Positions 1 to 64,000 of a stretch of DNA of 64,000 bases are shown piece after piece. The stretch comes from an archaeon. GTDB taxonomy: Archaea; Thermoproteota; Nitrososphaeria; Nitrososphaerales; Gagatemarchaeaceae. A model generated the notes under the pieces. It saw only the letters and a program-made list of their open reading frames with translations, was not told where the DNA came from and ran no database searches. Within the stretch, counting starts at the first letter, position 1. Every line of letters begins with the position of its first letter. The DNA lies in the NCBI GenBank assembly GCA_016432545.1, contig CP066694.1, positions 558,001-622,000 of the forward strand, given 5' to 3'. Made by a program: the position numbers and the translations under genes.

Positions 1-2
1 AC

Positions 3-2291
3 GGCAATGAATACTCGGCCGTCGTAGTCTCGCTCCTCGACCCCTCGGGCCGCCCGTCGTTCCCGACCTCTTACGTGACTGTCTACCTCACTTCGTCTCA
101 ACAGAACGTGGCGACCGTCGACCAGAGCCTCGTGATCAGTCCGGGCTCGAACTACGGGGTAGCGAACCTGACAACCACGATTACGACCGGGTCGACCGTG
201 ATAACCGCTGCCTCTCCCGGCCTTCAGTCCGCTTCATCAGTTTCCACGACCGTAACGCCGAGCGGGTTCCCCTCGAGCCTGAAAGTCTTCGTCGCGCCCA
301 GCACGGTCCCGGCCAGGCCTGGTAGTCAGGGCGTAGTCATCGTCGAGCTGCTAGACAAGAACAACCTGCCGACGAAGCCCACCTCGGACATCACGATTCA
401 GCTTACCACCAGCGAGCCAAGGGTGGCGAACCTGACGGACTCGACCTTGACGCTTCAGGCCGGGAACCTGGAGGTCCAGGGAGGGTTCCTCACCACCTTC
501 CGCCCAGGCCAGGCGGTGGTGACCGCTTCAGCCCCGGGCCTAGGCACTGGAAGGGCCACGGTAAATGTCAAGGGGCCGGCGCCGACCAACCTCAAGGTCT
601 ACGCCCAGCCGGCGAAGATCCCGGTTTCGACCAGCGGCAAGCTTACGATAGTCCTGACTGACTCGACGGGCAATCCTGCGAGGGCGCAGAGCGACATCAC
701 GGTCCTGCTCAGCTCCTCGAACACCAGCCTCGCCAAGGTCAAGAGCACGCTGACAATCCCCGGAGGTAGCATGTACGCCATCACGACGGTCAACTCGACG
801 GCTGTCAACGGCAACGCGATCATTTACGCCGCTTCCACTAACCTCGTCACCGGATCCGTCTCGATAAGGTCCTACTTCCCGTCACTTACGCCTACAAGGC
901 TGAAGCTGGAGCTTGCGCCCCCGGTGGTCCTCGCCGACAATACAGTGTACAGCTCTATCATGGTGTCATTGGAGGACTCGGGCGGCGCACCGGCGCTCGC
1001 AGCTGTTGACACCACAGTGAGGCTCACTGCGTCAAACACCCAAGTGGGAACTGTCCCTGCATCGGTCGTGATTGTCCATTCAACGAACTTCAAGGTCATA
1101 CCTTTCGACGCCACCTTCTTCTCCGGCTCGACAGGAATCACCGCCCAGGGCCTTGACAGCTCTCTGACCATCGACACCGTCCAGCAGGCTACCTACGGGC
1201 CAGTCCCAACGAAGGTGGTCCTGACGGCGCTCTTCGGAACTTCGGGAAGGGGAGGCACACTGCCGGCTGACGGAAAGCTCTACAACGCTCTTGAGGTCTC
1301 CCTCGTGGACGCGTCCGGTTCGCCTGCGGTGGCACCGGAGGACCTCCCCATCCAGCTCCTGTCCACAGCCTCCGGGGTGGTCTCAGTTGATACGGCCGCC
1401 ACAATCCCAGCCGGCTCGACTGCGATCATAACCGGTGTCCAGACGAGCACCCTGTCCGGCCGGGCCAACCTCACTGCGTTCGCGCAAGGGCTTACTATCT
1501 CGGGGCTTCAGGTGCTGACGGTGGTCCCGGCGCCCTCTGCCCTCGCTGCCTGGGTCAGCCCTTCCACAACCCTGTACTCCTCAGTCGCGCTCTCCCCGTT
1601 GCTCTTCGTCCAGCTCCAGGACTCCGCGGGCAACCCGGCCAGGGCGCAGTCGCCCATCAGCGCGACCGTGACTTCGTCCAACGGGGCTGAGGTCCAGACT
1701 CCCATTGCCTTGACATTCCCGCAAGGTACCGACCACATCTCGGTCCGGGTTGAGCTGAAGCACAACGGGTCCACCGTGCTTACCGTGACTTCGTCCGGAC
1801 TTACCTCGGCGAACGCGAGGATCGACGCCCGGTCTCCGACGCTCGCAATCGCCATAACCGCAAACCCGCCCACGATCTTCTCGAACGCGAGCTCGATAGT
1901 CAAGCTGACCTTGATGGCAGAGGGGGCGCCGCTGCCGGGCGCGACGGTCGCTTGGAACTCCAGCCTGGGCAGAGTGGAACCCAACGCCACCTTGACATCG
2001 ACCTCCGGGCTGGCCTCAATCACATTCAAGCCGTCGCAGAGCGGCCTGGCCAAGATCTTTGCGATCATCTCGCACCCGTCTCTGGGCACCTACACCATGA
2101 AGGTCTCGGTGACTATCAACCCCGCGCCGAATAGAGCTCCACCTACGCTTTTGCAGCTAATCCTCTCCTACCTGATCTATGTCATCCCGGTCGTCGCTGC
2201 GATCATCGGGCTGGTGGTCTTCCGTACAATCAGGCGGCGGAGAAGTAAAGCCAGAGAGGAATTGGAAGCAGGGTTCCAGACCCTCTCCTAG
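3..2291 (+). CDS. Ig-like repeat surface protein, C-terminal membrane anchor (5' partial)
   Basis: The reading frame is open to the left edge of the window, and the first codons already read as a repeat (GNEYSAVVVSLLDPSGRP), so the N-terminus is missing. About six to seven beta-rich repeats of roughly 95-100 residues follow; each contains a block like VSLEDSGGAPA or IVLTDSTGNPARAQSDITV and a later block like TIPAGSTAIITGVQTS. This resembles bacterial Ig-like/invasin-type domains. Near the C-terminus comes one membrane helix (LILSYLIYVIPVVAAIIGLVVF), then a basic RTIRRRR stretch and a short cytoplasmic tail, so the repeats should face outward. It is convergent with the methyltransferase gene, 6 bp away. 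The likely role is an adhesin or cell-envelope protein; no enzymatic motif is visible. Confidence 0.8.
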   Translation, partial: GNEYSAVVVSLLDPSGRPSFPTSYVTVYLTSSQQNVATVDQSLVISPGSNYGVANLTTTITTGSTVITAASPGLQSASSVSTTVTPSGFPSSLKVFVAPSTVPARPGSQGVVIVELLDKNNLPTKPTSDITIQLTTSEPRVANLTDSTLTLQAGNLEVQGGFLTTFRPGQAVVTASAPGLGTGRATVNVKGPAPTNLKVYAQPAKIPVSTSGKLTIVLTDSTGNPARAQSDITVLLSSSNTSLAKVKSTLTIPGGSMYAITTVNSTAVNGNAIIYAASTNLVTGSVSIRSYFPSLTPTRLKLELAPPVVLADNTVYSSIMVSLEDSGGAPALAAVDTTVRLTASNTQVGTVPASVVIVHSTNFKVIPFDATFFSGSTGITAQGLDSSLTIDTVQQATYGPVPTKVVLTALFGTSGRGGTLPADGKLYNALEVSLVDASGSPAVAPEDLPIQLLSTASGVVSVDTAATIPAGSTAIITGVQTSTLSGRANLTAFAQGLTISGLQVLTVVPAPSALAAWVSPSTTLYSSVALSPLLFVQLQDSAGNPARAQSPISATVTSSNGAEVQTPIALTFPQGTDHISVRVELKHNGSTVLTVTSSGLTSANARIDARSPTLAIAITANPPTIFSNASSIVKLTLMAEGAPLPGATVAWNSSLGRVEPNATLTSTSGLASITFKPSQSGLAKIFAIISHPSLGTYTMKVSVTINPAPNRAPPTLLQLILSYLIYVIPVVAAIIGLVVFRTIRRRRSKAREELEAGFQTLS

Positions 2292-2297
2292 TACGAG

Positions 2298-3122
2298 TCA
2301 AGCCTCGGCAGTGTGATACGCGACTCTCCCCTCAATCGAGTGCGCGGGAGGAAGCAGGCCCAATCGAAGGCGCGAGACTTTGGCCTCTTTGAGCCGGCCC
2401 TCTTCGGTGATCTCCTCGAATACCGAGCTGTTCCCGGCTATCAGGAGCGCGACCCTGCCGCCGTCCTTCAAGACCCTGATCACCTGCACCGAGGCCTTCC
2501 TCATCTCGAGCGACCCCTTTAGCCTGTGAAGGGCCATTCCCGATACGACGGCGTCGAAGGCCCGGTCCTTGAACGGGAGGTGGGTCGGCTCCCCCATGAC
2601 TAGTGAAATCTTGGACTCGGTGCCGCAGATTCGCGCGTTGGCAAGGAGAGAGGCAGGGCTGTTTCCCGTCACCTCCGTGGGCCTCCATCTGTCCAGCGAG
2701 ACCACTAAGCCGTCCTTCAGCCTGGCAGCCACAGTATTGGCGAACATCCCTCTCCCGGACCCTATGTCTAGCACCACTTCGTTTCCTCCCCAAGAGATCG
2801 TCGCTGCCAGCCGGGCCACCTCCCTAGGCTTCCACGCCTTGCGGCCCAGGTACAGGCCCGCCCCGAACCCGATGAAGATCAGCCCTGCAAGAAGAAGGAG
2901 GAGGCTCAGCATGAAGACCCAGAGGGGTCCGAGAGTCGACCGAAGGAACTGCACCGAGAAGCCCGAGGCAGCCACCAAGATTCCCGCCGCCAAGAGCGAA
3001 AAGATGGTCACTGGGTCGTCCGTTCCATAGTCGGGCTTTCCTGGCAGTAGTGAAGGCGCTTGGCGGTCCTCAGACTTCGGCCCTGCCTTGTTGGGCATTT
3101 CGATTGGCGGGTGCCCTTTCAC
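2298..3122 (-). CDS. Membrane-anchored class I SAM-dependent methyltransferase
   Basis: 274 residues from a GTG start. Two predicted membrane helices lie near residues 37-57 and 66-92. A class I methyltransferase fold follows: motif I is EVVLDIGSGRG (about 115-125), an acidic residue ends the next strand (VSLDRW), and AFDAVVSGMALHRL is a motif IV-like segment. The fold binds S-adenosylmethionine; the methyl acceptor cannot be read from sequence. The gene starts 15 bp after the GspF/FlaJ-like gene on the same strand, so it is probably the third gene of the pilus assembly operon. A membrane-tethered enzyme in that position might modify a lipid, a pilin or another envelope component; this is inference. 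The codon use matches its neighbours. Confidence 0.75.
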   Translation of the reverse strand: MKGHPPIEMPNKAGPKSEDRQAPSLLPGKPDYGTDDPVTIFSLLAAGILVAASGFSVQFLRSTLGPLWVFMLSLLLLLAGLIFIGFGAGLYLGRKAWKPREVARLAATISWGGNEVVLDIGSGRGMFANTVAARLKDGLVVSLDRWRPTEVTGNSPASLLANARICGTESKISLVMGEPTHLPFKDRAFDAVVSGMALHRLKGSLEMRKASVQVIRVLKDGGRVALLIAGNSSVFEEITEEGRLKEAKVSRLRLGLLPPAHSIEGRVAYHTAEA

Positions 3123-3137
3123 AAGGGCCGATAAGCG

Positions 3138-4847
3138 TTACAGTGGTATGGGGATGAAGAGGCGGGCCAGGCTGACCGCTATGATGCTCGCGATGACGAG
3201 GGCGAACCCGTGCTTGAAACCGTCCGACAGGCTGCTCTCCCCCATCTTCCCTGCTACGAGTCCGATTATGAAGGAGTCGAAGACCGCCGTCGTAAGAAGG
3301 AGGTCGATCGTGTGAGGGTCAATCGAGCTCGTCTTGTACCCCAGGGTCGCGGGGGCAGAGAGCATGTAGACAAGGATGAAGGTCGTGAGGATCACCATAA
3401 CGCCCGCGATGTAGGTAACGAAGACGAAAGGCCTCAGTGCCGAGCGCCGCTGGCTTTCGAGGTCGTTGATTGTCCGCGCAAAGGAGGCCATTTCGGTAAA
3501 GCTTCGGATTGTTCCTCCGCCAACGTCGACTACTTCTATCATCAGGATTCCTGTGGCACGGGTGATCCAGCTCGCGACCGAGGAGGTGAATGTGGAGATG
3601 ACCTTCGAGAGAGAGACGCCCCAGGAAAGCTGGGCGCCCATTTTCTTGACGTGCCTCGAAAGCACCCCATAGTTCCTTGATGAGAGGCGTTCTATGCTCT
3701 GTTCAGGAGATAGGCCTGTCTTCCTCCCCTCTGTCACGTCCCCTATGAAGTCAGGAAGTGCCCTCTCAAGCCGTCTCCTCTCACGAGAGAGCCTGAAGGA
3801 AAAGGCGGCTGGAGCACCAGACGCGACGCCCAAGGCGAGGGAGGTGTGGATGTAGAGTGGCACCGGGAGGGGAAGGAGCATTGTTAGAATCGCAAACGGG
3901 ATCATGATTCCGAAAAGCCTGTAGGGGCGGTAGTCCGTGTAAGGCCACTTGGTCTGAACGGCATCTGTGATATAGATGAAACCGGCCGAGAGCAGAGGGA
4001 CGACCAGGAAGGCGAAAACGTACAGGTTCTGTAGGCCCGCGACGTTCTTCGAAATCATTGTCTGGACCATGTAGAGGGTATACAAGGTCATTCCAAGGAC
4101 GACGGTCACTGTCAGGTATGCTTCCGCTATCGTCCCTGTGATGTCGGAAGAAGCCTTGACGATCGCGGACCGGTTGGCGATAAGGTCCCTCAGCTTGAGC
4201 TGGATGTAAGCTTCGAAGCTGCCTCCGGACTTTAGGACCGCCGTATAGCCCGCGAGGAATTCCGACCAGTACCTGCTGGGGCTGAGCCGCGAAGCATTCT
4301 CCATGGCGGTGATGGGGTCCTGGCCGAAGACATCGGTGTCCACGAGTATCCGCTTCGCTTCCTTCTTGGATGCGGGCAGGACGTCCATCTGGGAAATCCT
4401 CCTCAGGGTCTCGATGGGAGACACGCCTCCTCCCGCGAGGACGCTCATGTATCCTAGCACGAAGGGAAGCTCGGTGTCGATGGCTGCGGCCCTGCCGGCC
4501 GAGCTAAGTTTCGGAAGGTTGGTGATCAGGATGTAGACGATGGGGGTCGCGACCGGAAGAAACGCGAAGAACACCATGTTGAGGACAAGCACACCGTAGA
4601 CCGCGAACACTGAAGTGACTAGACCGGTCACGAACGCGGAGAAGAGCGCAAGTGAGACCAGCCCCTCTGGCGAGGTCCTGAGGTTGGACTTCAGAATCTG
4701 CGAGCGCAGGCCTGGCATCCCCTCCGCGATGCGCGCCGAAGGACCTTGGAAGATCTTGAAGGTGAGAGCCACGAACTTGTCGAAGAGGCTCAGGAGGGGC
4801 TCTCGTTTGGCTTTGCCCTCCAGCTCGCTCAGGAGCACGTCGCTCAT
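3138..4847 (-). CDS. Type IV pilus/archaellum-type assembly platform protein (GspF/TadC/FlaJ family)
   Basis: 569 residues. Polytopic membrane protein with two homologous halves, each pairing a cytoplasmic helical T2SSF/GspF domain with membrane helices, as in archaeal FlaJ and PilC-like platforms. The first half contains ELPFVLGYMSVLAGGGVSPIETL; the second contains ERALPDFIGDVTEGRKTGLSP. These are the characteristic platform helices seen in both halves. A longer frame exists, but the start chosen is the ATG that forms an ATGA overlap with the stop of the upstream ATPase gene, the usual sign of translational coupling; the extra upstream residues are low-complexity out-of-frame ATPase sequence. 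It should sit in the cytoplasmic membrane and work with the ATPase to extrude pilins. Confidence 0.9.
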   Translation of the reverse strand: MSDVLLSELEGKAKREPLLSLFDKFVALTFKIFQGPSARIAEGMPGLRSQILKSNLRTSPEGLVSLALFSAFVTGLVTSVFAVYGVLVLNMVFFAFLPVATPIVYILITNLPKLSSAGRAAAIDTELPFVLGYMSVLAGGGVSPIETLRRISQMDVLPASKKEAKRILVDTDVFGQDPITAMENASRLSPSRYWSEFLAGYTAVLKSGGSFEAYIQLKLRDLIANRSAIVKASSDITGTIAEAYLTVTVVLGMTLYTLYMVQTMISKNVAGLQNLYVFAFLVVPLLSAGFIYITDAVQTKWPYTDYRPYRLFGIMIPFAILTMLLPLPVPLYIHTSLALGVASGAPAAFSFRLSRERRRLERALPDFIGDVTEGRKTGLSPEQSIERLSSRNYGVLSRHVKKMGAQLSWGVSLSKVISTFTSSVASWITRATGILMIEVVDVGGGTIRSFTEMASFARTINDLESQRRSALRPFVFVTYIAGVMVILTTFILVYMLSAPATLGYKTSSIDPHTIDLLLTTAVFDSFIIGLVAGKMGESSLSDGFKHGFALVIASIIAVSLARLFIPIPL

Positions 4848-6559
4848 TTCTGGATCTCTTCTATCTGGGGCGTGGCGATCCCCATCGCCTTGACCTCGTT
4901 GAGGGCCCTCTGGTAGGTCTCCTCGGGTCGGCTGACGTAGTAGTCGAGGATTGGAGAGACCTCCTTGAAATTGCGGATTCCCTTCTGCTGAATCCACTTC
5001 AGGACTATGCTCCTCCTGTTGATCTCTTCTACGAGCTGACCAGGCTCGAATCCGCCGTCCCTCGCGAGGCGCTGGATCCTAGGACTCTTCTCGAGGTTGG
5101 CTCCCTTGAACGTATCAGTGCGGGCGTCCCACTTGAAGATCTTCTCGTATACCTTGTCGCTGACAATCTCGTCGACTGAGACGATCCTTCTGATCGACTT
5201 GAAGCCACCCGTGGGAGTCGGCATCGAAATCCTCCTGACCACGAAGATGATGTCGAGGAAAGGCAGGAACGCTGCGGGGACGTTCATCGGGGCTGAGAGG
5301 AGCCTCTGGACGGCCGAGGTCTCGTCGTCGGCGTGGAGAGTGCAAAGTCCGCCGTGTCCCGTGCTGATCGCCTGGAAGAGGACATAGGCTTCTTGGCCCC
5401 TCACCTCTCCTACCACGAGTATGTCCGGCCTCATCCTCATAGCGGCCTTGACAAGTTCGAAGAGGTCGACTTCGCCGGCCCTCTCCTCAGTTGCCGCATA
5501 GCTCTCCCTCGAGACGAGAGGTGTCCAGTTCTGATGTGGTACGTTGATCTCTTGGACCTCTTCGATTGTAACAAGCTTGGTGTTTAGCCTGGTCAAGGTC
5601 AGGATCGCGTTCAGAAGCGTGGTCTTGCCGGCGCCGGTCGCGCCCACGACTATGGCGGTTGAGCGATTCTGCATGAGGAGCCATGTGTACGCCGCAATCT
5701 TGTAGTCGAGGAGGTTGAGATTGAGCATGTCGATAATCGTCAGTGGGTCTTCCCTGAACTTCCTGATCGTCGCACTGCTTCCTTGAGGCGAGACTTCCCT
5801 GCGGAAGGTAGCAATCAGCCTGTGCCTTCCAGGCAGGGTGCCCTGGACGATGGGGAAGGCGGTAGAGACATGCTTTCCGGCCATGTGGGAGAGCCTTGTA
5901 ACGATGTTGTCGAGCTCGTCGTCGTTGGGGATGGTGATGTTCGTCTCGAGGGTTTCGTGACCCTTGTGGTAAATGAAAATCGGCTTGCCTGAGCCGTCCA
6001 GTGAAATGTCTTCGATGTTGGGGTCCTTGAGGGGGCCGTCCAGCACGCCGAATCCGACCAAGTCGCGCTCAGCGAAGTAGATGATCTTGGACCAGGACGT
6101 AGCAGGTACGCGGATGCTGTACTTCAGGACGATGCGCCTGGCTTGGTCTGAGAAGTACTGGCGCGGATTGACCTCTGACCTTGGGACGGTCAGTTCAGCC
6201 TCCAAAGTGTCGAGGATGTAGGAGTAGATGCCCGCCTCGGCCTTCGAGAGGGGGACCTCGTCCAAGAAGTACTTCTTCGCTCCAAGGGGGCTCTCGGAGA
6301 TCTCGGCGAATGCGAAGGGGCTGTTGACTGGGTACCTGTCGATGACCCTCCAAGATGGAGGTATCCTCGTCCCGGTCATCGGGAAGCGGATATTGGTCTT
6401 CCTGAGGAGCGAAATCAGCTTCTCCTGCGACTTCTTCGTCTCGCCGGGCCTTGCTTCTCCGCCTGGGCGGCTCAGTACGTGGCCCTCCACCGCTTCAGGT
6501 TCCGACGGTTTCGAGATCTCTTCGGCCGGAACCGTCGAGTCCTGACTCCCAGACGACAT
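4844..6559 (-). CDS. Type II/IV secretion system ATPase (FlaI/PilB/TadA family)
   Basis: 571 residues, typical for archaeal secretion ATPases. The N-terminal 60 residues are polar and disordered-looking. An N-terminal domain follows (about 150-280), then the RecA-like ATPase core with Walker A GATGAGKTT at 306-314. Downstream are an Asp-box-like TIEEVQEI, the Walker B region DILVVGEVRGQEA and a His-box-like STGHGGLCTLHAD. It powers assembly of type IV pilus-like filaments, or pilin-dependent secretion, at the inner face of the membrane. The stop overlaps the platform gene by 4 bp (ATGA). A TATA-like element (6621-6629, reading TCTATATTA on this strand) and an AGGTGG ribosome site lie upstream. 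Confidence 0.93.
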   Translation of the reverse strand: MSSGSQDSTVPAEEISKPSEPEAVEGHVLSRPGGEARPGETKKSQEKLISLLRKTNIRFPMTGTRIPPSWRVIDRYPVNSPFAFAEISESPLGAKKYFLDEVPLSKAEAGIYSYILDTLEAELTVPRSEVNPRQYFSDQARRIVLKYSIRVPATSWSKIIYFAERDLVGFGVLDGPLKDPNIEDISLDGSGKPIFIYHKGHETLETNITIPNDDELDNIVTRLSHMAGKHVSTAFPIVQGTLPGRHRLIATFRREVSPQGSSATIRKFREDPLTIIDMLNLNLLDYKIAAYTWLLMQNRSTAIVVGATGAGKTTLLNAILTLTRLNTKLVTIEEVQEINVPHQNWTPLVSRESYAATEERAGEVDLFELVKAAMRMRPDILVVGEVRGQEAYVLFQAISTGHGGLCTLHADDETSAVQRLLSAPMNVPAAFLPFLDIIFVVRRISMPTPTGGFKSIRRIVSVDEIVSDKVYEKIFKWDARTDTFKGANLEKSPRIQRLARDGGFEPGQLVEEINRRSIVLKWIQQKGIRNFKEVSPILDYYVSRPEETYQRALNEVKAMGIATPQIEEIQK

Positions 6560-6700
6560 CTAAGGTCCACCTGGCACAATTCTGAGACTCGGCAATTTCG
6601 TCCCAAAGCGGGCTTCCAACCTAATATAGATTTGAGAGGGGTTGTGAGGGCTCATCAGGGGCATCAATCGGAGTCCTTGAGAAGGTGTGGAGAAGTACAA

Positions 6701-9700
6701 CTAAGTCTCCGTGAAGGTCGCGCTCGCGGCCACGACCGAGGTCGTTGTGTCGTAGACGATGACATAGTAGGTTCCAGCCGTCGCTTGGTTGACGGTCAAT
6801 GTGACGCCACCCGGTATAGCGCCTGCCCCACTCGTCGTAAGGGTAAAGGAGCTGCTCACACAGGTGGCGGTTGTGGCGCTTGAGCTGAGGCAGTATGAGT
6901 AGGACTTCGAGTTTGCGTAGTTGGAGCCACTGAGTGTCGTCACCGTGTTAGAACCATGAGGTCCAGAAGTGATTGTGAGACTCAACGTTGGAGCCGGGGA
7001 AACGGTGAAGACAGCCTGAGCGGTATTCCCTTGGGCATCTGTCGCCACCACAGAGTGGGTACCCCCGCCCGAGGTCGGGACTAAGAAAGTAGTTGCCCCC
7101 GGGATGGCGCCAGCACCTGTGGCGGTTACGGCTGCGGGGCTGGTCGTCAAGACATTGCCGTCGTAGGAGAAGCCTATTGGAGCGCTTGCCGTGAAGCCCG
7201 ATCCGGTCAAGGTTACAGAGGATCCGAGTTTGCCGCTTACGGGGGCCAGGCTTAGGGTTCCAGGGGTCTGGAAGTAGGTCAGCACTAGTGGTTCGTTCTC
7301 ACCTACTGGCACAACGCTCCCCGTACAACCTGTGTAACCTAGAGTAGTACACCCAACCCCAAATACGCCGTGCAGATAGAAGGAACCCGGACCGGTCCCA
7401 CCGGCGGCAGGGCACGTGGTCGCCGAACAGCTATTGCCCATAGGTGTCCCTGTGAAGTAGACCGTCACTGGGTGAAGAGAGTTCGTCGTGACATCGGGAG
7501 CGGGAAGCAAGATACCGTCTCCCAAGCACACAGGAGTGCCTGAGCCAGAGGTTCCTCCGCACGTGATAAGTCCTGTACTCGATACCGACCCTATGTACCA
7601 CACGAAATTCTTGGAGCTGGAACCGGGCGGCTGATTGGTGATAAAGAACAGGCTGTCAGCGTCCAAGACTATGTTTCTGTGACCAGTTGTGTCTGTATCC
7701 GAGAGGTTAGCCGAGAACACGAGTACTTTTCCCGTGTTCGTTAGTGGGCTCACCGTGGTCCATCCCGTCGGGGCATTCTTCACGTTAAATGTGCCGCCTA
7801 TGCAGTTTGTGTTGAATGGGTTGTTCGCGCAGCCGAAAGAATTGTAGTTGTCAAGGTGGCAACCGGAAGCTCCGGGCAGACATCCATTCCCGCCGGTCAC
7901 TACCGTGCCCCAACTCCTAAAACTGTCGAAGTCCAGCGCTATGTACCCAAGCCCGCTCGAGCTGGTCGCGCGGCACGTCGTAGTCGTCGGATCGCAGCCT
8001 TGGGTGACTACGAGTGGTTCGCAGGAGCTTGTTGCCCCGGCGTTGTTCGAGTCTCCTGAGTAGACAGCATGCCAGCTGAAAGCCCCTAGGCTGTTGAATG
8101 TCACCGAGGCGGAGTTAGGCACCACTGCGTTTGTTACGGTAACAGCTACACCAACGGTTGTCGCCATTCCGCCGCAACCAGCCCCAGTGAAATACGAATA
8201 AGTGACGGTTCCACCTGCGTTGGTCGTCACGCCTATCAGGTTCGCCTGGTCATAAACTGAGGTAGCAGGAAGGACCGAGGTGGCCGACAGCGTGGTAATG
8301 ATGGCGCTCACAAAGTTGAGGTTCGTCACCAAAAGTGGCTCGCATGGGCTGGTCGCCGGGTTGTTGTTGGCGTCTCCGCCGTACACTGCGACCCAGCTGA
8401 AGGAGCCCGCGCTGGAGTAGGCGAAGGCGCTTGAGTTTGAACTTACCTTGCCGTTGACTACGGAGGAAGTGCTGACCTGGACCCGGGTCCCTTGGCAGAT
8501 TCCGCTTGCCGTGTACCTGTAATAGGTGACGGTCCCTCCTGCATCGGACGTCACGCCATCCAGGGTCGCTTGGTCGAAGACGGAGCCTCCCGGGGAGATG
8601 ACGTTCGCAGATAGGGTGGTCGTAAAGGACGAAATTATCGTGTGAAGAACCAGGAGTGGCTCGCAGGGGCTGTTCGCCGCGGCGTTGTTGGCGTCGCCGG
8701 AGTAGACTGCCTTCCATGAGTACGCGCCGGCCGTGCTGTACACCACAGTGGATGAGGCAGGTGCGATTCCGTTCGTCACCGTCACCGGAGAGCCAACCTG
8801 AGTCTGACCCGTAGTACACAGGCCATCCGAGTAGCGGTTGTAGGTCACCGTGCCGCCTGCCGTACTTGTGACCCCCTCGAAGTAAGCCTGGTCAAAGACG
8901 GACCCGCCAGGAGAGATGACATTCGCCGAGAGGGTGGTGGTGAAGGCTGGGATGTAGGTCTGAGCCACGTAAAGCGGCTCGCAGGGGCTGGTCGCTCCTG
9001 CGTTGTTCGCATCGCCAGAGTACACCGCCTTCCAGGAGTAGGCCCCGGCTGTATTGAAAGTCACGGACGAGGAACTTGGGACCACGGCGTTGGTTACAGT
9101 GACGGGAGAGCCCACAGTGGTCTGACCGGTGGTGCAGAGGCCATCGGAATAGCGGCTGTAGGTGACCGTCCCTCCCGCTGTTGTTGTTACTCCCTCGAGA
9201 GTGGCCTGGTCGAAGACCGACTGCCCGGGCGTGATGACGTTGGCTGAAAGGGTAGTGGTGAAAGCGGGGATGTACGTCTGGCTAACCAAGAGTGGTTCGC
9301 ACGGGCTAGTCGCGCCTGCGTTGTTCGCGTCCCCCGAATAGACTGCGTTCCAACTCAGGGTCCCGGCCGAGTTGAAAACGACAGAAGCGGAGTTTGGCAC
9401 AACTGCGTTCGTGACTGTTGCGGCAGAGCCCACCTGCGTCTGTCCCGCCGAGCAGAGCCCGTTGGAGTACCGATAGTATGTGACGGTCCCGCCCGCAGTA
9501 GGCGTCACTCCGATCAGCGTCGCCTGGTCGTAGACAGAGTTGCCCGGGGTTATCACGTAGGATGAGAGGCTGGTGACCACCCCGACAGCAGAATTCGAGT
9601 TGGTCACGAAGAGGGGCTCGCAGGGGCTATTGGCCGCGGCGTTGTTCGCGTCTCCCGAGTAGACGGCCTTCCATGAATAGGCCCCGTAGGTGTTGTAGGT

Positions 9701-12700
9701 CACTGAAGCTGAGTTGGGGGCGACGCCGTTTGTAACCGTCACAGGAGACCCCACCTGCGTCTGTCCCGCCGAGCAGAGCCCGTCGGAGTATCGGTAGTAG
9801 GTCACAGTGCCCCCGGCGGTGCTTGTCACGCCCTCCAGTGTTGCCTGGTCGAACACTGACCCACCTGGGAGGATTACATTCGCCGACAGCGTTGTCGTGA
9901 ACGACGGGATGAAAGTCTGAGACACGAGCAAAGGCTCGCAGGGACTGGTCGCAGCCGCGTTGTTCGCGTCGCCCGAATAGACTGCGTTCCAGCTCAGTGT
10001 CCCCGCGGAGTTGAACGTTACAGAGGCGGAGTTCGGCACCGCCCCGTTGGTCACGGTCGCGGCCGACCCCACCTGGGTCTGCCCAGCCGAGCAAAGGCCG
10101 TTGGAGTACCGATAGTAGGTGACGGTCCCTCCCGCCCCTGGTGTCACGCCGATCAGTGTCGCCTGGTCGAAGACGGAGTTCCCTGGGGTTATCACGTAGG
10201 ATGAAAGCGTGGTGACCACACCAACTTTGGAGTTGGAGTTTGTAACGAAGAGGGGCTCGCAGGGGCTGTTGGCCGCGGCATTGTTCGCGTCTCCTGAGTA
10301 CACTGCCTTCCAGGAGTAGGCCCCGTACGTGTTGTAGGTTACTGAGGCTGAATTCGGGGCAACACCGTTCGTGACCGTCACTGGGGACCCGACCTGGGTC
10401 TGGCCGGCCGAGCAGAGCCCGTCTGTGTAGCGGGAGTAGGTGACCGTGCCACCTGCGGTGCTAGTGACGCCCTCCAAGGTCGCCTGGTCAAAGACTGAGC
10501 CGCCAGGCAGGATCACGTTTGCCGACAGGGCGGTCGTAAAGGACGGGATGAAGGTCTGTGCCACTAGCAAAGGCTCGCATGGGCTGGTAGCGGCGGAGTT
10601 GTCGACATCACCGGAATAGGCGGCGCTCCAGCTGTAAGTCCCGGCAGTGTTGTACGTGAAGCTCGAGGAGGCAGGGACCAGTCCGTTGGTCACAGACGCG
10701 GGCGAGCCAACCTGGGTCTGCCCCGAGCTGCAGAGTCCGTCCGAGTATCTGTAGTAGGTGACCGTGCCTCCGGCCGCGATGGTGACTCCAGCGAGCAACG
10801 CTTGATCGTAAACCGAGTTGCCGGGCGTAATCACGTTCGAGGAAAGGGTGGTGATGATGGCCCTTACGAAGGTCAGAGAAATCGACAGCGGCTCGCAGGC
10901 GCTGGTCGTGGGGTTGTTCTTGGCGTCTCCCGAGTAGACTGCAACCCAGCTGTAGGAGCCTGCCGTTGCGTAGACGACGGACGAGGAGTTGGCCCCAACA
11001 ATTCCGTTGGTGACAGTCGCCTGGCTGACCTGGAGCCTGCCGCCCTGACATATGGCGCTAGAAGTGTATCGATAGTAGGTGACCGTCCCGGAGGCGTCAG
11101 TAGTGACCGCGGAGAGCCTCGCCTGGTCGAAGACCGACCCGCCGGGCAGGATTACGTTTGACGAGAGGGTAGTCACGAGGCCAGGTACGAAGGTGTCAGT
11201 GACATACAGAGGCTCGCATGGGCTGTTCGCTGGGAGGTTGTTGGCGTCCCCTGAGTAGATCGCGTTCCAGCTGTATGAGCCTGCGGTGTTGAAGGTCACG
11301 GCGTTGGAGCTCGTCTGGACGATGCCGGCCACCACATCCACGGGGGAACCTACCTGGGAGGGCGTGCTGGAGCAGTCGCCGCTTGTAGAGTAGTAATAGA
11401 AAGTTACAGTTCCCCCCGCGCCCGTCGTCGCCCCCGCGAGGGTGGCCTGGTCGCTCACCGAACCGCCCGGCTTGATTACGCTGGAGGAGAGGGTGGTGGT
11501 AAGGGACGGCTGGATGTTCGATGAAGTGGCGGTCAGAGGCTCGCAGGCGCTTGTAGCGCCGGCGTTGCTTCCGTCTCCCGAATAGACTGCCTTCCAGCTG
11601 TACAACCCCGCGACGGCGAACGTCGCAGAGGGAGAGTTGGGAACCAGCCCGCTGGTGACTGTCACCTGCCCGACCTGGGTTTGACCTGTCGTACAGGTCC
11701 CGTCGGAGTACCTGTAGTATGTGACGGTGCCGCTGGCGGTGACAGTGACCCCGTTGAGCGTCGCCTGGTCGTAGACCGAAGCAGGGGGGACTACGGTTGT
11801 CGCGGAGAGCGTCGTGACTATCGTCGTGAGGATGCCGGATGCCGTGTTGATCAGGAGGGGCTGGCAGGATCCGGTGGCAGCGTTATTGGCCCCGTCGCCC
11901 GAATAGATCGCTCTCCAGCTGTAGAGGCCTGGGCTGCTGAAGGCGACCGCCGCAGAGTCAGGCACGATTCCGTTGACAACAGTGACCGAGCTTACGATTA
12001 TGGGGGTCCCGGTGCAAATGGGGCTCGAGGGATTGAAGTATTCGTAGGTTACTGTGCCGCTCGCGGTCGGCGTGACGCCAGCGAGGACCGATTGGTCGAA
12101 GATCGCATTTCCGGGGAACGCGTAGCTGGCGTTCAGGGTCCCGATTATCCCAGGGAGGACCGGCGAGTGCTCGGAGAAGTTCGAGCCGACCCCCTGAGTC
12201 GTTGTGAATACGTTTCCGGTCTTAGTGATGACCCCCAGCGTGTAGCGACCATCAGCGAGGGGCGCATAGTTGGTGTCGAAGAGTATCTGAGAGCCGGCCC
12301 CGCTGACGTCCAGCGCGAGCGGTATGGAACCATTGAAAGCAGGCGCAGAGTTCGAGCTGAATGGGCTCATGATAGTCTGCGTGGTCAGCATTGCGGTAGC
12401 GTTCGGGACCAGGTTTCCGTTCGGGTCTGCCACGAAAGCTGCTATCAGGTCGAGGGGTGCGCCGCCGGTGTTGTTCACCCAGACCTTGAAGGTGTTGGAC
12501 CCGGTCCCGTTGAGCCCGAGCTGTCCCGACACGGAGACGGACTCTCTGCTCTTGTCCTGGTTGAATATCTGATTTCTCTCTTCGGCCTGGCTGAACTGGC
12601 CATTGAGTGTGTTCGAGAAGAGGAGGAAGCCGAGGCCTGCGGTGAAGATCAGCGCGAACATGATTATCGCCGCGATGATCCCCGAGATTGCCTTCTGCCT

Positions 12701-12724
12701 GCGCCTGCCCCTTAAGAGTCTCAA
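6701..12724 (-). CDS. Giant pilin-like protein: prepilin N-terminus plus 13 Ig-like repeats and TIG-like C-terminus
   Basis: 2007 residues from a TTG start. The N-terminus RRRQKAISGIIAAI followed by a hydrophobic helix (residues 13-35) is a class III (prepilin) signal, with predicted cleavage after Ala12. A short pilin-like beta domain follows. Then come 13 repeats of about 95-105 residues, each with a start like TTLSANVILPGGSVFDQATL, an internal GLCSAGQTQVG and a closing VYSGDANNAAANSPCEPL; the two cysteines per repeat suggest one disulfide each. The last 450 residues carry a cysteine-rich segment and two IPT/TIG-like domains (GSSVTLTGSGFTASAPIGFS). There is no second membrane helix. It begins 4 bp after a small pilin gene, and the ATPase/platform operon lies downstream on the same strand. 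A role as a long adhesive, possibly tip-located pilin is inference. Confidence 0.85.
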   Translation of the reverse strand: MRLLRGRRRQKAISGIIAAIIMFALIFTAGLGFLLFSNTLNGQFSQAEERNQIFNQDKSRESVSVSGQLGLNGTGSNTFKVWVNNTGGAPLDLIAAFVADPNGNLVPNATAMLTTQTIMSPFSSNSAPAFNGSIPLALDVSGAGSQILFDTNYAPLADGRYTLGVITKTGNVFTTTQGVGSNFSEHSPVLPGIIGTLNASYAFPGNAIFDQSVLAGVTPTASGTVTYEYFNPSSPICTGTPIIVSSVTVVNGIVPDSAAVAFSSPGLYSWRAIYSGDGANNAATGSCQPLLINTASGILTTIVTTLSATTVVPPASVYDQATLNGVTVTASGTVTYYRYSDGTCTTGQTQVGQVTVTSGLVPNSPSATFAVAGLYSWKAVYSGDGSNAGATSACEPLTATSSNIQPSLTTTLSSSVIKPGGSVSDQATLAGATTGAGGTVTFYYYSTSGDCSSTPSQVGSPVDVVAGIVQTSSNAVTFNTAGSYSWNAIYSGDANNLPANSPCEPLYVTDTFVPGLVTTLSSNVILPGGSVFDQARLSAVTTDASGTVTYYRYTSSAICQGGRLQVSQATVTNGIVGANSSSVVYATAGSYSWVAVYSGDAKNNPTTSACEPLSISLTFVRAIITTLSSNVITPGNSVYDQALLAGVTIAAGGTVTYYRYSDGLCSSGQTQVGSPASVTNGLVPASSSFTYNTAGTYSWSAAYSGDVDNSAATSPCEPLLVAQTFIPSFTTALSANVILPGGSVFDQATLEGVTSTAGGTVTYSRYTDGLCSAGQTQVGSPVTVTNGVAPNSASVTYNTYGAYSWKAVYSGDANNAAANSPCEPLFVTNSNSKVGVVTTLSSYVITPGNSVFDQATLIGVTPGAGGTVTYYRYSNGLCSAGQTQVGSAATVTNGAVPNSASVTFNSAGTLSWNAVYSGDANNAAATSPCEPLLVSQTFIPSFTTTLSANVILPGGSVFDQATLEGVTSTAGGTVTYYRYSDGLCSAGQTQVGSPVTVTNGVAPNSASVTYNTYGAYSWKAVYSGDANNAAANSPCEPLFVTNSNSAVGVVTSLSSYVITPGNSVYDQATLIGVTPTAGGTVTYYRYSNGLCSAGQTQVGSAATVTNAVVPNSASVVFNSAGTLSWNAVYSGDANNAGATSPCEPLLVSQTYIPAFTTTLSANVITPGQSVFDQATLEGVTTTAGGTVTYSRYSDGLCTTGQTTVGSPVTVTNAVVPSSSSVTFNTAGAYSWKAVYSGDANNAGATSPCEPLYVAQTYIPAFTTTLSANVISPGGSVFDQAYFEGVTSTAGGTVTYNRYSDGLCTTGQTQVGSPVTVTNGIAPASSTVVYSTAGAYSWKAVYSGDANNAAANSPCEPLLVLHTIISSFTTTLSANVISPGGSVFDQATLDGVTSDAGGTVTYYRYTASGICQGTRVQVSTSSVVNGKVSSNSSAFAYSSAGSFSWVAVYGGDANNNPATSPCEPLLVTNLNFVSAIITTLSATSVLPATSVYDQANLIGVTTNAGGTVTYSYFTGAGCGGMATTVGVAVTVTNAVVPNSASVTFNSLGAFSWHAVYSGDSNNAGATSSCEPLVVTQGCDPTTTTCRATSSSGLGYIALDFDSFRSWGTVVTGGNGCLPGASGCHLDNYNSFGCANNPFNTNCIGGTFNVKNAPTGWTTVSPLTNTGKVLVFSANLSDTDTTGHRNIVLDADSLFFITNQPPGSSSKNFVWYIGSVSSTGLITCGGTSGSGTPVCLGDGILLPAPDVTTNSLHPVTVYFTGTPMGNSCSATTCPAAGGTGPGSFYLHGVFGVGCTTLGYTGCTGSVVPVGENEPLVLTYFQTPGTLSLAPVSGKLGSSVTLTGSGFTASAPIGFSYDGNVLTTSPAAVTATGAGAIPGATTFLVPTSGGGTHSVVATDAQGNTAQAVFTVSPAPTLSLTITSGPHGSNTVTTLSGSNYANSKSYSYCLSSSATTATCVSSSFTLTTSGAGAIPGGVTLTVNQATAGTYYVIVYDTTTSVVAASATFTET
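8008..12140 (-). repeat. Coding tandem repeats, 13 Ig-like units of about 300 nt
   Basis: Thirteen in-frame units encode Big_3-like Ig domains inside the giant pilin-like protein. The period alternates slightly. Units 6-7 and 8-9 form a duplicated pair with an offset of 639 nt (213 residues; compare 10542 with 9903) that is almost identical in protein sequence but carries many silent differences. The outer units 1, 2, 3 and 13 are the most divergent. Confidence 0.9.
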
Positions 12725-12728
12725 TTTC

Positions 12729-13358
12729 TTAGACCTTCAATTTCGGAAAGCTCAGGACGTATCCGTAGCCCCCGCTGATGGTGACAGTGAAGGAACTTCC
12801 GCTGTCGAAAGCGTAGTCGTTCGGGCATCCTGCGGCAATCCCTGGAATGTCAAATTTGAAGTCGGTCAGAACGTTGATCGGGAACGTGGTCACCGCAAGA
12901 GGTGTACGCGATATGGGAAATGCGGGAGGCGATATCCAGGTCTCGTAGAGCGAAAGGTCGCTGATAGGCGCGCTGGTTTCACAAAGGACGACGTTGTTGG
13001 CGTTCGTGACGATGATGCTCTTCTGGCCAAAGTTGACGACCGACTGCACACCGGAGAGCTTGCCCGAGATTAGGACGCTCGTGATGTTGAGGGCGACTTT
13101 TCCGTTGTTGTAGATCCAGAGGTTCAGGGAGTTCCCGGCGGTCGTGTTGGGGAATGAGGAGAACGGCACGACGAACTTCTCGCGGAGCGCGTTTATGTTA
13201 CTCCCTACGCTGGCGCCGAGCTGGCTCCCGCTGGTTGCCAACTGGCCGTTGACGAACCCGATGGCTGCGACGCCGCCAATCAGAGTTATCGCGATGGTGA
13301 TGAGGGAGGCGAACAGTTCGGAGAGCGCCCTCCTCTCGGAGGAGTGACCTAGCTTCAA
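12729..13358 (-). CDS. Small archaeal type IV pilin-like protein
   Basis: 209 residues from a TTG start. The leader ends SSERRA, with predicted cleavage after Ala11, then LSELFASLITIAITLIGGVAAIGF: the short basic leader plus hydrophobic helix of an archaeal prepilin. The rest is a beta-rich ectodomain with a few cysteines (CETSAP, GCPNDY). The gene is directly upstream (4 bp) of the giant pilin-like gene and probably co-transcribed with it from an AT-rich promoter at 13385-13400. It could be a major or minor subunit of the same filament. Confidence 0.85.
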   Translation of the reverse strand: MKLGHSSERRALSELFASLITIAITLIGGVAAIGFVNGQLATSGSQLGASVGSNINALREKFVVPFSSFPNTTAGNSLNLWIYNNGKVALNITSVLISGKLSGVQSVVNFGQKSIIVTNANNVVLCETSAPISDLSLYETWISPPAFPISRTPLAVTTFPINVLTDFKFDIPGIAAGCPNDYAFDSGSSFTVTISGGYGYVLSFPKLKV

Positions 13359-13384
13359 TACAGTCTGTTTTTTCTTCTGCCGCC

Positions 13385-13400
13385 CTTTTATCTATTTAAT
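13385..13400 (-). promoter_or_regulatory. TATA/BRE-like promoter of the pilin operon
   Basis: On the reverse strand this reads ATTAAATAGATAAAAG, about 27-42 nt upstream of the TTG start of the small pilin at 13358. It lies in the 169-bp divergent gap between oppositely oriented pilin genes. The spacing fits an archaeal TATA box with a short leader. Prediction from sequence only. Confidence 0.5.
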
Positions 13401-13527
13401 CGTTATGAGTTGATGTTAGTGTTTAGTGTTCCATCAGAGGGTAAGTTCGCCCCGATATCATGGCAATTTATGCGAAATCTGATTCGAGTTCAGCTTAAAA
13501 ATCGCAACTCAGCTGCATGATACGTCG

Positions 13528-13977
13528 ATGCAACTCCGGCGGGGCAATAAGAGGCGAGGAGTCGCCGAGCTGCTGTCTGAAGTGATTCTGATAGCAATCA
13601 CTATGATTTCGGCCGCCGCAGTTTCTGGTTACTTCTACACAAGCCTGAATTCTTACCAGAACGCCGCCCAGGTCAGCGCGCTCGTATCGTCGTGCAACTG
13701 GATGACTGGCGTCTGTAGTCTGAGTCTGACAAACACCGGCACGATCGACACCAATGTGATTTCTGGCTCCGGGTGCGCGAGCCTCGACTTCTCGGGGGTC
13801 AAGGTGATGGCGAGTTCGTGCGCCGCGACAGGAGGGTCCATCAAGAGCGCGAAGACCACCATGGTAGCGGCGAATTTCGGAGGTCCGCTGAGTCCGATAC
13901 CTCACGCAGGGCAGAGGTTGACCGGGTCGATCAGCCTGACGAACGGCGCAGTCTTGTACTTCGCCGGCACTTTCTAG
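13528..13977 (+). CDS. Small archaeal type IV pilin-like protein
   Basis: 149 residues. The leader ends GNKRRG, with predicted cleavage after Gly11, followed by VAELLSEVILIAITMISAA, a typical archaeal prepilin N-terminus. The ectodomain has a cysteine pair (SSCNWMTGVCSLSLTNTG) that matches the next gene (VSCDAASGRCTVGLLNTG), so the two are paralogues. A TATA-like AGCTTAAAAATC lies at about 13494-13505. It is divergent from the other pilin operon, so this locus has two promoters facing apart. Likely a filament subunit. Confidence 0.85.
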   Translation: MQLRRGNKRRGVAELLSEVILIAITMISAAAVSGYFYTSLNSYQNAAQVSALVSSCNWMTGVCSLSLTNTGTIDTNVISGSGCASLDFSGVKVMASSCAATGGSIKSAKTTMVAANFGGPLSPIPHAGQRLTGSISLTNGAVLYFAGTF

Positions 13978-14119
13978 GATTGTGGCCGGTCGCCCGGCTT
14001 CCGGGGTCGAGGGTCAAAGTTGCCATGGTGAACTTTTGTAGACCCCCAAAATCGTATCATGTGAAGATTTGTCATCCATAATGGTTATTAGGAACTTTTC
14101 AGGCCCCTTTTTTCATAAG

Positions 14120-14551
14120 ATGAACATACGCAACAACAGCGACAGAAAAGCCATCTCACCAGTCCTAGCAACAGTCATCCTCATTGCAATCACCCTCGTG
14201 GCTGCAGTGGCGATCGCAGGTTTCGTCTTCGGGCTCTTCGGCTCGTTCACGAACACCGCACAAGTCTCAGCGAGCAATGTCTCATGCGATGCCGCATCGG
14301 GACGCTGCACAGTGGGGCTTCTGAACACAGGAACATCCAACACATCAACTACAGGCTCTTGCAGTGAAACGTACAGCGGAGCCACTCAGACCTCGAACAA
14401 CAGCACACAAGCAGTCGTAACGGCGGGTGCCGGAGCGGTATCCTTCACCTGCTCGTTCGCATGGGTGCCCGGAACCTCCGGTTCTCAAGTGACAGGGTCG
14501 ATTTCCCTAACTAACGGCGGAAACGTCCTGTTCTCGGGATCGTTCTCCTAG
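14120..14551 (+). CDS. Small archaeal type IV pilin-like protein
   Basis: 143 residues from the ATG at 14120. Upstream in-frame ATGs at 14069 and 14081 would add residues before the short basic leader and are less likely. The leader MNIRNNSDRKA precedes ISPVLATVILIAITLVAAV; RKA/ISPV is the classic archaeal flagellin-like/pilin processing site. The ectodomain is short, Ser/Thr/Gly-rich and has three cysteines in the region shared with the upstream pilin, plus one further (FTCSFAW). The same end motif (GSISLTNGGNVLFSGSF, compare GSISLTNGAVLYFAGTF) confirms duplication of the 13528 gene. Together they look like a two-gene pilin set for the ATPase/platform encoded at 3-6.6 kb. Confidence 0.87.
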   Translation: MNIRNNSDRKAISPVLATVILIAITLVAAVAIAGFVFGLFGSFTNTAQVSASNVSCDAASGRCTVGLLNTGTSNTSTTGSCSETYSGATQTSNNSTQAVVTAGAGAVSFTCSFAWVPGTSGSQVTGSISLTNGGNVLFSGSFS

Positions 14552-14728
14552 ACACACAATAGATGGTAATTGGCGCACAGCCTAAACAGGCATGTGCGCA
14601 CTTTCTTATTTTGAAGGAAAAAGAAGAATGTTCTCACTCCCCCTCTTGACCATCGAACTTCCCCCGAGCCCGAGTTAGGACTTCGAATAGAGTAAAATAC
14701 GCCTCCCATTCACGCGGACAGACTATTC

Positions 14729-15274
14729 ATGGGAAAAGACGACCTACCAGGTTCTCCTATAGAAATCGACTCGGAGGCGGGCGTGATTCAGGAGAAGCCG
14801 CTGGAGTCCAGGGTGATGACGATTAGCGCCCAGGGGTGGGCCAACGTCAAGGTCGAGCTGGACAGCACCTTCATGTCGGGAGCCGCGATCATCATGCAAC
14901 GCATGGGCTACAGCTATGGCAGGTACATCGCCAGGATTGCCAAGCAGAAGGCCCAGAAGACCAAGAAGGAGGTCAACTCGAAATCGGTCTTTCAGGTAAT
15001 CCTTGACGCGGCGAAGGCCCATGGGTGGGGACAGTTCAGTCTGAACAGCGGCAACTTCGAGACGGGGGTGGCCTCCATCGTGGTGAAAGACTGCTTCTTC
15101 TGCCTGTTTGACAAGAAAGGAACTGTCCCTCGGTGCAACTATCTGGTTGGAGTGGTAGGGGGAGTTGCCGACGAATTGACTGGGTTCTCGCACCGCGTGG
15201 GAGAGGGGCGGTGCGCAGCCAAGGACGACGGGCTCTGTGAAGTGAAGGTCGAGCGAGTCACTGCGGCGAGCTAG
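14729..15274 (+). CDS. V4R domain protein
   Basis: 181 residues. After about 35 N-terminal residues the sequence follows the V4R (4-vinyl reductase-like) small-molecule sensor fold: a mid region with FMSGAAIIMQRMGYSYGRYIARIA, a GWGQFSLNSG segment, then a cysteine-rich end (KDCFFC, VPRCNYLVGVVGG, GEGRCAAKDDGLCEVKVE). The same cysteine pattern ends two ACT-V4R proteins 4-6 kb downstream. V4R domains bind hydrophobic ligands or tetrapyrrole intermediates in characterised proteins; the ligand here is unknown. The N-terminal segment matches no domain I recognise. The gene stands alone, 80 bp before the next gene. Confidence 0.75.
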   Translation: MGKDDLPGSPIEIDSEAGVIQEKPLESRVMTISAQGWANVKVELDSTFMSGAAIIMQRMGYSYGRYIARIAKQKAQKTKKEVNSKSVFQVILDAAKAHGWGQFSLNSGNFETGVASIVVKDCFFCLFDKKGTVPRCNYLVGVVGGVADELTGFSHRVGEGRCAAKDDGLCEVKVERVTAAS

Positions 15275-15353
15275 CGCACTGTTGGCCTTCGAAACCCAAA
15301 CACGGATTCCTGGTTCATAACCCATTATAACGCCGGAGAGCTCTCGTGCTCTC

Positions 15354-15998
15354 ATGATTCAGGAGCAAAGAGGAGAGGCGCCGGAGCCCCCCGACGCTTT
15401 TCCCGAGACCCTGGGCCAGATACAAGGCGAGTATCTGCACCTGAGGGAGCTGATGGAGAAGGAGAGGAAGTACACGCAGAGCCTCGCGGAGCTGATAGGC
15501 GCGGTCCAGCAGGAGGTCGACGCCCCGATCCCGCTGAGCAGGGGCGCGTTCGCCAGCGTCCCGATCGACGTGAAGTCGGCGTTCCTACTTCCCGACGCGA
15601 ACGTCCTCGTCGTCGACTCGTCGGGTGGTAAGGCTTCCAGGCCTCTGAAGGCGATGCCAGTGGAGGTTATCATGGCAGTCGCTCACGAGAGCACGGCCGA
15701 GCTCAAGAGGCTCCTTGGAGACCGGCGGAGGGCGCTCGCGAAGAGAGTTCAGATGCTGGAGAAGGTACTGGACGAGCTCGGGAAGATCAAAGAAACGATG
15801 AGGCCGGAGACAGCCGCCCGAGCGGAGCCGGAACCCGAAGTGCATCACGATGCAGTGCAAGAGGAAGCCCCGGTGGTCAAGACAGACGCGAAAGAGAAGC
15901 AAGTGGCAGGGGCCGACTACAGCTACACCGGGTCCTTCGAGGAGAAGCGGCAGGCGCTAAACGGCAAGCAGTTCCCGTTCACAAACTCGACAACCTAG
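15354..15998 (+). CDS. Unknown protein with coiled-coil segments
   Basis: 214 residues, no family recognised. Residues about 20-55 (GQIQGEYLHLRELMEKERKY) and 100-145 (ELKRLLGDRRRALAKRVQ) are charged amphipathic helices likely to form coiled coils. Between them is a short beta segment (VKSAFLLPDANVLVVDSSG). The last 60 residues are acidic and low-complexity. No signal peptide or membrane helix, so it is probably cytoplasmic. The general layout resembles prefoldin-like or scaffold proteins, but I would not assign a function. Confidence 0.6.
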   Translation: MIQEQRGEAPEPPDAFPETLGQIQGEYLHLRELMEKERKYTQSLAELIGAVQQEVDAPIPLSRGAFASVPIDVKSAFLLPDANVLVVDSSGGKASRPLKAMPVEVIMAVAHESTAELKRLLGDRRRALAKRVQMLEKVLDELGKIKETMRPETAARAEPEPEVHHDAVQEEAPVVKTDAKEKQVAGADYSYTGSFEEKRQALNGKQFPFTNSTT

Positions 15999-16052
15999 GA
16001 CTCCGCGAGGTAGGTATATCTTGGAGCAGGTCGCGTCAGTGACCGCACCCCG

Positions 16053-16490
16053 TTGAGTTCAGTCAAACAGCGCTGGTCCCGCAGGTACCACGAAGTAAAG
16101 GAGAGGGACGAGCGCTGGATCAGTAGCATCGACATCAGGATGATGAACAGGGCCCTCGGAGTCTTGTTCGTCGCGTTCGTCTCCCTCAACTTCGTCGACG
16201 TCCTCACGACCCTTGCTGCCATCTCGAACGGGGGGGCCTATGCGGAGATGAACCCGATCGCCGCGGGGTTGTTCAGGCTCGGGTTCGGAGGATTCGTGCT
16301 CGCCCTCGGCCTGAAGTACTTCCCAATCGTTCCTCTTGCGTACGGGGTCTTCATCAAAGAGACCGCGGCCCGCTCCGTGCAGGTCCGCACTGTCAAGCTG
16401 GCCACGCTCTGCGTCCTCGGGGCTGCGGATGTGTTCTATCTGGCGGTCGCGATAAACAACCTGCTGAACCTGGCGATAGCCCTGGGCTGA
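16053..16490 (+). CDS. Small integral membrane protein, DUF5658-like
   Basis: 145 residues from a TTG start. A basic N-terminus of about 25 residues precedes three or four hydrophobic helices. The core ALGVLFVAFVSLNFVDVLTT, then EMNPIAAGLF, GLKYFPIVPLAYGV and LGAADVFYLAVAINNLLNL, matches the pattern of DUF5658 membrane proteins (helix with N-x-x-D, then NP, then further helices). Function of that family is unknown. The neighbours on both sides are small unknown genes on the same strand. Confidence 0.65.
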   Translation: MSSVKQRWSRRYHEVKERDERWISSIDIRMMNRALGVLFVAFVSLNFVDVLTTLAAISNGGAYAEMNPIAAGLFRLGFGGFVLALGLKYFPIVPLAYGVFIKETAARSVQVRTVKLATLCVLGAADVFYLAVAINNLLNLAIALG

Positions 16491-16545
16491 ACGCGTACAC
16501 ACAGAGGAAAAACCGTTATTAGGGAAGGACAGCCTAAACACGACT

Positions 16546-17010
16546 GTGATCCCTGAGATCTCTTTCGACACGTCCACCTCCATGCTGAAGTTCCATGCGA
16601 CGGCCGACTTGAGGAGGTACCTGAAGAGGGCGCTGGAGGCGAACTTGAGAGAGATGGACAAAGTCAGCGACGTCATCGCGCTCGTGATGCGGGATGACAG
16701 GATCGACTCCGAGAGCCCGAGCGTCAAGGGCTGGGTCAAGGCCGGCACGGTCTTTGTCAACAAGAGCGACCCCGAGAAAGCGACTCTCGACGTTCTCTTC
16801 GCGCTGACCAGGGAGATCAAGCCGAGGATCGCCCAGATACAGGAAGCGTTGAAGGCGACGGAGAAACTGGAGTCCCTGGGCGTCGATGCGGAGGACGCCC
16901 TGCTCCTGTACACAAAGTTCGGCATGCCGGAGAGGTTCATCGTGATCAAGACTGATGCGCCCGAAGAACAACAGACTTTCGAGCTCAAAGCAAGCTACAT
17001 CACGCAGTGA
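16546..17010 (+). CDS. Unknown cytoplasmic protein
   Basis: 154 residues from a GTG start, no family recognised. A short beta start (EISFDTSTSMLKFHATAD) precedes mostly helical, charged sequence (RYLKRALEANLREMDKVSDV, then FALTREIKPRIAQIQEALKA). No signal peptide, membrane helix or metal motif. The preceding 55 bp contain AT-rich promoter-like sequence (CGTTATTAGG near 16514). Codon use is like the neighbours. Confidence 0.55.
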   Translation: MIPEISFDTSTSMLKFHATADLRRYLKRALEANLREMDKVSDVIALVMRDDRIDSESPSVKGWVKAGTVFVNKSDPEKATLDVLFALTREIKPRIAQIQEALKATEKLESLGVDAEDALLLYTKFGMPERFIVIKTDAPEEQQTFELKASYITQ

Positions 17011-17128
17011 TTGGCTCCCATCCGCTCAGTTGTTGCGAGATTGAACGGAAAACTGGCGCAGGCCTTGTTGATTTTTCTACGCGCTTCTCTCAGTTATTAA
17101 CCGAACACCGAGATGAGTGAGGCGGGCA

Positions 17129-17497
17129 TTGGTAGAGCTCAGGGTCCGATTGGAGAAGATCGAGGCCTCGAAGCTCGTCCCTGAGTCGACGCCCGACCAG
17201 GAAGTCGTGTACAAGGTCAACGTGTCTTTGAAGGAGGTCGAGAGGAATCCGGGCGATGTCCGGTTGGCCTTCTCTCTGGACGTGACGGCGCAACCTGCTG
17301 TGGCCAGGATCACCATGGTCGGCTCGGTCGAGATCGTAGGAACAAAGCAGGAGACTCAACAGCTCCTAACATCTGAGAACCCTAAGCTGGCCCCACCGAT
17401 CCTTACGAAGGTGTATGAGAGGACCTATGGAACCCTGTACCTCATCTGCGATGCGCTTGAAGTGCCTCATCCGTTGCCCACCCTGCTGAGGGAGTGA
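17129..17497 (+). CDS. Unknown small protein, possibly SecB-like fold
   Basis: About 122 residues if read from TTG at 17129; a GTG at 17117 is an alternative start. The pattern is strand-rich (ELRVRLEKIEAS, then VVYKVNVSLKEVE, VRLAFSLDVTA, ARITMVGSVEIVGT) followed by a C-terminal helix (PPILTKVYERTYGTLYLICD) and a short LP-rich end. Four long strands then a helix is reminiscent of SecB-type chaperones, which also occur without Sec in some archaea, but this is a shape argument only. No cysteines in metal-type pairs. Confidence 0.55.
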   Translation: MVELRVRLEKIEASKLVPESTPDQEVVYKVNVSLKEVERNPGDVRLAFSLDVTAQPAVARITMVGSVEIVGTKQETQQLLTSENPKLAPPILTKVYERTYGTLYLICDALEVPHPLPTLLRE

Positions 17498-17576
17498 GAG
17501 GCTAACCTGCCCTACTATTCCGATTTTACATGAACAAGCCTTAACTACCCCTATGTGCTTTCGTAAGGGTGCGAGC

Positions 17577-17918
17577 ATGGCGACAATCCAGGAACTTTTC
17601 GAGGTGATTCCCCAGGGACCGCAGAGCAGGAGGTCCTCCATGGAGATCTTGTGTGACATACTCGAGGTCGTCTCCTCGGGAATGGAGAAGCCTACCCACA
17701 TCATTTACAAGGCGAACATCAGCTGGAAGGTTCTCAACAACAGCCTGAAGACTCTGTTGTCGAATGGACTGGTATTCAGGTCGAACGAGGGGAAGCGCGA
17801 CGTGTACAAGCTGACTGACAAGGGCTACGCGGCCCTGGGCTTGTACAAAGACCTCAAGACGAGGCTGGCCCATTCCGAAGGAGTCCTCCCCTCGCACACT
17901 TTCCATCACGTCTTCTGA
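17577..17918 (+). CDS. Winged-helix transcriptional regulator
   Basis: 113 residues. The core MEILCDILEVVSSGMEKPTH, then IYKANISWKVLNNSLKTLLSNGLV and a YKLTDKGYAAL wing is the archaeal winged helix-turn-helix of the HTH_45/PadR-like type, in which the LTDKG motif closes the wing. An in-frame ATG at 17553 would add eight residues; the one at 17577 is chosen because a TATA-like CCTTAACTA at 17537-17546 places transcription start near 17567. It likely binds DNA as a dimer. It sits between unknown genes and 14 bp from a convergent gene, so its targets are not obvious. Confidence 0.75.
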   Translation: MATIQELFEVIPQGPQSRRSSMEILCDILEVVSSGMEKPTHIIYKANISWKVLNNSLKTLLSNGLVFRSNEGKRDVYKLTDKGYAALGLYKDLKTRLAHSEGVLPSHTFHHVF

Positions 17919-17932
17919 GCAGCGGCAGGAAC

Positions 17933-18475
17933 TCATCGCTTGCGGTAGAGTCCGTCTATCCTGTCCAGCCTGGGCTTTACGAAGGTGTTGACGCTGCTCT
18001 GAATGAAAGAAAGAGCCTCGGCCCTAAGGTCGGCTGCCATGGGAGAGGTGGCTGCAGGCCCGATCGCTAGGTCCTCTTCTCTGTCGCAGGCCGCGTGCAC
18101 TCGGTCGATCGCCATGTAGATCTCCGCGAGGTCCTGGGAGAGCTCCGGCTTGAGCCTGAAGAGCATGCCCTGGTTCCTCAAGTTGTCGTAAGCGGTGGTG
18201 TAGAACCTTGGGATGGGGATGGCATAGGGACTTCCCACCTTCTGCTTCTCTGTGTATTCGACGATGGACTTCGAGAGCTGGATGTTGAGCCTCACCTCGC
18301 CCATCATCGCCGCCCTTGCGGTCCTGAACCTCCTGGAGCTCGAAGCCGAGAGCCCGGCCCAGAGCAGGAGTCCGAGAATCGCGATGATCGCGAGGTAGGG
18401 GACGACGTAAGTGTACAGATAGTTGATGACGAGGGAGATGAGCGAGTCCAGCGAGAGTGCCGCCAACGGACCCAA
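17933..18475 (-). CDS. Unknown membrane-anchored protein
   Basis: 180 residues. A hydrophobic N-terminal stretch (SLISLVINYLYTYVVPYLAIIAILGLLLW, about residues 11-41) anchors a soluble, mostly helical domain (RTARAAMMGEVRLNIQLSKS, then EIYMAIDRVHAACD). No catalytic motif recognised. It is divergent from the next gene and convergent with the winged-helix regulator. The soluble part should be cytoplasmic if the short N-terminus is outside, but topology is uncertain. Confidence 0.6.
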   Translation of the reverse strand: MGPLAALSLDSLISLVINYLYTYVVPYLAIIAILGLLLWAGLSASSSRRFRTARAAMMGEVRLNIQLSKSIVEYTEKQKVGSPYAIPIPRFYTTAYDNLRNQGMLFRLKPELSQDLAEIYMAIDRVHAACDREEDLAIGPAATSPMAADLRAEALSFIQSSVNTFVKPRLDRIDGLYRKR

Positions 18476-18540
18476 CTCGCAAGAAGCGGTTAAAATGCTA
18501 GATGGAGCCGCAATCTACCTGGGGTCGCCTCCGTGTGACT

Positions 18541-19128
18541 ATGTCCACATTGTATCATGAGCCGCGAGTTTCAAACGAAGGTAAAACGTTCATTAAAGGC
18601 CCTCCTTCGGCGGGGGCCAAGGCATTGGGTTTCAGCGTCCACAGCGTGGCGCTCTTCGCGAGCTTGCTCGTGGTAGAGCTGGCCCTGGTAGTGAGCGGAA
18701 ACCTCTTCCTCCTTTCGATTGTCGTGACAGCCTCGGTCTTCGTCATGGGCACAAGGGCGGACTTCGAGACTTTGGCGAAGAAGTACGAGGATGCCGGACA
18801 TCCGGCCGGTCCTTCAGGCTCCGTGGTGGGAGCCTCTGGAGTGAGCCACAGCTTCGCGTTCGTGGTCTCCTCCACGACGGGAGGTGTCGATGTGGTCTCC
18901 GATACGGCTCTTTCGGTGTCGGAAGTGGACGAGACGAAGGTCTTGGGGTTCTTCGCGAAGGTCTACGACGTGAAACCGAGGGCCGCGGTCCTCTGCGTGT
19001 CTCCGCGCCTCAATCCTGGAGCTGCCGACCTAGCAAGGCAGTACGGCCTGACTGTCATTGAGAACGACAAGCCGAGGGAGCTGGTCGGGATGCTGGGGAA
19101 GACGATCGACAAGATCCTTGGGCTCTAG
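18541..19128 (+). CDS. Unknown protein, two N-terminal membrane helices plus soluble domain
   Basis: 195 residues from ATG 18541; ATG 18502 is possible, but a TATA-like GGTTAAAATG at 18489-18498 would put transcription start after it. Two adjacent hydrophobic helices (HSVALFASLLVVELALVV and LFLLSIVVTASVFVMGT) form a hairpin. A soluble alpha/beta domain follows, with strands such as RAAVLCVSPRLNP and GLTVIEN at the end. The C-terminal layout is reminiscent of restriction-endonuclease-like folds found in membrane-tethered proteins, but the catalytic residues of such a fold are not convincing. No function assigned. Confidence 0.6.
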   Translation: MSTLYHEPRVSNEGKTFIKGPPSAGAKALGFSVHSVALFASLLVVELALVVSGNLFLLSIVVTASVFVMGTRADFETLAKKYEDAGHPAGPSGSVVGASGVSHSFAFVVSSTTGGVDVVSDTALSVSEVDETKVLGFFAKVYDVKPRAAVLCVSPRLNPGAADLARQYGLTVIENDKPRELVGMLGKTIDKILGL

Positions 19129-19200
19129 GCCTGGTTCCGCTGAAAACTGCTTTTTCGGAAAGCGACAACCTTAGTTCTTAAATAACTTGGTCTCTCGCGA

Positions 19201-19989
19201 ATGGTAGTGCCCATGAAAGGGGTGGAAAAGAGGGCTTTTCCTTACCACTACGCGCCCGGGAAGAGGCTCTTCCACATTGTAGCGAGGATGAGTGACGAAC
19301 CTGGATCCTTCAGCTCGATCTTAGACCTGCTCGCGTCCCAGGTCGACCTGATAGGGACCGAGACCTACGGAGTCGATGAGGGGTCGGCTGTCTTCAGCGG
19401 GTTCGCAGAGCCGCTCTCGCCGACCCAGACGCCGTCCGAACTCGAGAAGGTCATCATGGGCTCCAAAGCCGCCCGGGAGGCAATGGTGACCGAGGGAAGC
19501 GATGGGATGCTCGTCGACAAGTTCCACACTGGTCTGGAGGTGGGGCCCCAGTCCCTGATGTACTTCCGCAGGGGCGCGATGTCCAAAGTCTTCGACAAGG
19601 TCGTCGAGCTCTTCGGGAGCGGCGGAGAGACGCTCCTCTACAACGAGGGAAACGCGATGGGCAGGGACAATGCGGCGGTCATGATCAATCTGATCGGGAA
19701 GGAAATGGTCAGAAGGCAATCCGACCAGCTGAGGTTCGTCCTCCAGGCCCAGGGTTGGGGCTCGCTCTCGGTCCCCCAGAGAGACCCCGCAGGGTGGTCG
19801 AAGGTCCAGGTGAACGACTGCTTCGAGTGCAGCGAGAGCGGCGGGAAGAGGCACAGCTGCAACTTCCTCCGAGGGTACCTCGAGGGCTCGGGCACGACCG
19901 TCTACGACGTCGAGATGCGGTCAGAGGAGACGAAGTGCATTCTCCGCGGTGATCCCGTTTGCGAGTTCGCTCTGGGCCCGAAGCGCTGA
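19201..19989 (+). CDS. ACT-V4R domain protein (paralogue 1)
   Basis: 262 residues. An ACT domain (about residues 20-95; HIVARMSDEPGSFSSILDLL) that usually binds amino acids or other small ligands is followed by a linker and a C-terminal V4R domain (about 120-260) with cysteines in NDCFEC, KRHSCNF, TKCILRGDPVCEF. The combination suggests a two-ligand sensor; the effector is not visible. A TATA element CTTAAATA at 19177-19184 predicts transcription start near 19205, so ATG 19213 could be the true start. It is followed by a close paralogue 51 bp downstream, a tandem duplication. Confidence 0.8.
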   Translation: MVVPMKGVEKRAFPYHYAPGKRLFHIVARMSDEPGSFSSILDLLASQVDLIGTETYGVDEGSAVFSGFAEPLSPTQTPSELEKVIMGSKAAREAMVTEGSDGMLVDKFHTGLEVGPQSLMYFRRGAMSKVFDKVVELFGSGGETLLYNEGNAMGRDNAAVMINLIGKEMVRRQSDQLRFVLQAQGWGSLSVPQRDPAGWSKVQVNDCFECSESGGKRHSCNFLRGYLEGSGTTVYDVEMRSEETKCILRGDPVCEFALGPKR

Positions 19990-20040
19990 GGTTTCGTCCA
20001 ATGAGCATAGGGGCGAGGAGCTCATGGGGGTACGATCTTC

Positions 20041-20835
20041 GTGACTGACCCTAGGCTGAAGGAGAGGCGCGCGGAGGTCTTTCCGTACCACTATGAGCCA
20101 AAGAAGCGGCTGGTACACATCGTCGTCAGGATATCGAACGAGCCCGGGTCGCTGGGAGCGATACTGGACCTGCTTGCCCACAAGGTCGACCTGGTGGGAA
20201 CGAGCACGTACCTGACCCCGGAGGGAAGCGCGGTCTTCAGCGGGTTCGCGGCCGTGCTCGACAAGGGCGAGAGCGTAGAGAAGTTGAGAGAGATGCTGAT
20301 GTCGTCTTCCAGGGCAATCGACGCGTATGTCGCGGAGGGAAGCGAGGGGATGCTTGTCGACAGCTTCCACACTGGAATCCGGATCGCGGACCAGGCTTAC
20401 ATGCGGTTCAGGCGCGAGGGCCTCTCAAAAGTCTTCGACAGGGTGGTCGAACTGTTCGGGACCGGCGGGGACACTCTGATTCACAGCGAGGGCGTGACGC
20501 TGGGGAAGGACAACGCGAAGGGAATCATCAAGCTGGTGGGGGCGGACATGGCGGTCAAGAAGACAGAGGACCTCAGGCTGGTTCTCAGGGCGATGGGCTG
20601 GGGTCACATCACCGTACCGGAGCTGGACGAAGATGTCAGAGGGGTGGTGCAGGTGGCAGACTGCTTCGAGTGCTGCTCGGGCTCAAAGGTCAGGGGCGGG
20701 TGCCACTTCTTCCGCGGTTACCTGGAGGGCTATGCCTCGACTCTCTACGGCCTCGACCTCACTTCCGAGGAGACGAGATGTACCTTGAGGGACGAACAAG
20801 TCTGCGAGTTCGTCATAAAACCGAGAGAGCCTTAG
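20041..20835 (+). CDS. ACT-V4R domain protein (paralogue 2)
   Basis: 264 residues from a GTG start. It is collinear with the upstream paralogue over its whole length: ACT domain (HIVVRISNEPGSLGAILDLL), the shared SEGMLVDSFHTGI and SKVFDRVVELFGTGG segments, and a V4R end with cysteines in ADCFECC, VRGGCHF and TRCTLRDEQVCEF. Sensor role as for its twin; divergence between the copies may mean different ligands. It ends 19 bp before a perfect palindrome and is convergent with the S53 peptidase gene. Confidence 0.8.
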   Translation: MTDPRLKERRAEVFPYHYEPKKRLVHIVVRISNEPGSLGAILDLLAHKVDLVGTSTYLTPEGSAVFSGFAAVLDKGESVEKLREMLMSSSRAIDAYVAEGSEGMLVDSFHTGIRIADQAYMRFRREGLSKVFDRVVELFGTGGDTLIHSEGVTLGKDNAKGIIKLVGADMAVKKTEDLRLVLRAMGWGHITVPELDEDVRGVVQVADCFECCSGSKVRGGCHFFRGYLEGYASTLYGLDLTSEETRCTLRDEQVCEFVIKPREP

Positions 20836-20854
20836 GCACCGGAAAATCAGGGAG

Positions 20855-20874
20855 GAGGGGGTTCGAACCCCCTC
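20855..20874. other. Perfect 20-bp GC-rich palindrome between convergent genes
   Basis: GAGGGGGTTCGAACCCCCTC is its own reverse complement. It lies in the 47-bp gap between the stops of the ACT-V4R gene and the S53 peptidase gene. As RNA it would form a 7-bp stem, which could act as a bidirectional 3'-end structure. The centre GGTTCGAACC is also identical to a tRNA T-arm, but no matching acceptor, D-arm or anticodon arm is present on either strand. No T-run follows, so an intrinsic terminator is not certain. Confidence 0.5.
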
Positions 20875-20882
20875 TGAATCTT

Positions 20883-22277
20883 CTATGATAGGTCTGATGT
20901 GAGGTTGGCGACGACTGGAGTGCCCCAGCCCGTCGTCTTGTCGTATCCTGCCCCAGCACTGAAGCCAGGTAGGACGCCGCCGAGCATGTTGTTGCCCAGC
21001 AGGATGTCATGGAAGTCGTTTGTCTTCTGCCCAGCGGTCAGCCCGTAGAGGGTCGGGTTCGCGAACCCGATGGACCCGAGCGATGCGATCGCCCTTGCCT
21101 GGTTCACTAACGCGAAGATGGCCGCCCACTGTGGGGAGCCTGCGCTGGTCCCGCCGACCACGAAGTAGCCCGCTGCGCTGAGGAAGGAGGCCTTGACCAG
21201 GACTCCGCCGTCGATTGCCGCATTGTACGCGACGTCTGGGGTCGTCCTGCTAGTGAGGCCTAGTCCGGACTGGTAGCCCGGCACTGAAGTGAAGAGTATG
21301 CTTGGAGCTCCGCCCGTGGCTGCCCCGAAGGAGATCTCGTTCCAGACCTGCTCACCGCCGTAGCCGACTGGTGTGCAGTTGGGAAGGGCCAACCTCGGGT
21401 TGGTGCATGGGCCGAGGTAGGTCGAGAGGCCTGAGGTGCAGGTCATGTTCGCCGCGCAAGGCGATAGGGTGCCAGTGGCGTTGTATGGATTGCCCATTGT
21501 GCCGCCCACGCCCGTGACGTATGGGTCGGAGGCTGGGAATAGGGCGTTGGTGAAGCCGAAGCCGTTGGAGCCGCCGCTGTCGCCCGCCGATGCAAGGACA
21601 GTGTCGTTCGCCGCCGCGGCTGCGATGTAGTTGAGGTGGGCCTGCATCACCTGTGCGTTGTTGTTGTGGACGTAGGGCTCCGGGATGCCGAAGCTCTGGG
21701 ATATGATTGACCCTGGGTAGAGGGCGATCGCTGCCGCCTCGGCGTCATTGATGGCGTTGCCAGAAGAGGAAGAAGCGACGACCAGTACGATGTCGGCCTG
21801 AGGTGCCATGGCGTGGGCCCACTCGACGTCGAGCGAGGTCTCTACGCCCCAGCCGATGACGTCGTGCTTATAGTCACCTGGCGTAAATGCAGGACATCCG
21901 CCGTTTCCGCAGAAGACTGTGAACGACGGAGGTGCGGGAAGCCCGAAGTACGCGTCGAAGGTCGCCAGGTCGGCGGCTATCGTGGGACTTCCGTACGCAT
22001 CTACGATGAGGATGGTCTGGCCGGACCCGTTGAGGCTAGAGGGGAAGTCGTAGGCCTTGCTGATGAAACTGGGAGAGTAGCAGACTATCTTGCCTCCGCC
22101 GGAGCCGCAGAGCGGTATTCCCTGAGGCGAGGTGCCGTCGGGGGTCGCTGCGGTCCACGTGACAAGGGGTTTGTAGTAGAAGGTGGAGCTTGATGAGCTC
22201 CCTGCCGCGAAGGCGAAGGGGCTCAGGAAGAGGGTGAAAGCGAAGATGAAACTTGCGATTGCAGATACTTTCTTCAA
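20883..22277 (-). CDS. Secreted S53 family (sedolisin/kumamolisin) peptidase
   Basis: 464 residues from a TTG start. A Sec signal peptide (KKVSAIASFIFAFTLFLSPFAFA) is present. The serine-carboxyl peptidase triad is visible: Glu146 and Asp150 in GVETSLDVEWAH, Ser378 in VGGTSAGSP, with the oxyanion Asp233 in LASAGDSGG. A C-terminal calcium-site-like FHDI and GWGTP end the domain. S53 enzymes usually carry an N-terminal inhibitory propeptide of about 150-200 residues; only about 45 residues separate signal and catalytic domain here. Family members work at acidic pH. Four or more extra cysteines suggest disulfides. Likely digests extracellular protein. TATA at 22311-22318. Confidence 0.9.
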   Translation of the reverse strand: MKKVSAIASFIFAFTLFLSPFAFAAGSSSSSTFYYKPLVTWTAATPDGTSPQGIPLCGSGGGKIVCYSPSFISKAYDFPSSLNGSGQTILIVDAYGSPTIAADLATFDAYFGLPAPPSFTVFCGNGGCPAFTPGDYKHDVIGWGVETSLDVEWAHAMAPQADIVLVVASSSSGNAINDAEAAAIALYPGSIISQSFGIPEPYVHNNNAQVMQAHLNYIAAAAANDTVLASAGDSGGSNGFGFTNALFPASDPYVTGVGGTMGNPYNATGTLSPCAANMTCTSGLSTYLGPCTNPRLALPNCTPVGYGGEQVWNEISFGAATGGAPSILFTSVPGYQSGLGLTSRTTPDVAYNAAIDGGVLVKASFLSAAGYFVVGGTSAGSPQWAAIFALVNQARAIASLGSIGFANPTLYGLTAGQKTNDFHDILLGNNMLGGVLPGFSAGAGYDKTTGWGTPVVANLTSDLS

Positions 22278-22310
22278 GTGTTTTTCGTCGACGGAACGAA
22301 TCCAATTTCC

Positions 22311-22318
22311 TATATAAG
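22311..22318 (-). promoter_or_regulatory. TATA box of the S53 peptidase gene
   Basis: TCTTATATAGG on the reverse strand, about 35-40 nt before the TTG start at 22277, giving a predicted leader of about 12 nt. Lies in the divergent gap shared with aIF2-gamma. Confidence 0.6.
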
Positions 22319-22378
22319 AAAAGTGGAGCCTGTCTACTCAAAGCGGGCGCCGCGAATCGTGTCCAATGTTGCGCATCG

Positions 22379-22387
22379 GTTTAAATG
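22379..22387 (+). promoter_or_regulatory. TATA box of the aIF2-gamma gene
   Basis: GTTTAAATG, centred about 26 nt before position 22409. This predicts a transcript starting only a few nucleotides before the TTG at 22413, supporting that start over the upstream in-frame ATG at 22278. Confidence 0.65.
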
Positions 22388-22412
22388 CCGGCGCCATCGG
22401 GTCCGGAACAAG

Positions 22413-23663
22413 TTGTCTCAGACTGCAATTCAGCGACCCCTGATCCCGAGGCAGCCGGAGGTCAACATCGGGAGCGCGGGCCACGTGGACCACGGGAAGA
22501 CAAGCACGCTGCAGAGCATCACAGGGGTTTGGGCGAGCGCCCACAGTGAGGAGCTGAAGAGAGGGATCACGATCAAGGTGGGATACGCGGACGCCGCATT
22601 CTACAAGTGCGCGCACACTCCAGCGCCAGCAGCGTACTCGACGAGCCCAAAGTGCCCGGTCTGCGGGAAGGACACCAAGCTCCTGAGGGCGGTCAGCTTC
22701 GTGGACTGCCCGGGGCACGAGAGCCTCATGACCAACATGCTCGCCGGGGCCTTCCTCATGGACGGGGCTTTGCTGCTGATAGCGGCCAACGAGCCGGTCC
22801 CCAGGCCCCAGACGAGGGAGCACCTCCAAGCCCTACAGATGCTGGGGATGAACAAGATAGTCATCGCCCAGAACAAGGTCGACCTAGTCACCGACCAGGA
22901 GGCGAAGAAGAATTACCAGCAGATAGAGAAGTTTGTGGAGGGGACGGTCGCGGAGAAGGCGCCCATAGTGCCGATATCAGCGCAGCAGAGGCTCAACATC
23001 GACGCGCTCATCGAGGCCCTGGAGGAGGTCATACCCACCCCGAAGAGAGAGGCGAGGGCCGACTCGCTGATGTATGTCGTCAGGAGCTTTGATGTGAACA
23101 GGCCGGGGGCGGACGTCTCGGGGCTTTCTGGAGGCGTCCTCGGCGGGAGCCTCACCAGAGGAGAGCTGGAAGTGGGAGATGAAGTAGAACTGAAGCCGGG
23201 GATGGTAGACGAGAGGAGCGGCAAGTTCGTTCCCGTGGTCACCAAGGTCTCCGGGCTGCAGACGGGCGCTGGGACCACGGAGAAGGTCGGCCCTGGAGGA
23301 CTCGTGGCGGTCGGGACATACCTGGACCCCACGTTCACGAAGGGAGACCAGATGGTAGGGAGCGTCATAGGAAAGCCCGGGACCCTGCCGCCTACATGGG
23401 AACACGTTACACTGGACCTGGACCTGCTCGAGACGGCGGTCGGGTCCGCCGAGCTTGTCAAGGTGGAGAAGGTCAAGCCAGGAGAGGTCCTCAGGCTCAA
23501 TCTGGGGACAGCCTCCGCTCAGGCCTCTGTGACCTCCGCGAGGAGCGATGTAATAGAGCTGGACCTCAAGAAGCCGGTCGCGGTCGAGGCCGGGATGAGA
23601 GCTGCGATCAGCAGGCGCATCGCGGAGAGGTGGCGCCTGATCGGCTCGGGCGTCCTGAAGTAG
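22413..23663 (+). CDS. eif2g: Translation initiation factor aIF2 subunit gamma
   Basis: 416 residues from the TTG at 22413, the normal length for this factor. The GTPase domain has G1 GHVDHGKTS (about 23-31), switch I region ELKRGITIKVGYA, a knuckle with C-x(n)-C and CPVCG, G3 DCPGHE, and G4 NKVD. Two beta-barrel domains follow. It is the GTPase subunit of the heterotrimer that delivers initiator Met-tRNA to the small subunit. The frame is open 45 codons further upstream, but those residues do not resemble the family and would precede the predicted transcription start. The PIN gene follows after 3 bp, a pairing common in archaea. Confidence 0.95.
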   Translation: MSQTAIQRPLIPRQPEVNIGSAGHVDHGKTSTLQSITGVWASAHSEELKRGITIKVGYADAAFYKCAHTPAPAAYSTSPKCPVCGKDTKLLRAVSFVDCPGHESLMTNMLAGAFLMDGALLLIAANEPVPRPQTREHLQALQMLGMNKIVIAQNKVDLVTDQEAKKNYQQIEKFVEGTVAEKAPIVPISAQQRLNIDALIEALEEVIPTPKREARADSLMYVVRSFDVNRPGADVSGLSGGVLGGSLTRGELEVGDEVELKPGMVDERSGKFVPVVTKVSGLQTGAGTTEKVGPGGLVAVGTYLDPTFTKGDQMVGSVIGKPGTLPPTWEHVTLDLDLLETAVGSAELVKVEKVKPGEVLRLNLGTASAQASVTSARSDVIELDLKKPVAVEAGMRAAISRRIAERWRLIGSGVLK

Positions 23664-23666
23664 CGA

Positions 23667-24038
23667 ATGCCGAAGGTCATCTTCGACAGCAGCTTCCTGA
23701 TGGCAGTCATGGAGCGCCCCACGACATGGTACGAGGACCTTGGCACCATCTTGGGCAAGGTCGAACCGGTCATGCTCGACTGCGTCAGGGAGGAACTCCT
23801 CAAGATCTCCAACGGCGAAGGAAAGAGAGCAAGGTTCGCCTCGCTTGCCCTGGAAGTCTCACGTGGCTTCGCTCCCTTGCCCTGTGGGGGCGCGGAGGTC
23901 GACGACGAGATAGTCTCAGCCGCCCTCTCCCACGGGGCGGCGGTGGCGACCGTGGATGGGACCTTGATTCAGTCTCTGAGAAGCGCCAAAGTCAAGGTCA
24001 TGAGCCTTGGCGGAGGCAGAGTCATCGAAAGGTCCTGA
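23667..24038 (+). CDS. PIN domain protein downstream of aIF2-gamma (Fcf1/VapC9-like)
   Basis: 123 residues. PIN-domain acidic residues are visible: Asp in VIFDSSFLM, Asp/Glu in VMLDCVREELL, and Asp residues in EVDDEIV and ATVDGTLI. This is the archaeal PIN protein that often accompanies the aIF2-gamma gene, related to the Fcf1/Utp24 rRNA-processing nucleases. It starts 3 bp after the aIF2-gamma stop, so it is co-transcribed. No antitoxin gene is adjacent, which argues for RNA processing over a toxin role. Confidence 0.85.
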   Translation: MPKVIFDSSFLMAVMERPTTWYEDLGTILGKVEPVMLDCVREELLKISNGEGKRARFASLALEVSRGFAPLPCGGAEVDDEIVSAALSHGAAVATVDGTLIQSLRSAKVKVMSLGGGRVIERS

Positions 24039-24103
24039 CCGCGTGCCACTGTCGGAGACGTCGAAGGCACGCGTAAATAGCCCCAAGCGATACCTTCTGA
24101 AAG

Positions 24104-25612
24104 TTGTTAGGAAGGAGAACATTCGGGAACAGCCTGCCCGGACTGCTCTTGCTGACACTCCTCTTCGTCTCGGTGCTGGGCGTCTCCCCCGTGAGAGCAG
24201 TTGCGATCTCTCCACCTTGCGGGGCTACGCTCACAGGCTCCAACACCCTCGGTTCTGATGTCGGGCCGTGTTTCGGGAACGGTCTGATCATAGGCGGGAG
24301 CGGGACGACCTTGAACTGCGCGGGCCACACCATTTCGGGGGCAGGCTCGGGAGCTGGCGTCTGGATCGCGGACGTCGACCACGTCATGGTGAAGAATTGC
24401 GTCGTCACCGGGTTCTACACAGGGTACTATCTCTTCGATGTGTCCGCGAGTTCGCTGACCAAGGACAACGCGACCCGGAACGCCCAGGTGGGCTTTTCCA
24501 CCTACTCTTCCCTTCAGAACGTCTTCAAGAGGACCGCTGCGACCAACAACGGAGGAGAAGGTTATTTGCTGTCCGGGTCCTCGAACGGCAACCAGCTGAC
24601 GCAGAACTACGCCATCAACAACACTTGGTGGGGATTCTACTTCCAGACCTCTCACGGCAACGTGTTGAAGTCGAACTACGCGGTAGGCAACGGCCTTGAC
24701 GGATTCATCTTCGACAACGCCCCGGAGATCGTAAAGAGCAACACGGCGATTGCAAACGGTGCGAGCGGGTTCCTGTTCTACAACGGAGGCGACAACTCCT
24801 TCCTCTCGGGGAACAGGGCCTTCAACAACTCAGAGGCCGGCTTCAAGGTCGTCGGCTCGGGCAACGTCACGCTGAGGAACAACTGGGCGAGCGGCAGCGC
24901 TGTGGGATACCGCCTCCAGAACTCTCCTGCGGCGACTCTGGCCAGGAACTCGGCGTCGAACAACACCAACGAGGGATACTGGCTCGACTCCGGCTCGGGC
25001 GGAGCGACGTTGGTGAAGAACACAGCGAGGACGACAGCTGGCTACGGCTTTGCAATCGGGAGTAGCTCGAACACTCTGGACTGGAACGTGGCAGAGAGGA
25101 ACGGAGCAGCTGGGTTCTACCTCTATGGAACCGCAGTCAACAACACCCTCGAGAGGAACCTTGCAAGGTGGAACCTGGGCGACGGGTACTGGGTGGAGGG
25201 ATCCTCGAATTCCTTCAGGATGAACATCGGCAGCGCCAACGGGGGCGCAGGGTTCTACCTCTTCAACGCAAGCTCCAACTATTTCTTCAGGAACACGGCG
25301 AACACCAACGCCGGCGCGGGGAACGTCACGGGGTGGGGATACTTCCTCGTCGGTTCTAGTGGGAACACACTCATCAAGAACACGGCTTACAACGACGGGT
25401 ATGGGTTCTGGCTGGACCCCAACTCCCTGGGCAACAACGTCACGAGGAACAGCGTCAAGAGCTCGGGCCAGCTCCAGCTGAGGGGATTCTACGACCTCTC
25501 CACGGGCGCTGCGACCCTGGGCACGGCGAACTTCTATTCGATGAATGTCTGCAACAACGGCAAGCAGGCGACTTGGACCCCGAGCCTGCCGGACGTCTCT
25601 TCACCGTTCTAA
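24104..25612 (+). CDS. Secreted right-handed parallel beta-helix protein (NosD-like repeats)
   Basis: 502 residues from a TTG start. A signal peptide (SLPGLLLLTLLFVSVLGVSPVRA) is followed by an N-terminal cap with cysteines (SPPCGATLTG, VGPCFGN, LNCAGHTISG, VKNCVVTG). About 15-18 beta-helix coils of about 22-24 residues follow, with the NosD/PbH1 pattern N-x-A-x-x-N-G-G-x-G-F/Y (for example NNTWWGFYFQTSHGNVLKSN). No membrane anchor or catalytic residues of a polysaccharide lyase are obvious. Such domains bind or cleave surface carbohydrate. TATA-like CGTAAATAG at 24071-24079. It is the only surface gene in this informational stretch. Confidence 0.8.
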   Translation: MLGRRTFGNSLPGLLLLTLLFVSVLGVSPVRAVAISPPCGATLTGSNTLGSDVGPCFGNGLIIGGSGTTLNCAGHTISGAGSGAGVWIADVDHVMVKNCVVTGFYTGYYLFDVSASSLTKDNATRNAQVGFSTYSSLQNVFKRTAATNNGGEGYLLSGSSNGNQLTQNYAINNTWWGFYFQTSHGNVLKSNYAVGNGLDGFIFDNAPEIVKSNTAIANGASGFLFYNGGDNSFLSGNRAFNNSEAGFKVVGSGNVTLRNNWASGSAVGYRLQNSPAATLARNSASNNTNEGYWLDSGSGGATLVKNTARTTAGYGFAIGSSSNTLDWNVAERNGAAGFYLYGTAVNNTLERNLARWNLGDGYWVEGSSNSFRMNIGSANGGAGFYLFNASSNYFFRNTANTNAGAGNVTGWGYFLVGSSGNTLIKNTAYNDGYGFWLDPNSLGNNVTRNSVKSSGQLQLRGFYDLSTGAATLGTANFYSMNVCNNGKQATWTPSLPDVSSPF

Positions 25613-25649
25613 CAAGCTTAGTAGCCACCGAAATCTCGGGGCTGAGAGG

Positions 25650-26465
25650 ATGATCATCGGCCCGCTTGCGTTCGACGCCGACAGCGAGAAAGAAAGGATA
25701 GCCTCGTTCGTTCGTCGAATCGTGCGCGGGGCCGCGGCGAAGGGAGTGGTCTTGGGTCTGAGCGGAGGGGTGGACTCGGCCGTAGCAGGGGCAATAGCGG
25801 TCGAAGCCTTGGGGAAGAAACGAGTCACCGGGCTCCTCATGCCCTCGGCGAGCACGCCGAAGGCGGACGTGGAAGACGCGAGGAAGCTGGCCAGGGGCTG
25901 GGGGATAAGATCCCACGAGATCCCAATTGGAGGGATTGTCGCCGCTCTGGAGGGGGCGTCAGACTTTGAAGGAACCAAACTCGCCAAGGCGAACCTGCAG
26001 GCGAGGGCCAGGATGACTGTCCTCTACTACTACTCGAACTCGAAAAACCTGCTCGTCTTGGGGACCGGAGACCGCTCTGAGGTGGAGTCGGGGTTTTTTA
26101 CAAAGTGGGGTGACGGAGGCGTAGACCTCCTCCCGATCGCCCATCTCTACAAGACTCAAGTCAGGGCCCTCGGGAAGTCTATGGGCCTCCCGAAGAGGGT
26201 GGTCGAAAAGCCCGCGTCCCCTCAGCTGTGGACGGGACACAAGGCGGAGGACGAACTGCCGGCGCCCTACGAAAAGCTGGACCTCGTACTGTACTGCCTC
26301 TTTGATGAAGACTTGTCAAAGTCGAGAGTAGCCAAGAAGGCCGAGGTCCCCGTAGCCGTGGTGGAGGAAGCGCTTCGGATGAACAAGAGGTCCGAGCACA
26401 AGAGGCGGATGCCACCCTCCCTCTCCCCGGCCCAGAATTTTCGTCTCATCTCTACCAAAGATTAA
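25650..26465 (+). CDS. nadE: NAD synthetase (ammonia-dependent)
   Basis: 271 residues from the ATG at 25650, preceded by a GAGAGG ribosome site; the frame extends upstream but only through the end of the beta-helix gene. The ATP pyrophosphatase P-loop is LGLSGGVDSAV; family motifs LGTGDRSEVESGFFTKWGD and KPASPQLWTGHKAEDELPAPY follow. It converts deamido-NAD, ATP and ammonia to NAD. There is no N-terminal nitrilase domain, so it should use free ammonia. It may be transcribed with the downstream Rpo7 gene, though a TATA-like AGATTAATATC overlaps its end. Confidence 0.93.
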   Translation: MIIGPLAFDADSEKERIASFVRRIVRGAAAKGVVLGLSGGVDSAVAGAIAVEALGKKRVTGLLMPSASTPKADVEDARKLARGWGIRSHEIPIGGIVAALEGASDFEGTKLAKANLQARARMTVLYYYSNSKNLLVLGTGDRSEVESGFFTKWGDGGVDLLPIAHLYKTQVRALGKSMGLPKRVVEKPASPQLWTGHKAEDELPAPYEKLDLVLYCLFDEDLSKSRVAKKAEVPVAVVEEALRMNKRSEHKRRMPPSLSPAQNFRLISTKD

Positions 26466-26505
26466 TATCTCCTACTCGAAGCGAGGTGCCGAATCCTGAG
26501 CATTC

Positions 26506-27087
26506 ATGTTTGAGCTAGTCAACCTAGAGGATGTTGTGCGCGTTCCGCCCGACAAGTTCGGCTCGCCTCTCGAGAAGGTCGCCCTGGAGCTCCTGAAACT
26601 GAAGTACGAGAGCACAATCAACCCGGACCACGGATACCTGATCCTGGTGACCAAGGTCGAGGTCGACAAGGTCGGGAAGATCATAGCAGGAGACGGGGCA
26701 ACCTACCACAGGGTCAGGTTCGAGGTCCTCAGCTTCTTCCCGCTGAAGCAGGAGCTCGTAGAAGGCGAGATTGTAGAGGTGACCGACTTCGGGGCCTTCG
26801 TCAGGATCGGCCCGGCTGACGCCCTCCTTCACCTGAGCCAGATCATGGACGACTATCTGACGAGCGACGTGAAGTCTGGCATCATCACCGCCTCCCAGAG
26901 CAAGAAGACCCTCAGGGTCGGGAGCAAGGTCAGGGTGAGGATCACGGCGGTGAGCCTGGGGCACGGGATCTCGATGGGGAAGATCGGAGTGACGTGCAGG
27001 CAGCCGTTCCTGGGCGCCCTGGAGTGGATCGACGAAGAGATCGTAAAGGCGGCAAAGGCGCGCAAGGTCGAGGAAAGGGCGAAGTAG
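26506..27087 (+). CDS. rpo7: RNA polymerase subunit Rpo7 (RpoE')
   Basis: 193 residues. The N-terminal tip/RNP domain contains VRVPPDKFGSPLEKVALELLKLKYE, and the C-terminal S1 domain contains ELVEGEIVEVTDFGAFVRIGP, the hallmark of Rpo7. With Rpo4 it forms the stalk of archaeal RNA polymerase. The order Rpo7-Spt4-dephospho-CoA kinase (DUF359) is typical of archaea. The S24e and S27ae genes that often follow lie about 0.7 kb further on, beyond two opposite-strand genes. Confidence 0.95.
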   Translation: MFELVNLEDVVRVPPDKFGSPLEKVALELLKLKYESTINPDHGYLILVTKVEVDKVGKIIAGDGATYHRVRFEVLSFFPLKQELVEGEIVEVTDFGAFVRIGPADALLHLSQIMDDYLTSDVKSGIITASQSKKTLRVGSKVRVRITAVSLGHGISMGKIGVTCRQPFLGALEWIDEEIVKAAKARKVEERAK

Positions 27088-27090
27088 GGC

Positions 27091-27276
27091 TTGAAGGAGC
27101 TGGCCTGCCGCAAGTGCAGGATGCTGACCAACGAGAAGGCCTGCCCCAACGACGGTTCCACGGAGCTGAGTAACGAGTGGTCCGGCCTCATCATAATCAT
27201 CAACGCCGAGAAGTCCCAGGTCGCGAAGACCCTGGGCATAGCGAAGGCCGGCAGGTACGCCCTCAAGGTCAGCTGA
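27091..27276 (+). CDS. spt4: Transcription elongation factor Spt4
   Basis: 61 residues from a TTG start, 3 bp after Rpo7. It matches archaeal Spt4: zinc-binding segment CRKC and CPND, then LSNEWSGLIIIINAEKSQVA and GIAKAGRYALKV. It pairs with Spt5 on elongating polymerase. Archaeal Spt4 usually has four cysteines; here the fourth ligand position is Asp (C-P-N-D), leaving a Cys3Asp set, which can still bind zinc. Confidence 0.92.
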   Translation: MKELACRKCRMLTNEKACPNDGSTELSNEWSGLIIIINAEKSQVAKTLGIAKAGRYALKVS

Positions 27277-27280
27277 CCTC

Positions 27281-27802
27281 TTGCCGAAGGTCTACAAGCT
27301 CCCCAAGAGCCTCAGGTCGTCGCTCGCGAAGCCCCTGGGCCGACTCTTTGAGGCCGACGAGCTGACTGGGACCGCCTTCAAGAGAGCCGTGGAAGAGCCG
27401 GCGATGGTCATCACCGTGGGCGACAGGGTGACCGAGACCGTCTGGGGGATGGGCCGGGCGCCCGACCTCCAGGTCGTGGACTCGAAGGAGAACAGGGTAA
27501 ACAGGGAGCCCCCGGAAGTCCCCTTCGCCAGGCAGGTCAATGTGAAGAACCCGGCCGGCTCGCTGTCGCAGGAGGCCATCGAGGGAGTCAGAGATGCCCT
27601 AGGAGGGAAGAAGCCCGCTCGCCTGTTTGTGGACGGGGAGGAGGACCTGCTCGCGATCCCAGTCATCGCGCTTGCGCCGGTCTCTGCGGTCGTGTTCTAC
27701 GGCCAGCCGGGAGAGGGGATAGTCGCGGTGAGGGCAGACTCACTGTCGAAGTCGAGGAACAGGCGGATCCTGTCCGAGATGGGCGTCTCAGACCTTCGCT
27801 GA
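27281..27802 (+). CDS. GTP-dependent dephospho-CoA kinase (DUF359 family)
   Basis: 173 residues from a TTG start, 4 bp after Spt4. The family pattern is clear: MVITVGDRVTETVWGMG and DLQVVDSKENR, then VDGEEDLLAIPVIALAPVSAVVFYGQPGEGIV. In Thermococcus this family phosphorylates dephospho-CoA with GTP as the last step of coenzyme A synthesis. The end overlaps the convergent small gene by 15 bp. Confidence 0.9.
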   Translation: MPKVYKLPKSLRSSLAKPLGRLFEADELTGTAFKRAVEEPAMVITVGDRVTETVWGMGRAPDLQVVDSKENRVNREPPEVPFARQVNVKNPAGSLSQEAIEGVRDALGGKKPARLFVDGEEDLLAIPVIALAPVSAVVFYGQPGEGIVAVRADSLSKSRNRRILSEMGVSDLR

Positions 27803-28054
27803 GCTGCTCGTCTCTCCGTCGGAGGGAAGTCGCCCCTCGGAGAGCGGGAGGCGTGCCCGTAGCTCTTTCATTATGAGCCAAGTTCCATCGCCGAAGATTG
27901 CCCTGAGCTTCTCCTCAAAAGAAGGGAGCTCAGGGGTCCCAGTGTAGAAGAGGACGCTTGCCATGCCTCCCCTTCCGAAGAGGTGCTCCAGAGCCGCCCG
28001 TGCTGCGGGCGCAAAAGCGTCCTTCTGGTCAGATTCTTGCCTTTTAGCGGCCAA
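27788..28054 (-). CDS. Unknown small protein
   Basis: 88 residues from a TTG start, no family recognised. Helical and charged, with a central SVLFYTGTPELPSFEEKLRAIFG and a C-terminal helix KELRARLPLSEGRLP. No membrane helix. It lies 12 bp after the small membrane protein gene on the same strand, and its end overlaps the convergent kinase gene by 15 bp. The tight packing supports it being real. Confidence 0.5.
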   Translation of the reverse strand: MAAKRQESDQKDAFAPAARAALEHLFGRGGMASVLFYTGTPELPSFEEKLRAIFGDGTWLIMKELRARLPLSEGRLPSDGETSSSAKV

Positions 28055-28066
28055 GCCTCGCGCTCA

Positions 28067-28399
28067 TCACTCTTGGCTCCCCTTCGGATTCCAGACCGAG
28101 TAGAACTCGAAGAAGCCGTAGAGGAGCAGGAAGACGAATCCGGCGTAGAACAGGAAGTCGACGGTGTCGAGCAAGGGGTCGCTTCCCGCCAGCCTGGCGA
28201 TCTGACCCACCTGTCCTGCGGCGTAAAACAGGGGCGCCAACGCGATATCCCGCCATGGCTTCGCCATCAGGCCCCCGCTGAACTTCGCCCTCACCTGAAG
28301 CGCGAAGAATGAGGCACCCAGGGCCAAGACCACCAAGAGTATGTCCAAGAGCGCCGCGAAGGCGTCGAACACGGGGACGCATGGCTCATGCTTTTTCAT
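28067..28399 (-). CDS. Small multi-helix membrane protein
   Basis: 110 residues from the ATG at 28399; the frame is open further upstream, but that part is cysteine-rich, unlike a natural start, and would run into the divergent S24e promoter. Three hydrophobic helices are seen (ALLDILLVVLALGASFFALQ, IALAPLFYAAGQVGQIARL, DFLFYAGFVFLLLYGFFEFY). No functional motif. Probably co-transcribed with the following small gene. Confidence 0.6.
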   Translation of the reverse strand: MKKHEPCVPVFDAFAALLDILLVVLALGASFFALQVRAKFSGGLMAKPWRDIALAPLFYAAGQVGQIARLAGSDPLLDTVDFLFYAGFVFLLLYGFFEFYSVWNPKGSQE

Positions 28400-28508
28400 A
28401 AGCTTTGGGGCCTTGCCGAAGGAGGAAGTCTGAGCTGAGGCCCTCGCAGTAACTGGACACCGTCTGGTCGAGCAAGTTAATATCCCCGAACAAAGCGGGG
28501 CGACCAAG

Positions 28509-28847
28509 GTGCAGGCACAGAAGAAATGGGACTCCAAGGTGCTCGACAGGTCGTACGTAGAGATGCCCATGGAGGGGAAGGCCGGAAGTGTCTCAAGAAA
28601 GGAGGCGATCGAGGCGCTCGCAAAGGAGATGGGCGTCCCCGCCGAGAACGTCGCTCTGGTGCGGATGGACGGGCAGTCGGGGACTACCGACGTGGTGGCG
28701 AAGTTCTACGTCTACGGTTCTGCTGATTCGAAGAAGAAGCTGCATCGCGGTTACCTTGACGAGAGGATGCTGACCAAGGAAGAACGAGAGAAGCTCAAGC
28801 AGGAGAGGAAGAAGGCGGCGGCCCCCGCCCCTGAGGCGAAGAAGTAG
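28509..28847 (+). CDS. rps24e: Ribosomal protein S24e
   Basis: 112 residues from a GTG start. The S24e core is visible: SRKEAIEALAKEMGV, then NVALVRMDGQSGTTDVVAKFYVYGS and KLHRGYL. The end is an Ala/Pro/Lys-rich tail (KKAAAPAPEAKK). A TATA-like AGTTAATATC at 28474-28483 puts transcription start near 28505, so the mRNA is nearly leaderless. The stop overlaps the next start by 1 nt (TAGTG). Confidence 0.92.
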   Translation: MQAQKKWDSKVLDRSYVEMPMEGKAGSVSRKEAIEALAKEMGVPAENVALVRMDGQSGTTDVVAKFYVYGSADSKKKLHRGYLDERMLTKEEREKLKQERKKAAAPAPEAKK

Positions 28848-29125
28848 TGTCGAAGCAGCAGCCGGCTCCTCCGCCCGCGCCAGCGCCCGCCCCCGCGGCG
28901 GCCCCGGAAGCCCCCGTAGAGGAGAAGAAGCCTGAGAAGAAGGTCAAGCCGAAGGCGCCCAAGAGGAGGATCCAGGTCTACAAGCTCTACAAGGTCGACG
29001 GGGAGAACCTGTCGCGCCTGAGGAAGGAGTGCCCTAGGTGCGGCCGCGGCTACTTCATGGCACAGCACGAGAGCAGGCACACGTGCGGGCACTGCGGGTA
29101 CACGACTTACTCGACCAAGGCATAG
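28847..29125 (+). CDS. rps27ae: Ribosomal protein S27ae
   Basis: 92 residues from a GTG that shares its first base with the S24e stop. The C-terminal half is the S27ae zinc ribbon (CPRCG ... CGHCG). The first 35 residues are an unusual Pro/Ala-rich and then Lys-rich extension (QPAPPPAPAPAPAAAPEAP). The stop overlaps the convergent nucleotidyltransferase-kinase gene by 19 bp. In many archaea Kae1/Bud32 follows S27ae on the same strand; here it does not. Confidence 0.92.
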   Translation: MSKQQPAPPPAPAPAPAAAPEAPVEEKKPEKKVKPKAPKRRIQVYKLYKVDGENLSRLRKECPRCGRGYFMAQHESRHTCGHCGYTTYSTKA

Positions 29126-30747
29126 GCATAGGCGCCCATCGTCTCCCTGAGCATCTTCGCCATCCCGGGCGTCAGAAAGGGCTGGAAGGGCCTGTAGTAC
29201 TTCGAGCTCATCGCCTTGGCCACGCTGGGTCTGTCGCCCCCCTTGACGTAGGCCTGGAGGAAGGACTCGGCGACCTTCCTCATCGCATCCTCCTTGACCG
29301 AGAGCTTGGAGGTGTAGTACAAGAACTCGGCAAGGTCCCAGGCCTTGTCGCCTGAGGGCTGGGCCTGCTCCAGGTCGGTGAGGTAGAGGCCCTTCTCGGA
29401 CACGACCACGTTGCTCGCCTTCGCGTCACCAATCGCGAGCCCCTTCTCATGGGCGGACGCAAGGAGGGCCCCGTACGCAGAGACGTGGGCGAGCCCGTCC
29501 TCCTTTCCTTTGAAGACCGAGTCGATGACGGAGGCGAGGGTAGGGCCGGATACGAACTCCTTGACCAGTACTCGCTCTTCCGGTGCGACCGCCAGCACCG
29601 ATGGAACGGAGAGGCCCGCGGCCTTGAGCCTGAGGGACATCCCATACTCCCTGTCCAGCCTCGCCATCGGAGCCATGCTGAACCGTTGCGTCGCGGAGGC
29701 CCAGATCCCGAGGAGGGCCCACTTCAAGGACCTCACGTCCGTGTAGGTCTTGACCACGACCGAAGCCTCGCGCCCCGAGTCCCTGAAGGTAAGGACCCGC
29801 GTGGTCGAGTAGGGCTCTCCGATGAACCTCTCCTTGGTAGAGTACCTGTCAAAGCCCAGGAGGCCCGCGAGCTGCTTCTCGAGGAGCGACGCGTCAGGGA
29901 TGACCTTGCCCTCTTCAAGTCGGAGGAGAGACCGGGGACGCTCCAGCTCGAGCAGGGGCGGCGGATTCTCGCGCATTCTCTTGAGTTTGGACTGGGCCTC
30001 CCTCCTGAAGACTCCGAGCCCGACCCGACCTGCGTAACCGTGAATGGCGTATTGCGTCACGCCCCGCGTAGTGCCCGTGAAGATCGACTGCGCCTTCGTG
30101 AAGGCATCTCCACGGAGCTTCTCCGGGACAACCCGCACGCCGTCGGGCCCGACTTTCAGGAAAGCCCTCCCACTCAAAGAGGCCGCGGCCCCAGCGAAGC
30201 CGGCCATCGACTGGGCCCTGTTCTCGCTCCCGAGAGGGCAGGTGTAGGTCTGCACGTAGCTGTAGGTAGCGGGCGGGTAGAGGGCTGCCCGCCTGCTCAG
30301 CTTGTAGAAGAGGAAGTAGTCATAGGGGACGAGGAGGTGACGGGAGAAGTCGCCGTAGTCGGATGAGAGCTCCAGCAGGGCCTCCATCAGCACCCGCTTC
30401 TTGTACTCCAGCTCGACCGCCCTGAAGAGCTGTTCGTTGGAGATCGGCTCGTAGGCGTTGAGGAACCTTCCGGCCACGAACTCTCCCATGTAGGAGGTGC
30501 GTGCGTCCTCCCAGAGCAGCTCCTCGTCGACGATGAGCGCTGAAACGGGGACGGGGGAGTCCACGTACTTGTACCTGACACCCTCGCGGAACCTCTTGCA
30601 GACTAGTATCAGGTCGTAGTCGGAGTCTCCTCGCGCGTAGCCGGCGACCTTCGAGCCGTAGGCGCAGATGCCCGAGATCGAGGACTTGCCGACCAGGGCA
30701 GTGCCCAGCTTCGAGAGGGTCTCGCGCTCTTCTTCGGAGAGCCTCAA
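29107..30747 (-). CDS. Nucleotidyltransferase-Bud32/RIO-like kinase fusion protein
   Basis: 546 residues from a TTG that overlaps the upstream stop (TTGA). The N-terminal domain is a polymerase-beta-type nucleotidyltransferase: YGSKVAGYARGDSDYDLIL, with Gly31-Ser32 and acidic residues 41, 43 and 45. A middle helical region follows. The C-terminal 240 residues or so look like a Bud32/RIO-type kinase: lysine in SVVVKTY, a glutamate in LDREYGM, hinge VLVKEFVSG, catalytic loop GDAKASNVVV and metal-binding DLEQAQ. The reaction is not known; possible substrates are tRNA or a protein for either half. A longer in-frame N-terminus exists but is low-complexity and overlaps the upstream gene. Confidence 0.8.
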   Translation of the reverse strand: MRLSEEERETLSKLGTALVGKSSISGICAYGSKVAGYARGDSDYDLILVCKRFREGVRYKYVDSPVPVSALIVDEELLWEDARTSYMGEFVAGRFLNAYEPISNEQLFRAVELEYKKRVLMEALLELSSDYGDFSRHLLVPYDYFLFYKLSRRAALYPPATYSYVQTYTCPLGSENRAQSMAGFAGAAASLSGRAFLKVGPDGVRVVPEKLRGDAFTKAQSIFTGTTRGVTQYAIHGYAGRVGLGVFRREAQSKLKRMRENPPPLLELERPRSLLRLEEGKVIPDASLLEKQLAGLLGFDRYSTKERFIGEPYSTTRVLTFRDSGREASVVVKTYTDVRSLKWALLGIWASATQRFSMAPMARLDREYGMSLRLKAAGLSVPSVLAVAPEERVLVKEFVSGPTLASVIDSVFKGKEDGLAHVSAYGALLASAHEKGLAIGDAKASNVVVSEKGLYLTDLEQAQPSGDKAWDLAEFLYYTSKLSVKEDAMRKVAESFLQAYVKGGDRPSVAKAMSSKYYRPFQPFLTPGMAKMLRETMGAYAYALVE

Positions 30748-31430
30748 TTCTTCATCTTCTCTTCGATGAGCGCAACCCTTGCCAGGACGGCGGGGTCGAA
30801 GCGGGCGCCGGACACGGACTCCATCGAGAGCCTGACGACGTTCTCCTCGGGGCCTACCCAGCGCAGGGGGAGGTTCTTCGAGATCCACATGTCGCCCGCC
30901 TTCTTGTTGAGGCTCTTGTCGTAGAGCCCGTCTTTGAACTTCCTGGTGACGAGGCCGACGAGGGCCTTTTCGGTGAAGACGAGCTTAGCCGGGACCGTCC
31001 GCTCGGAGTCGGCGAAGGAAGCCTCGTAGAGTGTCGTGGCGCGCGCGTCGCTGACCACGTTGGACCTGCTAAGCTTGCGGACGAGGTCCACATAGTGAGT
31101 GAACTCGTGCGCCGCCACGGCGTCGATCGTGCCCTTCGTCCCGAAGGCGACCAGCGCGGCGGCGAACTGGACCAGTATCGTGAGACCCCCCATGCCGGTG
31201 GTGGGAATGACCCTCGCGAACATGACTCCCATCTGGCCGTACTCGGCGCCGCCCTTCGAGACTGGCAGAGTCGGCTCGATGTAGTACGGAGGATACTTGA
31301 TGCCGCTCGCTTTCTCCACCCTCGCGACCGCGGAGGCGACCAGCTTGAGCCTCAGGCGGACCTTCTTCGCCATCGGCTGAGGGACCTTCCCCTGGGCCAC
31401 GGCCTGGTCGAAGAGGATCAGAGGGTCCAA
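30744..31430 (-). CDS. Putative HExxH metalloprotein
   Basis: 228 residues from a TTG start. The central helix DAVAAHEFTHYVDLVRKL holds a zinc-peptidase type HExxH motif (HEFTH). A third ligand cannot be named with confidence; acidic residues downstream (YEASFADSE) are candidates. No signal peptide or membrane helix is clear, although LTILVQFAAALVAFG is hydrophobic. The stop is overlapped by the start of the nucleotidyltransferase-kinase gene (TTGA), so the two are translationally coupled and likely act in one process. Confidence 0.65.
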   Translation of the reverse strand: MDPLILFDQAVAQGKVPQPMAKKVRLRLKLVASAVARVEKASGIKYPPYYIEPTLPVSKGGAEYGQMGVMFARVIPTTGMGGLTILVQFAAALVAFGTKGTIDAVAAHEFTHYVDLVRKLSRSNVVSDARATTLYEASFADSERTVPAKLVFTEKALVGLVTRKFKDGLYDKSLNKKAGDMWISKNLPLRWVGPEENVVRLSMESVSGARFDPAVLARVALIEEKMKN

Positions 31431-31471
31431 CTGGGCGCGACGGCCCCCAGATGCTTATGAGTCTTAGTCCG

Positions 31472-31930
31472 TCACTCTTTGATCTTGAAGGTCACGGGCG
31501 GAATCCGCTGGGAGACCTCCATGAATATCTCCGCGTGCATGACCCCTGGGATCTTTCCTATCACGTCGTAGACGGCCCGGTGGAGTTCGTCCAGGGACTG
31601 CCCCTTCAGGTTGGCGATAATGTCGAAACGCCCCGTCACCTCGCGGATGAGCCTGACCCCCTCGGTCTTCTCGATGTCCTTGAGGATGTTGTCCCTCTGC
31701 TTGGGGTCGATGTTTAGCCCCGCAAGGGCCCCGGCCCTCATACCGAGGGTGTCCTCGTTGACTATCACTGTGAACTTCTCTATGATCCCCCTGTTCCTTA
31801 GCCGCTTGATCCTGCTGTACATCACCGAAAGGTTGACCCCCATCTGCTTGCTCAGTCGGGGGACCGAGATCGAGGCGTCCGCGTACAGGGCTGAGAGAAT
31901 CTTCATGTCCAAATCGTCGAGGCGGGCCAT
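31472..31930 (-). CDS. Lrp/AsnC family transcriptional regulator
   Basis: 152 residues. N-terminal HTH (DLDMKILSALYADASISVPR, then GVNLSVMYSRIKRLRNRGII) and C-terminal RAM/AsnC ligand domain (GALAGLNIDPKQRDNILKDI, VTGRFDIIANLKG, VMHAEIFMEVSQ). Such proteins form octamers and respond to amino acids. It is 41 bp upstream of the HExxH gene on the same strand and may control that operon or itself. The start region has an AT-rich stretch (31950-31975) consistent with its own promoter. Confidence 0.93.
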   Translation of the reverse strand: MARLDDLDMKILSALYADASISVPRLSKQMGVNLSVMYSRIKRLRNRGIIEKFTVIVNEDTLGMRAGALAGLNIDPKQRDNILKDIEKTEGVRLIREVTGRFDIIANLKGQSLDELHRAVYDVIGKIPGVMHAEIFMEVSQRIPPVTFKIKE

Positions 31931-32013
31931 GTTTTTGACTTGGCTGTAGGGTTTCTTGGATATATTTCTACTTTCTTGAAGGAGTTCGAGGAATTGAGGT
32001 AGAGGGAACCGCT

Positions 32014-32373
32014 CTACGCGGTCTTGGCCGCTTGCTCGGTCCGCATCGCGTTGACCTGATAGACTTCCTCGGTCACCGTGTTTCCCCTCACCAGGCGCCT
32101 CTTCTTCGAGCCGCCCTCCTTTGATTTGTACCCCACGCCTGCGCTCATGAGGACGTAGTTCTTCCCGCCTCCGAGGACGTCGGAGCGCATCGGGAAGCCG
32201 GCCTTGTCGCTGCCGCCGGTGATCTTGATCATCCCGGTCAGACCCAGGAGGGTCGCGTCCACGACCTCCCCTATCTTGCGCCCCATGAGAGGCTGGGCGG
32301 TCGCGTCCTTGAGCTCTGCGACTTCAGACTTGCCCGTCTTCGGGTCGGAGAGCACCAGCTTGAACGAAGCCAT
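32014..32373 (-). CDS. rps6e: Ribosomal protein S6e
   Basis: 119 residues from the ATG at 32373; the frame stays open for a further 1.4 kb upstream, but only as a shadow of aIF5B. The family segments are MASFKLVLSDPKTGKSEVAE, then LMGRKIGEVVDATLLGLTG, KITGGSDKAGFPMRSDVLGG and a basic KSKEGGSKKRRLVRGNTV. Small-subunit protein. It follows aIF5B by 62 bp, the normal archaeal order. Confidence 0.95.
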   Translation of the reverse strand: MASFKLVLSDPKTGKSEVAELKDATAQPLMGRKIGEVVDATLLGLTGMIKITGGSDKAGFPMRSDVLGGGKNYVLMSAGVGYKSKEGGSKKRRLVRGNTVTEEVYQVNAMRTEQAAKTA

Positions 32374-32435
32374 TCCGGGCCCTCCGAATCCCGACCGGAT
32401 ATAAGCACTACCCGCCGCGACCGACTCGGGGGCGC

Positions 32436-34229
32436 CTAGAACCCGAACATCGGGTCCGAGGGGGACTTTATCCTCATGATCTCGTCCAGGGCCTCGCGCT
32501 CGTCCTCCGTGAGCGAACCCAGGAGCTTGGTCCTCAGGAGTCGGGCTTCGTGGCTCCGCGGGAGGGTGAAGATGGTGTCGTTCTCCTTGACCTGCCTTCC
32601 GAGGGTCGGCCCGTCGACGGAGATTGCTACCTTGTCCCCCATCTTCGCCTCGAGGATGCTCTTCCCCGAGTCCTGAATCTGTTCGACGGTCCCAAGCTCG
32701 ACGCCCTCGGCCGACATCAGCTTGACCTTGGGCCTGAGGCGCCCGGCGAGGATTTCCACCCCGAAGACGGCAGGGTCGTTGCGCCTGAAGAACGATCCAG
32801 GGAGGGCCTTCAGCTTGCACGGGCGGGTCAGGTTTGAGAGGGCCGCGCGCTCGTCCGTCTCCTTCTTCGCCACCGACCAGTTGACGTAGTTGTCGATGAC
32901 CTCGTAGATGATGCCCGAGACGAAGATCGGGACAGCGCCCACGAACTCCTTCGCTTCGGGGAGGACCTTGGCGTCGAACCCGAGGATCGCCCCGAGGTAC
33001 GGGTCGTGGTCGCCGACGACCTGGGCGTCCACGATGTCGTTCTTCGAGATGTCCCCGATGTCTGCCTGCCTGACGGGGACGCCCCTCTCCTCCAGCATCC
33101 TCAGGACCGCCTCGAGGCCGCCCACGCTGCCCGCCTTCACTATGACCCCCATGTTGTCGGTCCTGACCACGATGTTCGAGAGCTCCTTCTCCATCTCCGA
33201 CCTCAGGGCCTTGAACTGGCCGTCGGTCTTGAACGAGGCGACGGTGGTCCCGGCGACGACGCCTGCGAGGTCGACGCAGACCAGCTTGACCCCGGCCGCC
33301 GCGGTGACGGAGTCGACCTGGGTGAACCTGTCCCTCGGGTCGCGCATCTCGTCGAGGGGCTTGGGCATGAAGAGGCCCTTCACCTTCGACTTGAAGGCGC
33401 CGTCCTTCCTGACGAGTGCGATCGAGTCCCCTACTTTGAGCCTCCCCTCGGTGAGGATCACGTTCGCGGTCTCGCCGATTCCCACCTCCTCCTGCATCTC
33501 GAGTATGATCCCCCGGGCGCCCCTCGACTCCTCGGCCAGCTGGAGCTTTCCCTTCAGGAACTGCTGGGAGAGGCCGATGAGGACCGCGAGGAGTTCTGGG
33601 ATTCCCAGCTTGCTGCGCGCGGAGATGGGGACGATCGTGACCTGCTGCTTGAAGTCCTTGACCCTGTAGTAGGCGTCTGACTGGAAGCCCAGCCTCGAAA
33701 GGCCCCCGACGACGTTGTAGAGCCTCTCCTCCAGCTCGTCGTTCCAGGAGGGTGGCTGCTCCTTGAAGACTGGGAGGAGCGCGCCCTGGCTCCCCTTCTT
33801 CCACCCCACTATCATGTCGACCTTGTTCAGAGCCACGAGGAAGGGCACTTTCCGCTGCTTGAGGATGTCGATGCTCTCGAGGGTCTGGTTCTCGAGGCCC
33901 TTGAGGACGTCCACTACCACGATGGCAAAGTCCGCGGCCGAGCCCCCGCGGAGGCGCAGGTTGGAGAAGACGGCGTGCCCGGGCGTGTCAATCATCAGGA
34001 GCCCGGGGATCTCCAGCTCCCCCCCCGCAAGGTCGAGGAGGGGCCCGCAGATCTGCTTGAGCGTCTCCAGGGGGAAGAAGGACGCGCCTATCTCCTGAGT
34101 AATCCCGCCCACTTCGCGCGCCTGGACGGCTGTGCCCCTAAGTCCGTCAAGCAAAGTCGTTTTCCCGGCGTCAACGTGACCCAGGACGACTACTACGGGC
34201 TGCCGCAGGTGCTGCTTCGAATCTGGCAT
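32436..34229 (-). CDS. infB: Translation initiation factor aIF5B (IF2-like)
   Basis: 597 residues, the usual archaeal length. GTPase motifs: G1 GHVDAGKTT (Ala replaces the common His), switch I VGGITQEIGA, G3 DTPGH, G4 NKVD. Domains II, III and IV follow. It promotes subunit joining. No intein is present, although this gene hosts inteins in some archaea. Ndk lies 29 bp upstream on the same strand. Confidence 0.95.
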   Translation of the reverse strand: MPDSKQHLRQPVVVVLGHVDAGKTTLLDGLRGTAVQAREVGGITQEIGASFFPLETLKQICGPLLDLAGGELEIPGLLMIDTPGHAVFSNLRLRGGSAADFAIVVVDVLKGLENQTLESIDILKQRKVPFLVALNKVDMIVGWKKGSQGALLPVFKEQPPSWNDELEERLYNVVGGLSRLGFQSDAYYRVKDFKQQVTIVPISARSKLGIPELLAVLIGLSQQFLKGKLQLAEESRGARGIILEMQEEVGIGETANVILTEGRLKVGDSIALVRKDGAFKSKVKGLFMPKPLDEMRDPRDRFTQVDSVTAAAGVKLVCVDLAGVVAGTTVASFKTDGQFKALRSEMEKELSNIVVRTDNMGVIVKAGSVGGLEAVLRMLEERGVPVRQADIGDISKNDIVDAQVVGDHDPYLGAILGFDAKVLPEAKEFVGAVPIFVSGIIYEVIDNYVNWSVAKKETDERAALSNLTRPCKLKALPGSFFRRNDPAVFGVEILAGRLRPKVKLMSAEGVELGTVEQIQDSGKSILEAKMGDKVAISVDGPTLGRQVKENDTIFTLPRSHEARLLRTKLLGSLTEDEREALDEIMRIKSPSDPMFGF

Positions 34230-34258
34230 GTAGGGCCAGGCCTCTTAGAATTGCGTCC

Positions 34259-34678
34259 TCACCCGGCTGTCCCGAAGAAAGCGGCCTGCTCCTTGGAGAA
34301 GCTCTCTGCGGAGTCTGAGGCGTGGATGACGTTGTCGGTCAGGCCAAGGCCCAGGTCCCCACGGACCGTCCCGGCTGCAGCCTCCCAGCTCTTGGTCGCA
34401 CCGACCATGCGCCTCACAGTCGCGACCGCGTCCCGCCCCGAGAGGACGGCCCCCACGACAGGACCGGAGGAGATGAAGCTGACGAGCTCGCCGAAGAAGG
34501 GCTTGTCCTTGTGGACGCCGTAGAAGTTCTCCGCCTGAGACTTTGACATGGTCGTCATGTGAAGGCGCTTGATCAAGAAACCCTTGGCCTCGAACCTACC
34601 CAAGACTTCGCCGACCAATCCCCGCCTGACTGCGTCCGGCTTTACTACCACGAGTGTGTCTTCAGACCCAGAGCTCAC
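34259..34678 (-). CDS. ndk: Nucleoside diphosphate kinase
   Basis: 139 residues from a GTG that overlaps the L24e stop (GTGA). Family motifs: DTLVVVKPDAVRRGLVGEVL, then a Tyr-containing FYGVHKDKPFF, SGRDAVATVRRMVGATK, and the active His in DNVIHASDSAESF. It transfers phosphate between nucleoside tri- and diphosphates. The L24e-ndk-infB order is typical of archaea. Confidence 0.95.
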   Translation of the reverse strand: MSSGSEDTLVVVKPDAVRRGLVGEVLGRFEAKGFLIKRLHMTTMSKSQAENFYGVHKDKPFFGELVSFISSGPVVGAVLSGRDAVATVRRMVGATKSWEAAAGTVRGDLGLGLTDNVIHASDSAESFSKEQAAFFGTAG

Positions 34679-34866
34679 TGGCCCTTCTGCCTCCTCGCCC
34701 ACTTCAGTTTGCGAGAGTCCCTGCCAAGCTTGATGTCGTTGACCTTGCACTTGGAGGAGCAGTAGGAGCGGGTGGAGCCGTCGTTCTTCACGAAAAGGAT
34801 GCCGGAGCCGAGACGGACCTCTTTGCCGCAGAAAGCGCATCTCTTTGGAACGTACAATTCAAACAA
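34675..34866 (-). CDS. rpl24e: Ribosomal protein L24e
   Basis: 63 residues from a TTG start. Zinc-binding cysteines: CAFCG near the N-terminus and YCSSKC in the middle, followed by a basic end (RKLKWARRQKGQ). In most archaea it directly follows S28e; here 980 bp with an oppositely oriented endonuclease gene separate them, and L24e has its own TATA box (34903-34913) about 40 nt upstream. Confidence 0.95.
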   Translation of the reverse strand: MFELYVPKRCAFCGKEVRLGSGILFVKNDGSTRSYCSSKCKVNDIKLGRDSRKLKWARRQKGQ

Positions 34867-34902
34867 CCTACCCCGTGTTTCTTTTCAACCCCTTTGGGCG
34901 TT

Positions 34903-34913
34903 CATATAAAAAC
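34903..34913. promoter_or_regulatory. AT-rich TATA element, possibly bidirectional
   Basis: CATATAAAAAC on the forward strand, GTTTTTATATG on the reverse. On the reverse strand it is placed to give a transcript starting near 34882, about 16 nt before L24e. On the forward strand it could serve the LAGLIDADG gene with a leader of about 60 nt. It is the only strong TATA-like element between S28e and L24e. Confidence 0.55.
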
Positions 34914-34995
34914 TGTGAGAGGCCTAAGCGCCCAGACGAGTCTCACAATTTCGTCGTGCAGGGGCGTTAAGAATTCTCCTCTCTTCAGTCAACGA

Positions 34996-35724
34996 TTGGT
35001 AATAGAGCTAGATTCTACACTATACGACAAGCCTGCTGGGGTCCTCGTCGACACCAAGCTCGCAAGATTCGCAGGCCTGGCCTACGGAGATGGCTATCCG
35101 CAGTGGGGCGAAATCAGGGTCGTCACTTCGAACCAAGAATTCAAGGACTCGCTGGTCGACCTTGTGAAGCGAATTGCTCTGGAGAACAGGATTGGCTGGC
35201 GAGCGTACACGAGACCTCGAAACATATCTGACAACCCCCAACATACGGTTGCTCTGGATTCTACGCTCATAAGGCGAGCCTTCTTCGATGACATGATGCA
35301 GCCAAGGTATGACTCGATGCATTCTGTTGCGATGGAAGAGGATCTGGCGCCACACTTCCAGTCCGGAATCAGCGATGCCGAAGGAAGCCTACTTCCGCCT
35401 GTCCCAATCGAGTCACCCCACGGTAGGATTTTCGCGATGGTCAACTCGGACAGGCGGCTCCTGGGCATATCCAGACTCTCCTTGGTTTCCCAGATCAGGC
35501 TAGAGCCCAGTTCGGTGAGGACTCGACTGAGCAGCCACAGAGGACGCAAGCATGAAACTCACGGCGTGACCATCGTTACGAGGAAGAACTCCTACTTGAT
35601 TGAGATCCTCTCTGGAGGGAAGAAGAAATGGCTCGAAAGGGTCGGCACTTTGTTGAAGCATCCGCAGAAGTCAAGGGTCGCCGCGGATCTTCTGAGGACG
35701 TATGATCAAGGAGCAGGTAGATAG
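34996..35724 (+). CDS. LAGLIDADG homing endonuclease-like protein
   Basis: 242 residues from TTG 34996, the only plausible start near the first conserved block. Two LAGLIDADG-type helices are visible: FAGLAYGDGYPQ (about 25-36) and FQSGISDAEGS (121-131), each ending in the acidic catalytic residue (Asp, Glu), about 97 residues apart as expected for a monomeric two-domain enzyme. Basic residues lie in the C-terminal DNA-binding half (SSHRGRKHETHGVTIVTRKN). It is free-standing and inverted between S28e and L24e; no host gene is interrupted. Most ribosomal genes here are on the other strand. Confidence 0.82.
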   Translation: MVIELDSTLYDKPAGVLVDTKLARFAGLAYGDGYPQWGEIRVVTSNQEFKDSLVDLVKRIALENRIGWRAYTRPRNISDNPQHTVALDSTLIRRAFFDDMMQPRYDSMHSVAMEEDLAPHFQSGISDAEGSLLPPVPIESPHGRIFAMVNSDRRLLGISRLSLVSQIRLEPSSVRTRLSSHRGRKHETHGVTIVTRKNSYLIEILSGGKKKWLERVGTLLKHPQKSRVAADLLRTYDQGAGR

Positions 35725-35847
35725 CTAGTATTGAGACTTCGCGGAGACACCAAAACTGAAAATCAGCTTTTTGTCGTCTCTTGGGAGCCTTCCGGTCCTT
35801 GAAAGTCAGGATGAGGCCTATTCTAGCCTTAGATTAGCGAAATAAGC

Positions 35848-36066
35848 TCATTTCAGCTTCCGAGCTTCGCGTTCAGTTTCTCTTAAAACTAGCACGTCCG
35901 CGAGCCGAATGGGTCCTTTTACGTTCCTAGTGAGAATCCGGCCCTTCTCCTTCCCTTCCAGAATCTTGACCCTGACCTGAGTAATCTCCCCAGCGACCCC
36001 CGTCCTTCCGACGATCTGGACGACCTCAGCCGGGGTTAGGCTCTCGACTTCTTTCTTGCTGCTCAT
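35848..36066 (-). CDS. rps28e: Ribosomal protein S28e
   Basis: 72 residues. Family sequence: [40 protein letters not shown] and the conserved C-terminal [11 protein letters not shown]. Its ATG overlaps the L7ae stop (ATGA). The 120 bp after its stop hold T-rich sequence on this strand but no gene, then the end of the endonuclease gene. Confidence 0.96.
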
Positions 36067-36443
36067 GCGGCCTTGTTCAGCCTCGCCAGCTCCTGGGTCA
36101 CCTGCTCGAGGATCTGGGCTCCTTCGCCAGCTTCGATGACCGCTGCTGAGGCGGTCGAGACGTCAATCCCGATGGCTGGGCCTATCTGGTCCTTGGAGGG
36201 AACGAACACGTAGGGAATCTTGCGCTCTTCGCAGAGTATCGGAAGGTGGGCAACGACCTCGGGCGGCGTGACGTCCTCGGCGATGACTACCAGCTTAGCG
36301 AGCCCGCGCTCGATTGCCTTCGTGGCCTCGTTTGTCCCTCTCCGAACCTTTCCGGAACGAGATGCCTGTCGAAGGACCTCGTAGGCTGCCTCAGAGACTT
36401 CCTTAGGGGTGTCGACCTTGATGTAGTACGGCTTGGGGGTCAT
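36063..36443 (-). CDS. rpl7ae: Ribosomal protein L7ae
   Basis: 126 residues. Kink-turn-binding signature [20 protein letters not shown], then [20 protein letters not shown] and [18 protein letters not shown]. It binds K-turns in rRNA and is also a core protein of archaeal box C/D, H/ACA and RNase P RNPs. A TATA-like TTTATCTA (36480-36488) is 37-45 nt upstream. First gene of the L7ae-S28e unit. Confidence 0.96.
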
Positions 36444-36479
36444 CTTGCATATCTCCCAAAAGTCGGGGTCTTTGGGGCG

Positions 36480-36488
36480 TAGATAAAC
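36480..36488 (-). promoter_or_regulatory. TATA box of the L7ae-S28e operon
   Basis: Reads GGTTTATCTAC on the reverse strand, centred about 41 nt before the L7ae ATG and lying after the GluRS stop. Predicts a leader of about 17 nt carrying GGGAGA. Confidence 0.5.
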
Positions 36489-36533
36489 CTTGACCGGGTC
36501 TGATGGCGGTTGGGCCTCTGTGAGCTGGATTCC

Positions 36534-38255
36534 CTAGCCGCTGAGGACCAAGACCCCGGGCGAGTCGACCCTGGCGAACCCGATGCGGGGGAGCTGCACC
36601 ACTTCACCGACCTTGAGGCTGGAGTAGGCTTCCTCCGCGAAGCCTCCAAGTACCTTGAGGCTCTCCTTGTCGAAGTTTCCAGCGTCGTCGAATAGGGCGC
36701 CGGGCGAAAGAGCCCTGACCTCCTCGTGGTCGGGCGTCACCCATTGGAACTTCCTGGTGCCGTCGATGAGCTCGTCGCCTGCGTAATCCCCTGTGGCTTT
36801 CGCTCCCGAAGATTTCAGCTTGACGTTGTAGAGGTCCATGAGCCTGAAGAGAGTCCCCTCCTTGATGGCCGCGAGGTCGGGCTTGGCGACGAAGAAGACC
36901 CCACGAGTGGGTATAGTCCTGGACCCGAGGTCGTTCTGCGGGTGGAAAGAGATGTTGGCGTCGCGCTCGGGAGCCCCTTGGACGGTGAGCTCCACCGGGT
37001 CTGGGACGAAGAAGATTCTCTTCGAGACTGGGTCGAGGAGTTTCCTGTTGAGGGACAGCAGGATGCTCCAGTCGTACTCGTGCTCGGACTTCGTGTACCC
37101 GACGAGCAGCGTGAACTGCCTGATCGCCTCGGGGATGATACCCCTCCTCTTGACCCCCTCCACGGTGGGCATGCGGGGGTCGTCCCAGCCCGTGACGAGT
37201 TTCTGCTCGACCAGGGGGCGGAGGAGGCGCTTCGACACGGGCGTCCCCTTGAAGTTGAACCTCGAGAACTGTATGACCTCCGGCGTCCTGAGTCCGAGGG
37301 CCTCCCTGAGGAGCTGCTGCAGCTCTGTCCTGAACTCCGAGCTCCTGAGGATGTGAGTGATCCCGCAGACTTCATCCTCCACTGCGTTGGCGAGGTCGTA
37401 GGTGGGCCACAGGGAGTACTTTGTCCCCGTCAGAGGGTGAGGATGGTCGATGGTCCTGAAGAGGTTGGTGTCCCTGAGGGAGAAGTTGAGGCTCTGCATG
37501 TCGCCCTTGAAGCGGATCACGTACTCTCCCTCTTTGTGCTTCTTGGCGAGGAGCTCGTCCCAGGTTCTCAGGCTCGCTTCGGGGGGAGTCTCGCGGTGCT
37601 CGCATGCCTTGCCCTCGAAGCGTAGCTGCTTGACTCTCTCGGGCGGACAGGAGCAGGCATAGGCGTGCCCTGATTCGATTAGCTTCTTGCCGTGCGAGTA
37701 GACGATCTCGAGGTCGTCGGAGACGTTCTTCTCGTGGTCCCACTCGATTCCGAGCCACTTCGCGCCCGACCTGAAGCTGTCGTAGTAGAGAGGCTGGACC
37801 TTCCGGGGGTTGGTGTCCTCGAAGCGGAGCCAGAGCTGTCCGCCGTACATCTCCTTGTAGAGGAAATTAATGGTGAAAGCCATGGCGTGCCCGATCGTCA
37901 TGAACCCGGATGGCTCGGGGGGGAGGCGGAAGGCGGTCTTCCCCTTGACCGCGTTGGGGAGGGGGTCGAGGCCCGACCTGGTCTCCCTCTGGGCAGGCTT
38001 GTCCGCTTCCGGGTACTTCCGTGCGAGGAGCTCGGCCTGCTGGGCCGAGGACATCGAGTTGACCTGCTGCACCGAGGCCTGGGCGGCCTTCGCCACTGCC
38101 CCAGAGTTGGACCTCAGGTCTGGGAACTCTGCGAGGACGCGCCCGATGACGGCTCCCACCTCGGCCTTGCCGGCGTGCTTGGTTGCGTTGAGGAGGGCCC
38201 CCTTCTCGAGGGCCGCGAGGACTTCTTCCCGCAGCTCGGACTGGCCCTTTACCAT
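36534..38255 (-). CDS. gltX: Glutamyl-tRNA synthetase (archaeal class I)
   Basis: 573 residues. An N-terminal helical domain of about 100 residues precedes the Rossmann catalytic domain. The HIGH signature is present as PEPSGFMTIGHA, with Thr in place of the first His. Downstream: RFEDTNPRKV, the anticodon-domain transition GTPVSKRLLRPL (KMSKS-type loop VSKR), and a C-terminal beta-barrel domain. Archaeal enzymes of this type usually charge both tRNA-Glu and tRNA-Gln, or leave Gln to a GatDE route; GatDE is not in the window. Its start overlaps the prenyl synthase end by 7 bp. Confidence 0.94.
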   Translation of the reverse strand: MVKGQSELREEVLAALEKGALLNATKHAGKAEVGAVIGRVLAEFPDLRSNSGAVAKAAQASVQQVNSMSSAQQAELLARKYPEADKPAQRETRSGLDPLPNAVKGKTAFRLPPEPSGFMTIGHAMAFTINFLYKEMYGGQLWLRFEDTNPRKVQPLYYDSFRSGAKWLGIEWDHEKNVSDDLEIVYSHGKKLIESGHAYACSCPPERVKQLRFEGKACEHRETPPEASLRTWDELLAKKHKEGEYVIRFKGDMQSLNFSLRDTNLFRTIDHPHPLTGTKYSLWPTYDLANAVEDEVCGITHILRSSEFRTELQQLLREALGLRTPEVIQFSRFNFKGTPVSKRLLRPLVEQKLVTGWDDPRMPTVEGVKRRGIIPEAIRQFTLLVGYTKSEHEYDWSILLSLNRKLLDPVSKRIFFVPDPVELTVQGAPERDANISFHPQNDLGSRTIPTRGVFFVAKPDLAAIKEGTLFRLMDLYNVKLKSSGAKATGDYAGDELIDGTRKFQWVTPDHEEVRALSPGALFDDAGNFDKESLKVLGGFAEEAYSSLKVGEVVQLPRIGFARVDSPGVLVLSG

Positions 38256-39280
38256 TCCCGATCGACCGCGAACCTCGCGAAGGAGCCGAGGAGGGCGGCC
38301 GCCTCCCTGTCCGCCGACCAGTCGACCGTCCCTAGCGACGCCGTCGCCTCCTTCATCAGCTCTGTGGCGCGCTTCCTGGCGTAGCCTACGGCGTCGTGGC
38401 TCTCGATCAGCTGCAGAACATAGGAGACCTCCTCGGGGGTCTTGTCAGCCCTCTCCTTGTTCATGATCTCGGTCAGCCGAGCCCTCTCTGACGGGGAGGC
38501 GACCTTGAGGAGGTGCAGGAGTATGAGGGTCCGCTTCCCCTCGAGGAGGTCGTCGGAGGTCGCCTTGCCATACTTCTTCTGGTCGCCGACTATGTTCAGC
38601 GCGTCGTCCTGGATCTGGAAGGCGACCCCGAGCTTGATCCCAAAGTCCTCCAGCGCCTCAAGGGCCTCGGGGCCCGCGCCTGCGACTATCGCGCCGAGCC
38701 TGCAAGGAGAGGCGACGGTGTACCACGAGGTCTTTTTCCTGCACATCTGGAAGTAGTCGGCCTCGGTCAGGTCCCAGCGGCGGTTCCTCACCCAGCCCAG
38801 CTCCATGTGCTGTCCCTCTGTCGTCTCGTTGACCATCCTCGCGAACTCCTCCATGACCCTGAGAGTCGTCTCCATCCCGACCCTGTCCTTGTTGAGGAGG
38901 AGGGCCCCCCACATGCGTGCGTGGAGTGCGTCCCCGGCGTTTATTGCTAGGGCGTCGCCGAACTTGCGGTGGAGGGAGGGCTCGCCCCTGCGGAGTTCGG
39001 AGCCGTCCTCGATGTCGTCGTGTATGAGTATCCAGTGCTGGAAGAGCTCGATGCAGGCAGCTGTGAGGAGTGCGGAGTCCTCGGTCCCACCCGCGGCGCG
39101 GCAGGTCGTCACGCAGAGGAAGGGGCGCATCCCCTTGGCCGGCCGGGCAGGGTAGTCGCGCATCATTCCGTAGAGGAGGTCCACCTCCTTGACCGGGCTC
39201 GACTTTGGAAGAAGGTCGGTGAGGATGAGCTGGTCCACCCGCCCCTTCACTCGCTTCATCTCTGATTGGAGGTCGCTCAT
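38249..39280 (-). CDS. idsA: Polyprenyl (geranylgeranyl) diphosphate synthase
   Basis: 343 residues. First aspartate-rich motif IHDDIEDGSELRRGEPS, second motif AFQIQDDALNIVGD, plus KGMRPFLCV and the lysine-containing GKRTLILLHLL. It condenses IPP with allylic diphosphates to give the C20 (or C25) precursor of archaeal membrane lipids. Chain length cannot be fixed from sequence alone. It sits in a mevalonate-pathway cluster with IPK and MVK. It ends inside the GluRS start. Confidence 0.93.
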   Translation of the reverse strand: MSDLQSEMKRVKGRVDQLILTDLLPKSSPVKEVDLLYGMMRDYPARPAKGMRPFLCVTTCRAAGGTEDSALLTAACIELFQHWILIHDDIEDGSELRRGEPSLHRKFGDALAINAGDALHARMWGALLLNKDRVGMETTLRVMEEFARMVNETTEGQHMELGWVRNRRWDLTEADYFQMCRKKTSWYTVASPCRLGAIVAGAGPEALEALEDFGIKLGVAFQIQDDALNIVGDQKKYGKATSDDLLEGKRTLILLHLLKVASPSERARLTEIMNKERADKTPEEVSYVLQLIESHDAVGYARKRATELMKEATASLGTVDWSADREAAALLGSFARFAVDREW

Positions 39281-39305
39281 GAGGGAGGCACCGGTCGGCT
39301 CGGGG

Positions 39306-40052
39306 TCAGGATCGGACCACTGTCCCGTAGAACTCGAGCCCCTTCAGGGCCTTCGAGAACTCGTTCCTGCGATAGCCTGAGACGAAGCAGACCTTGGACC
39401 CAAGCGTCGCGAGGCGGGCCGCCACGTCAAGCTTCAACTTCATCCCTCCGGTCGCGTCGTCGCCCGCGTCGACCTTCATCTTCCGGATCTTGGAGGGGGA
39501 GAGCTCGGGTATGATCACGCTCGTGTTCTCCTCGTAGACTCCGTCCACGTCGAGGGCGAAGACGCACCTCTCAGGGAGGAGGCTCTTGGCCAGCTCGAGG
39601 ACGATTAGGTCCCCCGACAGGATCCTGAACCCGTTCCCCGAGGTCGTCACGTCCCCGAAGGTAAGGGGGGTCATCTTCTTCTTGAGGAGGTCCCTCAGCC
39701 ACTTGGCCAGCTCCGCCTTCCCGGCCCTGCCGGCGGCGTCGAAGGGGGAGAAGGGGTAGGGGTTGACCTTGAACTCCATCATCGTCCTGCAGACCAACTG
39801 GTTGAGCTCGTACATCGCAGCCCTGGTCCTGGCCACGCCATGGGGCGAGGCCTCCGAAGGGGTCGAGGAGATCCCGTGCTGGTGGGCTAGGACGTGCCCG
39901 AAGGAGCCGCCTCCGTGGACCACTACGACGTTCTCGTCGGAGGAAGCTATCTCCTCGGAGAGGGCCGAGACGACGTCCGAGCGGTAGGAGTAGGGCTTGG
40001 ACTTGTCGGTTATCACCGAGCCACCCAGCTTGGCGACTACCGTCTTAGCCAG
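39306..40052 (-). CDS. ipk: Isopentenyl phosphate kinase
   Basis: 248 residues if started at the CTG at 40052. The essential N-terminal motif VVAKLGGSVITDKSKPYSYR lies downstream of an in-frame TGA, and no ATG, GTG or TTG occurs between that stop and KLGGS. CTG with an AGGGGTG ribosome site 7 nt upstream is therefore the best start; a GTG at 40016 would delete the nucleotide-binding glycines. Other motifs: VVVHGGGSFGHVLAH, with the substrate His, and DVDGVYEEN, then GDDATGGMKLKLD. It makes IPP from isopentenyl phosphate. Overlaps the MVK end by 16 bp. Confidence 0.88.
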   Translation of the reverse strand: MAKTVVAKLGGSVITDKSKPYSYRSDVVSALSEEIASSDENVVVVHGGGSFGHVLAHQHGISSTPSEASPHGVARTRAAMYELNQLVCRTMMEFKVNPYPFSPFDAAGRAGKAELAKWLRDLLKKKMTPLTFGDVTTSGNGFRILSGDLIVLELAKSLLPERCVFALDVDGVYEENTSVIIPELSPSKIRKMKVDAGDDATGGMKLKLDVAARLATLGSKVCFVSGYRRNEFSKALKGLEFYGTVVRS

Positions 40053-40966
40053 CTCTGGACACCCCTGACCGGAATCTCCGTCTTGAACGCGTCAAATCCT
40101 CGCGCGGTGAGGCCCGAGATTATGCTTTTTTCCTTTCCTTTGGGCGCGACCGCGACCGCGCTCCCGCCCCCTCCGGCGCCGGTCAGCTTGGCGCCGTAGG
40201 ACCCGAGGGAGAGGAAGAGGTCCACGAGCCGGTCGAGCGAGGCGTTCGAGACCCCCATGGTGGAGAGGACAGCGTGGTTGAAGGAGAGGAGCCGGCCGAG
40301 GGACTTGATGTCTCCTTCGCGGAGCTTCTGGGCGGCCAGGAGGCTGATCTCCCCGGCTGACTCTGTGAGGCCTGCGAAGAGGGCAGGGAACATCTCCCTG
40401 ACTGCGGAGACCCTGCTGATCTGGCGCTTCGTGCTCCTTGTTACGCCAGTATAGGCAACGAGGAGAGACCTGGGGGAGTCCAGACGGACCGGCCTCGGCT
40501 TCTCGCCCGGCCTGAAGAGGAGGACGCCTCCCCGCGAGCAGATCGCGGGGTCAATGCCCGAGGGCTTGCCGTGCACCTCCTTCTCGCCTATCATCGACCA
40601 GCGGGCGGCTTCGTCGGGGGTGAGCCTGATTCCCTGGAGCTTCGCCACCGCCGCTGCGACGGAGACCAGCGTCGAGGCTGAGGAGCCCAGGCCCGCGCCC
40701 TCGGGGATCTCTGAAGAGATCGACACCGAGAGGCCCGTGGGGAAAGAGTGCTCGCGCGCCATGGCCTCGACGACCTTGTACGCGGGAAGGAGAGGGGCGC
40801 GGCGGGGGCCCGGGAACCTTGTCGAGTGGATGTGGAGCCTGTCAGCCTTCGAGACCTCGACATGAGAGCGCCTTGAGACCGCGGCTGCGAGTGCCCAGGC
40901 GCCGTGGACTACGAAGTGCTCGCCGGTGAGGATGACCTTGGCGGGAGCTTCGGCGATGGCCATCAT
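40037..40966 (-). CDS. mvk: Mevalonate kinase
   Basis: 309 residues from an ATG overlapping the MEMO stop (ATGA). GHMP-kinase motifs: APAKVILTGEHFVVHG, the P-loop PEGAGLGSSAS, and the C-terminal AKLTGAGGGGSAVAVA. It phosphorylates mevalonate. Together with IPK it marks the modified archaeal mevalonate route. The longer open frame upstream is a shadow of the MEMO gene. Confidence 0.94.
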   Translation of the reverse strand: MMAIAEAPAKVILTGEHFVVHGAWALAAAVSRRSHVEVSKADRLHIHSTRFPGPRRAPLLPAYKVVEAMAREHSFPTGLSVSISSEIPEGAGLGSSASTLVSVAAAVAKLQGIRLTPDEAARWSMIGEKEVHGKPSGIDPAICSRGGVLLFRPGEKPRPVRLDSPRSLLVAYTGVTRSTKRQISRVSAVREMFPALFAGLTESAGEISLLAAQKLREGDIKSLGRLLSFNHAVLSTMGVSNASLDRLVDLFLSLGSYGAKLTGAGGGGSAVAVAPKGKEKSIISGLTARGFDAFKTEIPVRGVQSWLRR

Positions 40967-41811
40967 GATGCTACGAATCTCAATGAACCGTACCCCACGA
41001 CCTGATGCTTGTCGCCGGTCGTGTCGCCGCTGGTCGCGTACTTGAGGAGCTCCCCCCTCTTGAGGCCTAGGGCCCGGGCCAGGGAGACGACGGTCGCGAT
41101 CGGGCCATACCCGCAGGCGGTCACCTGGAGCTCGGCGAGGGTGGAGTAGAAGCCGTCGAGGTCCAGCGCGCAAGCCTCCTCGAGGAGGGCACCGTCCTTT
41201 CGCCTCGCGGACTCGTCCGGCTCGTAGTGCGTCAGGTCGGAGGAGGCGACGATCACAGGCCTCCGCCCTTCGACAGCTGCTTGGAGGCCCCTGGCGACCG
41301 ACTCGGCCGTGGCCTGGTCCTGGAGGAGCATGGAAACGGGGAGTAAGCTCACCGCGTCCCCGAAGATGTGCTGCAGGAACGGAAGCTGTACCTCCAGCGA
41401 GTGCTCCATCCTTTGCGACTCCGGCTCGAAGGAGACGAGGTCGCAGGCGTCGGCGAGCTTGGAGGCGGCCTCGGTGTCGACCCGAAGGGCCCCCAGGGGC
41501 GTCTCCCAGAGACCGGACTCGAAGGTCGAGACCCCGCTCCCCACTCCGTAGTGGTTTGGCGCGACGACCACTAGGAGGTCTGGGTCCCTCAGAGAAGAGG
41601 CGTGCAGGTAGCTGTGCGCCGCGATCGCGCCCGAGTACTGGTATCCGGCGTGCGGCGATACGACGGCGACCGCGTCAATCTTGGCAGGATCGTCCGGCGG
41701 GAGCCTTCCGGGCCCTAGAGGGGAGAGGTATGACTCCTTGATCATCGTGGTCAGCTCGGAGGGGTCGGAGGGATAGAATGAACCGGCGACCGCAGGCTTC
41801 CGGGTGGGCAA
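40963..41811 (-). CDS. MEMO family protein (AMMECR1-partner/class III dioxygenase-like)
   Basis: 282 residues. Conserved His-containing blocks of the family are present: AVVSPHAGYQYSGAIAAHS, APNHYGVGSGVSTFESG, RMEHSLEVQLPFLQ and VASSDLTHYEP. The fold is that of LigB-type non-heme dioxygenases; the reaction in archaea is unknown. It is conserved in archaea beside S2 and MVK, as here. Confidence 0.93.
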   Translation of the reverse strand: MPTRKPAVAGSFYPSDPSELTTMIKESYLSPLGPGRLPPDDPAKIDAVAVVSPHAGYQYSGAIAAHSYLHASSLRDPDLLVVVAPNHYGVGSGVSTFESGLWETPLGALRVDTEAASKLADACDLVSFEPESQRMEHSLEVQLPFLQHIFGDAVSLLPVSMLLQDQATAESVARGLQAAVEGRRPVIVASSDLTHYEPDESARRKDGALLEEACALDLDGFYSTLAELQVTACGYGPIATVVSLARALGLKRGELLKYATSGDTTGDKHQVVGYGSLRFVAS

Positions 41812-41820
41812 GCGTGGCCG

Positions 41821-42513
41821 CTAGTCGCGGCGTTCGGATATACGTTCCTCTAGGATCTCGGCCTTCTGCTCTTCGTCGATCTTGGTCTCGAAGTCCTCTA
41901 TCGAGTACTTCATCGGCGCGTCAGGGGCCAGCTGGCCCGCGTTGACGAGAGTCGACCTTGCGAGCAGCCAGAAGATGGCCGCGATGGCCTTTCGTCCCCT
42001 GTTGTTTCCCGGTATGACCAGGTCGACGTCGTCGGTGATGTTGTCAGTGTCGCAGACTGCGATGACCGGGACTCCCAGCTTGCCGGCTTCTACTATCGCC
42101 TGCGTGTCGGACATCGGGTCGGCGACCAGCACCAGCTCCGCGTCGAGATGGCCGGGGTAGAGCGGGTTCGTGAAAGTCCCTGGCATGAACCTCCCGATCC
42201 TCTTCATCGCGCCAGTCGCCTCGCAGAACTTCTCGACCGCCATGGTGCCGTGCTCCCGGCTGGTGTAGACGACAGTGTTCTGGGCGCCGATCTTCGCGAT
42301 GAACTTCCCCGCGACCTCTATGCGGTCGAGGGTCTGAGGGTAGTCGATCATGTGGAGCCCGTCGGGCCTCGGCTTCGCTGTGAATTTCTCCATGCTCTTC
42401 GTCCGGACCGGGGTCCCGATCCTGATGCCGGTGGCAAGCAGGGCCTTCTCTGAGAGGTTCCCCGCAACGATGGTGTCTTCGGAGCCCGCCTCGTCGTCTT
42501 CGAACTGGGACAT
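41821..42513 (-). CDS. rps2: Ribosomal protein S2
   Basis: 230 residues. Archaeal S2 features: LATGIRIGTPVRTKSMEKF, then YTSREHGTMAVEKFCEATGA, IGRFMPGTFTNPLYP, VLVADPMSDTQAIVEAGKLG and GNNRGRKAIAAIFWLLAR. An acidic 25-residue N-terminal extension and a charged C-terminal tail flank the core. Small-subunit protein; lies between Rpo10 and MEMO. RpoK (Rpo6) and enolase, which often lie here in archaea, are absent. Confidence 0.95.
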   Translation of the reverse strand: MSQFEDDEAGSEDTIVAGNLSEKALLATGIRIGTPVRTKSMEKFTAKPRPDGLHMIDYPQTLDRIEVAGKFIAKIGAQNTVVYTSREHGTMAVEKFCEATGAMKRIGRFMPGTFTNPLYPGHLDAELVLVADPMSDTQAIVEAGKLGVPVIAVCDTDNITDDVDLVIPGNNRGRKAIAAIFWLLARSTLVNAGQLAPDAPMKYSIEDFETKIDEEQKAEILEERISERRD

Positions 42514-42525
42514 CGACAGATCGCC

Positions 42526-42738
42526 CTACTGGACGTCCGCCTTGCGGCTGAAGAAGGGCAGGACCTGGTCGATGACGTCCACTGATGAGATGAGCATCCT
42601 TCGGCAGCAGTATCGTTTGAGCCCGAGGTCGTCGAGTACCTTGGCCGGATCTTCGCCCGACTTGGTCCTGGATTGGAAGGTCACGAACTTCTCGCCGATA
42701 AGGCGCCCGCAGGTGAAGCAGCGGATAGGGATCATCAT
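42526..42738 (-). CDS. rpo10: RNA polymerase subunit Rpo10 (RpoN)
   Basis: 70 residues. IPIRCFTCG with the paired cysteines near the N-terminus, and [20 protein letters not shown] with the CC pair form the zinc bundle of Rpo10, homologous to eukaryotic RPB10. It stabilises the Rpo3-Rpo11 assembly platform. Position between S9 and S2 is standard. Confidence 0.96.
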
Positions 42739-42747
42739 GCTCTCAAA

Positions 42748-43188
42748 TCACCTGTAGCTCTTCTGTCTCTTGCGGCGCGCTCCCGGTCCGCCGAACTTCT
42801 TGGGCTCCGCCTGTCGCGGGTCCCCGGAGAGGAGATACTTGTTGAACGCGTTCATCCTGTCCTTGTACTCACTGCCCCTGACTTGGTCTACGTAGGCCCT
42901 CGCTATCGCCATGGCCGCTGCGTCGGCCTGGCCCATGAAGCCTCCGCCAGAGACGCTGACGTCGATATCGTACTTCTCCCTGAGCTCCGAGACGACGGCG
43001 ATCGGCCCGAGGAGGTGGAGGCGCGCAGGCTCGGGTTCCCACAGTTCGACCGGGGTGCCGTTGACTCGGACCCTTCCGGCCCCGAGGGTGATTGCGGCCG
43101 TGGCCCTTGCGGTCTTGCGGGCACCTGAGTAGAGCTTGGGGGCCTTCTTAACCGCGGGCTTCGCTGAGGCGACCACTAGTCGTTCCAC
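42748..43188 (-). CDS. rps9: Ribosomal protein S9
   Basis: 146 residues from GTG 43188; a second GTG at 43176 that shares a base with the L13 stop (TAGTG) is an alternative. Family sequence: GARKTARATAAITLGAGRVR, then SGGGFMGQADAAAMAIARAY and the basic C-terminal QAEPKKFGGPGARRKRQKSYR, which reaches the P-site tRNA. Follows L13 with a short overlap. Confidence 0.95.
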   Translation of the reverse strand: MERLVVASAKPAVKKAPKLYSGARKTARATAAITLGAGRVRVNGTPVELWEPEPARLHLLGPIAVVSELREKYDIDVSVSGGGFMGQADAAAMAIARAYVDQVRGSEYKDRMNAFNKYLLSGDPRQAEPKKFGGPGARRKRQKSYR

Positions 43189-43616
43189 CCCAGGCTCTTG
43201 GAGAGCTCCTGCATGGTGACGTACACTGGGATCGGGCGCGACGCCGTGGAGTCGGGGAACTGCATCAGCTTCGCCGCGTCGACTCCCTGCGGGACGCCGA
43301 TGTATACCCTGAGCCTCTTCATGGCCAGGCTGCCCTTCGGCTTCTTGCGGGGGACCATGCCCCTGACCATCCTACGTAGGATGTTGTCAGGCCTTCGGGG
43401 GTGGATGGGGCCGTAGATCGGGTTGACCCTGCTTGCGATCTCGAGCTTCTCCTTCCACTCGTTGATAACCGCGGTCCTGGAACCGGAGAGGAGCGACTTC
43501 TCTGCGTTCACGACCACCACTCTCTTCCCCGAGAGGATCAGCTTGGCCACCTTGGAGGAGAGGCGCCCCGCGATCTGGTTGGTCGCGTCGACGTAGGTCG
43601 TGCCACTACTTGACAA
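43176..43616 (-). CDS. rpl13: Ribosomal protein L13
   Basis: 146 residues from a TTG inside the last codons of L18e (11-nt overlap). The frame continues upstream, but only as Ser/Arg-rich shadow of L18e. Core: VDATNQIAGRLSSKVAKLIL, then VVVNAEKSLLSGSRTAVI, GPIHPRRPDNILRRMVRGM and the conserved PRKKPKGSLAMKRLRVYIGV. Large-subunit protein. Confidence 0.94.
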   Translation of the reverse strand: MSSSGTTYVDATNQIAGRLSSKVAKLILSGKRVVVVNAEKSLLSGSRTAVINEWKEKLEIASRVNPIYGPIHPRRPDNILRRMVRGMVPRKKPKGSLAMKRLRVYIGVPQGVDAAKLMQFPDSTASRPIPVYVTMQELSKSLGWND

Positions 43617-43959
43617 GCTTGACTCCGCTGCCCTTCGGGTACTTCTTGATGAACTGCTCAACAGTGAGGGCCGTCCCTCCCGCCGACTCGATCTTTGACT
43701 TCGCGCTGGAGGAGAAGGAAAAAGCGCCCACGACCACCTTCTTGTCGATGCTGCCGAAACCGAGGACTTTGCCGGGGACGAACAGAGCGCCGTCCTGGGC
43801 GGCGATACGAGAGAGGCGTCCGAGGTTGATCGCTACGCGGTTCTCCGTCGGTCCTGAGAGGAGGCGAGATGCTACGCCCCAGATCGGGGCCTTCTGTTCC
43901 TTGGCCGCGCGCTCGAGCATCACCGAGGCGTATCGCAGAAGCGGGTTTGCCGAGGTCAT
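43606..43959 (-). CDS. rpl18e: Ribosomal protein L18e
   Basis: 117 residues from an ATG overlapping the Rpo3 stop (ATGA). Core sequence: APIWGVASRLLSGPTENRVA, INLGRLSRIAAQDGALFVPG, KVLGFGSIDKKVVVGAFSFS and the end VEQFIKKYPKGSGVKLV. Homologous to bacterial L15. The upstream part of the open frame is an Rpo3 shadow. Confidence 0.95.
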   Translation of the reverse strand: MTSANPLLRYASVMLERAAKEQKAPIWGVASRLLSGPTENRVAINLGRLSRIAAQDGALFVPGKVLGFGSIDKKVVVGAFSFSSSAKSKIESAGGTALTVEQFIKKYPKGSGVKLVK

Positions 43960-44594
43960 GACGAGCCTGCCGCGACCGAGACCTGTATCTGTTTTAGCTT
44001 CTTCTCGAGCAGGTCGATTGCCTTTAGGACTATCTTGCCCGCGGGGAGACCCCCGGCTGACTCTACCATCAGGTTGTAGGTGCCTTCGTTCTTGCCGTCG
44101 GTGAGGACTGCGACCGTGCACGGCTGCCACTTCGCGTGCTCCTTGCCTCTTCCGAGGCGCGCGTAAGCTTCGAGCTTGACAGACTGCCCCACGGCGAGCT
44201 TCACGAGGGGTATGCTCTCGCTGACGGGCCTGACTTCCCTGTCCTCTGAGACCAGGTCGCCCGAGGTTACTATCGTGATCTTCTCCTTGCCCTTGGCGTC
44301 GAGGACGAAGAGGACCCGGCACTTGTGGCACCCGAGGGGGTTGCCGCAGTCGCAGTCCTCTGGAAGGTTGTATCTTTCGAGGTCGGTCCTGATCGGGACC
44401 ATGCCGAGGCGGTGGGCGAGTATCTCGTCGTAGAGCACTGAGGAGTTCTCCAGGATCACCACGTCGTCTATCGCCATCGCGGGTACCTCTGCGATGCAAA
44501 AGCGCCTAACGGCGTTGGCATAAGAGCGGTCGATTCCTTCCAGTTGGAGGGTTACAGAGTCCGTAGTCTCTTCTAGGAGCTTGACCTTAACCAT
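43956..44594 (-). CDS. rpo3: RNA polymerase subunit Rpo3 (RpoD)
   Basis: 212 residues from ATG 44594 (GTG 44603 also in frame). The alpha-like dimerisation domain starts GIDRSYANAVRRFCIAEVPA. The insert domain contains clustered cysteines DCDCGNPLGCHKC, which may bind an Fe-S cluster or zinc as in some archaeal Rpo3 proteins. A TATA-like CTTTTAACC lies at 44661-44670, giving a leader of about 45 nt. First gene of the reverse-strand block that runs to GluRS. Confidence 0.95.
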   Translation of the reverse strand: MVKVKLLEETTDSVTLQLEGIDRSYANAVRRFCIAEVPAMAIDDVVILENSSVLYDEILAHRLGMVPIRTDLERYNLPEDCDCGNPLGCHKCRVLFVLDAKGKEKITIVTSGDLVSEDREVRPVSESIPLVKLAVGQSVKLEAYARLGRGKEHAKWQPCTVAVLTDGKNEGTYNLMVESAGGLPAGKIVLKAIDLLEKKLKQIQVSVAAGSS

Positions 44595-44767
44595 CGACCA
44601 CACCTGCTAGGTTGCAATATTTGCCCATGAGACGTACCGCTTCTAGCTTGCGGTTTCTTTTCTGGTTAAAAAGGTTTGGAAGGCGATTGGGGCGTTTCAA
44701 CCCCCCGTCTGCCCCCAGACCGTCGTCCGCCCAACCCTTAACACAAGGCAAGCATCCTCGGGGGCCG

Positions 44768-45469
44768 ATGAAGCGAAGGGGCATCTCCAAGGGGAGGGCG
44801 GCCCTTGCAGGGCTCGCAGTCGTGGCAGTTGTGGTCGCGACTACGGCTTACCTGGGATACTACTATGGCCTCGGCGGCGGACCTGCGGCATCGGGCGATA
44901 GGTTCCAATCCCTTCAGGGCAAGTACTTGGAGTACAACTTCTCTTCCGGGCAGGGCGGGTCGATGAGATGGGAGTTCAGGTTCTCGCAGGTCTCCGCGGA
45001 CAGCGTCAACCTGACGAACAAAGTGACCGGGCTCTTCCACGCAGGCACTTCTGACAATTCAGTGAATGCGACCAACTGGTTCGTTGTCGGGACGGACTCG
45101 CGGCTGGTCGAGAAGGCGGACGTGAGGTACAGCGGACCGTGGTTCTTGGATCCCTCTTCCCCGGACTTCATCAACAGCTCCTTCTTCCTGTGGATTCCGA
45201 AGGGCCTGGGGATCTCTTCCAGCGTGCCCATCGGCTTTGGATACGATACTGGGCAAAAGTCAGAGAGCGTCCCGATTGTCGCGCGCGACACGTTCGTCGT
45301 CGCAGGGCACCAGTGTGTGACCCTGAGGGCGGAGTTGGACCGGACCGGCGCCTTTGGAAGCGAGAGATGGATCTTCTGGTACGATGAGTCCTCCGGGTTC
45401 CTGGTCAAGTTCCAGTTTGGGACGCAGTCGCTCGAACTGGTCGGCGGGAATGCGATCTCCAACCCCTAG
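44768..45469 (+). CDS. Unknown exported protein with N-terminal membrane anchor
   Basis: 233 residues from ATG 44768; the open frame upstream is not protein-like. Positive N-terminus (MKRRGISKGR), then one hydrophobic segment (AALAGLAVVAVVVATTAYLGYYYGL), so it is a signal anchor or cleaved signal. The outer domain is beta-rich with potential N-glycosylation sites (NFS, NLT, NAT, NSS) and a single cysteine. No family recognised. It lies between the two divergent ribosomal operons. Confidence 0.65.
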   Translation: MKRRGISKGRAALAGLAVVAVVVATTAYLGYYYGLGGGPAASGDRFQSLQGKYLEYNFSSGQGGSMRWEFRFSQVSADSVNLTNKVTGLFHAGTSDNSVNATNWFVVGTDSRLVEKADVRYSGPWFLDPSSPDFINSSFFLWIPKGLGISSSVPIGFGYDTGQKSESVPIVARDTFVVAGHQCVTLRAELDRTGAFGSERWIFWYDESSGFLVKFQFGTQSLELVGGNAISNP

Positions 45470-45482
45470 GCCGGAGGCGCCA

Positions 45483-45742
45483 TCAGCCCCGACGGGTCGG
45501 AGAGGCTGCAACAGAAACGGCTTGACTGACCTTGTGTGACGCAAGTCCGAGTACAGCCTCCGAGAGGACCATGATGAGGGTCCCAGCGACGAGTAGCGGT
45601 ATCGTCAGCTGCGGATGCAACAGCGACCGACGTAGGGCGAGCAACTGGTTAGGCACTCTTGAACAAGCCCTAACCCCACAACGAAGGCCCCAACAAGAAT
45701 GAACAAGGCCGCGGCGGTCTGGACCGTCGACCAATTTGGCAT
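45483..45742 (-). pseudogene. Frameshifted small two-helix membrane protein
   Basis: An ATG at 45742 opens MPNWSTVQTAAALFILVGAFVVGLGLVQE-like sequence with one membrane helix, ending at a TGA after CIRS. The next frame continues with a matching second helix (LTIPLLVAGTLIMVLSEAVLGL) to a stop at 45483. The total length, 260 nt, is not a multiple of three, so one frameshift near CGGTCGCTGTTGC (about 45616-45628) joins the halves. It is a decaying gene, a sequencing error, or less likely a programmed shift. Confidence 0.55.
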
Positions 45743-45774
45743 CTCCGCCGTCCCATGATGAGAGCCCTTCAAAA

Positions 45775-45782
45775 CTTATATC
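45775..45782 (+). promoter_or_regulatory. TATA box of the S13-S4-S11 operon
   Basis: AACTTATATCCC centred near 45778 predicts transcription start near 45804, only about 5 nt before the TTG chosen for S13. This makes the upstream in-frame ATGs (45755, 45758) untranslated. Confidence 0.6.
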
Positions 45783-45808
45783 CCAAAGCGGTCGGGCAGG
45801 TTTGGAAA

Positions 45809-46306
45809 TTGTCGACCGCGGCTGAGTTCAGGCATCTCGTGAGGATCGCAGGGAAGGACCTCGAAGGTGGAAAGAAGCTAATCATAGCGCTCTCGGACCT
45901 GAGAGGCGTAGGGTACAATTTCGCGAACGTTATCACCAAGAGTCTCAGCCTCGACCCACGGGTAAGGCTCGGGACGCTCTCAGACGAGCAGATCAAGGAC
46001 GTGGAACGCGCGATTCAGGCCTCTTCGCAGGGGCAGCTGCCGCAGTGGTATTACAACAGGAGGAACGACCCGGAGACCGGGGAGACGAAGCAGCTCCTGG
46101 GGTCCGACCTCGACTTCATCCAGAGGAACGACATCGAGGACGAGAGGAACATCCAGAGTTGGAAGGGAGTAAGGCACAGCCTGGGTCTGAAGGTCAGGGG
46201 CCAGAGGACGAGGACGACCGGCAGGAAGGGAAGGACCGTCGGGGTCAGGAAGGCCACGCTGGTCGCGGCCGCAAAGGCTGCGGCGACGGCTAAGGAAGAG
46301 AAGTAA
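45809..46306 (+). CDS. rps13: Ribosomal protein S13
   Basis: 165 residues from TTG 45809, giving MSTAAEFRHLVRIAGKDLEG at the start as in other archaeal S13. Core: ALSDLRGVGYNFANVITKSL (helix-hairpin-helix-like), then RNDIEDERNIQSWKGVRHSL and GLKVRGQRTRTTGRKGRTVG, the conserved basic C-terminus. A short Ala/Lys tail follows. First gene of S13-S4-S11. Confidence 0.95.
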   Translation: MSTAAEFRHLVRIAGKDLEGGKKLIIALSDLRGVGYNFANVITKSLSLDPRVRLGTLSDEQIKDVERAIQASSQGQLPQWYYNRRNDPETGETKQLLGSDLDFIQRNDIEDERNIQSWKGVRHSLGLKVRGQRTRTTGRKGRTVGVRKATLVAAAKAAATAKEEK

Positions 46307-46309
46307 TTC

Positions 46310-46885
46310 TTGGGAGACCCGAAGAAGGCGAGGAAGCAGTACAACAGGCCGCGCAGCCCTTGGCGGGCTGACCAGTTGGCCCAGGAGCTGTACCTCGTCG
46401 GAACCTTCGGACTCAGAAACAAGAGGGAACTTTGGAAGGCTCAGACGCAGCTAAGCTCCGCCAGGAAGCAGGCGAGGACCCTCCTTGCGGCGACCGAGGC
46501 CGTCAGGCTGCGCGAAGAGAAGAAGCTCCTCGACAGTCTTTACAAGCGCGGGCTCGTGACCGAGGGGGCTTCGCTGGACGACATACTCAGCCTGACGGTG
46601 GAAGATATGCTCGCCAGAAGGCTCCAGACGCTCGTGTTCAAGAATGGGATGGCCCTATCGCCCCTGCACTCCAGGCAGCTGATAGTCCACGGGCATGTCG
46701 CCCTGGGGAAGAGGACGATCACCATCCCCGGGTATGAAGTTCGGCACAAGGAGGAGGCGACGCTCATGTTGCTTATGCCGAAGAAGGAGGCGCCCGCGGC
46801 ACCGGCACCCGCCCCGTCCGAGGGACCCGCTCCCAATCCCGAAGCGGAGCCGCAGGCGGCGGAGCAGAAGGCAGAGGCGAGCTAG
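46310..46885 (+). CDS. rps4: Ribosomal protein S4
   Basis: 191 residues from a TTG start 3 bp after S13. Archaeal S4: GDPKKARKQYNRPRSPWRAD, then LVGTFGLRNKRELWKAQTQL and an S4 RNA-binding domain (MLARRLQTLVFKNGMALSPL, HSRQLIVHGHVALGKRTITI). The last 40 residues are Ala/Pro/Glu-rich (APAAPAPAPSEGPAPNPEAE), unusual for S4 and probably disordered. Confidence 0.95.
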   Translation: MGDPKKARKQYNRPRSPWRADQLAQELYLVGTFGLRNKRELWKAQTQLSSARKQARTLLAATEAVRLREEKKLLDSLYKRGLVTEGASLDDILSLTVEDMLARRLQTLVFKNGMALSPLHSRQLIVHGHVALGKRTITIPGYEVRHKEEATLMLLMPKKEAPAAPAPAPSEGPAPNPEAEPQAAEQKAEAS

Positions 46886-47293
46886 TTGGCCACCGAGGAA
46901 GAGGTCCTGACCGAGAGGTGGGGCGTAGTGCACGTCTACTCCTCCTACAACAACACGATAGTACACATCACCGACCTGACCGGGGCGGAGACGATCGCGT
47001 TCTCCTCCGGCGGCAGGCACGTGAAGGCTGACAGGTTCGAGTCGTCCCCCTACGCTGCGATGCGAAGCGCCTCGGCCGCATCAGAGGTGGCCAAGGGCAA
47101 GGGGATTACTTCGGTCCACATCAAAGTCAGGGCCGTCGGGGGGACCGGGCCCAGGACGCCGGGGCCTGGAGCCCAGGCAGCGATCAGAGCCATCGCGAGG
47201 GCCGGGTTCAAGATAGGCAGGATTGAGGACGCGACCCCAATTCCGCACGACACAACAAGGAAGAAGGGCGGCCGAAGAGGAAGAAGGGCCTAG
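46886..47293 (+). CDS. rps11: Ribosomal protein S11
   Basis: 135 residues from a TTG immediately after the S4 stop. Core: [60 protein letters not shown] and the end [17 protein letters not shown]. Its stop overlaps the convergent HTH gene by 4 bp. In many archaea Rpo3 would follow here; in this genome Rpo3 is on the other strand 2.3 kb away. Confidence 0.96.
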
Positions 47294-48246
47294 GCCCGAG
47301 CCTGCCTCAAGATCTCGACTGAATCGACCTTTCCGTCGCCGTCTCTGTCGGCTCCCCTGAGCACAGAAGCGTAGTCTCCGTCCCTGTACTTTTGGAAGAG
47401 CGAATCGGCGAAGTTGCAGATCCCGATGATGGCCGCCTTTGTCCCCGCGCCCGTGAGGCCAGCCGCCAGGATGCATGTCCGTTGGCTATCCCACGGGTTC
47501 TTGACCTTGGCCACGACGCAGTCGAGCTCTGAGGAGTATGTGGCGCCCCTGTCATCGACTATCGAGCCCCAGAAGCCGCCCGCCTTGAATCGTATCGGCA
47601 GGCTGGGGTTCAGCTCCTCGGCCACCACGTTCGTCCTCGGGCCTCCGACGATTACGAGGTTGTGCCCCAGGAGCTTCTCCGCCCTGAGGTCGACGTCGAG
47701 CTTCACTGGAAAGGTCTGGGGGAGCGAGACGAACTGGCCGAGTGCGAACCCGAGCTGCACGGCGTAGTGCCCGTCCCTCGCCTGGGTGCCGGTCGCCCCG
47801 TGCTGGAGGGGGGAGCCGACGACGATCCATCCGTCGAAGACCCCGGAGGAGAAGAACTCCCTGAAGAACCGGCCCAGCGACTTGGACCTCGAGGACGACT
47901 GCAGGGTCGGCATCGACTCCCCCTCCACAGGGAATTCGACCGCGTACCCGTCCGCGGAGAGGGCGTAGTGGTTGGCCTCTCCCCCGCGGATCGACTCGCT
48001 CTTCACCCGGGCGATCAGGCCCGCCTTCTCGAGCCTGCCGATGTGGTAGTACACCGTCTGGTGGTGGACGCCCAGGGCGCGGGCGACCTCCGCCGGGTAC
48101 TTTGGCCCGCCCGCCAGGAGCTCGAGAATCTTCTGACCCACCTTACTGGAGGCGGGACGGAAGCCGTCAGGCCTGTCTGCGACCAGGACTCTCTTGGCGA
48201 GGCCGTCTCCTCCCTTGGGGTCGAAGAGTAGTTTTTCCTTGTGCAC
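47290..48246 (-). CDS. HTH protein with S-layer-like domain and C-terminal EF-hand
   Basis: 318 residues from a GTG. Residues about 30-100 form an ArsR-type winged helix ([40 protein letters not shown]). The middle resembles the archaeal S-layer-associated domain: [18 protein letters not shown] and [20 protein letters not shown], then [10 protein letters not shown]. The end has a canonical calcium loop, [13 protein letters not shown] (dockerin/EF-hand type). No signal peptide, so the S-layer-like domain is probably intracellular and may sense a ligand or calcium. A TATA at 48269-48277 predicts a leaderless mRNA. Confidence 0.75.
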
Positions 48247-48268
48247 ACCGGCTGAAGGGCCGGACCAC

Positions 48269-48277
48269 TAATAAACG
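48269..48277 (-). promoter_or_regulatory. TATA box of the HTH/EF-hand gene
   Basis: CGTTTATTAGT on the reverse strand, centred about 26 nt before the GTG at 48246, so the transcript should begin at or next to the start codon. Confidence 0.55.
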
Positions 48278-48397
48278 GTTTTGCATGGTTTCGAGGACAG
48301 CGGGACCTTTCAACCGCGCCAGATGCACAGGTGCCTATGCATGGTCGAGGAATCCCTTTTGCTGGGGTTATTACACAGAGGAGGTTCGCGAAAGGGC

Positions 48398-50164
48398 ATG
48401 TGCGGAATAGTCGGATGCGTGTCTGACGAGCCGGTCGCGGGGCTTCTCCTCGACGGTCTGCGGAGAGTGGAGTATCGCGGGTACGACTCGGCAGGGATGG
48501 CCACGATAAGCGGCTCGATGCTGAGGGTAAGGAAGGGAGCCGGGCGCGTCGACGAGATCGAAGGAAAGCACGCCCTCTCCGGCCTAAAGGGCTCAATCGG
48601 GATAGCACACACCAGGTGGGCCACGCACGGGGGCGTCAGCGACAAGAACGCGCACCCTCATGCCTCTTGCAGGGAGGCGGTCGCTGTAATCCACAACGGC
48701 ATAATCGAGAACTATCGGCCGCTCAAGAAGGCCCTGACGCGAGGGGGCCACAGGTTCAAGAGCGAGACTGACACGGAGGTAATCTCGCACCTGATCGAGT
48801 CAGAGTACCAGCGAGTCAAAGACCCGCTCAAGGCGACCCTGGCGGCCACGAAGAAGCTGAAGGGACAGTACGCGATTGCGGTGCTCTTCCAGGACAGGCC
48901 GGACGTGATCATCGGCGCAAGGAAGGACGCGCCGCTCATCGTCGGGGTGGGGGACGGGAAGATGTTCCTCGCGAGCGACGTTCTTGCGTTCATAGAGCAC
49001 ACCGACAGGACCATCTTCCTCGACAACCACGAGGTCGTCGAGCTGACGAAGGACGGCGCCAAGATCATCGGGCCGAAGGGCAAGGAGGTCAGGCGCAAGC
49101 CGACGCAGGTCGCCTGGGAGCTCTCGGACCTGTCGAAGACGGAGTACGCTCACTACACTCTCAAGGAGATCAACGAACAACCTCAGACCGTAGTGGCGGC
49201 TTCGGTCCAGGAGCAGGGGAAGGTCGAGCAGTTCGCTTCTGCCATCAGGAGGGCGAAGTCACTCTTCATCACCGCGTCGGGGACGAGCTATCACGCGGGC
49301 CTTCTGATGAAGTTCAGGCTCAACAAGGAAGCAGGGATCAGGTGCGACGTAGTCGTGGCCGGGGAGCTCAAGGAGCACGCGGGGTTCCTCACCAAGGGGT
49401 CGGTGGTAGTTGTACTCTCCCAGAGCGGTGAGACGGCGGACGTGATGGAGGCGGTCAAGGTGGCACGGAAGAGCGGGGCCCGCGTCCTGTCGATCGTGAA
49501 CGCGGCCGGCTCGACCCTCGCCAGGGAGAGCGACGTGGTCCTGCTCCTCAACTGCGGGCCCGAGGTCGGGGTCGCGGCGACCAAGAGCTTCACCGCCCAG
49601 GTGGTGGTCGCGAGCTTAGTGGTGGATGCGGTCCTGGGCAAGAAGCGCCCCAACGGTATCCACGAGCTCTCGGAGGCGGTCAAAGTGGCGCTGGGCACCG
49701 AGAAGGAGGTACTGAAGCTCGTGAAGCTCTACTCGGAGAGGCCCGACTTTTACTTCGTCGCCAGGGGCTACGAGAGCCCCGTCGCGATGGAGGGGGCGCT
49801 GAAGCTCAAGGAGCTCTCGTACATCCATGCGGAGGGGATGCCTGCGAGCGAGCTCAAGCACGGTACCCTCGCGCTCATAGAGAAAGGGACCCCGGTAGTG
49901 GTCATCAACCCGTCAGGAGACACGCATGCAGACTCGCTCTCGAGCGCCGAGGAGCTCAAGGCTCGCGGAGCGGAGGTAATCGGGGTCTCTGACGAGAGGG
50001 ACCAGGTCTACGCCCATTTCCTCAAGGTTCCCAAAGTCCAGCCGAAGTACATGCCAGTCGTGGAAGCGATACCCCTCCAACTCTTGGCGTATCACTTCGC
50101 GGTCGCGCGGAGGAACGACCCCGACTACCCCCGGAACCTCGCGAAGTCTGTCACTGTCAAGTAA
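48398..50164 (+). CDS. glmS: Glutamine-fructose-6-phosphate aminotransferase
   Basis: 588 residues from ATG 48398, which exposes the catalytic Cys2 (MCGIVGCVSDEP). The longer frame upstream would bury it. N-terminal glutaminase domain (RRVEYRGYDSAGMATI, HTRWATHGG), then two SIS domains (SGTSYHAGL, VVVLSQSGETADVMEAV, and EGMPASELKHGTLALI), ending AKSVTVK. A GAGGAGG ribosome site lies 14 nt upstream. It makes glucosamine-6-phosphate for glycans and N-glycosylation. Confidence 0.96.
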   Translation: MCGIVGCVSDEPVAGLLLDGLRRVEYRGYDSAGMATISGSMLRVRKGAGRVDEIEGKHALSGLKGSIGIAHTRWATHGGVSDKNAHPHASCREAVAVIHNGIIENYRPLKKALTRGGHRFKSETDTEVISHLIESEYQRVKDPLKATLAATKKLKGQYAIAVLFQDRPDVIIGARKDAPLIVGVGDGKMFLASDVLAFIEHTDRTIFLDNHEVVELTKDGAKIIGPKGKEVRRKPTQVAWELSDLSKTEYAHYTLKEINEQPQTVVAASVQEQGKVEQFASAIRRAKSLFITASGTSYHAGLLMKFRLNKEAGIRCDVVVAGELKEHAGFLTKGSVVVVLSQSGETADVMEAVKVARKSGARVLSIVNAAGSTLARESDVVLLLNCGPEVGVAATKSFTAQVVVASLVVDAVLGKKRPNGIHELSEAVKVALGTEKEVLKLVKLYSERPDFYFVARGYESPVAMEGALKLKELSYIHAEGMPASELKHGTLALIEKGTPVVVINPSGDTHADSLSSAEELKARGAEVIGVSDERDQVYAHFLKVPKVQPKYMPVVEAIPLQLLAYHFAVARRNDPDYPRNLAKSVTVK

Positions 50165-50197
50165 AGCAATTAAGCGGAACCTGGAGGACCTGCGGGC

Positions 50198-51217
50198 GTG
50201 ACGTCAAAGAAGAAAGTCCTCTCGAAACCAGTCTCGACTATCCAGGTCGGAAGGAAGAGCCTGTCCGCATTGCTGGACCAGATGTCGCAGACGGGCTTCC
50301 AGGGCAAGAAGCTCGGCGAGGTCGCAAAGATCTGGGCCGAGATGGCCCGCCAGAGGGACCTGACGATATTCCTTGGACTGACCGGGTCGCTCAGCACCAC
50401 GGGTCAGTGGAAGATCATCCGGTGGCTCATCGAGAAGAGGTACGTCGACGTCCTGGTCAGCACCGGAGCGAACATCTCTGAAGACATTCTGGAGGCCCTC
50501 GGCTACCACTACTATCAGGGGACTTGGCTCGCCGACGACGAGAAGCTCCTTAGGCTCAAGGTGGACCGGTTCTACGACGTGTACGCGGACGAGCTACAGT
50601 ACCGGAAGCTCGAGGAGACGATCTACAAGTTCGCCTCGACCTTGGACCCCAAGAAGACCTACTCCACCAGGGAGTTCCTTCACCAGTTCGGGGAGTATCT
50701 TTCGAAGAGAGGAATCGACAGCATAGTGGCGGCGGCGTATGAGAACAACGTCCCGATCTATTCGCCTGGCCTGATCGACAGCGGGTACGGCGTTGCCCTG
50801 AGCCTGCTCAAGAGGCAGAAGGGGAAGCTGATCAGGCTGGACCAGACCAAGGACATGGAGGAGCTGGCGCAGATCGCAGAGAGGACAAAGAGGACCGGAG
50901 TCGTCTACCTTGGGGGAGGGGTCCCGAAGGACACCATCCAGCTGGCCACGATAATCAAGTCGCTGGCGAAGGGCGGGGAGGAGGAGACTCCGCACGAGTA
51001 CGCTATTCAGATCACTGCGGACTCTCCCCAGTGGGGAGGCCTCTCAGGCTGCACCCTCGAAGAGGCTATCTCCTGGGGGAAGATCTCCTCTGAAGCCAAG
51101 AAGGCGACGCTCTACGCGGACATAACCCTGGCACTGCCTCTCGTGGCCCACGCGATCAACGAAAAGGTCGTGAAGAGGAGCTACCCGCCCGACCTGCGCT
51201 GGGTCTTCAAGGAATAG
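50198..51217 (+). CDS. dys: Deoxyhypusine synthase
   Basis: 339 residues from a GTG. NAD-binding and active-site blocks: FLGLTGSLSTTGQWKIIRWL, VLVSTGANISEDILEALG, YENNVPIYSPGLIDSGYG, and the catalytic-lysine region SEAKKATLYADITLALPLVA. It transfers the aminobutyl group of spermidine to a lysine of aIF5A. The stop abuts the convergent purA gene. Confidence 0.95.
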   Translation: MTSKKKVLSKPVSTIQVGRKSLSALLDQMSQTGFQGKKLGEVAKIWAEMARQRDLTIFLGLTGSLSTTGQWKIIRWLIEKRYVDVLVSTGANISEDILEALGYHYYQGTWLADDEKLLRLKVDRFYDVYADELQYRKLEETIYKFASTLDPKKTYSTREFLHQFGEYLSKRGIDSIVAAAYENNVPIYSPGLIDSGYGVALSLLKRQKGKLIRLDQTKDMEELAQIAERTKRTGVVYLGGGVPKDTIQLATIIKSLAKGGEEETPHEYAIQITADSPQWGGLSGCTLEEAISWGKISSEAKKATLYADITLALPLVAHAINEKVVKRSYPPDLRWVFKE

Positions 51218-52423
51218 TCACAGGTTCAGGGTCGCTGAGCGGTCCTCGCCGTAAGAGAGGAGAGAGACCTTCACTCCTGCCTCCTCGCGGATCAAGTCCA
51301 GGAGGGCCCTAAGTGGCCCTCGCGATGGGTCTTTGAAGTCGCCCTCGCCAATCGGCTCCAGCGTCTTGTAGACAGGCTCGGCGTCATCGACGGAGGCGAG
51401 GAAGTCGAAAAAGTCCGAGGATTCCTTGCCGCCCGACCTGTAGGCCGTGCAGGCTTCGAGCTCGCCGAGCCCGGCGAGGACGTCGACCTTCGTCAGGGCT
51501 ATGCTGGTGACTCCGCTGAGCCTGGCTGCGTACTTTACGGCGACGAGGTCGAGCCACCCGATCCGGCGGGGCCTCCCGGTGGTCACGCCGTACTCCTTCC
51601 CCTTCTCCCTGATACTATCGGCGAGTGCTCCCCTGAATTCGGTCGGGAACGGGCCTTCTCCGACCCGAGTGGTGTAGCACTTTACAACCCCGACCGAGCC
51701 TGGAGGGGCGGCCCCGACCCCAGTGCCGACGGGCGCGTAGGTCGCGAGGGTCGAGGAGCTTGTCACGAAAGGGTACGTCCCGTAAAGGAGGTCCAGCATC
51801 GCACCGTGGGCCCCTTCGAAGAGGACCCCCTTGTCCCTCCCTGCACTGGCAACCTCCCCAGCAACGTCCCCCAGAAGCGGCCGGAGGAGCTCCCTCGAGG
51901 ACTCGAGCCAAGGTCCGAAGCCCTTGGTAGAGATGCCAAGGCGCTCGTAGAAAGTCGTCAGGTGAGAAGCCTCGAAGGAGTCTGAGAAGAGGTCCACGGC
52001 CCGGGGCGTGAGCCTGAGCGCCCTCATCGCGTAGGCGGGGCCCAGGCCCATCTTTGTTGTCCCGAGGGGCTGGCCGGCCCTCAGCCCCTCCAGGAAGGAG
52101 TCGAATTCCTTCTCCATCGGGGTCACGAGGGAGCAGCGAGGGTCCACGACGAGGTCCGGCTTGAAGCCCCTCTGCGAAAGCAAGTGAAGCTCCTCGGCGA
52201 GGACCACGGTGTCGAGAGCCACTCCGGCGCCGATCAGCAGCCGCTTTGACCTGAGCGCGCCCGAGGGAATGAGGTGAAACTTGTACGCCTGTCCGTCGAG
52301 GACGATTGTGTGCCCCGCGTTGCTGCCCCCGTTGTACCTCGCGACCGCCTCGAACCCCTCCGAGAGGTAGTCGACGACCTTCCCCTTGCCCTCGTCGCCC
52401 CACTGGAGGCCCACGACTGCCAA
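51218..52423 (-). CDS. purA: Adenylosuccinate synthetase
   Basis: 401 residues from a TTG. Motifs: VVGLQWGDEGKGKVVDYLSE (P-loop-like), NGGSNAGHTIV with the catalytic His, LGTTKMGLGPAYAMRA, and GRPRRIGWLDLVAVKYA near the end. It converts IMP and aspartate to adenylosuccinate with GTP. Slightly short (about 400 residues compared with 425-430 in bacteria), as in other archaea. Begins 10 bp after guaB. Confidence 0.95.
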   Translation of the reverse strand: MAVVGLQWGDEGKGKVVDYLSEGFEAVARYNGGSNAGHTIVLDGQAYKFHLIPSGALRSKRLLIGAGVALDTVVLAEELHLLSQRGFKPDLVVDPRCSLVTPMEKEFDSFLEGLRAGQPLGTTKMGLGPAYAMRALRLTPRAVDLFSDSFEASHLTTFYERLGISTKGFGPWLESSRELLRPLLGDVAGEVASAGRDKGVLFEGAHGAMLDLLYGTYPFVTSSSTLATYAPVGTGVGAAPPGSVGVVKCYTTRVGEGPFPTEFRGALADSIREKGKEYGVTTGRPRRIGWLDLVAVKYAARLSGVTSIALTKVDVLAGLGELEACTAYRSGGKESSDFFDFLASVDDAEPVYKTLEPIGEGDFKDPSRGPLRALLDLIREEAGVKVSLLSYGEDRSATLNL

Positions 52424-52433
52424 GCTGGGGACC

Positions 52434-53903
52434 CTACATCACCCTCTTGATGTCGTGAGGGTGGCTCTCCTTTACCCCAGCGGGCGTGATTGTGATGAAC
52501 TCGGCCTTCTTCTGAAGTTCTGAGATGCTCCTCGCGCCTGAGTAGCTCATGCCGGACCTCAGTCCCCCGACGAGCTCCCTGACGACCTCCTCCACCTTCC
52601 CCTTGTAGGGGATGAGCCCCTCGACTCCCTCAGGAACGCTCTCCTCGATGACTTCCTCTATCATCTCGTCGTCCAGCCGCTCTCCTCCCTCCCTCACCTT
52701 GCGGCCCACGCTCGCGGCCAAGGAGGCCATTCCGCGGGTCAGCTTGTACCTCACTCCGTCCCTGAGGATCGTTGGTCCTGGGCTCTCTTCTGTCCCGGCG
52801 AAGAGGCTCCCAATCATCACGGTAGAGGCACCGGCTGCGAGGGCCTTCGTGACGTCCCCTGGGTTCCTGATCCCCCCGTCCGCGATGACGGGTACCCCAG
52901 CGTCCCTGGCGGGCCTCGCGCTGTCGAGGACCGCCGTGAGCTGAGGGACGCCCGAGCCGGTCACTATCCTTGTGATGCAGATGCTGCCCGAGCCGACCCC
53001 CACCTTGACTGCGTCGGCGCCCGCCTTGATCAGGTCTGCCGAGCCTCTGGACGTTGCTACGTTTCCTGCGACCACGTCGACCGAGGGGAACGCGCGCTTG
53101 ACCTCCCTCAGGGTCTCGATCGCGAGCGTGGAGTGCCCGTGGGCTACGTCCACGACCAAGGCATCCGTCCCCGCGTCGACGAGGCGCCCTGCCCTCTCCA
53201 TGTGGTCCCCCCGAACCCCGATCGCTGCGGCGACCCTCAGGCGCCCCCTGGAGTCCTTGGTCGCGTGGGGGAACTGTTTTCTCTTGAGGATGTCTCTCGA
53301 AGTGATGAGCCCCGCCAGGCGTCGGTCGCGTCCGATCAGGGGAAGCTTCTCCACCTTGTGGTCCCTGAGGAGGCTCTTGGCCCTCTCAAGGCTGACGCCC
53401 CGAGGTGCAGTGACCAGGTCCCTGAACGGCGTCATGACTTCCTTCACAGGCCTCCGCATGTTGTCCTCTAGGATGATGTCTCGCCTTGTCACCAGGCCCA
53501 AGACTCGTTTCTTCCCGTCGACCACAACGAGGCCGCCGACGTTCGCGCCGCGTATCGCCTCTGAGGCGTCGCCGACCGTCGCCTCAGGCCCCAAGGTCAT
53601 CGGGTCCTCGATGACCACGCTCTCCGAGCGCTTCACCTTGGTGACCTCTGAGACCTGTTCGGAGACGCTGAGGAACCTGTGGATGACCCCGATGCCCCCG
53701 AGGCAGGCAAGCGAGATTGCCATCGAGGACTCGGTGACAGTGTCCATGTTGGCGCTTACGATCGGGACGGAGAGCGGAATGTTGCGAGAGAAGAGGGTTC
53801 TCGTGTCAGCGTCTCTCCGGGAGGTGACCGAGGAGTGCTTGGGTGAGAGGAGGACGTCGTCGAAAGTGAGGGCGACCCTGAAGGCCGCTTCGGGACCCTT
53901 CAC
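52434..53903 (-). CDS. guaB: IMP dehydrogenase
   Basis: 489 residues from a GTG. The TIM barrel starts [16 protein letters not shown]; two CBS domains lie in the middle ([34 protein letters not shown]). The active-site loop holds the catalytic Cys ([20 protein letters not shown]), and the flap region is [11 protein letters not shown]. It is the first committed step to GMP. TATA at 53927-53935 predicts a leaderless message. guaB and purA form an operon for the IMP branch point. Confidence 0.96.
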
Positions 53904-53926
53904 TTGACGTCAGCTTCAGTTCTGGG

Positions 53927-53935
53927 CTTATAGCG
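53927..53935 (-). promoter_or_regulatory. TATA box of the guaB-purA operon
   Basis: CGCTATAAGCC on the reverse strand, centred about 28 nt upstream of the guaB GTG. Confidence 0.55.
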
Positions 53936-53958
53936 TTTGTGGAGGCGCCGCGAACCTT

Positions 53959-56900
53959 CTACGAGAGGGCGACCCTGACGACAAGCGGAGACGTCGCCGC
54001 TGTCGAGGTCTTGCCGAAGTAGCTGGCCGAGGAGGCCGTGACTCCGCCGAGGAGGCGGAAGGTCCCTGTGCTGGAGAAGGACCAGTCAAAGGACAGGGAG
54101 ATTGTGTGCGAGGCTCCGGAGTCTACGTGGCCCAGGGACAGGTCGAACCATGACCTGCTGAACGTGAGGGAGCCGCCACAGGCAGAGACGGTCATCCGCA
54201 TCTTCGGCAGGGCATCGCCCGACCAGACGGTCGTGCCGTCGCAGGAGATCCTGAAGTTCGAACCGGCCGACGCCTTCATGACCGAGCCGCGGACGTGCAC
54301 TTGGTCAAGGACGGTGCGTGCGGCGAATGAATAGCTCGCCGCGTAGGAGCCCACTTGGCCAGGGGCGAGCCTTGTAGGCCCTGATAGGGAGAAGCGAATC
54401 GTCTGGGGGATGGAGTAGTGCGCAGTCAACGTGACGGGCCCGCTGAGGGTCACCGAAACGAAGCGGCTCGTCGAGTTCCAACCGTTGGAGGTCCAGCTGG
54501 TGAAGTAGGCTCGGTCACTGGTCGGCGACACGAACGGACCCCTCTTGGCGGTCAGGGAGAGGGTGCTCCCGGCGTTGTACCATCCGGGGGAGCCCTGGAG
54601 CAGGGGCCTGCTGGTGACCCAGCTGGGGTCGGACCTTACGGTCAGGAGGAACTGCTTGGACCAGAGGGCGGTCTGCTGGACAGGTCCTCCTAGAGTGGCA
54701 GCGCCGGATGCGAGGGAGCCGTTGTACCCACCGGCAGAGTAGCTGGTCCACCCGAGGAAGAGGTACCTGGTGCCGGATCCGGTGACCACGATTGACGTCT
54801 GGAGCGCGAAAGAAGCGCGGGACCCTGAGTCGTACCATCCGTTCCCGACTGCGCTCCCGTGTGAGGTCGTGATTCCGAGGTAGTACTGCTGGCGATAAGT
54901 GGCCGTGACTGTCGCGTTCTCTGTGACTTCGGAGGGCCTGTCGTCGGCCGAGAAGGCGCACCTGCCTCCTTGGCCGTTAGAGACTGCGGTCGGGTAAGTG
55001 CCAGTAGGCGCATCGCCGGACTGGACCCACTCGGACTCTGGGAGGGAAGCGCTGAAGGCGCAACCGGCTGCCTGGTATTCCACGAGGAAGCACGTCGAGA
55101 CGCAGCCCTCTGTAGCGTAAGTGGCAGTGACGTTGGTGGGCTGTGATACAAGGGAGGGACGGTCGTCCCCGATGAACCTGCAGGTGACCCCGGCGCCGTT
55201 CGCCGCGCTCGTCGGGAAGCCGCCGGTCGCGGAAGAGTTCTCGTCAACCCACTCGGGCCCGGGGGTGCTGACCGGGAACGGGCAGCCTGTCGTCGAGTAG
55301 GTGACGTAGTTCTGTTGGACCCACGCGGCCGACTCGGAGATGGGCCCGGTCATCTCAAGCGAGGAGGAGAGGGAGGTCCCGTTGAAGCCTCCCTCGGAGA
55401 AGCTCGTCCAGACGACGAGGGAGTAGCGGGTCGTGGAGCTCTGATACTCGGGCGAAGTCGCGCCGAAGTCGGCGGCGGACCCGCTTTCGTACCAACCCTC
55501 TCCGCTCGGACTTCCGTGGTCTGAGGAGACTGTCAGGAAGAAAGAAGTGTCGTAAGTTCCGTTGACTGTGATGGGGGCCTCCACGGGGCTCGGCCGGTCG
55601 TCGGCCACGAAGGTACACCTGGTCCCTGCGCCATCGTCCGACGTGGAAGTGAATAGTAGGGTCGAGTTGTCACCGGAGTAGACCCACTCCGACTGTGGGA
55701 CCGAGAGGTCCACCGCGCAGCCCGTAGCCGCGTACGCAACTAGATACTGGGTCGACCAGGTCGCGGACTGCGAGATTGGGCCGGAGAGCGTGACCTGGTG
55801 AGAAAGGTCAGTGCCGGTGTAGGAGCCGGTCCCTGAGCCTTCCCAGCCTTCAAGGAGGTGCCTGGTCCCCGAGGATGGGTACTCGATGGTGGCAGCGGTC
55901 CCGAAGGTGGAGGAGGATCCGGAGTCGAACCAGCCTCCGCCGCTCGCTTCGCTGAAGGAAGTTGTGACGTTGAGGTAGTACTGCGTCCTGTACGACGCGG
56001 AGACGTTCGTAGCGCTGGTCACAGACAGCCCAGAAGAGCGGTCGGTCGAAGTCAGCGCATACCTGACCCCCGTCGTTCCTTGTACCGTCAAAGGAAAAGC
56101 GAAGGTGAGCGTCGACCCCTGGTCGGCCCAGAAGGAGATCGGAGTCTGGCCAGAGGAGGGGCTGCCTGCGGAGTAGTCCACGACCGGCTGCTCTGCTGAC
56201 CCTGACTGTCGAAGCATGACTTTGAACTGGGTCGTGAAGGAGGCTGAGGCGGACTTCGCAGAGTCCACCAAGACTGTTGTGGAGGGAGAAGAGGATGTGG
56301 AAGCGCCCGACCAAGAGGAGAAGACGTACCTGGTAGCCCCTGAAGTCACCACGCTGTCTACTTCTATGCCGGCGCTGCCGCCCGCCTGAACCCAGCACGT
56401 CTCAGTAGATCCTGAGGTCGAGCACGATGAACCCCCTGAGACGGCGCCGAGGTGGGAGATGCCGACGAGTGCGGGAACCGAGATTGAGAGAGCGTACTGG
56501 TGGGTGAAGGCAACCGCGAGGGTAGAGTACCCGGAGGAGGTGCCCGAGAGGGTCTGGGCGGAAGACCACCTTTCGGTGAGCGACGGGGCTGTGATCGGAC
56601 TCGAGACTGTCCAGTCGGTGCCCGAATCGAGCCATGTCTCCATCGACCCCGCGGAAAGAGATCTTGAGACCCCGGCCCCCATGGAAGTGTAGGAGAGAGA
56701 CGGAGCGGTGGTCGGAGTGCTCGAATCTGAGGTGGAGTAGGAGGTCTGGAGGACGTACTGGTGGAAGAATTCGAAGGAGTAGGTAGCGGAGGACGACGCT
56801 GGGACGGCCGGAAGGTCTGCCTCCCACCTCTCAGTGGACCCTGAGCCCTGCAGGGGGTTGGTTACCGATATGCTCCCCGAAGCGTCGAACCAAGTGGAGG

Positions 56901-59900
56901 TGGGACTGCCGGTCACGGACTGCGAGTAGGAGGAGCCGAACCGAAGGCCCGACGCGTCGGGAGCTCCGGGAGACCCGCCGTCGGACACCGAGTAGGAGAA
57001 AGTCTGAGAGTACTGGTGGAAGTAAACGAGGGACGAAGTCGCGCCGGCAGACGTCACTTGAGCGTACGAACACGTGCCTGCGGCCCCGCAGGCCCACCGT
57101 GCATTGGAGGAGGCGCCCGCGATGGTCTGAGGACTGCTAGGGATGCTTCCATAATCCGCATAGGCCTGGCAAGAAGCAGAAGTGGAGCCCGAAACTACAG
57201 CGATGCTGCACAAGGTCGACCCGGCACCAAGGTACATGCCGGAGACCAAGAGAGGCCCGAGGCCGGGATCGAAGAGAGGTTGTGCGCCCGGGGTCGCCTC
57301 GAAGGTCTGGCTCAGCTGGGCGTAGTAGCTCACTGACTGCGAGCCACTCGAGGTGACTGAGTCAGTCGTGCACGGAGAGCACATCCATCTCTCATCCGAG
57401 GGCGGAGAGGAGAGGACGATGCTGAAGGACCCTGCTCCGGCGTGGTCGACGTAGGCTGAACACCCATCCGAGGCGTCGCCTGAGACTGTCGAGATGGAAC
57501 AGAGCGACGTAGTAGAGCCGAAGCTGCTCCCGGTCACGGTCGCACTCATGTCTGTCTTGTCAAAGTAGGCAAGGGCCGCCGCAGAGGCTGTCCATGTGGT
57601 GCTCCATTGTTTGTACGAGTCGCAGTTGTTTGTGTTGCCTCCGCTGGTCTGGGTGAATGAGCATGCGACTGAAGACTGCCAACGGGAGCCCGACGGCGCC
57701 CCGGAAGCGGCCTGGGCGACGGACACGCCTGTGTTGTAATCAGAGTACCCGGTGCAGGAGGCTGATGAGGAGGCGGCCGAGGCAACGGTGCAGACTGTGC
57801 CCGAGGCCCCTAGGGAAACGCCCGTCACCGCCCAGGACATCCCGGTGTCGAAGGAGGCTTGCGCCCTCGCGGATACCTGGTAGGTATTGGAGAGCTGCTT
57901 GTAGTAGTCCCCGTTCACCGTCGAGCCTCCAGAGGTGACCGAAGGCGTCGGGCAGGACGCGCACACCCATCGCACGTCCGAGCCAGCCCCGCTCATCGTG
58001 GCCGAGAACGCTATCGACCCGGAGGCGTCCGTGTAGGCGGAACAGGAGCCCGTGGCCTGGCCGCCGGAGGGAGAGATAGCGCAGACGGTGGAGGTCGACC
58101 CCAGCTGGTTCCCGGTTATCAAAGTGGAGAGGCCCGAGTCGAAGGTCGTCTGGGCCCTCGCGGTCGCCTGGAAGGTGTTGGAATACTGTTTGTAGAAGTC
58201 GGTGTTGTACGTACTCCCGCCCGCCGAAATCGATGAGGTAGAAGAGCTCCCGCCCGCCGAGTTGATCCACCTGGAATTGGAAGGAGAGCCGCCGATCGTG
58301 GCCGCGATGCTCGCGGGCTGCCCGGTGTCCGAGTAGCCCGAGCAGGAGGCAGTCGACTGCCCTGACGTTACTGCTGCGGTGCAGACGGTCGCAGAGCTGA
58401 CCCCAAGGGAGGTTCCGGTGAAAGAGAAGGCAGAGAGCCCAGAGTCGAAAGAGGTCTGCGCTCGAGCAGTGAGCTGGAAGGAGTTGGACCACTGCTTGTA
58501 GTAGTTGACGTTGACCAAGTTGTTCCCGGATGTCTGAGAGGAGGTGGTGCAGGACCCGCAGATCCACTGCGAGTTGGACGGTGCTCCTGCCATCGTCGAA
58601 TCGAAGGTAGCCGACTGTGCGTTGTCGATGTATCCAGTACAGGAAGTGGTCGCGGGGGTCCCTGAAGTGCTCAGGGTGCAAATCGTAGCACCCGCCGAGC
58701 CGAAGACTCGGCCCTTCACAAGGGAACTCAGCCCATTGTCCAACGTCGACTGCGCCTTCGCGGTGGCTTGCCAAGTCTCGGTCCACTGTTTGTAGTAGTT
58801 CACGGCCACCGTGGTCCCGCCCGAAGACACCGCTGAGGTGGAACAGGTAGAACACGCCCATCGGGAGTTGGCCGGGGACCCTCCAATCGTGCCAGGGAAT
58901 GAGCCCGATTGGGAGTTGTCGATGTACCCTGAACAAGTGTCGGAAGAGTGACCGCTGATGGGAACGATCGAACAGATGTTCGCTGAGGTCCCCAGGGAGG
59001 TGCCCGTCACCGTGAGGGAGGAGAGGCCGGAGTCAAACGTTGACTGCGCGTTGGCGGCCGCGGACCAGGTCGTGGACCACTGCTTGTAATAGCTCACGGT
59101 CTTCGTCGTGCCGCCTGAGGTGATCGACCCGAAGTTGCACGTAGAGCACTTCCATTGTGAGTTCGCCGGCGGGGTGCTTATCGTGGTGGAGACTGACGGG
59201 GCGTTGGAGTTGTCTACGTAGCCGCTGCAGGTGTCGGACGAGTGGCCGCTCGTGGGGGTGACCGTGCAGACGGTCGCTGACGAGCCTAGTGAGGTTCCAG
59301 ATATCGCGACGCTCGAGAGTCCTGAATCGAAGGTCGACTGGGCAGTGGCCGACAAGCTGAAGGTGTTGGTCCACTGCTTGTAGTAGTTGCAGACGTCGGT
59401 GTTCCCGCCCGTTGTGTCTGAGAAGGAGCAGGTGCCCGACCTGAGCCACTGGGAGTTCGCCGGAGCGCCGCTCAGAGTGGAGGGAAAGTTGGAGACGGCG
59501 CGGTTGTAGTCGGACCAGACGTTGGACAGGGTCGAAGAAGATGATCCACCAGTGATCGTCATGCTTCCGAGGCTCGTGCCCGCGCTCCCTGCGACTGTGC
59601 CCTGCACGGTTATCGAGCCGAGACCGGAGTCGAAGGTCGACTGGGCATTGGAGGTCGAGGAATAGGAGTTCCGAAGCTGTGCATAATTCGTGAAGGACCA
59701 CGAAGGAGAACACGTGCCGGTCGTGCAGGAGGTCACGCTTGCAGTGGTGGCTCCCCCGGAGAACCTGTCCCTAGTGTTGGTGGCGTCAGAAGGCTCGGTC
59801 GCAGTGAGGGAGGTGGAGGGGGCGAGCAGGATGTTGTGGGAGGCTCCGTCGCACAAGAGGGTCTTGGGAGTCGGGCTTCCGCCTGAGAGGGCGAGCGTAA

Positions 59901-60777
59901 CCTGCGCCGCTGAGTTGTCCATGGTGCACGCGGACGGCTGGGTCACCTGGAACTTGTAGACGACCGCGAGCTCAAGCCATCCCCTCGTCCCGGTGTTGTC
60001 GTTGGTCTGTGACCCGATCGAGAGGGCCGCGGTGTTGCTTCCCAGGGCAGTGTTGGCAGAGTATTCGTCGTATTCGTTCTGGTTACGCACAGTAGCGTTC
60101 CTGCAGGTGGAGCCAGTGGAGAAGTCCGTGCCCTTCGCGGTCCCTGCTGTGTAGGAGGCGCTGGGCGTGATCGACTGGCTGGAGCCGCAGGTCTGATAGG
60201 CGGAGTAGACGTAGACAAGGTCTCCGGAGGACGGTGTGAAGGAAGTCACGGAGGAAGAGATTGTTCCTGAGGTGACTGTGCCTGTCCCCGAGGAACTGGT
60301 TCTCAAGACGTCTGAGGCGCCGCTGAACTCCAGGCAGGTGAACCATGCCACTGTGGGCGCGGAACTGAGAGTGATCGTGATTGTGTCGGCCCCGGAAGCG
60401 TGGGTCTGCTGGGCCGAGTAGATGTAGCCCACGAAGTTGGTCGTGGCCCCGCTCGTGGTCGCAGTCTTGTCCTGGGCGAAGGAGTTGCCCAGGGTGTCAG
60501 TGACCGAAGTGACAGTCACGCTGGTCGGATAGTAAGAGAAGGAGACTACCAACAGGTTGTTCTGAACCGGGTTGATGGTGTAGGCGCATGTGGGGGTCGA
60601 CGAAGTGGAGCTCGCGCCAGCCTTTTGCTGCACAAAGGCTGAGGTTGCTCCAGCTGGCGGAGGCGAAACAAGAGCGAGAGCAAGGCCAAGCAGGAGCAAG
60701 GCTAGGACGAAGGTACCTGCCCTCGGCCTGATCGAACGAGAACTTGCAGAACTTACGCTGGCTCTCTCACCACGCAT
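53959..60777 (-). CDS. Giant secreted repeat protein, no C-terminal anchor seen
   Basis: 2272 residues from ATG 60777 (TTG 60789 also possible). Signal peptide: RAGTFVLALLLLGLALALVSPPPAGA. Then: (a) a beta-rich N-terminal domain of about 230 residues ending RGWLELAVVYKF, like lectin/jelly-roll wall domains; (b) nine repeats of about 99 residues with FDSGLSS, TGTSLG, TVCT, SCSGY, RWxCxxC and YYKQWS blocks; (c) a stretch with FHQY blocks; (d) several copies of a divergent InlB-like repeat (GWYESGSAADFGATSP, YSLVVWTSFSEGGFNGTSLS); (e) a final beta domain ending VVRVALS. No membrane helix, sorting motif or catalytic site is visible at the end. Probable surface or released adhesion or filament protein. 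Confidence 0.85.
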   Translation of the reverse strand: MRGERASVSSASSRSIRPRAGTFVLALLLLGLALALVSPPPAGATSAFVQQKAGASSTSSTPTCAYTINPVQNNLLVVSFSYYPTSVTVTSVTDTLGNSFAQDKTATTSGATTNFVGYIYSAQQTHASGADTITITLSSAPTVAWFTCLEFSGASDVLRTSSSGTGTVTSGTISSSVTSFTPSSGDLVYVYSAYQTCGSSQSITPSASYTAGTAKGTDFSTGSTCRNATVRNQNEYDEYSANTALGSNTAALSIGSQTNDNTGTRGWLELAVVYKFQVTQPSACTMDNSAAQVTLALSGGSPTPKTLLCDGASHNILLAPSTSLTATEPSDATNTRDRFSGGATTASVTSCTTGTCSPSWSFTNYAQLRNSYSSTSNAQSTFDSGLGSITVQGTVAGSAGTSLGSMTITGGSSSSTLSNVWSDYNRAVSNFPSTLSGAPANSQWLRSGTCSFSDTTGGNTDVCNYYKQWTNTFSLSATAQSTFDSGLSSVAISGTSLGSSATVCTVTPTSGHSSDTCSGYVDNSNAPSVSTTISTPPANSQWKCSTCNFGSITSGGTTKTVSYYKQWSTTWSAAANAQSTFDSGLSSLTVTGTSLGTSANICSIVPISGHSSDTCSGYIDNSQSGSFPGTIGGSPANSRWACSTCSTSAVSSGGTTVAVNYYKQWTETWQATAKAQSTLDNGLSSLVKGRVFGSAGATICTLSTSGTPATTSCTGYIDNAQSATFDSTMAGAPSNSQWICGSCTTSSQTSGNNLVNVNYYKQWSNSFQLTARAQTSFDSGLSAFSFTGTSLGVSSATVCTAAVTSGQSTASCSGYSDTGQPASIAATIGGSPSNSRWINSAGGSSSTSSISAGGSTYNTDFYKQYSNTFQATARAQTTFDSGLSTLITGNQLGSTSTVCAISPSGGQATGSCSAYTDASGSIAFSATMSGAGSDVRWVCASCPTPSVTSGGSTVNGDYYKQLSNTYQVSARAQASFDTGMSWAVTGVSLGASGTVCTVASAASSSASCTGYSDYNTGVSVAQAASGAPSGSRWQSSVACSFTQTSGGNTNNCDSYKQWSTTWTASAAALAYFDKTDMSATVTGSSFGSTTSLCSISTVSGDASDGCSAYVDHAGAGSFSIVLSSPPSDERWMCSPCTTDSVTSSGSQSVSYYAQLSQTFEATPGAQPLFDPGLGPLLVSGMYLGAGSTLCSIAVVSGSTSASCQAYADYGSIPSSPQTIAGASSNARWACGAAGTCSYAQVTSAGATSSLVYFHQYSQTFSYSVSDGGSPGAPDASGLRFGSSYSQSVTGSPTSTWFDASGSISVTNPLQGSGSTERWEADLPAVPASSSATYSFEFFHQYVLQTSYSTSDSSTPTTAPSLSYTSMGAGVSRSLSAGSMETWLDSGTDWTVSSPITAPSLTERWSSAQTLSGTSSGYSTLAVAFTHQYALSISVPALVGISHLGAVSGGSSCSTSGSTETCWVQAGGSAGIEVDSVVTSGATRYVFSSWSGASTSSSPSTTVLVDSAKSASASFTTQFKVMLRQSGSAEQPVVDYSAGSPSSGQTPISFWADQGSTLTFAFPLTVQGTTGVRYALTSTDRSSGLSVTSATNVSASYRTQYYLNVTTSFSEASGGGWFDSGSSSTFGTAATIEYPSSGTRHLLEGWEGSGTGSYTGTDLSHQVTLSGPISQSATWSTQYLVAYAATGCAVDLSVPQSEWVYSGDNSTLLFTSTSDDGAGTRCTFVADDRPSPVEAPITVNGTYDTSFFLTVSSDHGSPSGEGWYESGSAADFGATSPEYQSSTTRYSLVVWTSFSEGGFNGTSLSSSLEMTGPISESAAWVQQNYVTYSTTGCPFPVSTPGPEWVDENSSATGGFPTSAANGAGVTCRFIGDDRPSLVSQPTNVTATYATEGCVSTCFLVEYQAAGCAFSASLPESEWVQSGDAPTGTYPTAVSNGQGGRCAFSADDRPSEVTENATVTATYRQQYYLGITTSHGSAVGNGWYDSGSRASFALQTSIVVTGSGTRYLFLGWTSYSAGGYNGSLASGAATLGGPVQQTALWSKQFLLTVRSDPSWVTSRPLLQGSPGWYNAGSTLSLTAKRGPFVSPTSDRAYFTSWTSNGWNSTSRFVSVTLSGPVTLTAHYSIPQTIRFSLSGPTRLAPGQVGSYAASYSFAARTVLDQVHVRGSVMKASAGSNFRISCDGTTVWSGDALPKMRMTVSACGGSLTFSRSWFDLSLGHVDSGASHTISLSFDWSFSSTGTFRLLGGVTASSASYFGKTSTAATSPLVVRVALS
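57010..59690 (-). repeat. Nine coding tandem repeats of about 297 nt
   Basis: In-frame units inside the giant secreted protein, each encoding about 99 residues with two to four cysteines and a terminal YYKQW-type motif. Copies are collinear but diverged in sequence, more than the repeats of the pilin-like protein, so this array appears older or less homogenised. Confidence 0.85.
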
Positions 60778-60908
60778 GGTTACACGCAATTACGATTGTG
60801 CACATTTGGGCACCCTTGTTAAGTTCTCCTACGTTTGGGTCAACTCGATTGGATTTATTTTCGAATTTACCTGGATAACCCGCCACTTCTCTATGGTCTT
60901 GCCGTCCC

Positions 60909-61577
60909 CTAGTTCTCGGGCTCAAGCCTGCCGCGCAGAAGGCGCACTGCCCCCGCTATCGCGAGGCCAGAGACGAACCCGCCTATGTGGGCTGCATAGG
61001 CTACCCCGGTGTCCACGCCTCCGGAGGACAATAGCAACTGCAGGAGGAACCAGCCGCCGATGAACCAGTAAGCCCGGACGGGGGCGATGAAGTACCCCAG
61101 GAGAGAGATGACCTGGGCCTTCGGGTAGAACACGAGGTAGGCGGCCAGCGCCCCGGAGATCGCACCCGAGGCCCCGACGCCGGGGATGTAGATGTCCGGA
61201 GGCCCTGTCGCCGCCGAGATGTACACCTGGGCCAGGCCCCCGATCACCCCCGCTGCCAAGTAGAAGGCCAGGTACTTCACATGGCCGAACCGGTCCTCCA
61301 CGTTGTCGCCGAAGACGAACAGGAACAGCATGTTTCCGGCCACGTGCCAGAATCCGGCGTGGAGGAACTGGGAGGTGACAAGGGTCGCAAGGCTCAGTAT
61401 CCCGACCCCTCTGAAGGCCTGGAGGATGAAGTAGGGGACGACCCCGAAATTGATGAAAAGATAGTAGGTCGGCTCGGCGGAGAAATTCCCTGTGAGGACC
61501 AGCTCAGCGACGAAGATGATCAGGTTGAGCCCTATGAGCCCCCAGTTGATCCAAGGCCGCGTGCCCGGCCTGTTCAT
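60909..61577 (-). CDS. Rhomboid family intramembrane serine protease
   Basis: 222 residues with six or seven membrane helices. Hallmarks: HAGFWHVAGNM (His73, His78, Asn82), catalytic Ser137 in GVGASGAISG, and catalytic His197 in AYAAHIGGFVSG. It cleaves substrates within or next to the membrane. Substrate unknown; many surface proteins with single membrane helices, including the one at 3-2291, are encoded in this window. Free-standing between the giant protein gene and the tRNA. Confidence 0.92.
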   Translation of the reverse strand: MNRPGTRPWINWGLIGLNLIIFVAELVLTGNFSAEPTYYLFINFGVVPYFILQAFRGVGILSLATLVTSQFLHAGFWHVAGNMLFLFVFGDNVEDRFGHVKYLAFYLAAGVIGGLAQVYISAATGPPDIYIPGVGASGAISGALAAYLVFYPKAQVISLLGYFIAPVRAYWFIGGWFLLQLLLSSGGVDTGVAYAAHIGGFVSGLAIAGAVRLLRGRLEPEN

Positions 61578-61710
61578 GTCGTAGAGTGGAAGCAGTGGAT
61601 TGGAGCCTCACGACGGAGGGCTTAGTGGATGGTATTACTCCTTTCGCGGTCTCATGTCAAGGCGCCGAGGGTGGGATTTGAACCCACAACCCGATTTCTC
61701 GAGACAGGCT

Positions 61711-61725
61711 CGCCGGCCGATGATT
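61711..61725 (-). other. tRNA-Ser intron 2 (canonical position 37/38)
   Basis: 15 nt. Cleavage after the second base of each 3-nt bulge (AA/A and CG/A) flanking a 4-bp helix CTGG with CCGG (one G-U pair) gives exactly this segment. Confidence 0.85.
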
Positions 61726-61733
61726 TTCCAGGC

Positions 61734-61745
61734 TTGCGCGCTATT
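61734..61745 (-). other. tRNA-Ser intron 1 (non-canonical position 29/30)
   Basis: 12 nt, AATAGCGCGCAA. The bulge-helix-bulge uses GCGC (positions 24-27) with GCGC in the intron, bulges AG/A and AA/G, and an outer GG/CC helix (22-23 with 31-32). It must be removed to form the anticodon stem. Confidence 0.85.
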
Positions 61746-61798
61746 CTGCGCCCTACCAGGTTAGGCGACCTCGGCGTTCCTAACCCGGATGACGGGCG

Positions 61799-61806
61799 CT
61801 TAAAAC
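61799..61806 (-). promoter_or_regulatory. TATA box of tRNA-Ser
   Basis: GGTTTTAAGCGC on the reverse strand, centred about 27 nt before the tRNA 5' end, in the 35-bp gap after the Cbf5 stop. Confidence 0.65.
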
Positions 61807-61810
61807 CTCG

Positions 61811-62791
61811 CTAAGCTCTGGGGGCCTTGACTGGAGGCTGCTTCTTCCAGCCCTTCGGATAGGTGCCTCTGCGCATGACAACCCTCTCCGTGGTCGAGGC
61901 AAGGCCCCTCTTCATCGAAGCGATCTCGTCCGTCGTGAGGAGCGCCTTCCCCACGGCGACCAGCTCCATCTTCGGCGACATAATCGCGAGAGGGTCGTCC
62001 TTCGAGACGCCCTTGGAGACGGAGAGGATCCCCGGGATCCCCACTCTTGCCCCGTGGCAGACCGCGTCGACCGCAGAGTCTCTTACGACCATTCTCTTCG
62101 TCGTCCCAAGCGAGCTCTCCACGGGCTTGACCAGCCGCCTCAGGGGGGCCTCGTCGCCCATCTTCAGCCGGAAGGCCGCGTCGTTGAGCTGATGAAGCGT
62201 AACGAACCCTGCGCCTTCTTCCAGCGGCCCGACCTTTGTCCGCCTCAGCTCGACCATGGTGGCACCGACCCCGAGGACCTCTCCCATGTCGTAGACCAGC
62301 TTCCTGATGTAGGTCCCAGACTGGCACAGGCACCTGAACATGTGCAGGTTGCCGTGGGACTCTGTCAGCTCCAGTTCGTAGACCGTCCTGGTCCTGACCT
62401 GCCTGCTGACCGAGGAGCGCTGGGGCGGCCTCTGAAAGATCTCGCCCGTGAACTCGGCCACTACTGATTCGAGCTGCTTCTTCGGGACTGACGAGTGGAT
62501 GCGGAGGGCGCCCCTGTACTCCTTTGGGAAGAGGAGCAGCAGGCTCAGGGCTTTGGTCGACTGGCCGAGTCCGATGGGGAGAAGGCCCGAGACCCCGGGG
62601 TCGAGGGTGCCGCTGTGCCCTGCCTTCTCGACTCCGAGGAGGCGCCTGACCCAGGCGACGACTTCGTGGCTGGTGGGGCCCCTCGGCTTGTCGAGGGGTA
62701 TCAGGCCGTAGTCCAGGAGCTCCTTGACCGGGCGCTCAGAAGGCGCGAACCCGTGGGTGGGGTCGCTCGGCTCTTCGTCGAGGACGAGCAT
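61811..62791 (-). CDS. cbf5: tRNA/rRNA pseudouridine synthase Cbf5 (archaeal TruB)
   Basis: 326 residues from ATG 62791; TTG 62806 would add five residues. The catalytic Asp is in HSGTLDPGVSGLLPIG. Further TruB motifs: IPLDKPRGPTSHEVVAWVRR, QRPPQRSSVSRQVRTRTVYE and SGTYIRKLVYDMGEVLGVG. The last 80 residues are a PUA domain (MVVRDSAVDAVCHGARVGIP). It works as the core of H/ACA RNPs with L7ae, Nop10 and Gar1. The frame open further upstream is a shadow of cmk. The cmk-cbf5 order is conserved in archaea, though L34e and L14e, often in between, are missing. Confidence 0.94.
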   Translation of the reverse strand: MLVLDEEPSDPTHGFAPSERPVKELLDYGLIPLDKPRGPTSHEVVAWVRRLLGVEKAGHSGTLDPGVSGLLPIGLGQSTKALSLLLLFPKEYRGALRIHSSVPKKQLESVVAEFTGEIFQRPPQRSSVSRQVRTRTVYELELTESHGNLHMFRCLCQSGTYIRKLVYDMGEVLGVGATMVELRRTKVGPLEEGAGFVTLHQLNDAAFRLKMGDEAPLRRLVKPVESSLGTTKRMVVRDSAVDAVCHGARVGIPGILSVSKGVSKDDPLAIMSPKMELVAVGKALLTTDEIASMKRGLASTTERVVMRRGTYPKGWKKQPPVKAPRA

Positions 62792-62811
62792 GTTCCCCTG
62801 GATCAAAGCAC

Positions 62812-63372
62812 TCAGCTCCTCCTGCTCTTCACGTACTCGAGGATGATCTCCGCGACCTGCGCCTCGTCGATGGTGTCGGTGTCGACCACGAGGTCGAAGG
62901 GCCCCAAGTCCTTGCCGAACTCGATCGAGTAGATCTTCTTGTACAGCTTGTAGTTCTCGGTGTCGCGGACCGAGAGGACGGACCTGCACTCTGCCACCGA
63001 GAGCCCGTCCCTCTTCGCCATCCTGGCGGCCCGGCTCTCAACGCTCCCCGAGAGCCAGACCTTGACCCCGTCCCCCGTGAGCCACGGCACCGGATAGCTG
63101 GTGATCACTACGTCGCCCTTCTTAGCTTTCTTCAGGAGCCGCTCGTCCACTTCCTTGTCGAAGCTCGAGGAGCGCTTCCTCTCCTGCAGGAACTTCATCC
63201 CCTCGCCCTTGTCCCACCAGTCCTCGCCGCCGGTGCTGTACCCTTCTTCGGCTGCCATCTCCTTGAGCACGTCTCCCCCTCCCACCATCTGCAGTGAGAG
63301 CTCCGAGGCAACCATCTTCGACACGGTCGTCTTCCCGACCGCCGGCATTCCAGAGATGATTATGGCCTTCAA
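62812..63372 (-). CDS. cmk: Cytidylate kinase (archaeal type)
   Basis: 186 residues from a TTG. P-loop ISGMPAVGKTTVSK, the substrate region GGGDVLKEMAAEEG, and the archaeal signature RDTENYKLYKKIYSIEFGKD, then LGPFDLVVDTDTID. It phosphorylates CMP and dCMP. The start is 9 bp after the DUF106 gene stop. An alternative is a related adenylate-kinase-like nucleotide kinase, but the C-terminal motif favours Cmk. Confidence 0.9.
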   Translation of the reverse strand: MKAIIISGMPAVGKTTVSKMVASELSLQMVGGGDVLKEMAAEEGYSTGGEDWWDKGEGMKFLQERKRSSSFDKEVDERLLKKAKKGDVVITSYPVPWLTGDGVKVWLSGSVESRAARMAKRDGLSVAECRSVLSVRDTENYKLYKKIYSIEFGKDLGPFDLVVDTDTIDEAQVAEIILEYVKSRRS

Positions 63373-63380
63373 GGTCGAGC

Positions 63381-64000
63381 CTAGGTCGTTGTGCGAAGGA
63401 GCTTGCTCAGGATGCCCGAGAAGGTGAAGGAGCTGAGGATGTACCACCAGAACAGAGCCATCGTCCCGTTCGGGTTGACGAGGTAAGGTATCGGATAGGG
63501 CGAGAAGGCCACGGTGACGTTGAGTCCCCCCAGGAAGAAAGCCATCAGGTAGTAAACGCCCAGCAGCGGGACGATGGTGATCCCGGTCACCTTCAGCCGG
63601 GCGGTCTGGATCTTGCTCTGGGTCTGCTTCATGGCCAGATCTCTGCGCGCGAGCTTCTCGAGCCTCGCCTTGTCCTTGGCTAGCGTGGCTTCTCTCTTCT
63701 CTTTGTTGTAATCTGCAAGCTCGGCCTTCATCTTCCTTTCAGCGTCGAGGTTGACGAAACGCCTGGTGACGAACTGGGTCACGAGCCCCAGGCCGACGGA
63801 GGTGAGCGTCACGATGAGCGTGGACTCCGGCGGCCGGATTCCAGGTATTGAGAAGTGTGCCAGGGTGGTCCGCACGGTGTCGTTGACCGCCACGAGGTGT
63901 GGGCCGACCGAGGACTGGGGGACTATGAAGGTGCACCCAGCGAGGGAGCCCTTCGGGTCGGTCTTGCACGTGCCGGAGAGCGAGAGCGAGGCGTTGTCGT
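63381..64000 (-). CDS. DUF106/EMC3-TMCO1-like membrane protein with extracellular Ig-like part (5' partial)
   Basis: The C-terminal 170 residues match archaeal DUF106 (Oxa1/EMC3 superfamily): a first helix STLIVTLTSVGLGLVTQFVT, a cytoplasmic coiled coil (ERKMKAELADYNKEKREATL), two more helices (ITIVPLLGVYYLMAFFLGGL and GTMALFWWYILSSFTFSGIL). The frame stays open from GTG 63893 to the window edge and reads LSLSGTCKTDPKGSLAGCTF, then VPQSSVGPHLVAVNDT, which looks like an IPT/TIG-type extracellular repeat with a cysteine pair. Usual DUF106 proteins lack this. DUF106 helps insert membrane proteins; it sits upstream of cmk as in other archaea. Confidence 0.75.
   Translation of the reverse strand, partial: DNASLSLSGTCKTDPKGSLAGCTFIVPQSSVGPHLVAVNDTVRTTLAHFSIPGIRPPESTLIVTLTSVGLGLVTQFVTRRFVNLDAERKMKAELADYNKEKREATLAKDKARLEKLARRDLAMKQTQSKIQTARLKVTGITIVPLLGVYYLMAFFLGGLNVTVAFSPYPIPYLVNPNGTMALFWWYILSSFTFSGILSKLLRTTT

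Follow-up and report, generated by a model that had tools for sequence, protein, structure and literature searches.

Can a protein of about two thousand residues be built into an archaeal type IV pilus? The question is raised by one gene in the window studied here, a stretch of 64,000 nucleotides (contig CP066694.1) from an uncultured member of the Nitrososphaeria. The term archaeal pilin is generally used for a small subunit, and little is known of how the pili of archaea acquire specific binding functions. The product of this gene, called the giant below, has 2007 residues and is thus about ten times as long as the usual pilus subunit; the solved archaeal pilus subunits used for comparison have 136-306 residues.

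Gene and operon organization

A compact operon for a type IV pilus is present in the window. It comprises genes for an UpsB-like pilin, the giant, an assembly ATPase and a platform membrane protein, and two small prepilin genes lie next to it in divergent orientation:

12729..13358, minus strand: UpsB-like small prepilin, 209 aa, first gene of the operon (TIGR02537, E 1.5e-5, above the cut-off)
6701..12724, minus strand: whole giant modular prepilin, 2007 aa, an uninterrupted frame of 2007 codons
4844..6559, minus strand: assembly ATPase, T2SSE/FlaI-like, 571 aa (PF00437, E 4.6e-35)
3138..4847, minus strand: platform membrane protein, T2SSF/UpsF/FlaJ-like, 569 aa (PF00482, E 1.4e-19)
13528..13977, plus strand: divergent small prepilin, 149 aa (Pilin_N 18 bits; TIGR02537 19.6 bits, just below the cut-off)
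14120..14551, plus strand: small UpsA-like prepilin (Pilin_N 27.8 bits, above the cut-off; TIGR02537, E 5.5e-12)

The TTG start codon of the giant gene lies 4 bp past the stop codon of the pilin gene upstream. A chance or artefactual frame was rejected, because the GC3 of 0.73 is like that of the neighbouring genes and homologues are found in independent genomes. An initial reading of this DNA, made from the sequence only, had placed an ATPase and a platform gene directly downstream of the giant. Both are recovered as T2SSE and T2SSF matches and the arrangement is conserved in relatives, in which the neighbourhood comparison also reveals an UpsB-like pilin upstream of the large one. The start of the platform gene, previously set at 4997, was corrected to about 4847 as inferred from the L022 orthologue, so that the ATPase and platform genes overlap by 4 bp as they do there. 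For the 160-aa pilin of the frame beginning at 14069, the internal ATG at 14120 is probably the start, which gives an 11-residue leader.

Leader and prepilin peptidase

Four genes had been proposed to have archaeal prepilin N-termini, and all four do: RQKA/ISGII, ERRA/LSELF, KRRG/VAELL and DRKA/ISPVL (the slash marks the predicted cleavage point) are each followed by a hydrophobic helix. In the giant this feature is:

12689..12724, minus strand: class III (prepilin-type) leader MRLLRGRRRQKA, predicted to be cleaved after Ala12; KA/IS fits the archaeal prepilin motif

At the junction of leader and helix, MRLLRGRRRQKA/ISGIIAAIIMFALIFTAGLGF, K or R followed by A or G precedes the predicted cleavage point and the hydrophobic helix comes after it. 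This aligned position is conserved across the family of the giant. As noted before, the window has no prepilin peptidase gene. A genome search identified a candidate elsewhere (G000:187174-187794, minus strand) with both Asp motifs present, which matches PF01478 with E 2.4e-5 (25.1 bits, just below the cut-off of 26.5) and has a weak Arc_PepC_II tail. The giant also lacks a credible second transmembrane segment, since the only other 19-residue window above 1.6 (1.68 at residue 236) lies inside the first Ig repeat.

The pilin module

12197..12688, minus strand: pilin module of the giant, residues 13-176 (family HMM, E 9.4e-31)

Residues 1-176 represent a complete archaeal pilin module consisting of leader, alpha-1 helix and beta-sandwich. 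The AF2 model of the module, which is of modest quality (mean pLDDT 69.5, residues 111-137 poor), has the alpha-1 helix at 7-60 and a seven-stranded beta-sandwich. The profile of the N-terminal family matches PDB entry 8FK7_A with E 1.2e-12 over residues 4-141 of 144, and a differently composed alignment gives E 2.9e-11. With the AF2 model as query, Foldseek ranks 8FK7_A first (E 3.5e-5, probability 1.00), and archaellins come next. According to the sequence-only reading, a region past the helix that is unable to adopt a pilin arrangement would, together with an uncleaved N-terminus, speak for an ordinary surface protein; both the profile and Foldseek find a pilin beta-domain in this region. 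The pilin module of the giant is therefore homologous to the subunit of a solved filament.

The standard pilin models PF07790 (Pilin_N) and TIGR02537 do not recognise the giant, and therefore its assignment to the pilins rests on the family profile made here together with the PDB match. Both are detection models and not a biological definition, so that the miss limits the annotation more than the identity of the protein. The N-domain HMM built from short relatives matches all 13 of 13 large members with E <= 4.2e-23, while the best shuffled control reaches 0.059.

Ig array and C-terminal region

Beyond the pilin module the following parts can be distinguished:

7988..12148, minus strand: thirteen tandem Ig-like repeats (Big_3_5), residues 193-1579 (Big_3_5, E 1e-34)
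7268..7969, minus strand: C-domain, residues 1586-1819, homologous to the C-terminal domain of the ordinary relatives of 334-450 aa
6704..7267, minus strand: C-terminal tail, residues 1820-2007, two TIG-like beta repeats (sequence inspection)

The number of Ig repeats given earlier is exact: there are 13 of about 106 aa apiece, every one with a Cys pair. Repeats 6 and 8 as well as 7 and 9 are 80-82% identical at the DNA level (dimer duplication), and the copy number varies, with 13, 8 and 4 repeats in three homologues. A BLAST self-comparison of the giants was uninformative for repeats, as it missed even the 13 repeats of the window.

The C-domain HMM, made from short relatives only, hits residues 1610-1818 of the giant with an i-E of 5.8e-10 (best shuffled control, E 0.048). 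It also matches L145 and, in the second iteration, L144; in L022 it finds two partial matches, weakly. The AF2 model of L023, a two-domain relative of 370 aa (five-row alignment, pLDDT 44.6), is too poor for assigning a fold or ligand binding to the C-domain. Because the C-domain directly follows the pilin module in the ordinary relatives of 334-450 residues, the Ig array is an insertion between two pre-existing domains. The TIG-like domains proposed for the C-terminus stand as a visual resemblance; Pfam finds no TIG match in residues 1820-2007, and the label TIG domain was dropped as unsupported by Pfam.

Relatives and the conserved operon slot

Across the Nitrososphaeria the slot immediately before the ATPase gene is conserved. 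Most relatives have a family member of 334-444 aa there, while in five genomes it is occupied by giants of 859-2007 aa, which arose at least twice. Giant prepilins adjoining FlaI/FlaJ-type genes, a pattern to be looked for according to the first reading, thus recur in related genomes. The same genome has, at a distance of 10 kb, a paralogous operon with a 388-aa paralogue. Pilins of 590-1055 residues that share the profile also occur in other families of the class, near pilus ATPases. The insertion of the Ig array between domains, the ordinary-sized paralogues and the extension of the family through the class all go beyond what had been noted before.

The pilins in one operon slot therefore range in size from about 330 to 2007 residues, and the insertion of an Ig array between two conserved domains can be traced. 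The evolution of modular pilins thus becomes open to testing in archaea, also in the other families of the class. We regard it as an evenly balanced conjecture that a widespread, unnamed class of large modular pilins exists in the Nitrososphaeria, encoded at a fixed position ahead of the pilus ATPase. Within this lineage the class would offer a basis on which repeat arrays evolve rapidly and provide type IV pili with Ig arms of tens of nanometres, and would represent an archaeal equivalent of giant repeat adhesins that is assembled by a pilus machine.

Proposed function and alternatives

The giant is probably (we put this at about 75%) a modular archaeal type IV pilin, possibly a minor one, which presents a long adhesive arm on the pilus. 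We infer cleavage of the leader, incorporation into a filament, a tip or lateral position and a role in adhesion. The protein would be exported and its 12-residue basic leader removed by the prepilin peptidase of the genome. The ATPase and platform encoded in the operon would assemble the pilin module (about residues 13-176) into a pilus together with the small pilins encoded alongside, and the module would carry the 13-Ig stalk outside the filament or at its tip. Judging from the general size of Ig domains, this stalk is roughly 50 nm long if extended. The conserved C-domain and two more beta repeats would form its end, and the entire structure could act as a long adhesin or sensor arm. If this is true, imaging has a concrete target in a filament that bears arms of tens of nanometres.

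The same leader and pilin module could also belong to a short pseudopilus or bindosome-like envelope structure, as has been proposed for Bas of Sulfolobus, with the Ig arm placed at the S-layer or across it and no long filament formed. The ATPase and platform are similar to BasE/BasF and also to UpsF and FlaI, and the chain should be long enough to cross the S-layer unaided. However, a Bas bindosome was rejected, with scores far below the cut-offs of the BasE and BasF models (223 versus 1000 and 102 versus 1300 bits), the two typical small pilins accompanying the operon are what is expected for a filament, and the best structural match, 8FK7, is a long-filament subunit, all of which makes such a structure unlikely.

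Surface proteins anchored by an uncleaved N-terminus are common among archaea, and the giant could be one of them, its leader uncut and its hydrophobic helix a plain membrane anchor for the Ig stalk. We consider this quite improbable, as the helix is followed by a pilin beta-domain with homology to a filament subunit, and relatives retain both the leader motif and the operon slot. That the giant is the main building block of the filament, with an Ig arm on every subunit and a brush-like fibre as the result, is hardly to be expected: its family and the UpsB-like pilin are in most relatives the two genes immediately before the ATPase, but subunits of 2007 residues would be costly and crowded, and the two canonical small pilins fit the role of major pilin better.

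Comparison with known systems

The subunit in 8FK7, from the flagellar-like archaeal type IV pilus of Pyrobaculum calidifontis (144 aa), shares with the giant the whole pilin module, i.e. helix and beta-sandwich together with NTGG-like and VKVVTxRG motifs. While 8FK7 stops at the end of the module, the giant adds 13 Ig repeats, the C-domain and the tail.

The kinds of genes found here (ATPase, platform, UpsA-like and UpsB-like pilins) are Ups-like and were compared with the Ups, Aap and Bas systems of the Sulfolobales. These models contain nothing equivalent to the third, large pilin family, and all scores are below the equivalog cut-offs. Accordingly, an Ups pilus was rejected (UpsA 33 versus 130 bits; UpsB, for the 209-aa pilin, 23 bits, far below 70; UpsF 115.5 versus 400), and so was an archaellum (FlaI/ArlI equivalog, 335.9 versus 550 bits).

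In the portions of Makarova et al. 2016 (PMC4858521) considered here, arCOG02911 (about 250-550 aa) comprises archaeal pilins of variable length that are thought to be minor, and loci of Thermoproteales encode a large signal-peptide protein suggested to be a minor pilin or adhesin; an Ig-array modular pilin of the giant's size does not appear in these portions. The titles and abstracts searched, which cover the subscription literature thinly, contain no archaeal modular pilins of this kind.

In bacteria, modular pilins such as PilB and PilC of S. sanguinis combine a small pilin module with unrelated C-terminal effector domains, which are probably presented by the filament (PMC8179133). The census of these proteins used IPR012902, and its most extreme case has 860 residues and 12 repeats (PMC8179133). 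The giant, which has no N_methyl family match in Pfam or NCBIfam, falls outside this motif definition. Bacterial modular pilins have a leader and fold of the N-methyl type, whereas the giant has an archaeal class III leader and an Ig-like pilin fold; it also differs from the bacterial extreme in its 2007 residues and in the insertion of the array between two conserved domains. In its architecture it is nevertheless modular in the sense of Raynaud et al. 2021, with a pilin module (1-176) joined to Big_3_5 repeats (193-1579) that are not T4P-specific, and the best reading of the giant is that of an archaeal counterpart of the bacterial modular pilins.

The pilus operon and the giant pilin-like protein

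The window (bases 558001-622000) is part of a single-contig archaeal genome of 1.504 Mb and carries the following pilus genes:

13358-12729 (-), 209-aa prepilin, first in operon order
12724-6701 (-), giant pilin-like protein of 2007 aa, after the 209-aa prepilin
6559-4844 (-), assembly ATPase, T2SSE (Pfam)
4847-3138 (-), platform protein, T2SSF (Pfam), start best placed at 4847
13528-13977, small prepilin, divergent from the operon
14069-14551, small prepilin, divergent from the operon, likely start 14120

The window ATPase is 90% identical to that of the groundwater 'Thaumarchaeota' MAG JACQFN01, the nearest named relative in the collections. The giant itself is organized as follows:

N-terminus, leader MRLLRGRRRQKA, then a hydrophobic helix
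up to residue 176, pilin beta-domain (profile, AlphaFold, Foldseek)
residues 193-1579, Ig array, Big_3_5 (Pfam)
residues 1586-1819, C-domain (HMM from short relatives)
residues 1820-2007, tail with two TIG-looking repeats, by appearance, no Pfam assignment

A profile of the pilin module from 14 relatives matches 8FK7_A (PDB), from the flagellar-like type IV pilus of Pyrobaculum calidifontis, over nearly all of its 144 residues (E 1.2e-12; 2.9e-11 with a differently composed profile of 22 rows). AlphaFold gives a helix of 54 residues and seven strands (mean pLDDT 69.5), and Foldseek on this model places 8FK7 on top (E 3.5e-5, prob 1.00) and archaellins second. The array has exactly 13 repeats of ~106 aa, each with two cysteines. 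DNA identity within the giant is highest for repeats 6/8 (82%) and 7/9 (80%), which fits the duplication of a two-repeat block.

The Ig array as an insertion

In most relatives the slot equivalent to the giant's gene encodes a product of 334-444 residues, in which the C-domain (start ALSSGAIGDLYL, end NYGQNSPYVTTLY) directly abuts the pilin module. An HMM built solely from the C-domains of ten short relatives matches the giant at residues 1610-1818 (i-E 5.8e-10; best shuffle E 0.048 in a control of 13 proteins with 20 shuffles each) and, one iteration on, the 1703-aa giant of locus L144 at 651-807 (E 1.5e-6), where the Ig repeats (179-596) are N-terminal to the match. In the homologue of locus L022 (1399 aa, 8 Ig repeats at 184-1032) both C-domain ends are recognisable yet weak with this HMM. 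Adjacency of module and C-domain in the short relatives, and the position of the C-domain beyond the array in giants, show that the array was inserted into an ordinary-sized pilin, separating two of its domains. Copy numbers of 13 (window), 8 (L022) and 4 were found in three homologues.

Giants in related genomes

Giants are present in five genomes among those placed in the genus of the window genome.

Giants by locus and genome
Window: 2007 aa
L022/G025: 1399 aa
L132/G002: 1969 aa, with 571 and 539 aa
L133/G003: 1315 aa, with 897 and 554 aa; second locus L144/G003: 1703 aa
L134/G009: 1162 aa, with 859 and 534 aa

A second, paralogous pilus operon lies ~10 kb away (G000:546010-553060, or 6010-13060 of locus L013); its ATPase is 59% identical to that of the window, and the product of its large-pilin gene has just 388 aa. 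This operon also holds Thr-rich pilin-like genes, and the ORF pair 11486-12493 and 10875-11429 of L013 resembles one frameshifted Thr-rich pilin. In the ATPase tree, whose deep forks are without resolution, the window-type operons of these five genomes, all with giants, form one clade (100/100), while the operon of the 1703-aa giant is sister to that of the 388-aa paralogue (100/99). Giants therefore arose on two or more occasions, barring a secondary shortening of the 388-aa gene.

Comparing the operon of L022 (4916-9752) with that of the window, ATPase (90%) and platform (80%) are far more conserved than the pilin modules (giant N-module 33.5%, small UpsB-like pilin 37%); one Ig repeat is 69% identical. 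Such divergence is as expected for fast-evolving surface subunits, and either fast evolution or cassette exchange of pilins could account for it.

The profile of the pilin module has one or more matches in 136 of 300 genomes of the class. Because small pilins match too, the matches at distant ranks reflect general pilin similarity. Members of family f10 (591-1055 aa) directly follow a small pilin gene, in several cases with ATPase and platform on the same examined stretch, and in Bathyarchaeota (L033, 1162 aa; L035, 1127 aa, cut) the large member immediately precedes the ATPase. Some Desulfurococcales have a stand-alone member of 157-158 aa upstream of the ATPase, an arrangement suggesting that the module alone makes up a complete pilin.

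ATPase ORFs of ~1000 aa in relatives (L028 9977-12946, L169 6197-9292) contain an intein (Intein_splicing; in L028 also LAGLIDADG), and similar split matches in G004, G012, G021 and G036 suggest several more.

Neighbouring genes

Between both pilus operons, window 3-2291 (+) encodes an Ig-like repeat surface protein with a C-terminal anchor. In locus L023 a homologue (31%, E 2e-50) comes after the platform gene, and the protein could thus be a pilus-associated or S-layer-like partner. Two related SAM methyltransferases, both membrane-anchored and 30% identical to each other, lie one by each operon (window 2298-3122 (-), L013 16198-16968 (-)). Glycosyltransferase-like and dolichyl-phosphate-mannose mannosyltransferase-like genes, recognised by eye beside the pilus operons (L013 13090-16158), possibly serve pilin glycosylation. 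Several V4R-like sensor genes adjoin the pilus region (window 14729-15274, 19201-20835), with one V4R match (PF02830, 20.5 bits, under the cut-off) and two paralogues by eye.

Proposed role of the giant

The giant is most likely a modular minor pilin. Homology of its module, the operon around it, conservation of the slot and the history of the insertion are established here. We infer that its leader is cleaved by a prepilin peptidase, that it would enter the pilus via its module, driven by the ATPase and platform of the operon, and that Ig stalk and C-domain would be displayed at the tip or laterally as an adhesive arm. No prepilin peptidase lies within the window; a candidate of 206 aa with the aspartate motifs QDVRQ and GQAD (PF01478 match just under the cut-off) is encoded at 187174-187794 (-) of the same genome.

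The main rival is a short Bas-like envelope assembly in place of a pilus; ATPase and platform show likeness to FlaI, UpsF and BasE/F, every score being under the curated cut-off. Since a pilin fold follows the helix, the giant is unlikely to be an uncut membrane anchor; a scan of its sequence found no second membrane anchor.

Comparison with known pilins

Makarova et al. (PMC4858521) describe archaeal minor pilins of 250-550 aa, along with 'large' proteins as possible minor pilins or adhesins. Within the literature covered, we found no account of an archaeal pilin in which a long Ig array is inserted between module and conserved C-domain. Bacterial modular pilins, retrieved by the bacterial N-terminal motif, are well described, with more than 1,200 proteins in 264 architectures (PMC8179133); their extreme case has 860 residues, whereas the archaeal giant has 2007.

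Follow-up and report, generated by a model that had tools for sequence, protein, structure and literature searches.

A free-standing LAGLIDADG gene between S28e and L24e in a soil archaeon: a probable homing endonuclease at a recurrent landing site

The gap between the ribosomal protein genes S28e and L24e in a soil archaeon of the Gagatemarchaeaceae, a family of the thaumarchaeal group I.1c (PMC10640624), holds a gene for a two-motif LAGLIDADG protein, here called LAG242, which is probably an intact free-standing homing endonuclease that lives by intronless homing outside essential genes. The S28e-L24e junction is a recurrent landing site for LAGLIDADG genes, since one is found there in 15 of the 39 assessable family genomes, LAG242 in three of them and a family of about 420 residues in the other 12.

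The locus and its protein

The window, by which we mean the whole stretch of 64,000 nucleotides analysed (G000:C1:558001-622000), lies in a closed genome of 1.504 Mb. The gene order L7Ae-S28e-[insert]-L24e-Ndk-aIF5B is present in it, and the genes were found where the initial annotation had put them, with the insert reading backwards. In window coordinates the features are:

36063-36443, minus strand: L7Ae ribosomal protein gene (clear Pfam match)
35848-36066, minus strand: S28e ribosomal protein gene, intact and lacking a C-terminal tail in the window genome (clear Pfam match)
35725-35847: spacer of 123 bp separating the stop codons of the convergent genes LAG242 and S28e
34996-35724, plus strand: LAG242, gene of the two-motif LAGLIDADG protein, 242 aa, TTG start, TAG stop
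35356-35385, plus strand: LAGLIDADG motif 2 (FQSGISDAEG, acid E129), from the alignment; model helix 118-129
35059-35094, plus strand: LAGLIDADG motif 1 (LARFAGLAYGDG, acid D32), from the alignment; model helix 20-32
34903-34910, minus strand: TATA-like box of L24e, reading TTTATATG on the minus strand; also an AT-rich box towards LAG242
34675-34866, minus strand: L24e ribosomal protein gene, intact, TTG start (clear Pfam match)
34259-34690, minus strand: nucleoside diphosphate kinase gene, Ndk (clear Pfam match; the bounds are those of the open reading frame and the start codon is provisional)
32436-34229, minus strand: aIF5B gene, with no intein in the window genome (named by sequence and conserved place, not by family search)

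The 981-bp interval between S28e and L24e contains one open reading frame on the opposite strand, that of LAG242, which meets S28e tail-to-tail (convergent) and diverges from L24e. The frame is open from 34654 and ends with the stop at 35722-35724, and its TTG start at 34996 was set by alignment to the orthologue in G016, which begins with GTG at the same residue. LAG242 is part of no intron or intein and fills a gap whose flanking conserved genes are both intact, and the claim that it is free-standing and splits no host gene is thus borne out. Neither an Rfam match nor a tRNA was found in the insert, and a group I intron or another RNA element was rejected on the first count; a transposon was rejected as well, there being no direct or inverted repeats of note around the insert. 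It is very improbable that the gene was brought by rearrangement or transposition instead of homing. The G+C of the insert, about 0.54 against 0.62-0.65 in the surroundings, could be taken that way, but there is no target-site duplication, there are no terminal repeats, and the order of the flanking genes is identical to that of relatives with an empty junction.

The initial annotation had read two motifs with intact acidic residues, and the alignment agrees, D32 being the acid of motif 1 (GLAYGDG) and E129 that of motif 2 (GISDAEG); across the 18 aligned proteins D127 and E129 do not vary. Against Pfam PF14528 (LAGLIDADG_3) the protein scores 17.1 of the 22.5 bits of the curated cut-off, over motif 1 only, and it is therefore not filed in that family; its membership of the superfamily is backed by profile and fold. 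In hhalign comparison with free-standing archaeal LAGLIDADG proteins it is matched at 96% probability (E 2.4e-9) with both motifs covered, and the AlphaFold2 model, built on 18 aligned sequences, is a confident one (pLDDT 91.2, pTM 0.88), predicting the alpha-beta-beta-alpha-beta-beta-alpha saddle fold in tandem, as in a monomeric LAGLIDADG enzyme. The profile match over both motifs and the confident fold show that the LAGLIDADG assignment is no chance motif match. The 17 Foldseek matches of the model with E<=0.001 comprise homing endonucleases, which rank at the top, as well as inteins and a maturase, and in VIA-align the first rank goes to I-DmoI (Z 18.0, rmsd 2.5, 171 aligned). Membership of the LAGLIDADG homing endonuclease superfamily is accordingly supported by motifs and modelled fold, and the homing endonuclease proposed for the gene is supported as regards its fold. 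No sequence match was found in the PDB, and assignments of LAG242 to an NCBIfam family, to a PHROG family (best E 0.23) and to the defence genes were all rejected.

I-DmoI, an archaeal enzyme encoded in an intron of the 23S rRNA, is likewise a monomer with two LAGLIDADG motifs and acids in both, and it is the best structural match to LAG242, over 171 residues. The identity between them is 16-18%, and LAG242 differs in standing free between two protein genes. Nearer at hand are HTH-LAGLIDADG proteins of the same archaeal family (L004, L005, L197), which are homologous to LAG242 over both LAGLIDADG domains and have an N-terminal HTH; LAG242 lacks it and is the sole one seen at S28e. Free-standing genes of the HTH type form pairs across two species (L251/L266, L254/L259 and L265/L267), each pair lying next to one shared host gene; the hosts are, as named by sequence, superoxide dismutase, H+-pyrophosphatase and diphthine synthase.

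A rather unlikely alternative is that LAG242 has been domesticated as a regulator, which would bind the divergent promoter it shares with L24e and tune L24e-ndk-aIF5B; the regulator WhiA likewise derives from a LAGLIDADG fold. The two genes are indeed divergent around a shared AT-rich promoter region, LAG242 has been held by purifying selection over a saturated synonymous divergence, and WhiA / DUF199 proteins share its fold and are found among the structural matches (Z 15.1 for WhiA; 15.1 and 13.6 in the VIA-align comparison). I-DmoI scores higher, however, and whereas WhiA, with its C-terminal HTH, is no longer catalytic, LAG242 has kept both motif acids and gives no Pfam match to an HTH domain, all its 242 residues being taken up by the two LAGLIDADG domains. 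The gene is moreover absent in 25 of 28 assessable congeners, which have not lost L24e. For this copy a homing endonuclease is favoured over another role.

Occupancy of the S28e-L24e junction

The search set was 400 genomes of the order, including 31 members of the genus and 15 other family genomes. Orthologues of LAG242 were found in three genomes of one genus, the window genome (G000), G016 and G026, in each case at the S28e-L24e junction and in identical orientation, the contig of G026 ending within the gene; a match in G019 (E 1.6e-4) belongs to another LAGLIDADG gene and was rejected as an orthologue. The junction could be read in 28 of the 31 genus members (all but G004, G009 and G010). 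Three hold LAG242, three a LAGLIDADG gene of about 420 aa followed by a VWA/tubulin-like cassette, 14 the cassette alone and eight a short gap, so that LAG242 varies in presence and absence at one orthologous site (3 of 28 assessable congeners), with short-gap relatives at hand. Among the other family genomes, 11 of 15 were readable (not G032, G035, G038 and G039), and nine of them have the 420-aa gene and two, G034 and G036, have none. The copy in G031 is frameshifted and that in G042, where the contig does not include S28e, is fragmented, as is to be expected of decaying homing genes. Further ORFs lie in the gap in g7. Outside the family, five of the six junctions read in the order measure no more than 52 bp, and the sixth, in G061, is about 2 kb with an acyl-ligase-like ORF. 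The cassette, 3.7 kb long, consists of a VWA protein, a GTPase of the tubulin/FtsZ family and a 311-aa protein of unknown nature, and 17 genus members have it at the junction, 14 of them alone and three with a LAGLIDADG gene (loci L101, L104, L105, L109 and others). The window genome yielded no tubulin-like match.

Such cargo, the cassette in 17 genomes, the ORFs of g7 and the acyl-ligase-like ORF of G061, is what speaks for a second alternative, according to which the operon was broken long ago, L24e gained a promoter and any insert survives in the gap, so that the site reflects tolerance and not target specificity. We consider this unlikely. Two LAGLIDADG families lie directly behind S28e, both convergent with it, and the second does likewise at EF-1alpha and at a radical-SAM gene, where no such cassette occurs in what was read.

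The TATA box of L24e, which had been taken as a consequence of the insertion, is real, but it is not specific to the insert: a TATA-like box stands at the same distance in relatives with a short gap and no LAGLIDADG gene (G002, G003, G011, G014, G020, G021), and thus the insert did not create it. It is absent in G025, G034 and G006, with gaps of 3 to 70 bp.

It had also been proposed to define the cut site and the ends of the insert from empty relatives. The comparison was made, and in the three LAG242 loci the first 25 bp or so behind the S28e stop can be aligned; past that stop the DNA of occupied sites does not align with that of empty ones, and no conserved target spanning the insertion point can be defined.

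S28e itself is longer in some relatives. In 14 family genomes (G001, G006, G010, G014, G018, G019, G023, G027, G031, G035, G037, G040, G044 and G045) it is extended in frame by a transmembrane-like C-terminal tail of 18-24 strongly hydrophobic residues with a mean Kyte-Doolittle value of 1.75 to 2.56, the tails of G010 and G019 being identical; the 3' ends are found at loci L090, L091, L092, L115, L118, L120, L121 and others. None of 25 outgroup genomes read has the tail (G049 and G058 show a shift of 2-3 residues only), nor have the three LAG242 genomes or two junctions of 3-7 bp, and G033 has an in-frame relic of it behind a stop codon. Synonymous change in the tail exceeds expectation in seven overlapping pairwise comparisons, with p of 0.018, 0.027, 0.037 and 0.043 in four of them (<0.05) and 0.055, 0.11 and 0.16 in the others. 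The tail is independent of the endonuclease gene, since G006, G014, G019 and G023 are tailed and lack the gene and G041 and G043 have the gene and no tail. A tailed S28e, if expressed, would mean that small ribosomal subunits could be anchored in the membrane.

The 420-residue family and the age of the occupancy

The family of about 420 aa was found in the Gagatemarchaeaceae only, in 19 of the 400 order genomes. Counted at E<=1e-8 it has 38 distinct loci, which include related copies and are not independent events: 12 behind S28e, 11 behind EF-1alpha, seven behind a radical-SAM enzyme and eight elsewhere or unplaced. The three sites thus account for 30 of the 38 loci; the neighbour is on the contig in 29 cases and is convergent in all 29, with three of the 30 copies lying about 0.9 to 3.4 kb off it (G041 and G045 at EF-1alpha, G044 at the radical-SAM gene). 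At least two subfamilies have reached EF-1alpha, the copy in G023 being only 29-32% identical to the others, and in G003 the EF-1alpha site is cleanly empty: the gene that trails the LAGLIDADG gene in the window genome follows there after 186 bp. The window genome has LAGLIDADG genes at all three sites, and its S28e site holds LAG242 and not the 420-aa family. At EF-1alpha its gene (L123:3268-4608, minus strand, near 176803 of G000:C1) is convergent at 12 bp, and at the radical-SAM gene another one (L122:3328-4551, plus strand, near 786339 of G000:C1) is convergent at 108 bp, both being of the 420-aa superfamily. That LAG242 might be a shortened member of this family was rejected, as hhalign found no homology in direct comparison; the core of the family matches an alignment that includes LAG242 at 82-89% probability, a remote kinship within the superfamily only. 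A smaller LAGLIDADG subclass is located near tRNA-Leu genes (L146, L148, L150). In several relatives, and not in the window genome, aIF5B is split near residue 27, at the P-loop, by an insert of about 1.5 kb (L036, L067); gaps at the same place occur in G005, G008, G013, G016, G023, G041 and G044, and in G033 and G031 the insert is intein-like by sequence.

LAG242 is 73% identical between G000 and G026 and 57-58% between G000 and G016, where GltX has 75% and 67% respectively. Between G000 and G016 pN is 0.29 and pS 0.75, with synonymous sites near saturation, and LAG242 is under strong purifying selection. The initial annotation had taken the intact acids to suggest a recent arrival, which is not supported: pN well below pS and divergent orthologues at the same site (58% in G016, 73% in G026) speak against a newcomer and against a dead relic. 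Its order of divergence, with G016 outside G000 and G026, matches the species tree, as vertical descent would make it do, and this counts against homing; persistence and purifying selection would also fit a host function.

The carriers are not a clade, however. In the species tree, which was made with no distant outgroups and with IMP dehydrogenase added (a tree rooted by an outgroup misplaced G026), G016 and G027 are sisters (support 0.92), G027 has the 420-aa family, and the flanks of G016 are like those of G027, with 95% identity in L24e and 98% in L7Ae against 88% and 92% to G000. LAG242 would thus be either ancestral and lost several times, or have entered more than once, and either way one site has changed its occupant. 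The gene tree of the 420-aa family broadly follows the genera, which makes its presence at S28e old, with some exchange: in this gene G018 and G027 are the closest pair (70%), whereas in GltX they share 76% and G001 and G027 share 81%. LAGLIDADG occupancy of the junction goes back deep into the family. An arrangement that is ancient and fixed in all relatives is found only as regards its age, since the occupancy is patchy, shared by two families, and interrupted by empty and frameshifted sites.

A candidate mechanism and its meaning

If LAG242 is a homing endonuclease, the cleavage and the mobility that we infer would proceed as follows. A monomer with two LAGLIDADG half-sites, similar to I-DmoI by its model, would cut S28e-L24e alleles that lack the gene, most likely in the region of the conserved S28e 3' end or close by, and repair by homologous recombination from a carrier would copy LAG242 in directly behind the S28e stop. 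Landing there would spare the essential gene, and transcription of L24e-ndk-aIF5B would be kept up by the promoter already present upstream of L24e. Collections of viral, phage and plasmid sequences yielded no relatives of LAG242, which leaves it with no visible vector, and phage or plasmid cargo was rejected, there being no tblastn match and no relatives on viral contigs.

The free-standing seg and mob genes of phage T4 are alike in occupying intergenic gaps between conserved genes, and the seg genes are described as a case of intronless homing (PMC2988022). Since in T4 the gene and the cut are hundreds of bases or more apart (PMC2988022), the cut site of LAG242 need not coincide with its insertion point. 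The T4 enzymes are of the GIY-YIG or HNH type, with cleavage and mobility shown, whereas LAG242 is a LAGLIDADG protein of an archaeal chromosome, known here from sequence and model. We found no report of LAGLIDADG genes at the S28e-L24e junction or of a tailed S28e in a literature search that covered subscription journals little.

As a more speculative thought, which we put forward tentatively, there might be in the Gagatemarchaeaceae a guild of LAGLIDADG endonucleases specialised on the 3' ends of highly conserved genes (S28e, EF-1alpha, the radical-SAM gene, and for a smaller subclass the vicinity of tRNA-Leu), placed tail-to-tail behind the stop, with two families sharing the S28e site, and with a traffic that might also have rewritten the C terminus of S28e into a transmembrane-like tail, whose reading frame in many cases reaches or enters the endonuclease gene.

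The best-studied free-standing homing endonucleases are those of phages. LAG242 is a case of persistence next to essential translation genes with neither intron nor intein, and the archaeal site gives natural experiments, in that it is found occupied, empty, with a decayed copy, or taken over by a second family. Such a site would let the insertion point, the cut site and the cost to the host be tested.
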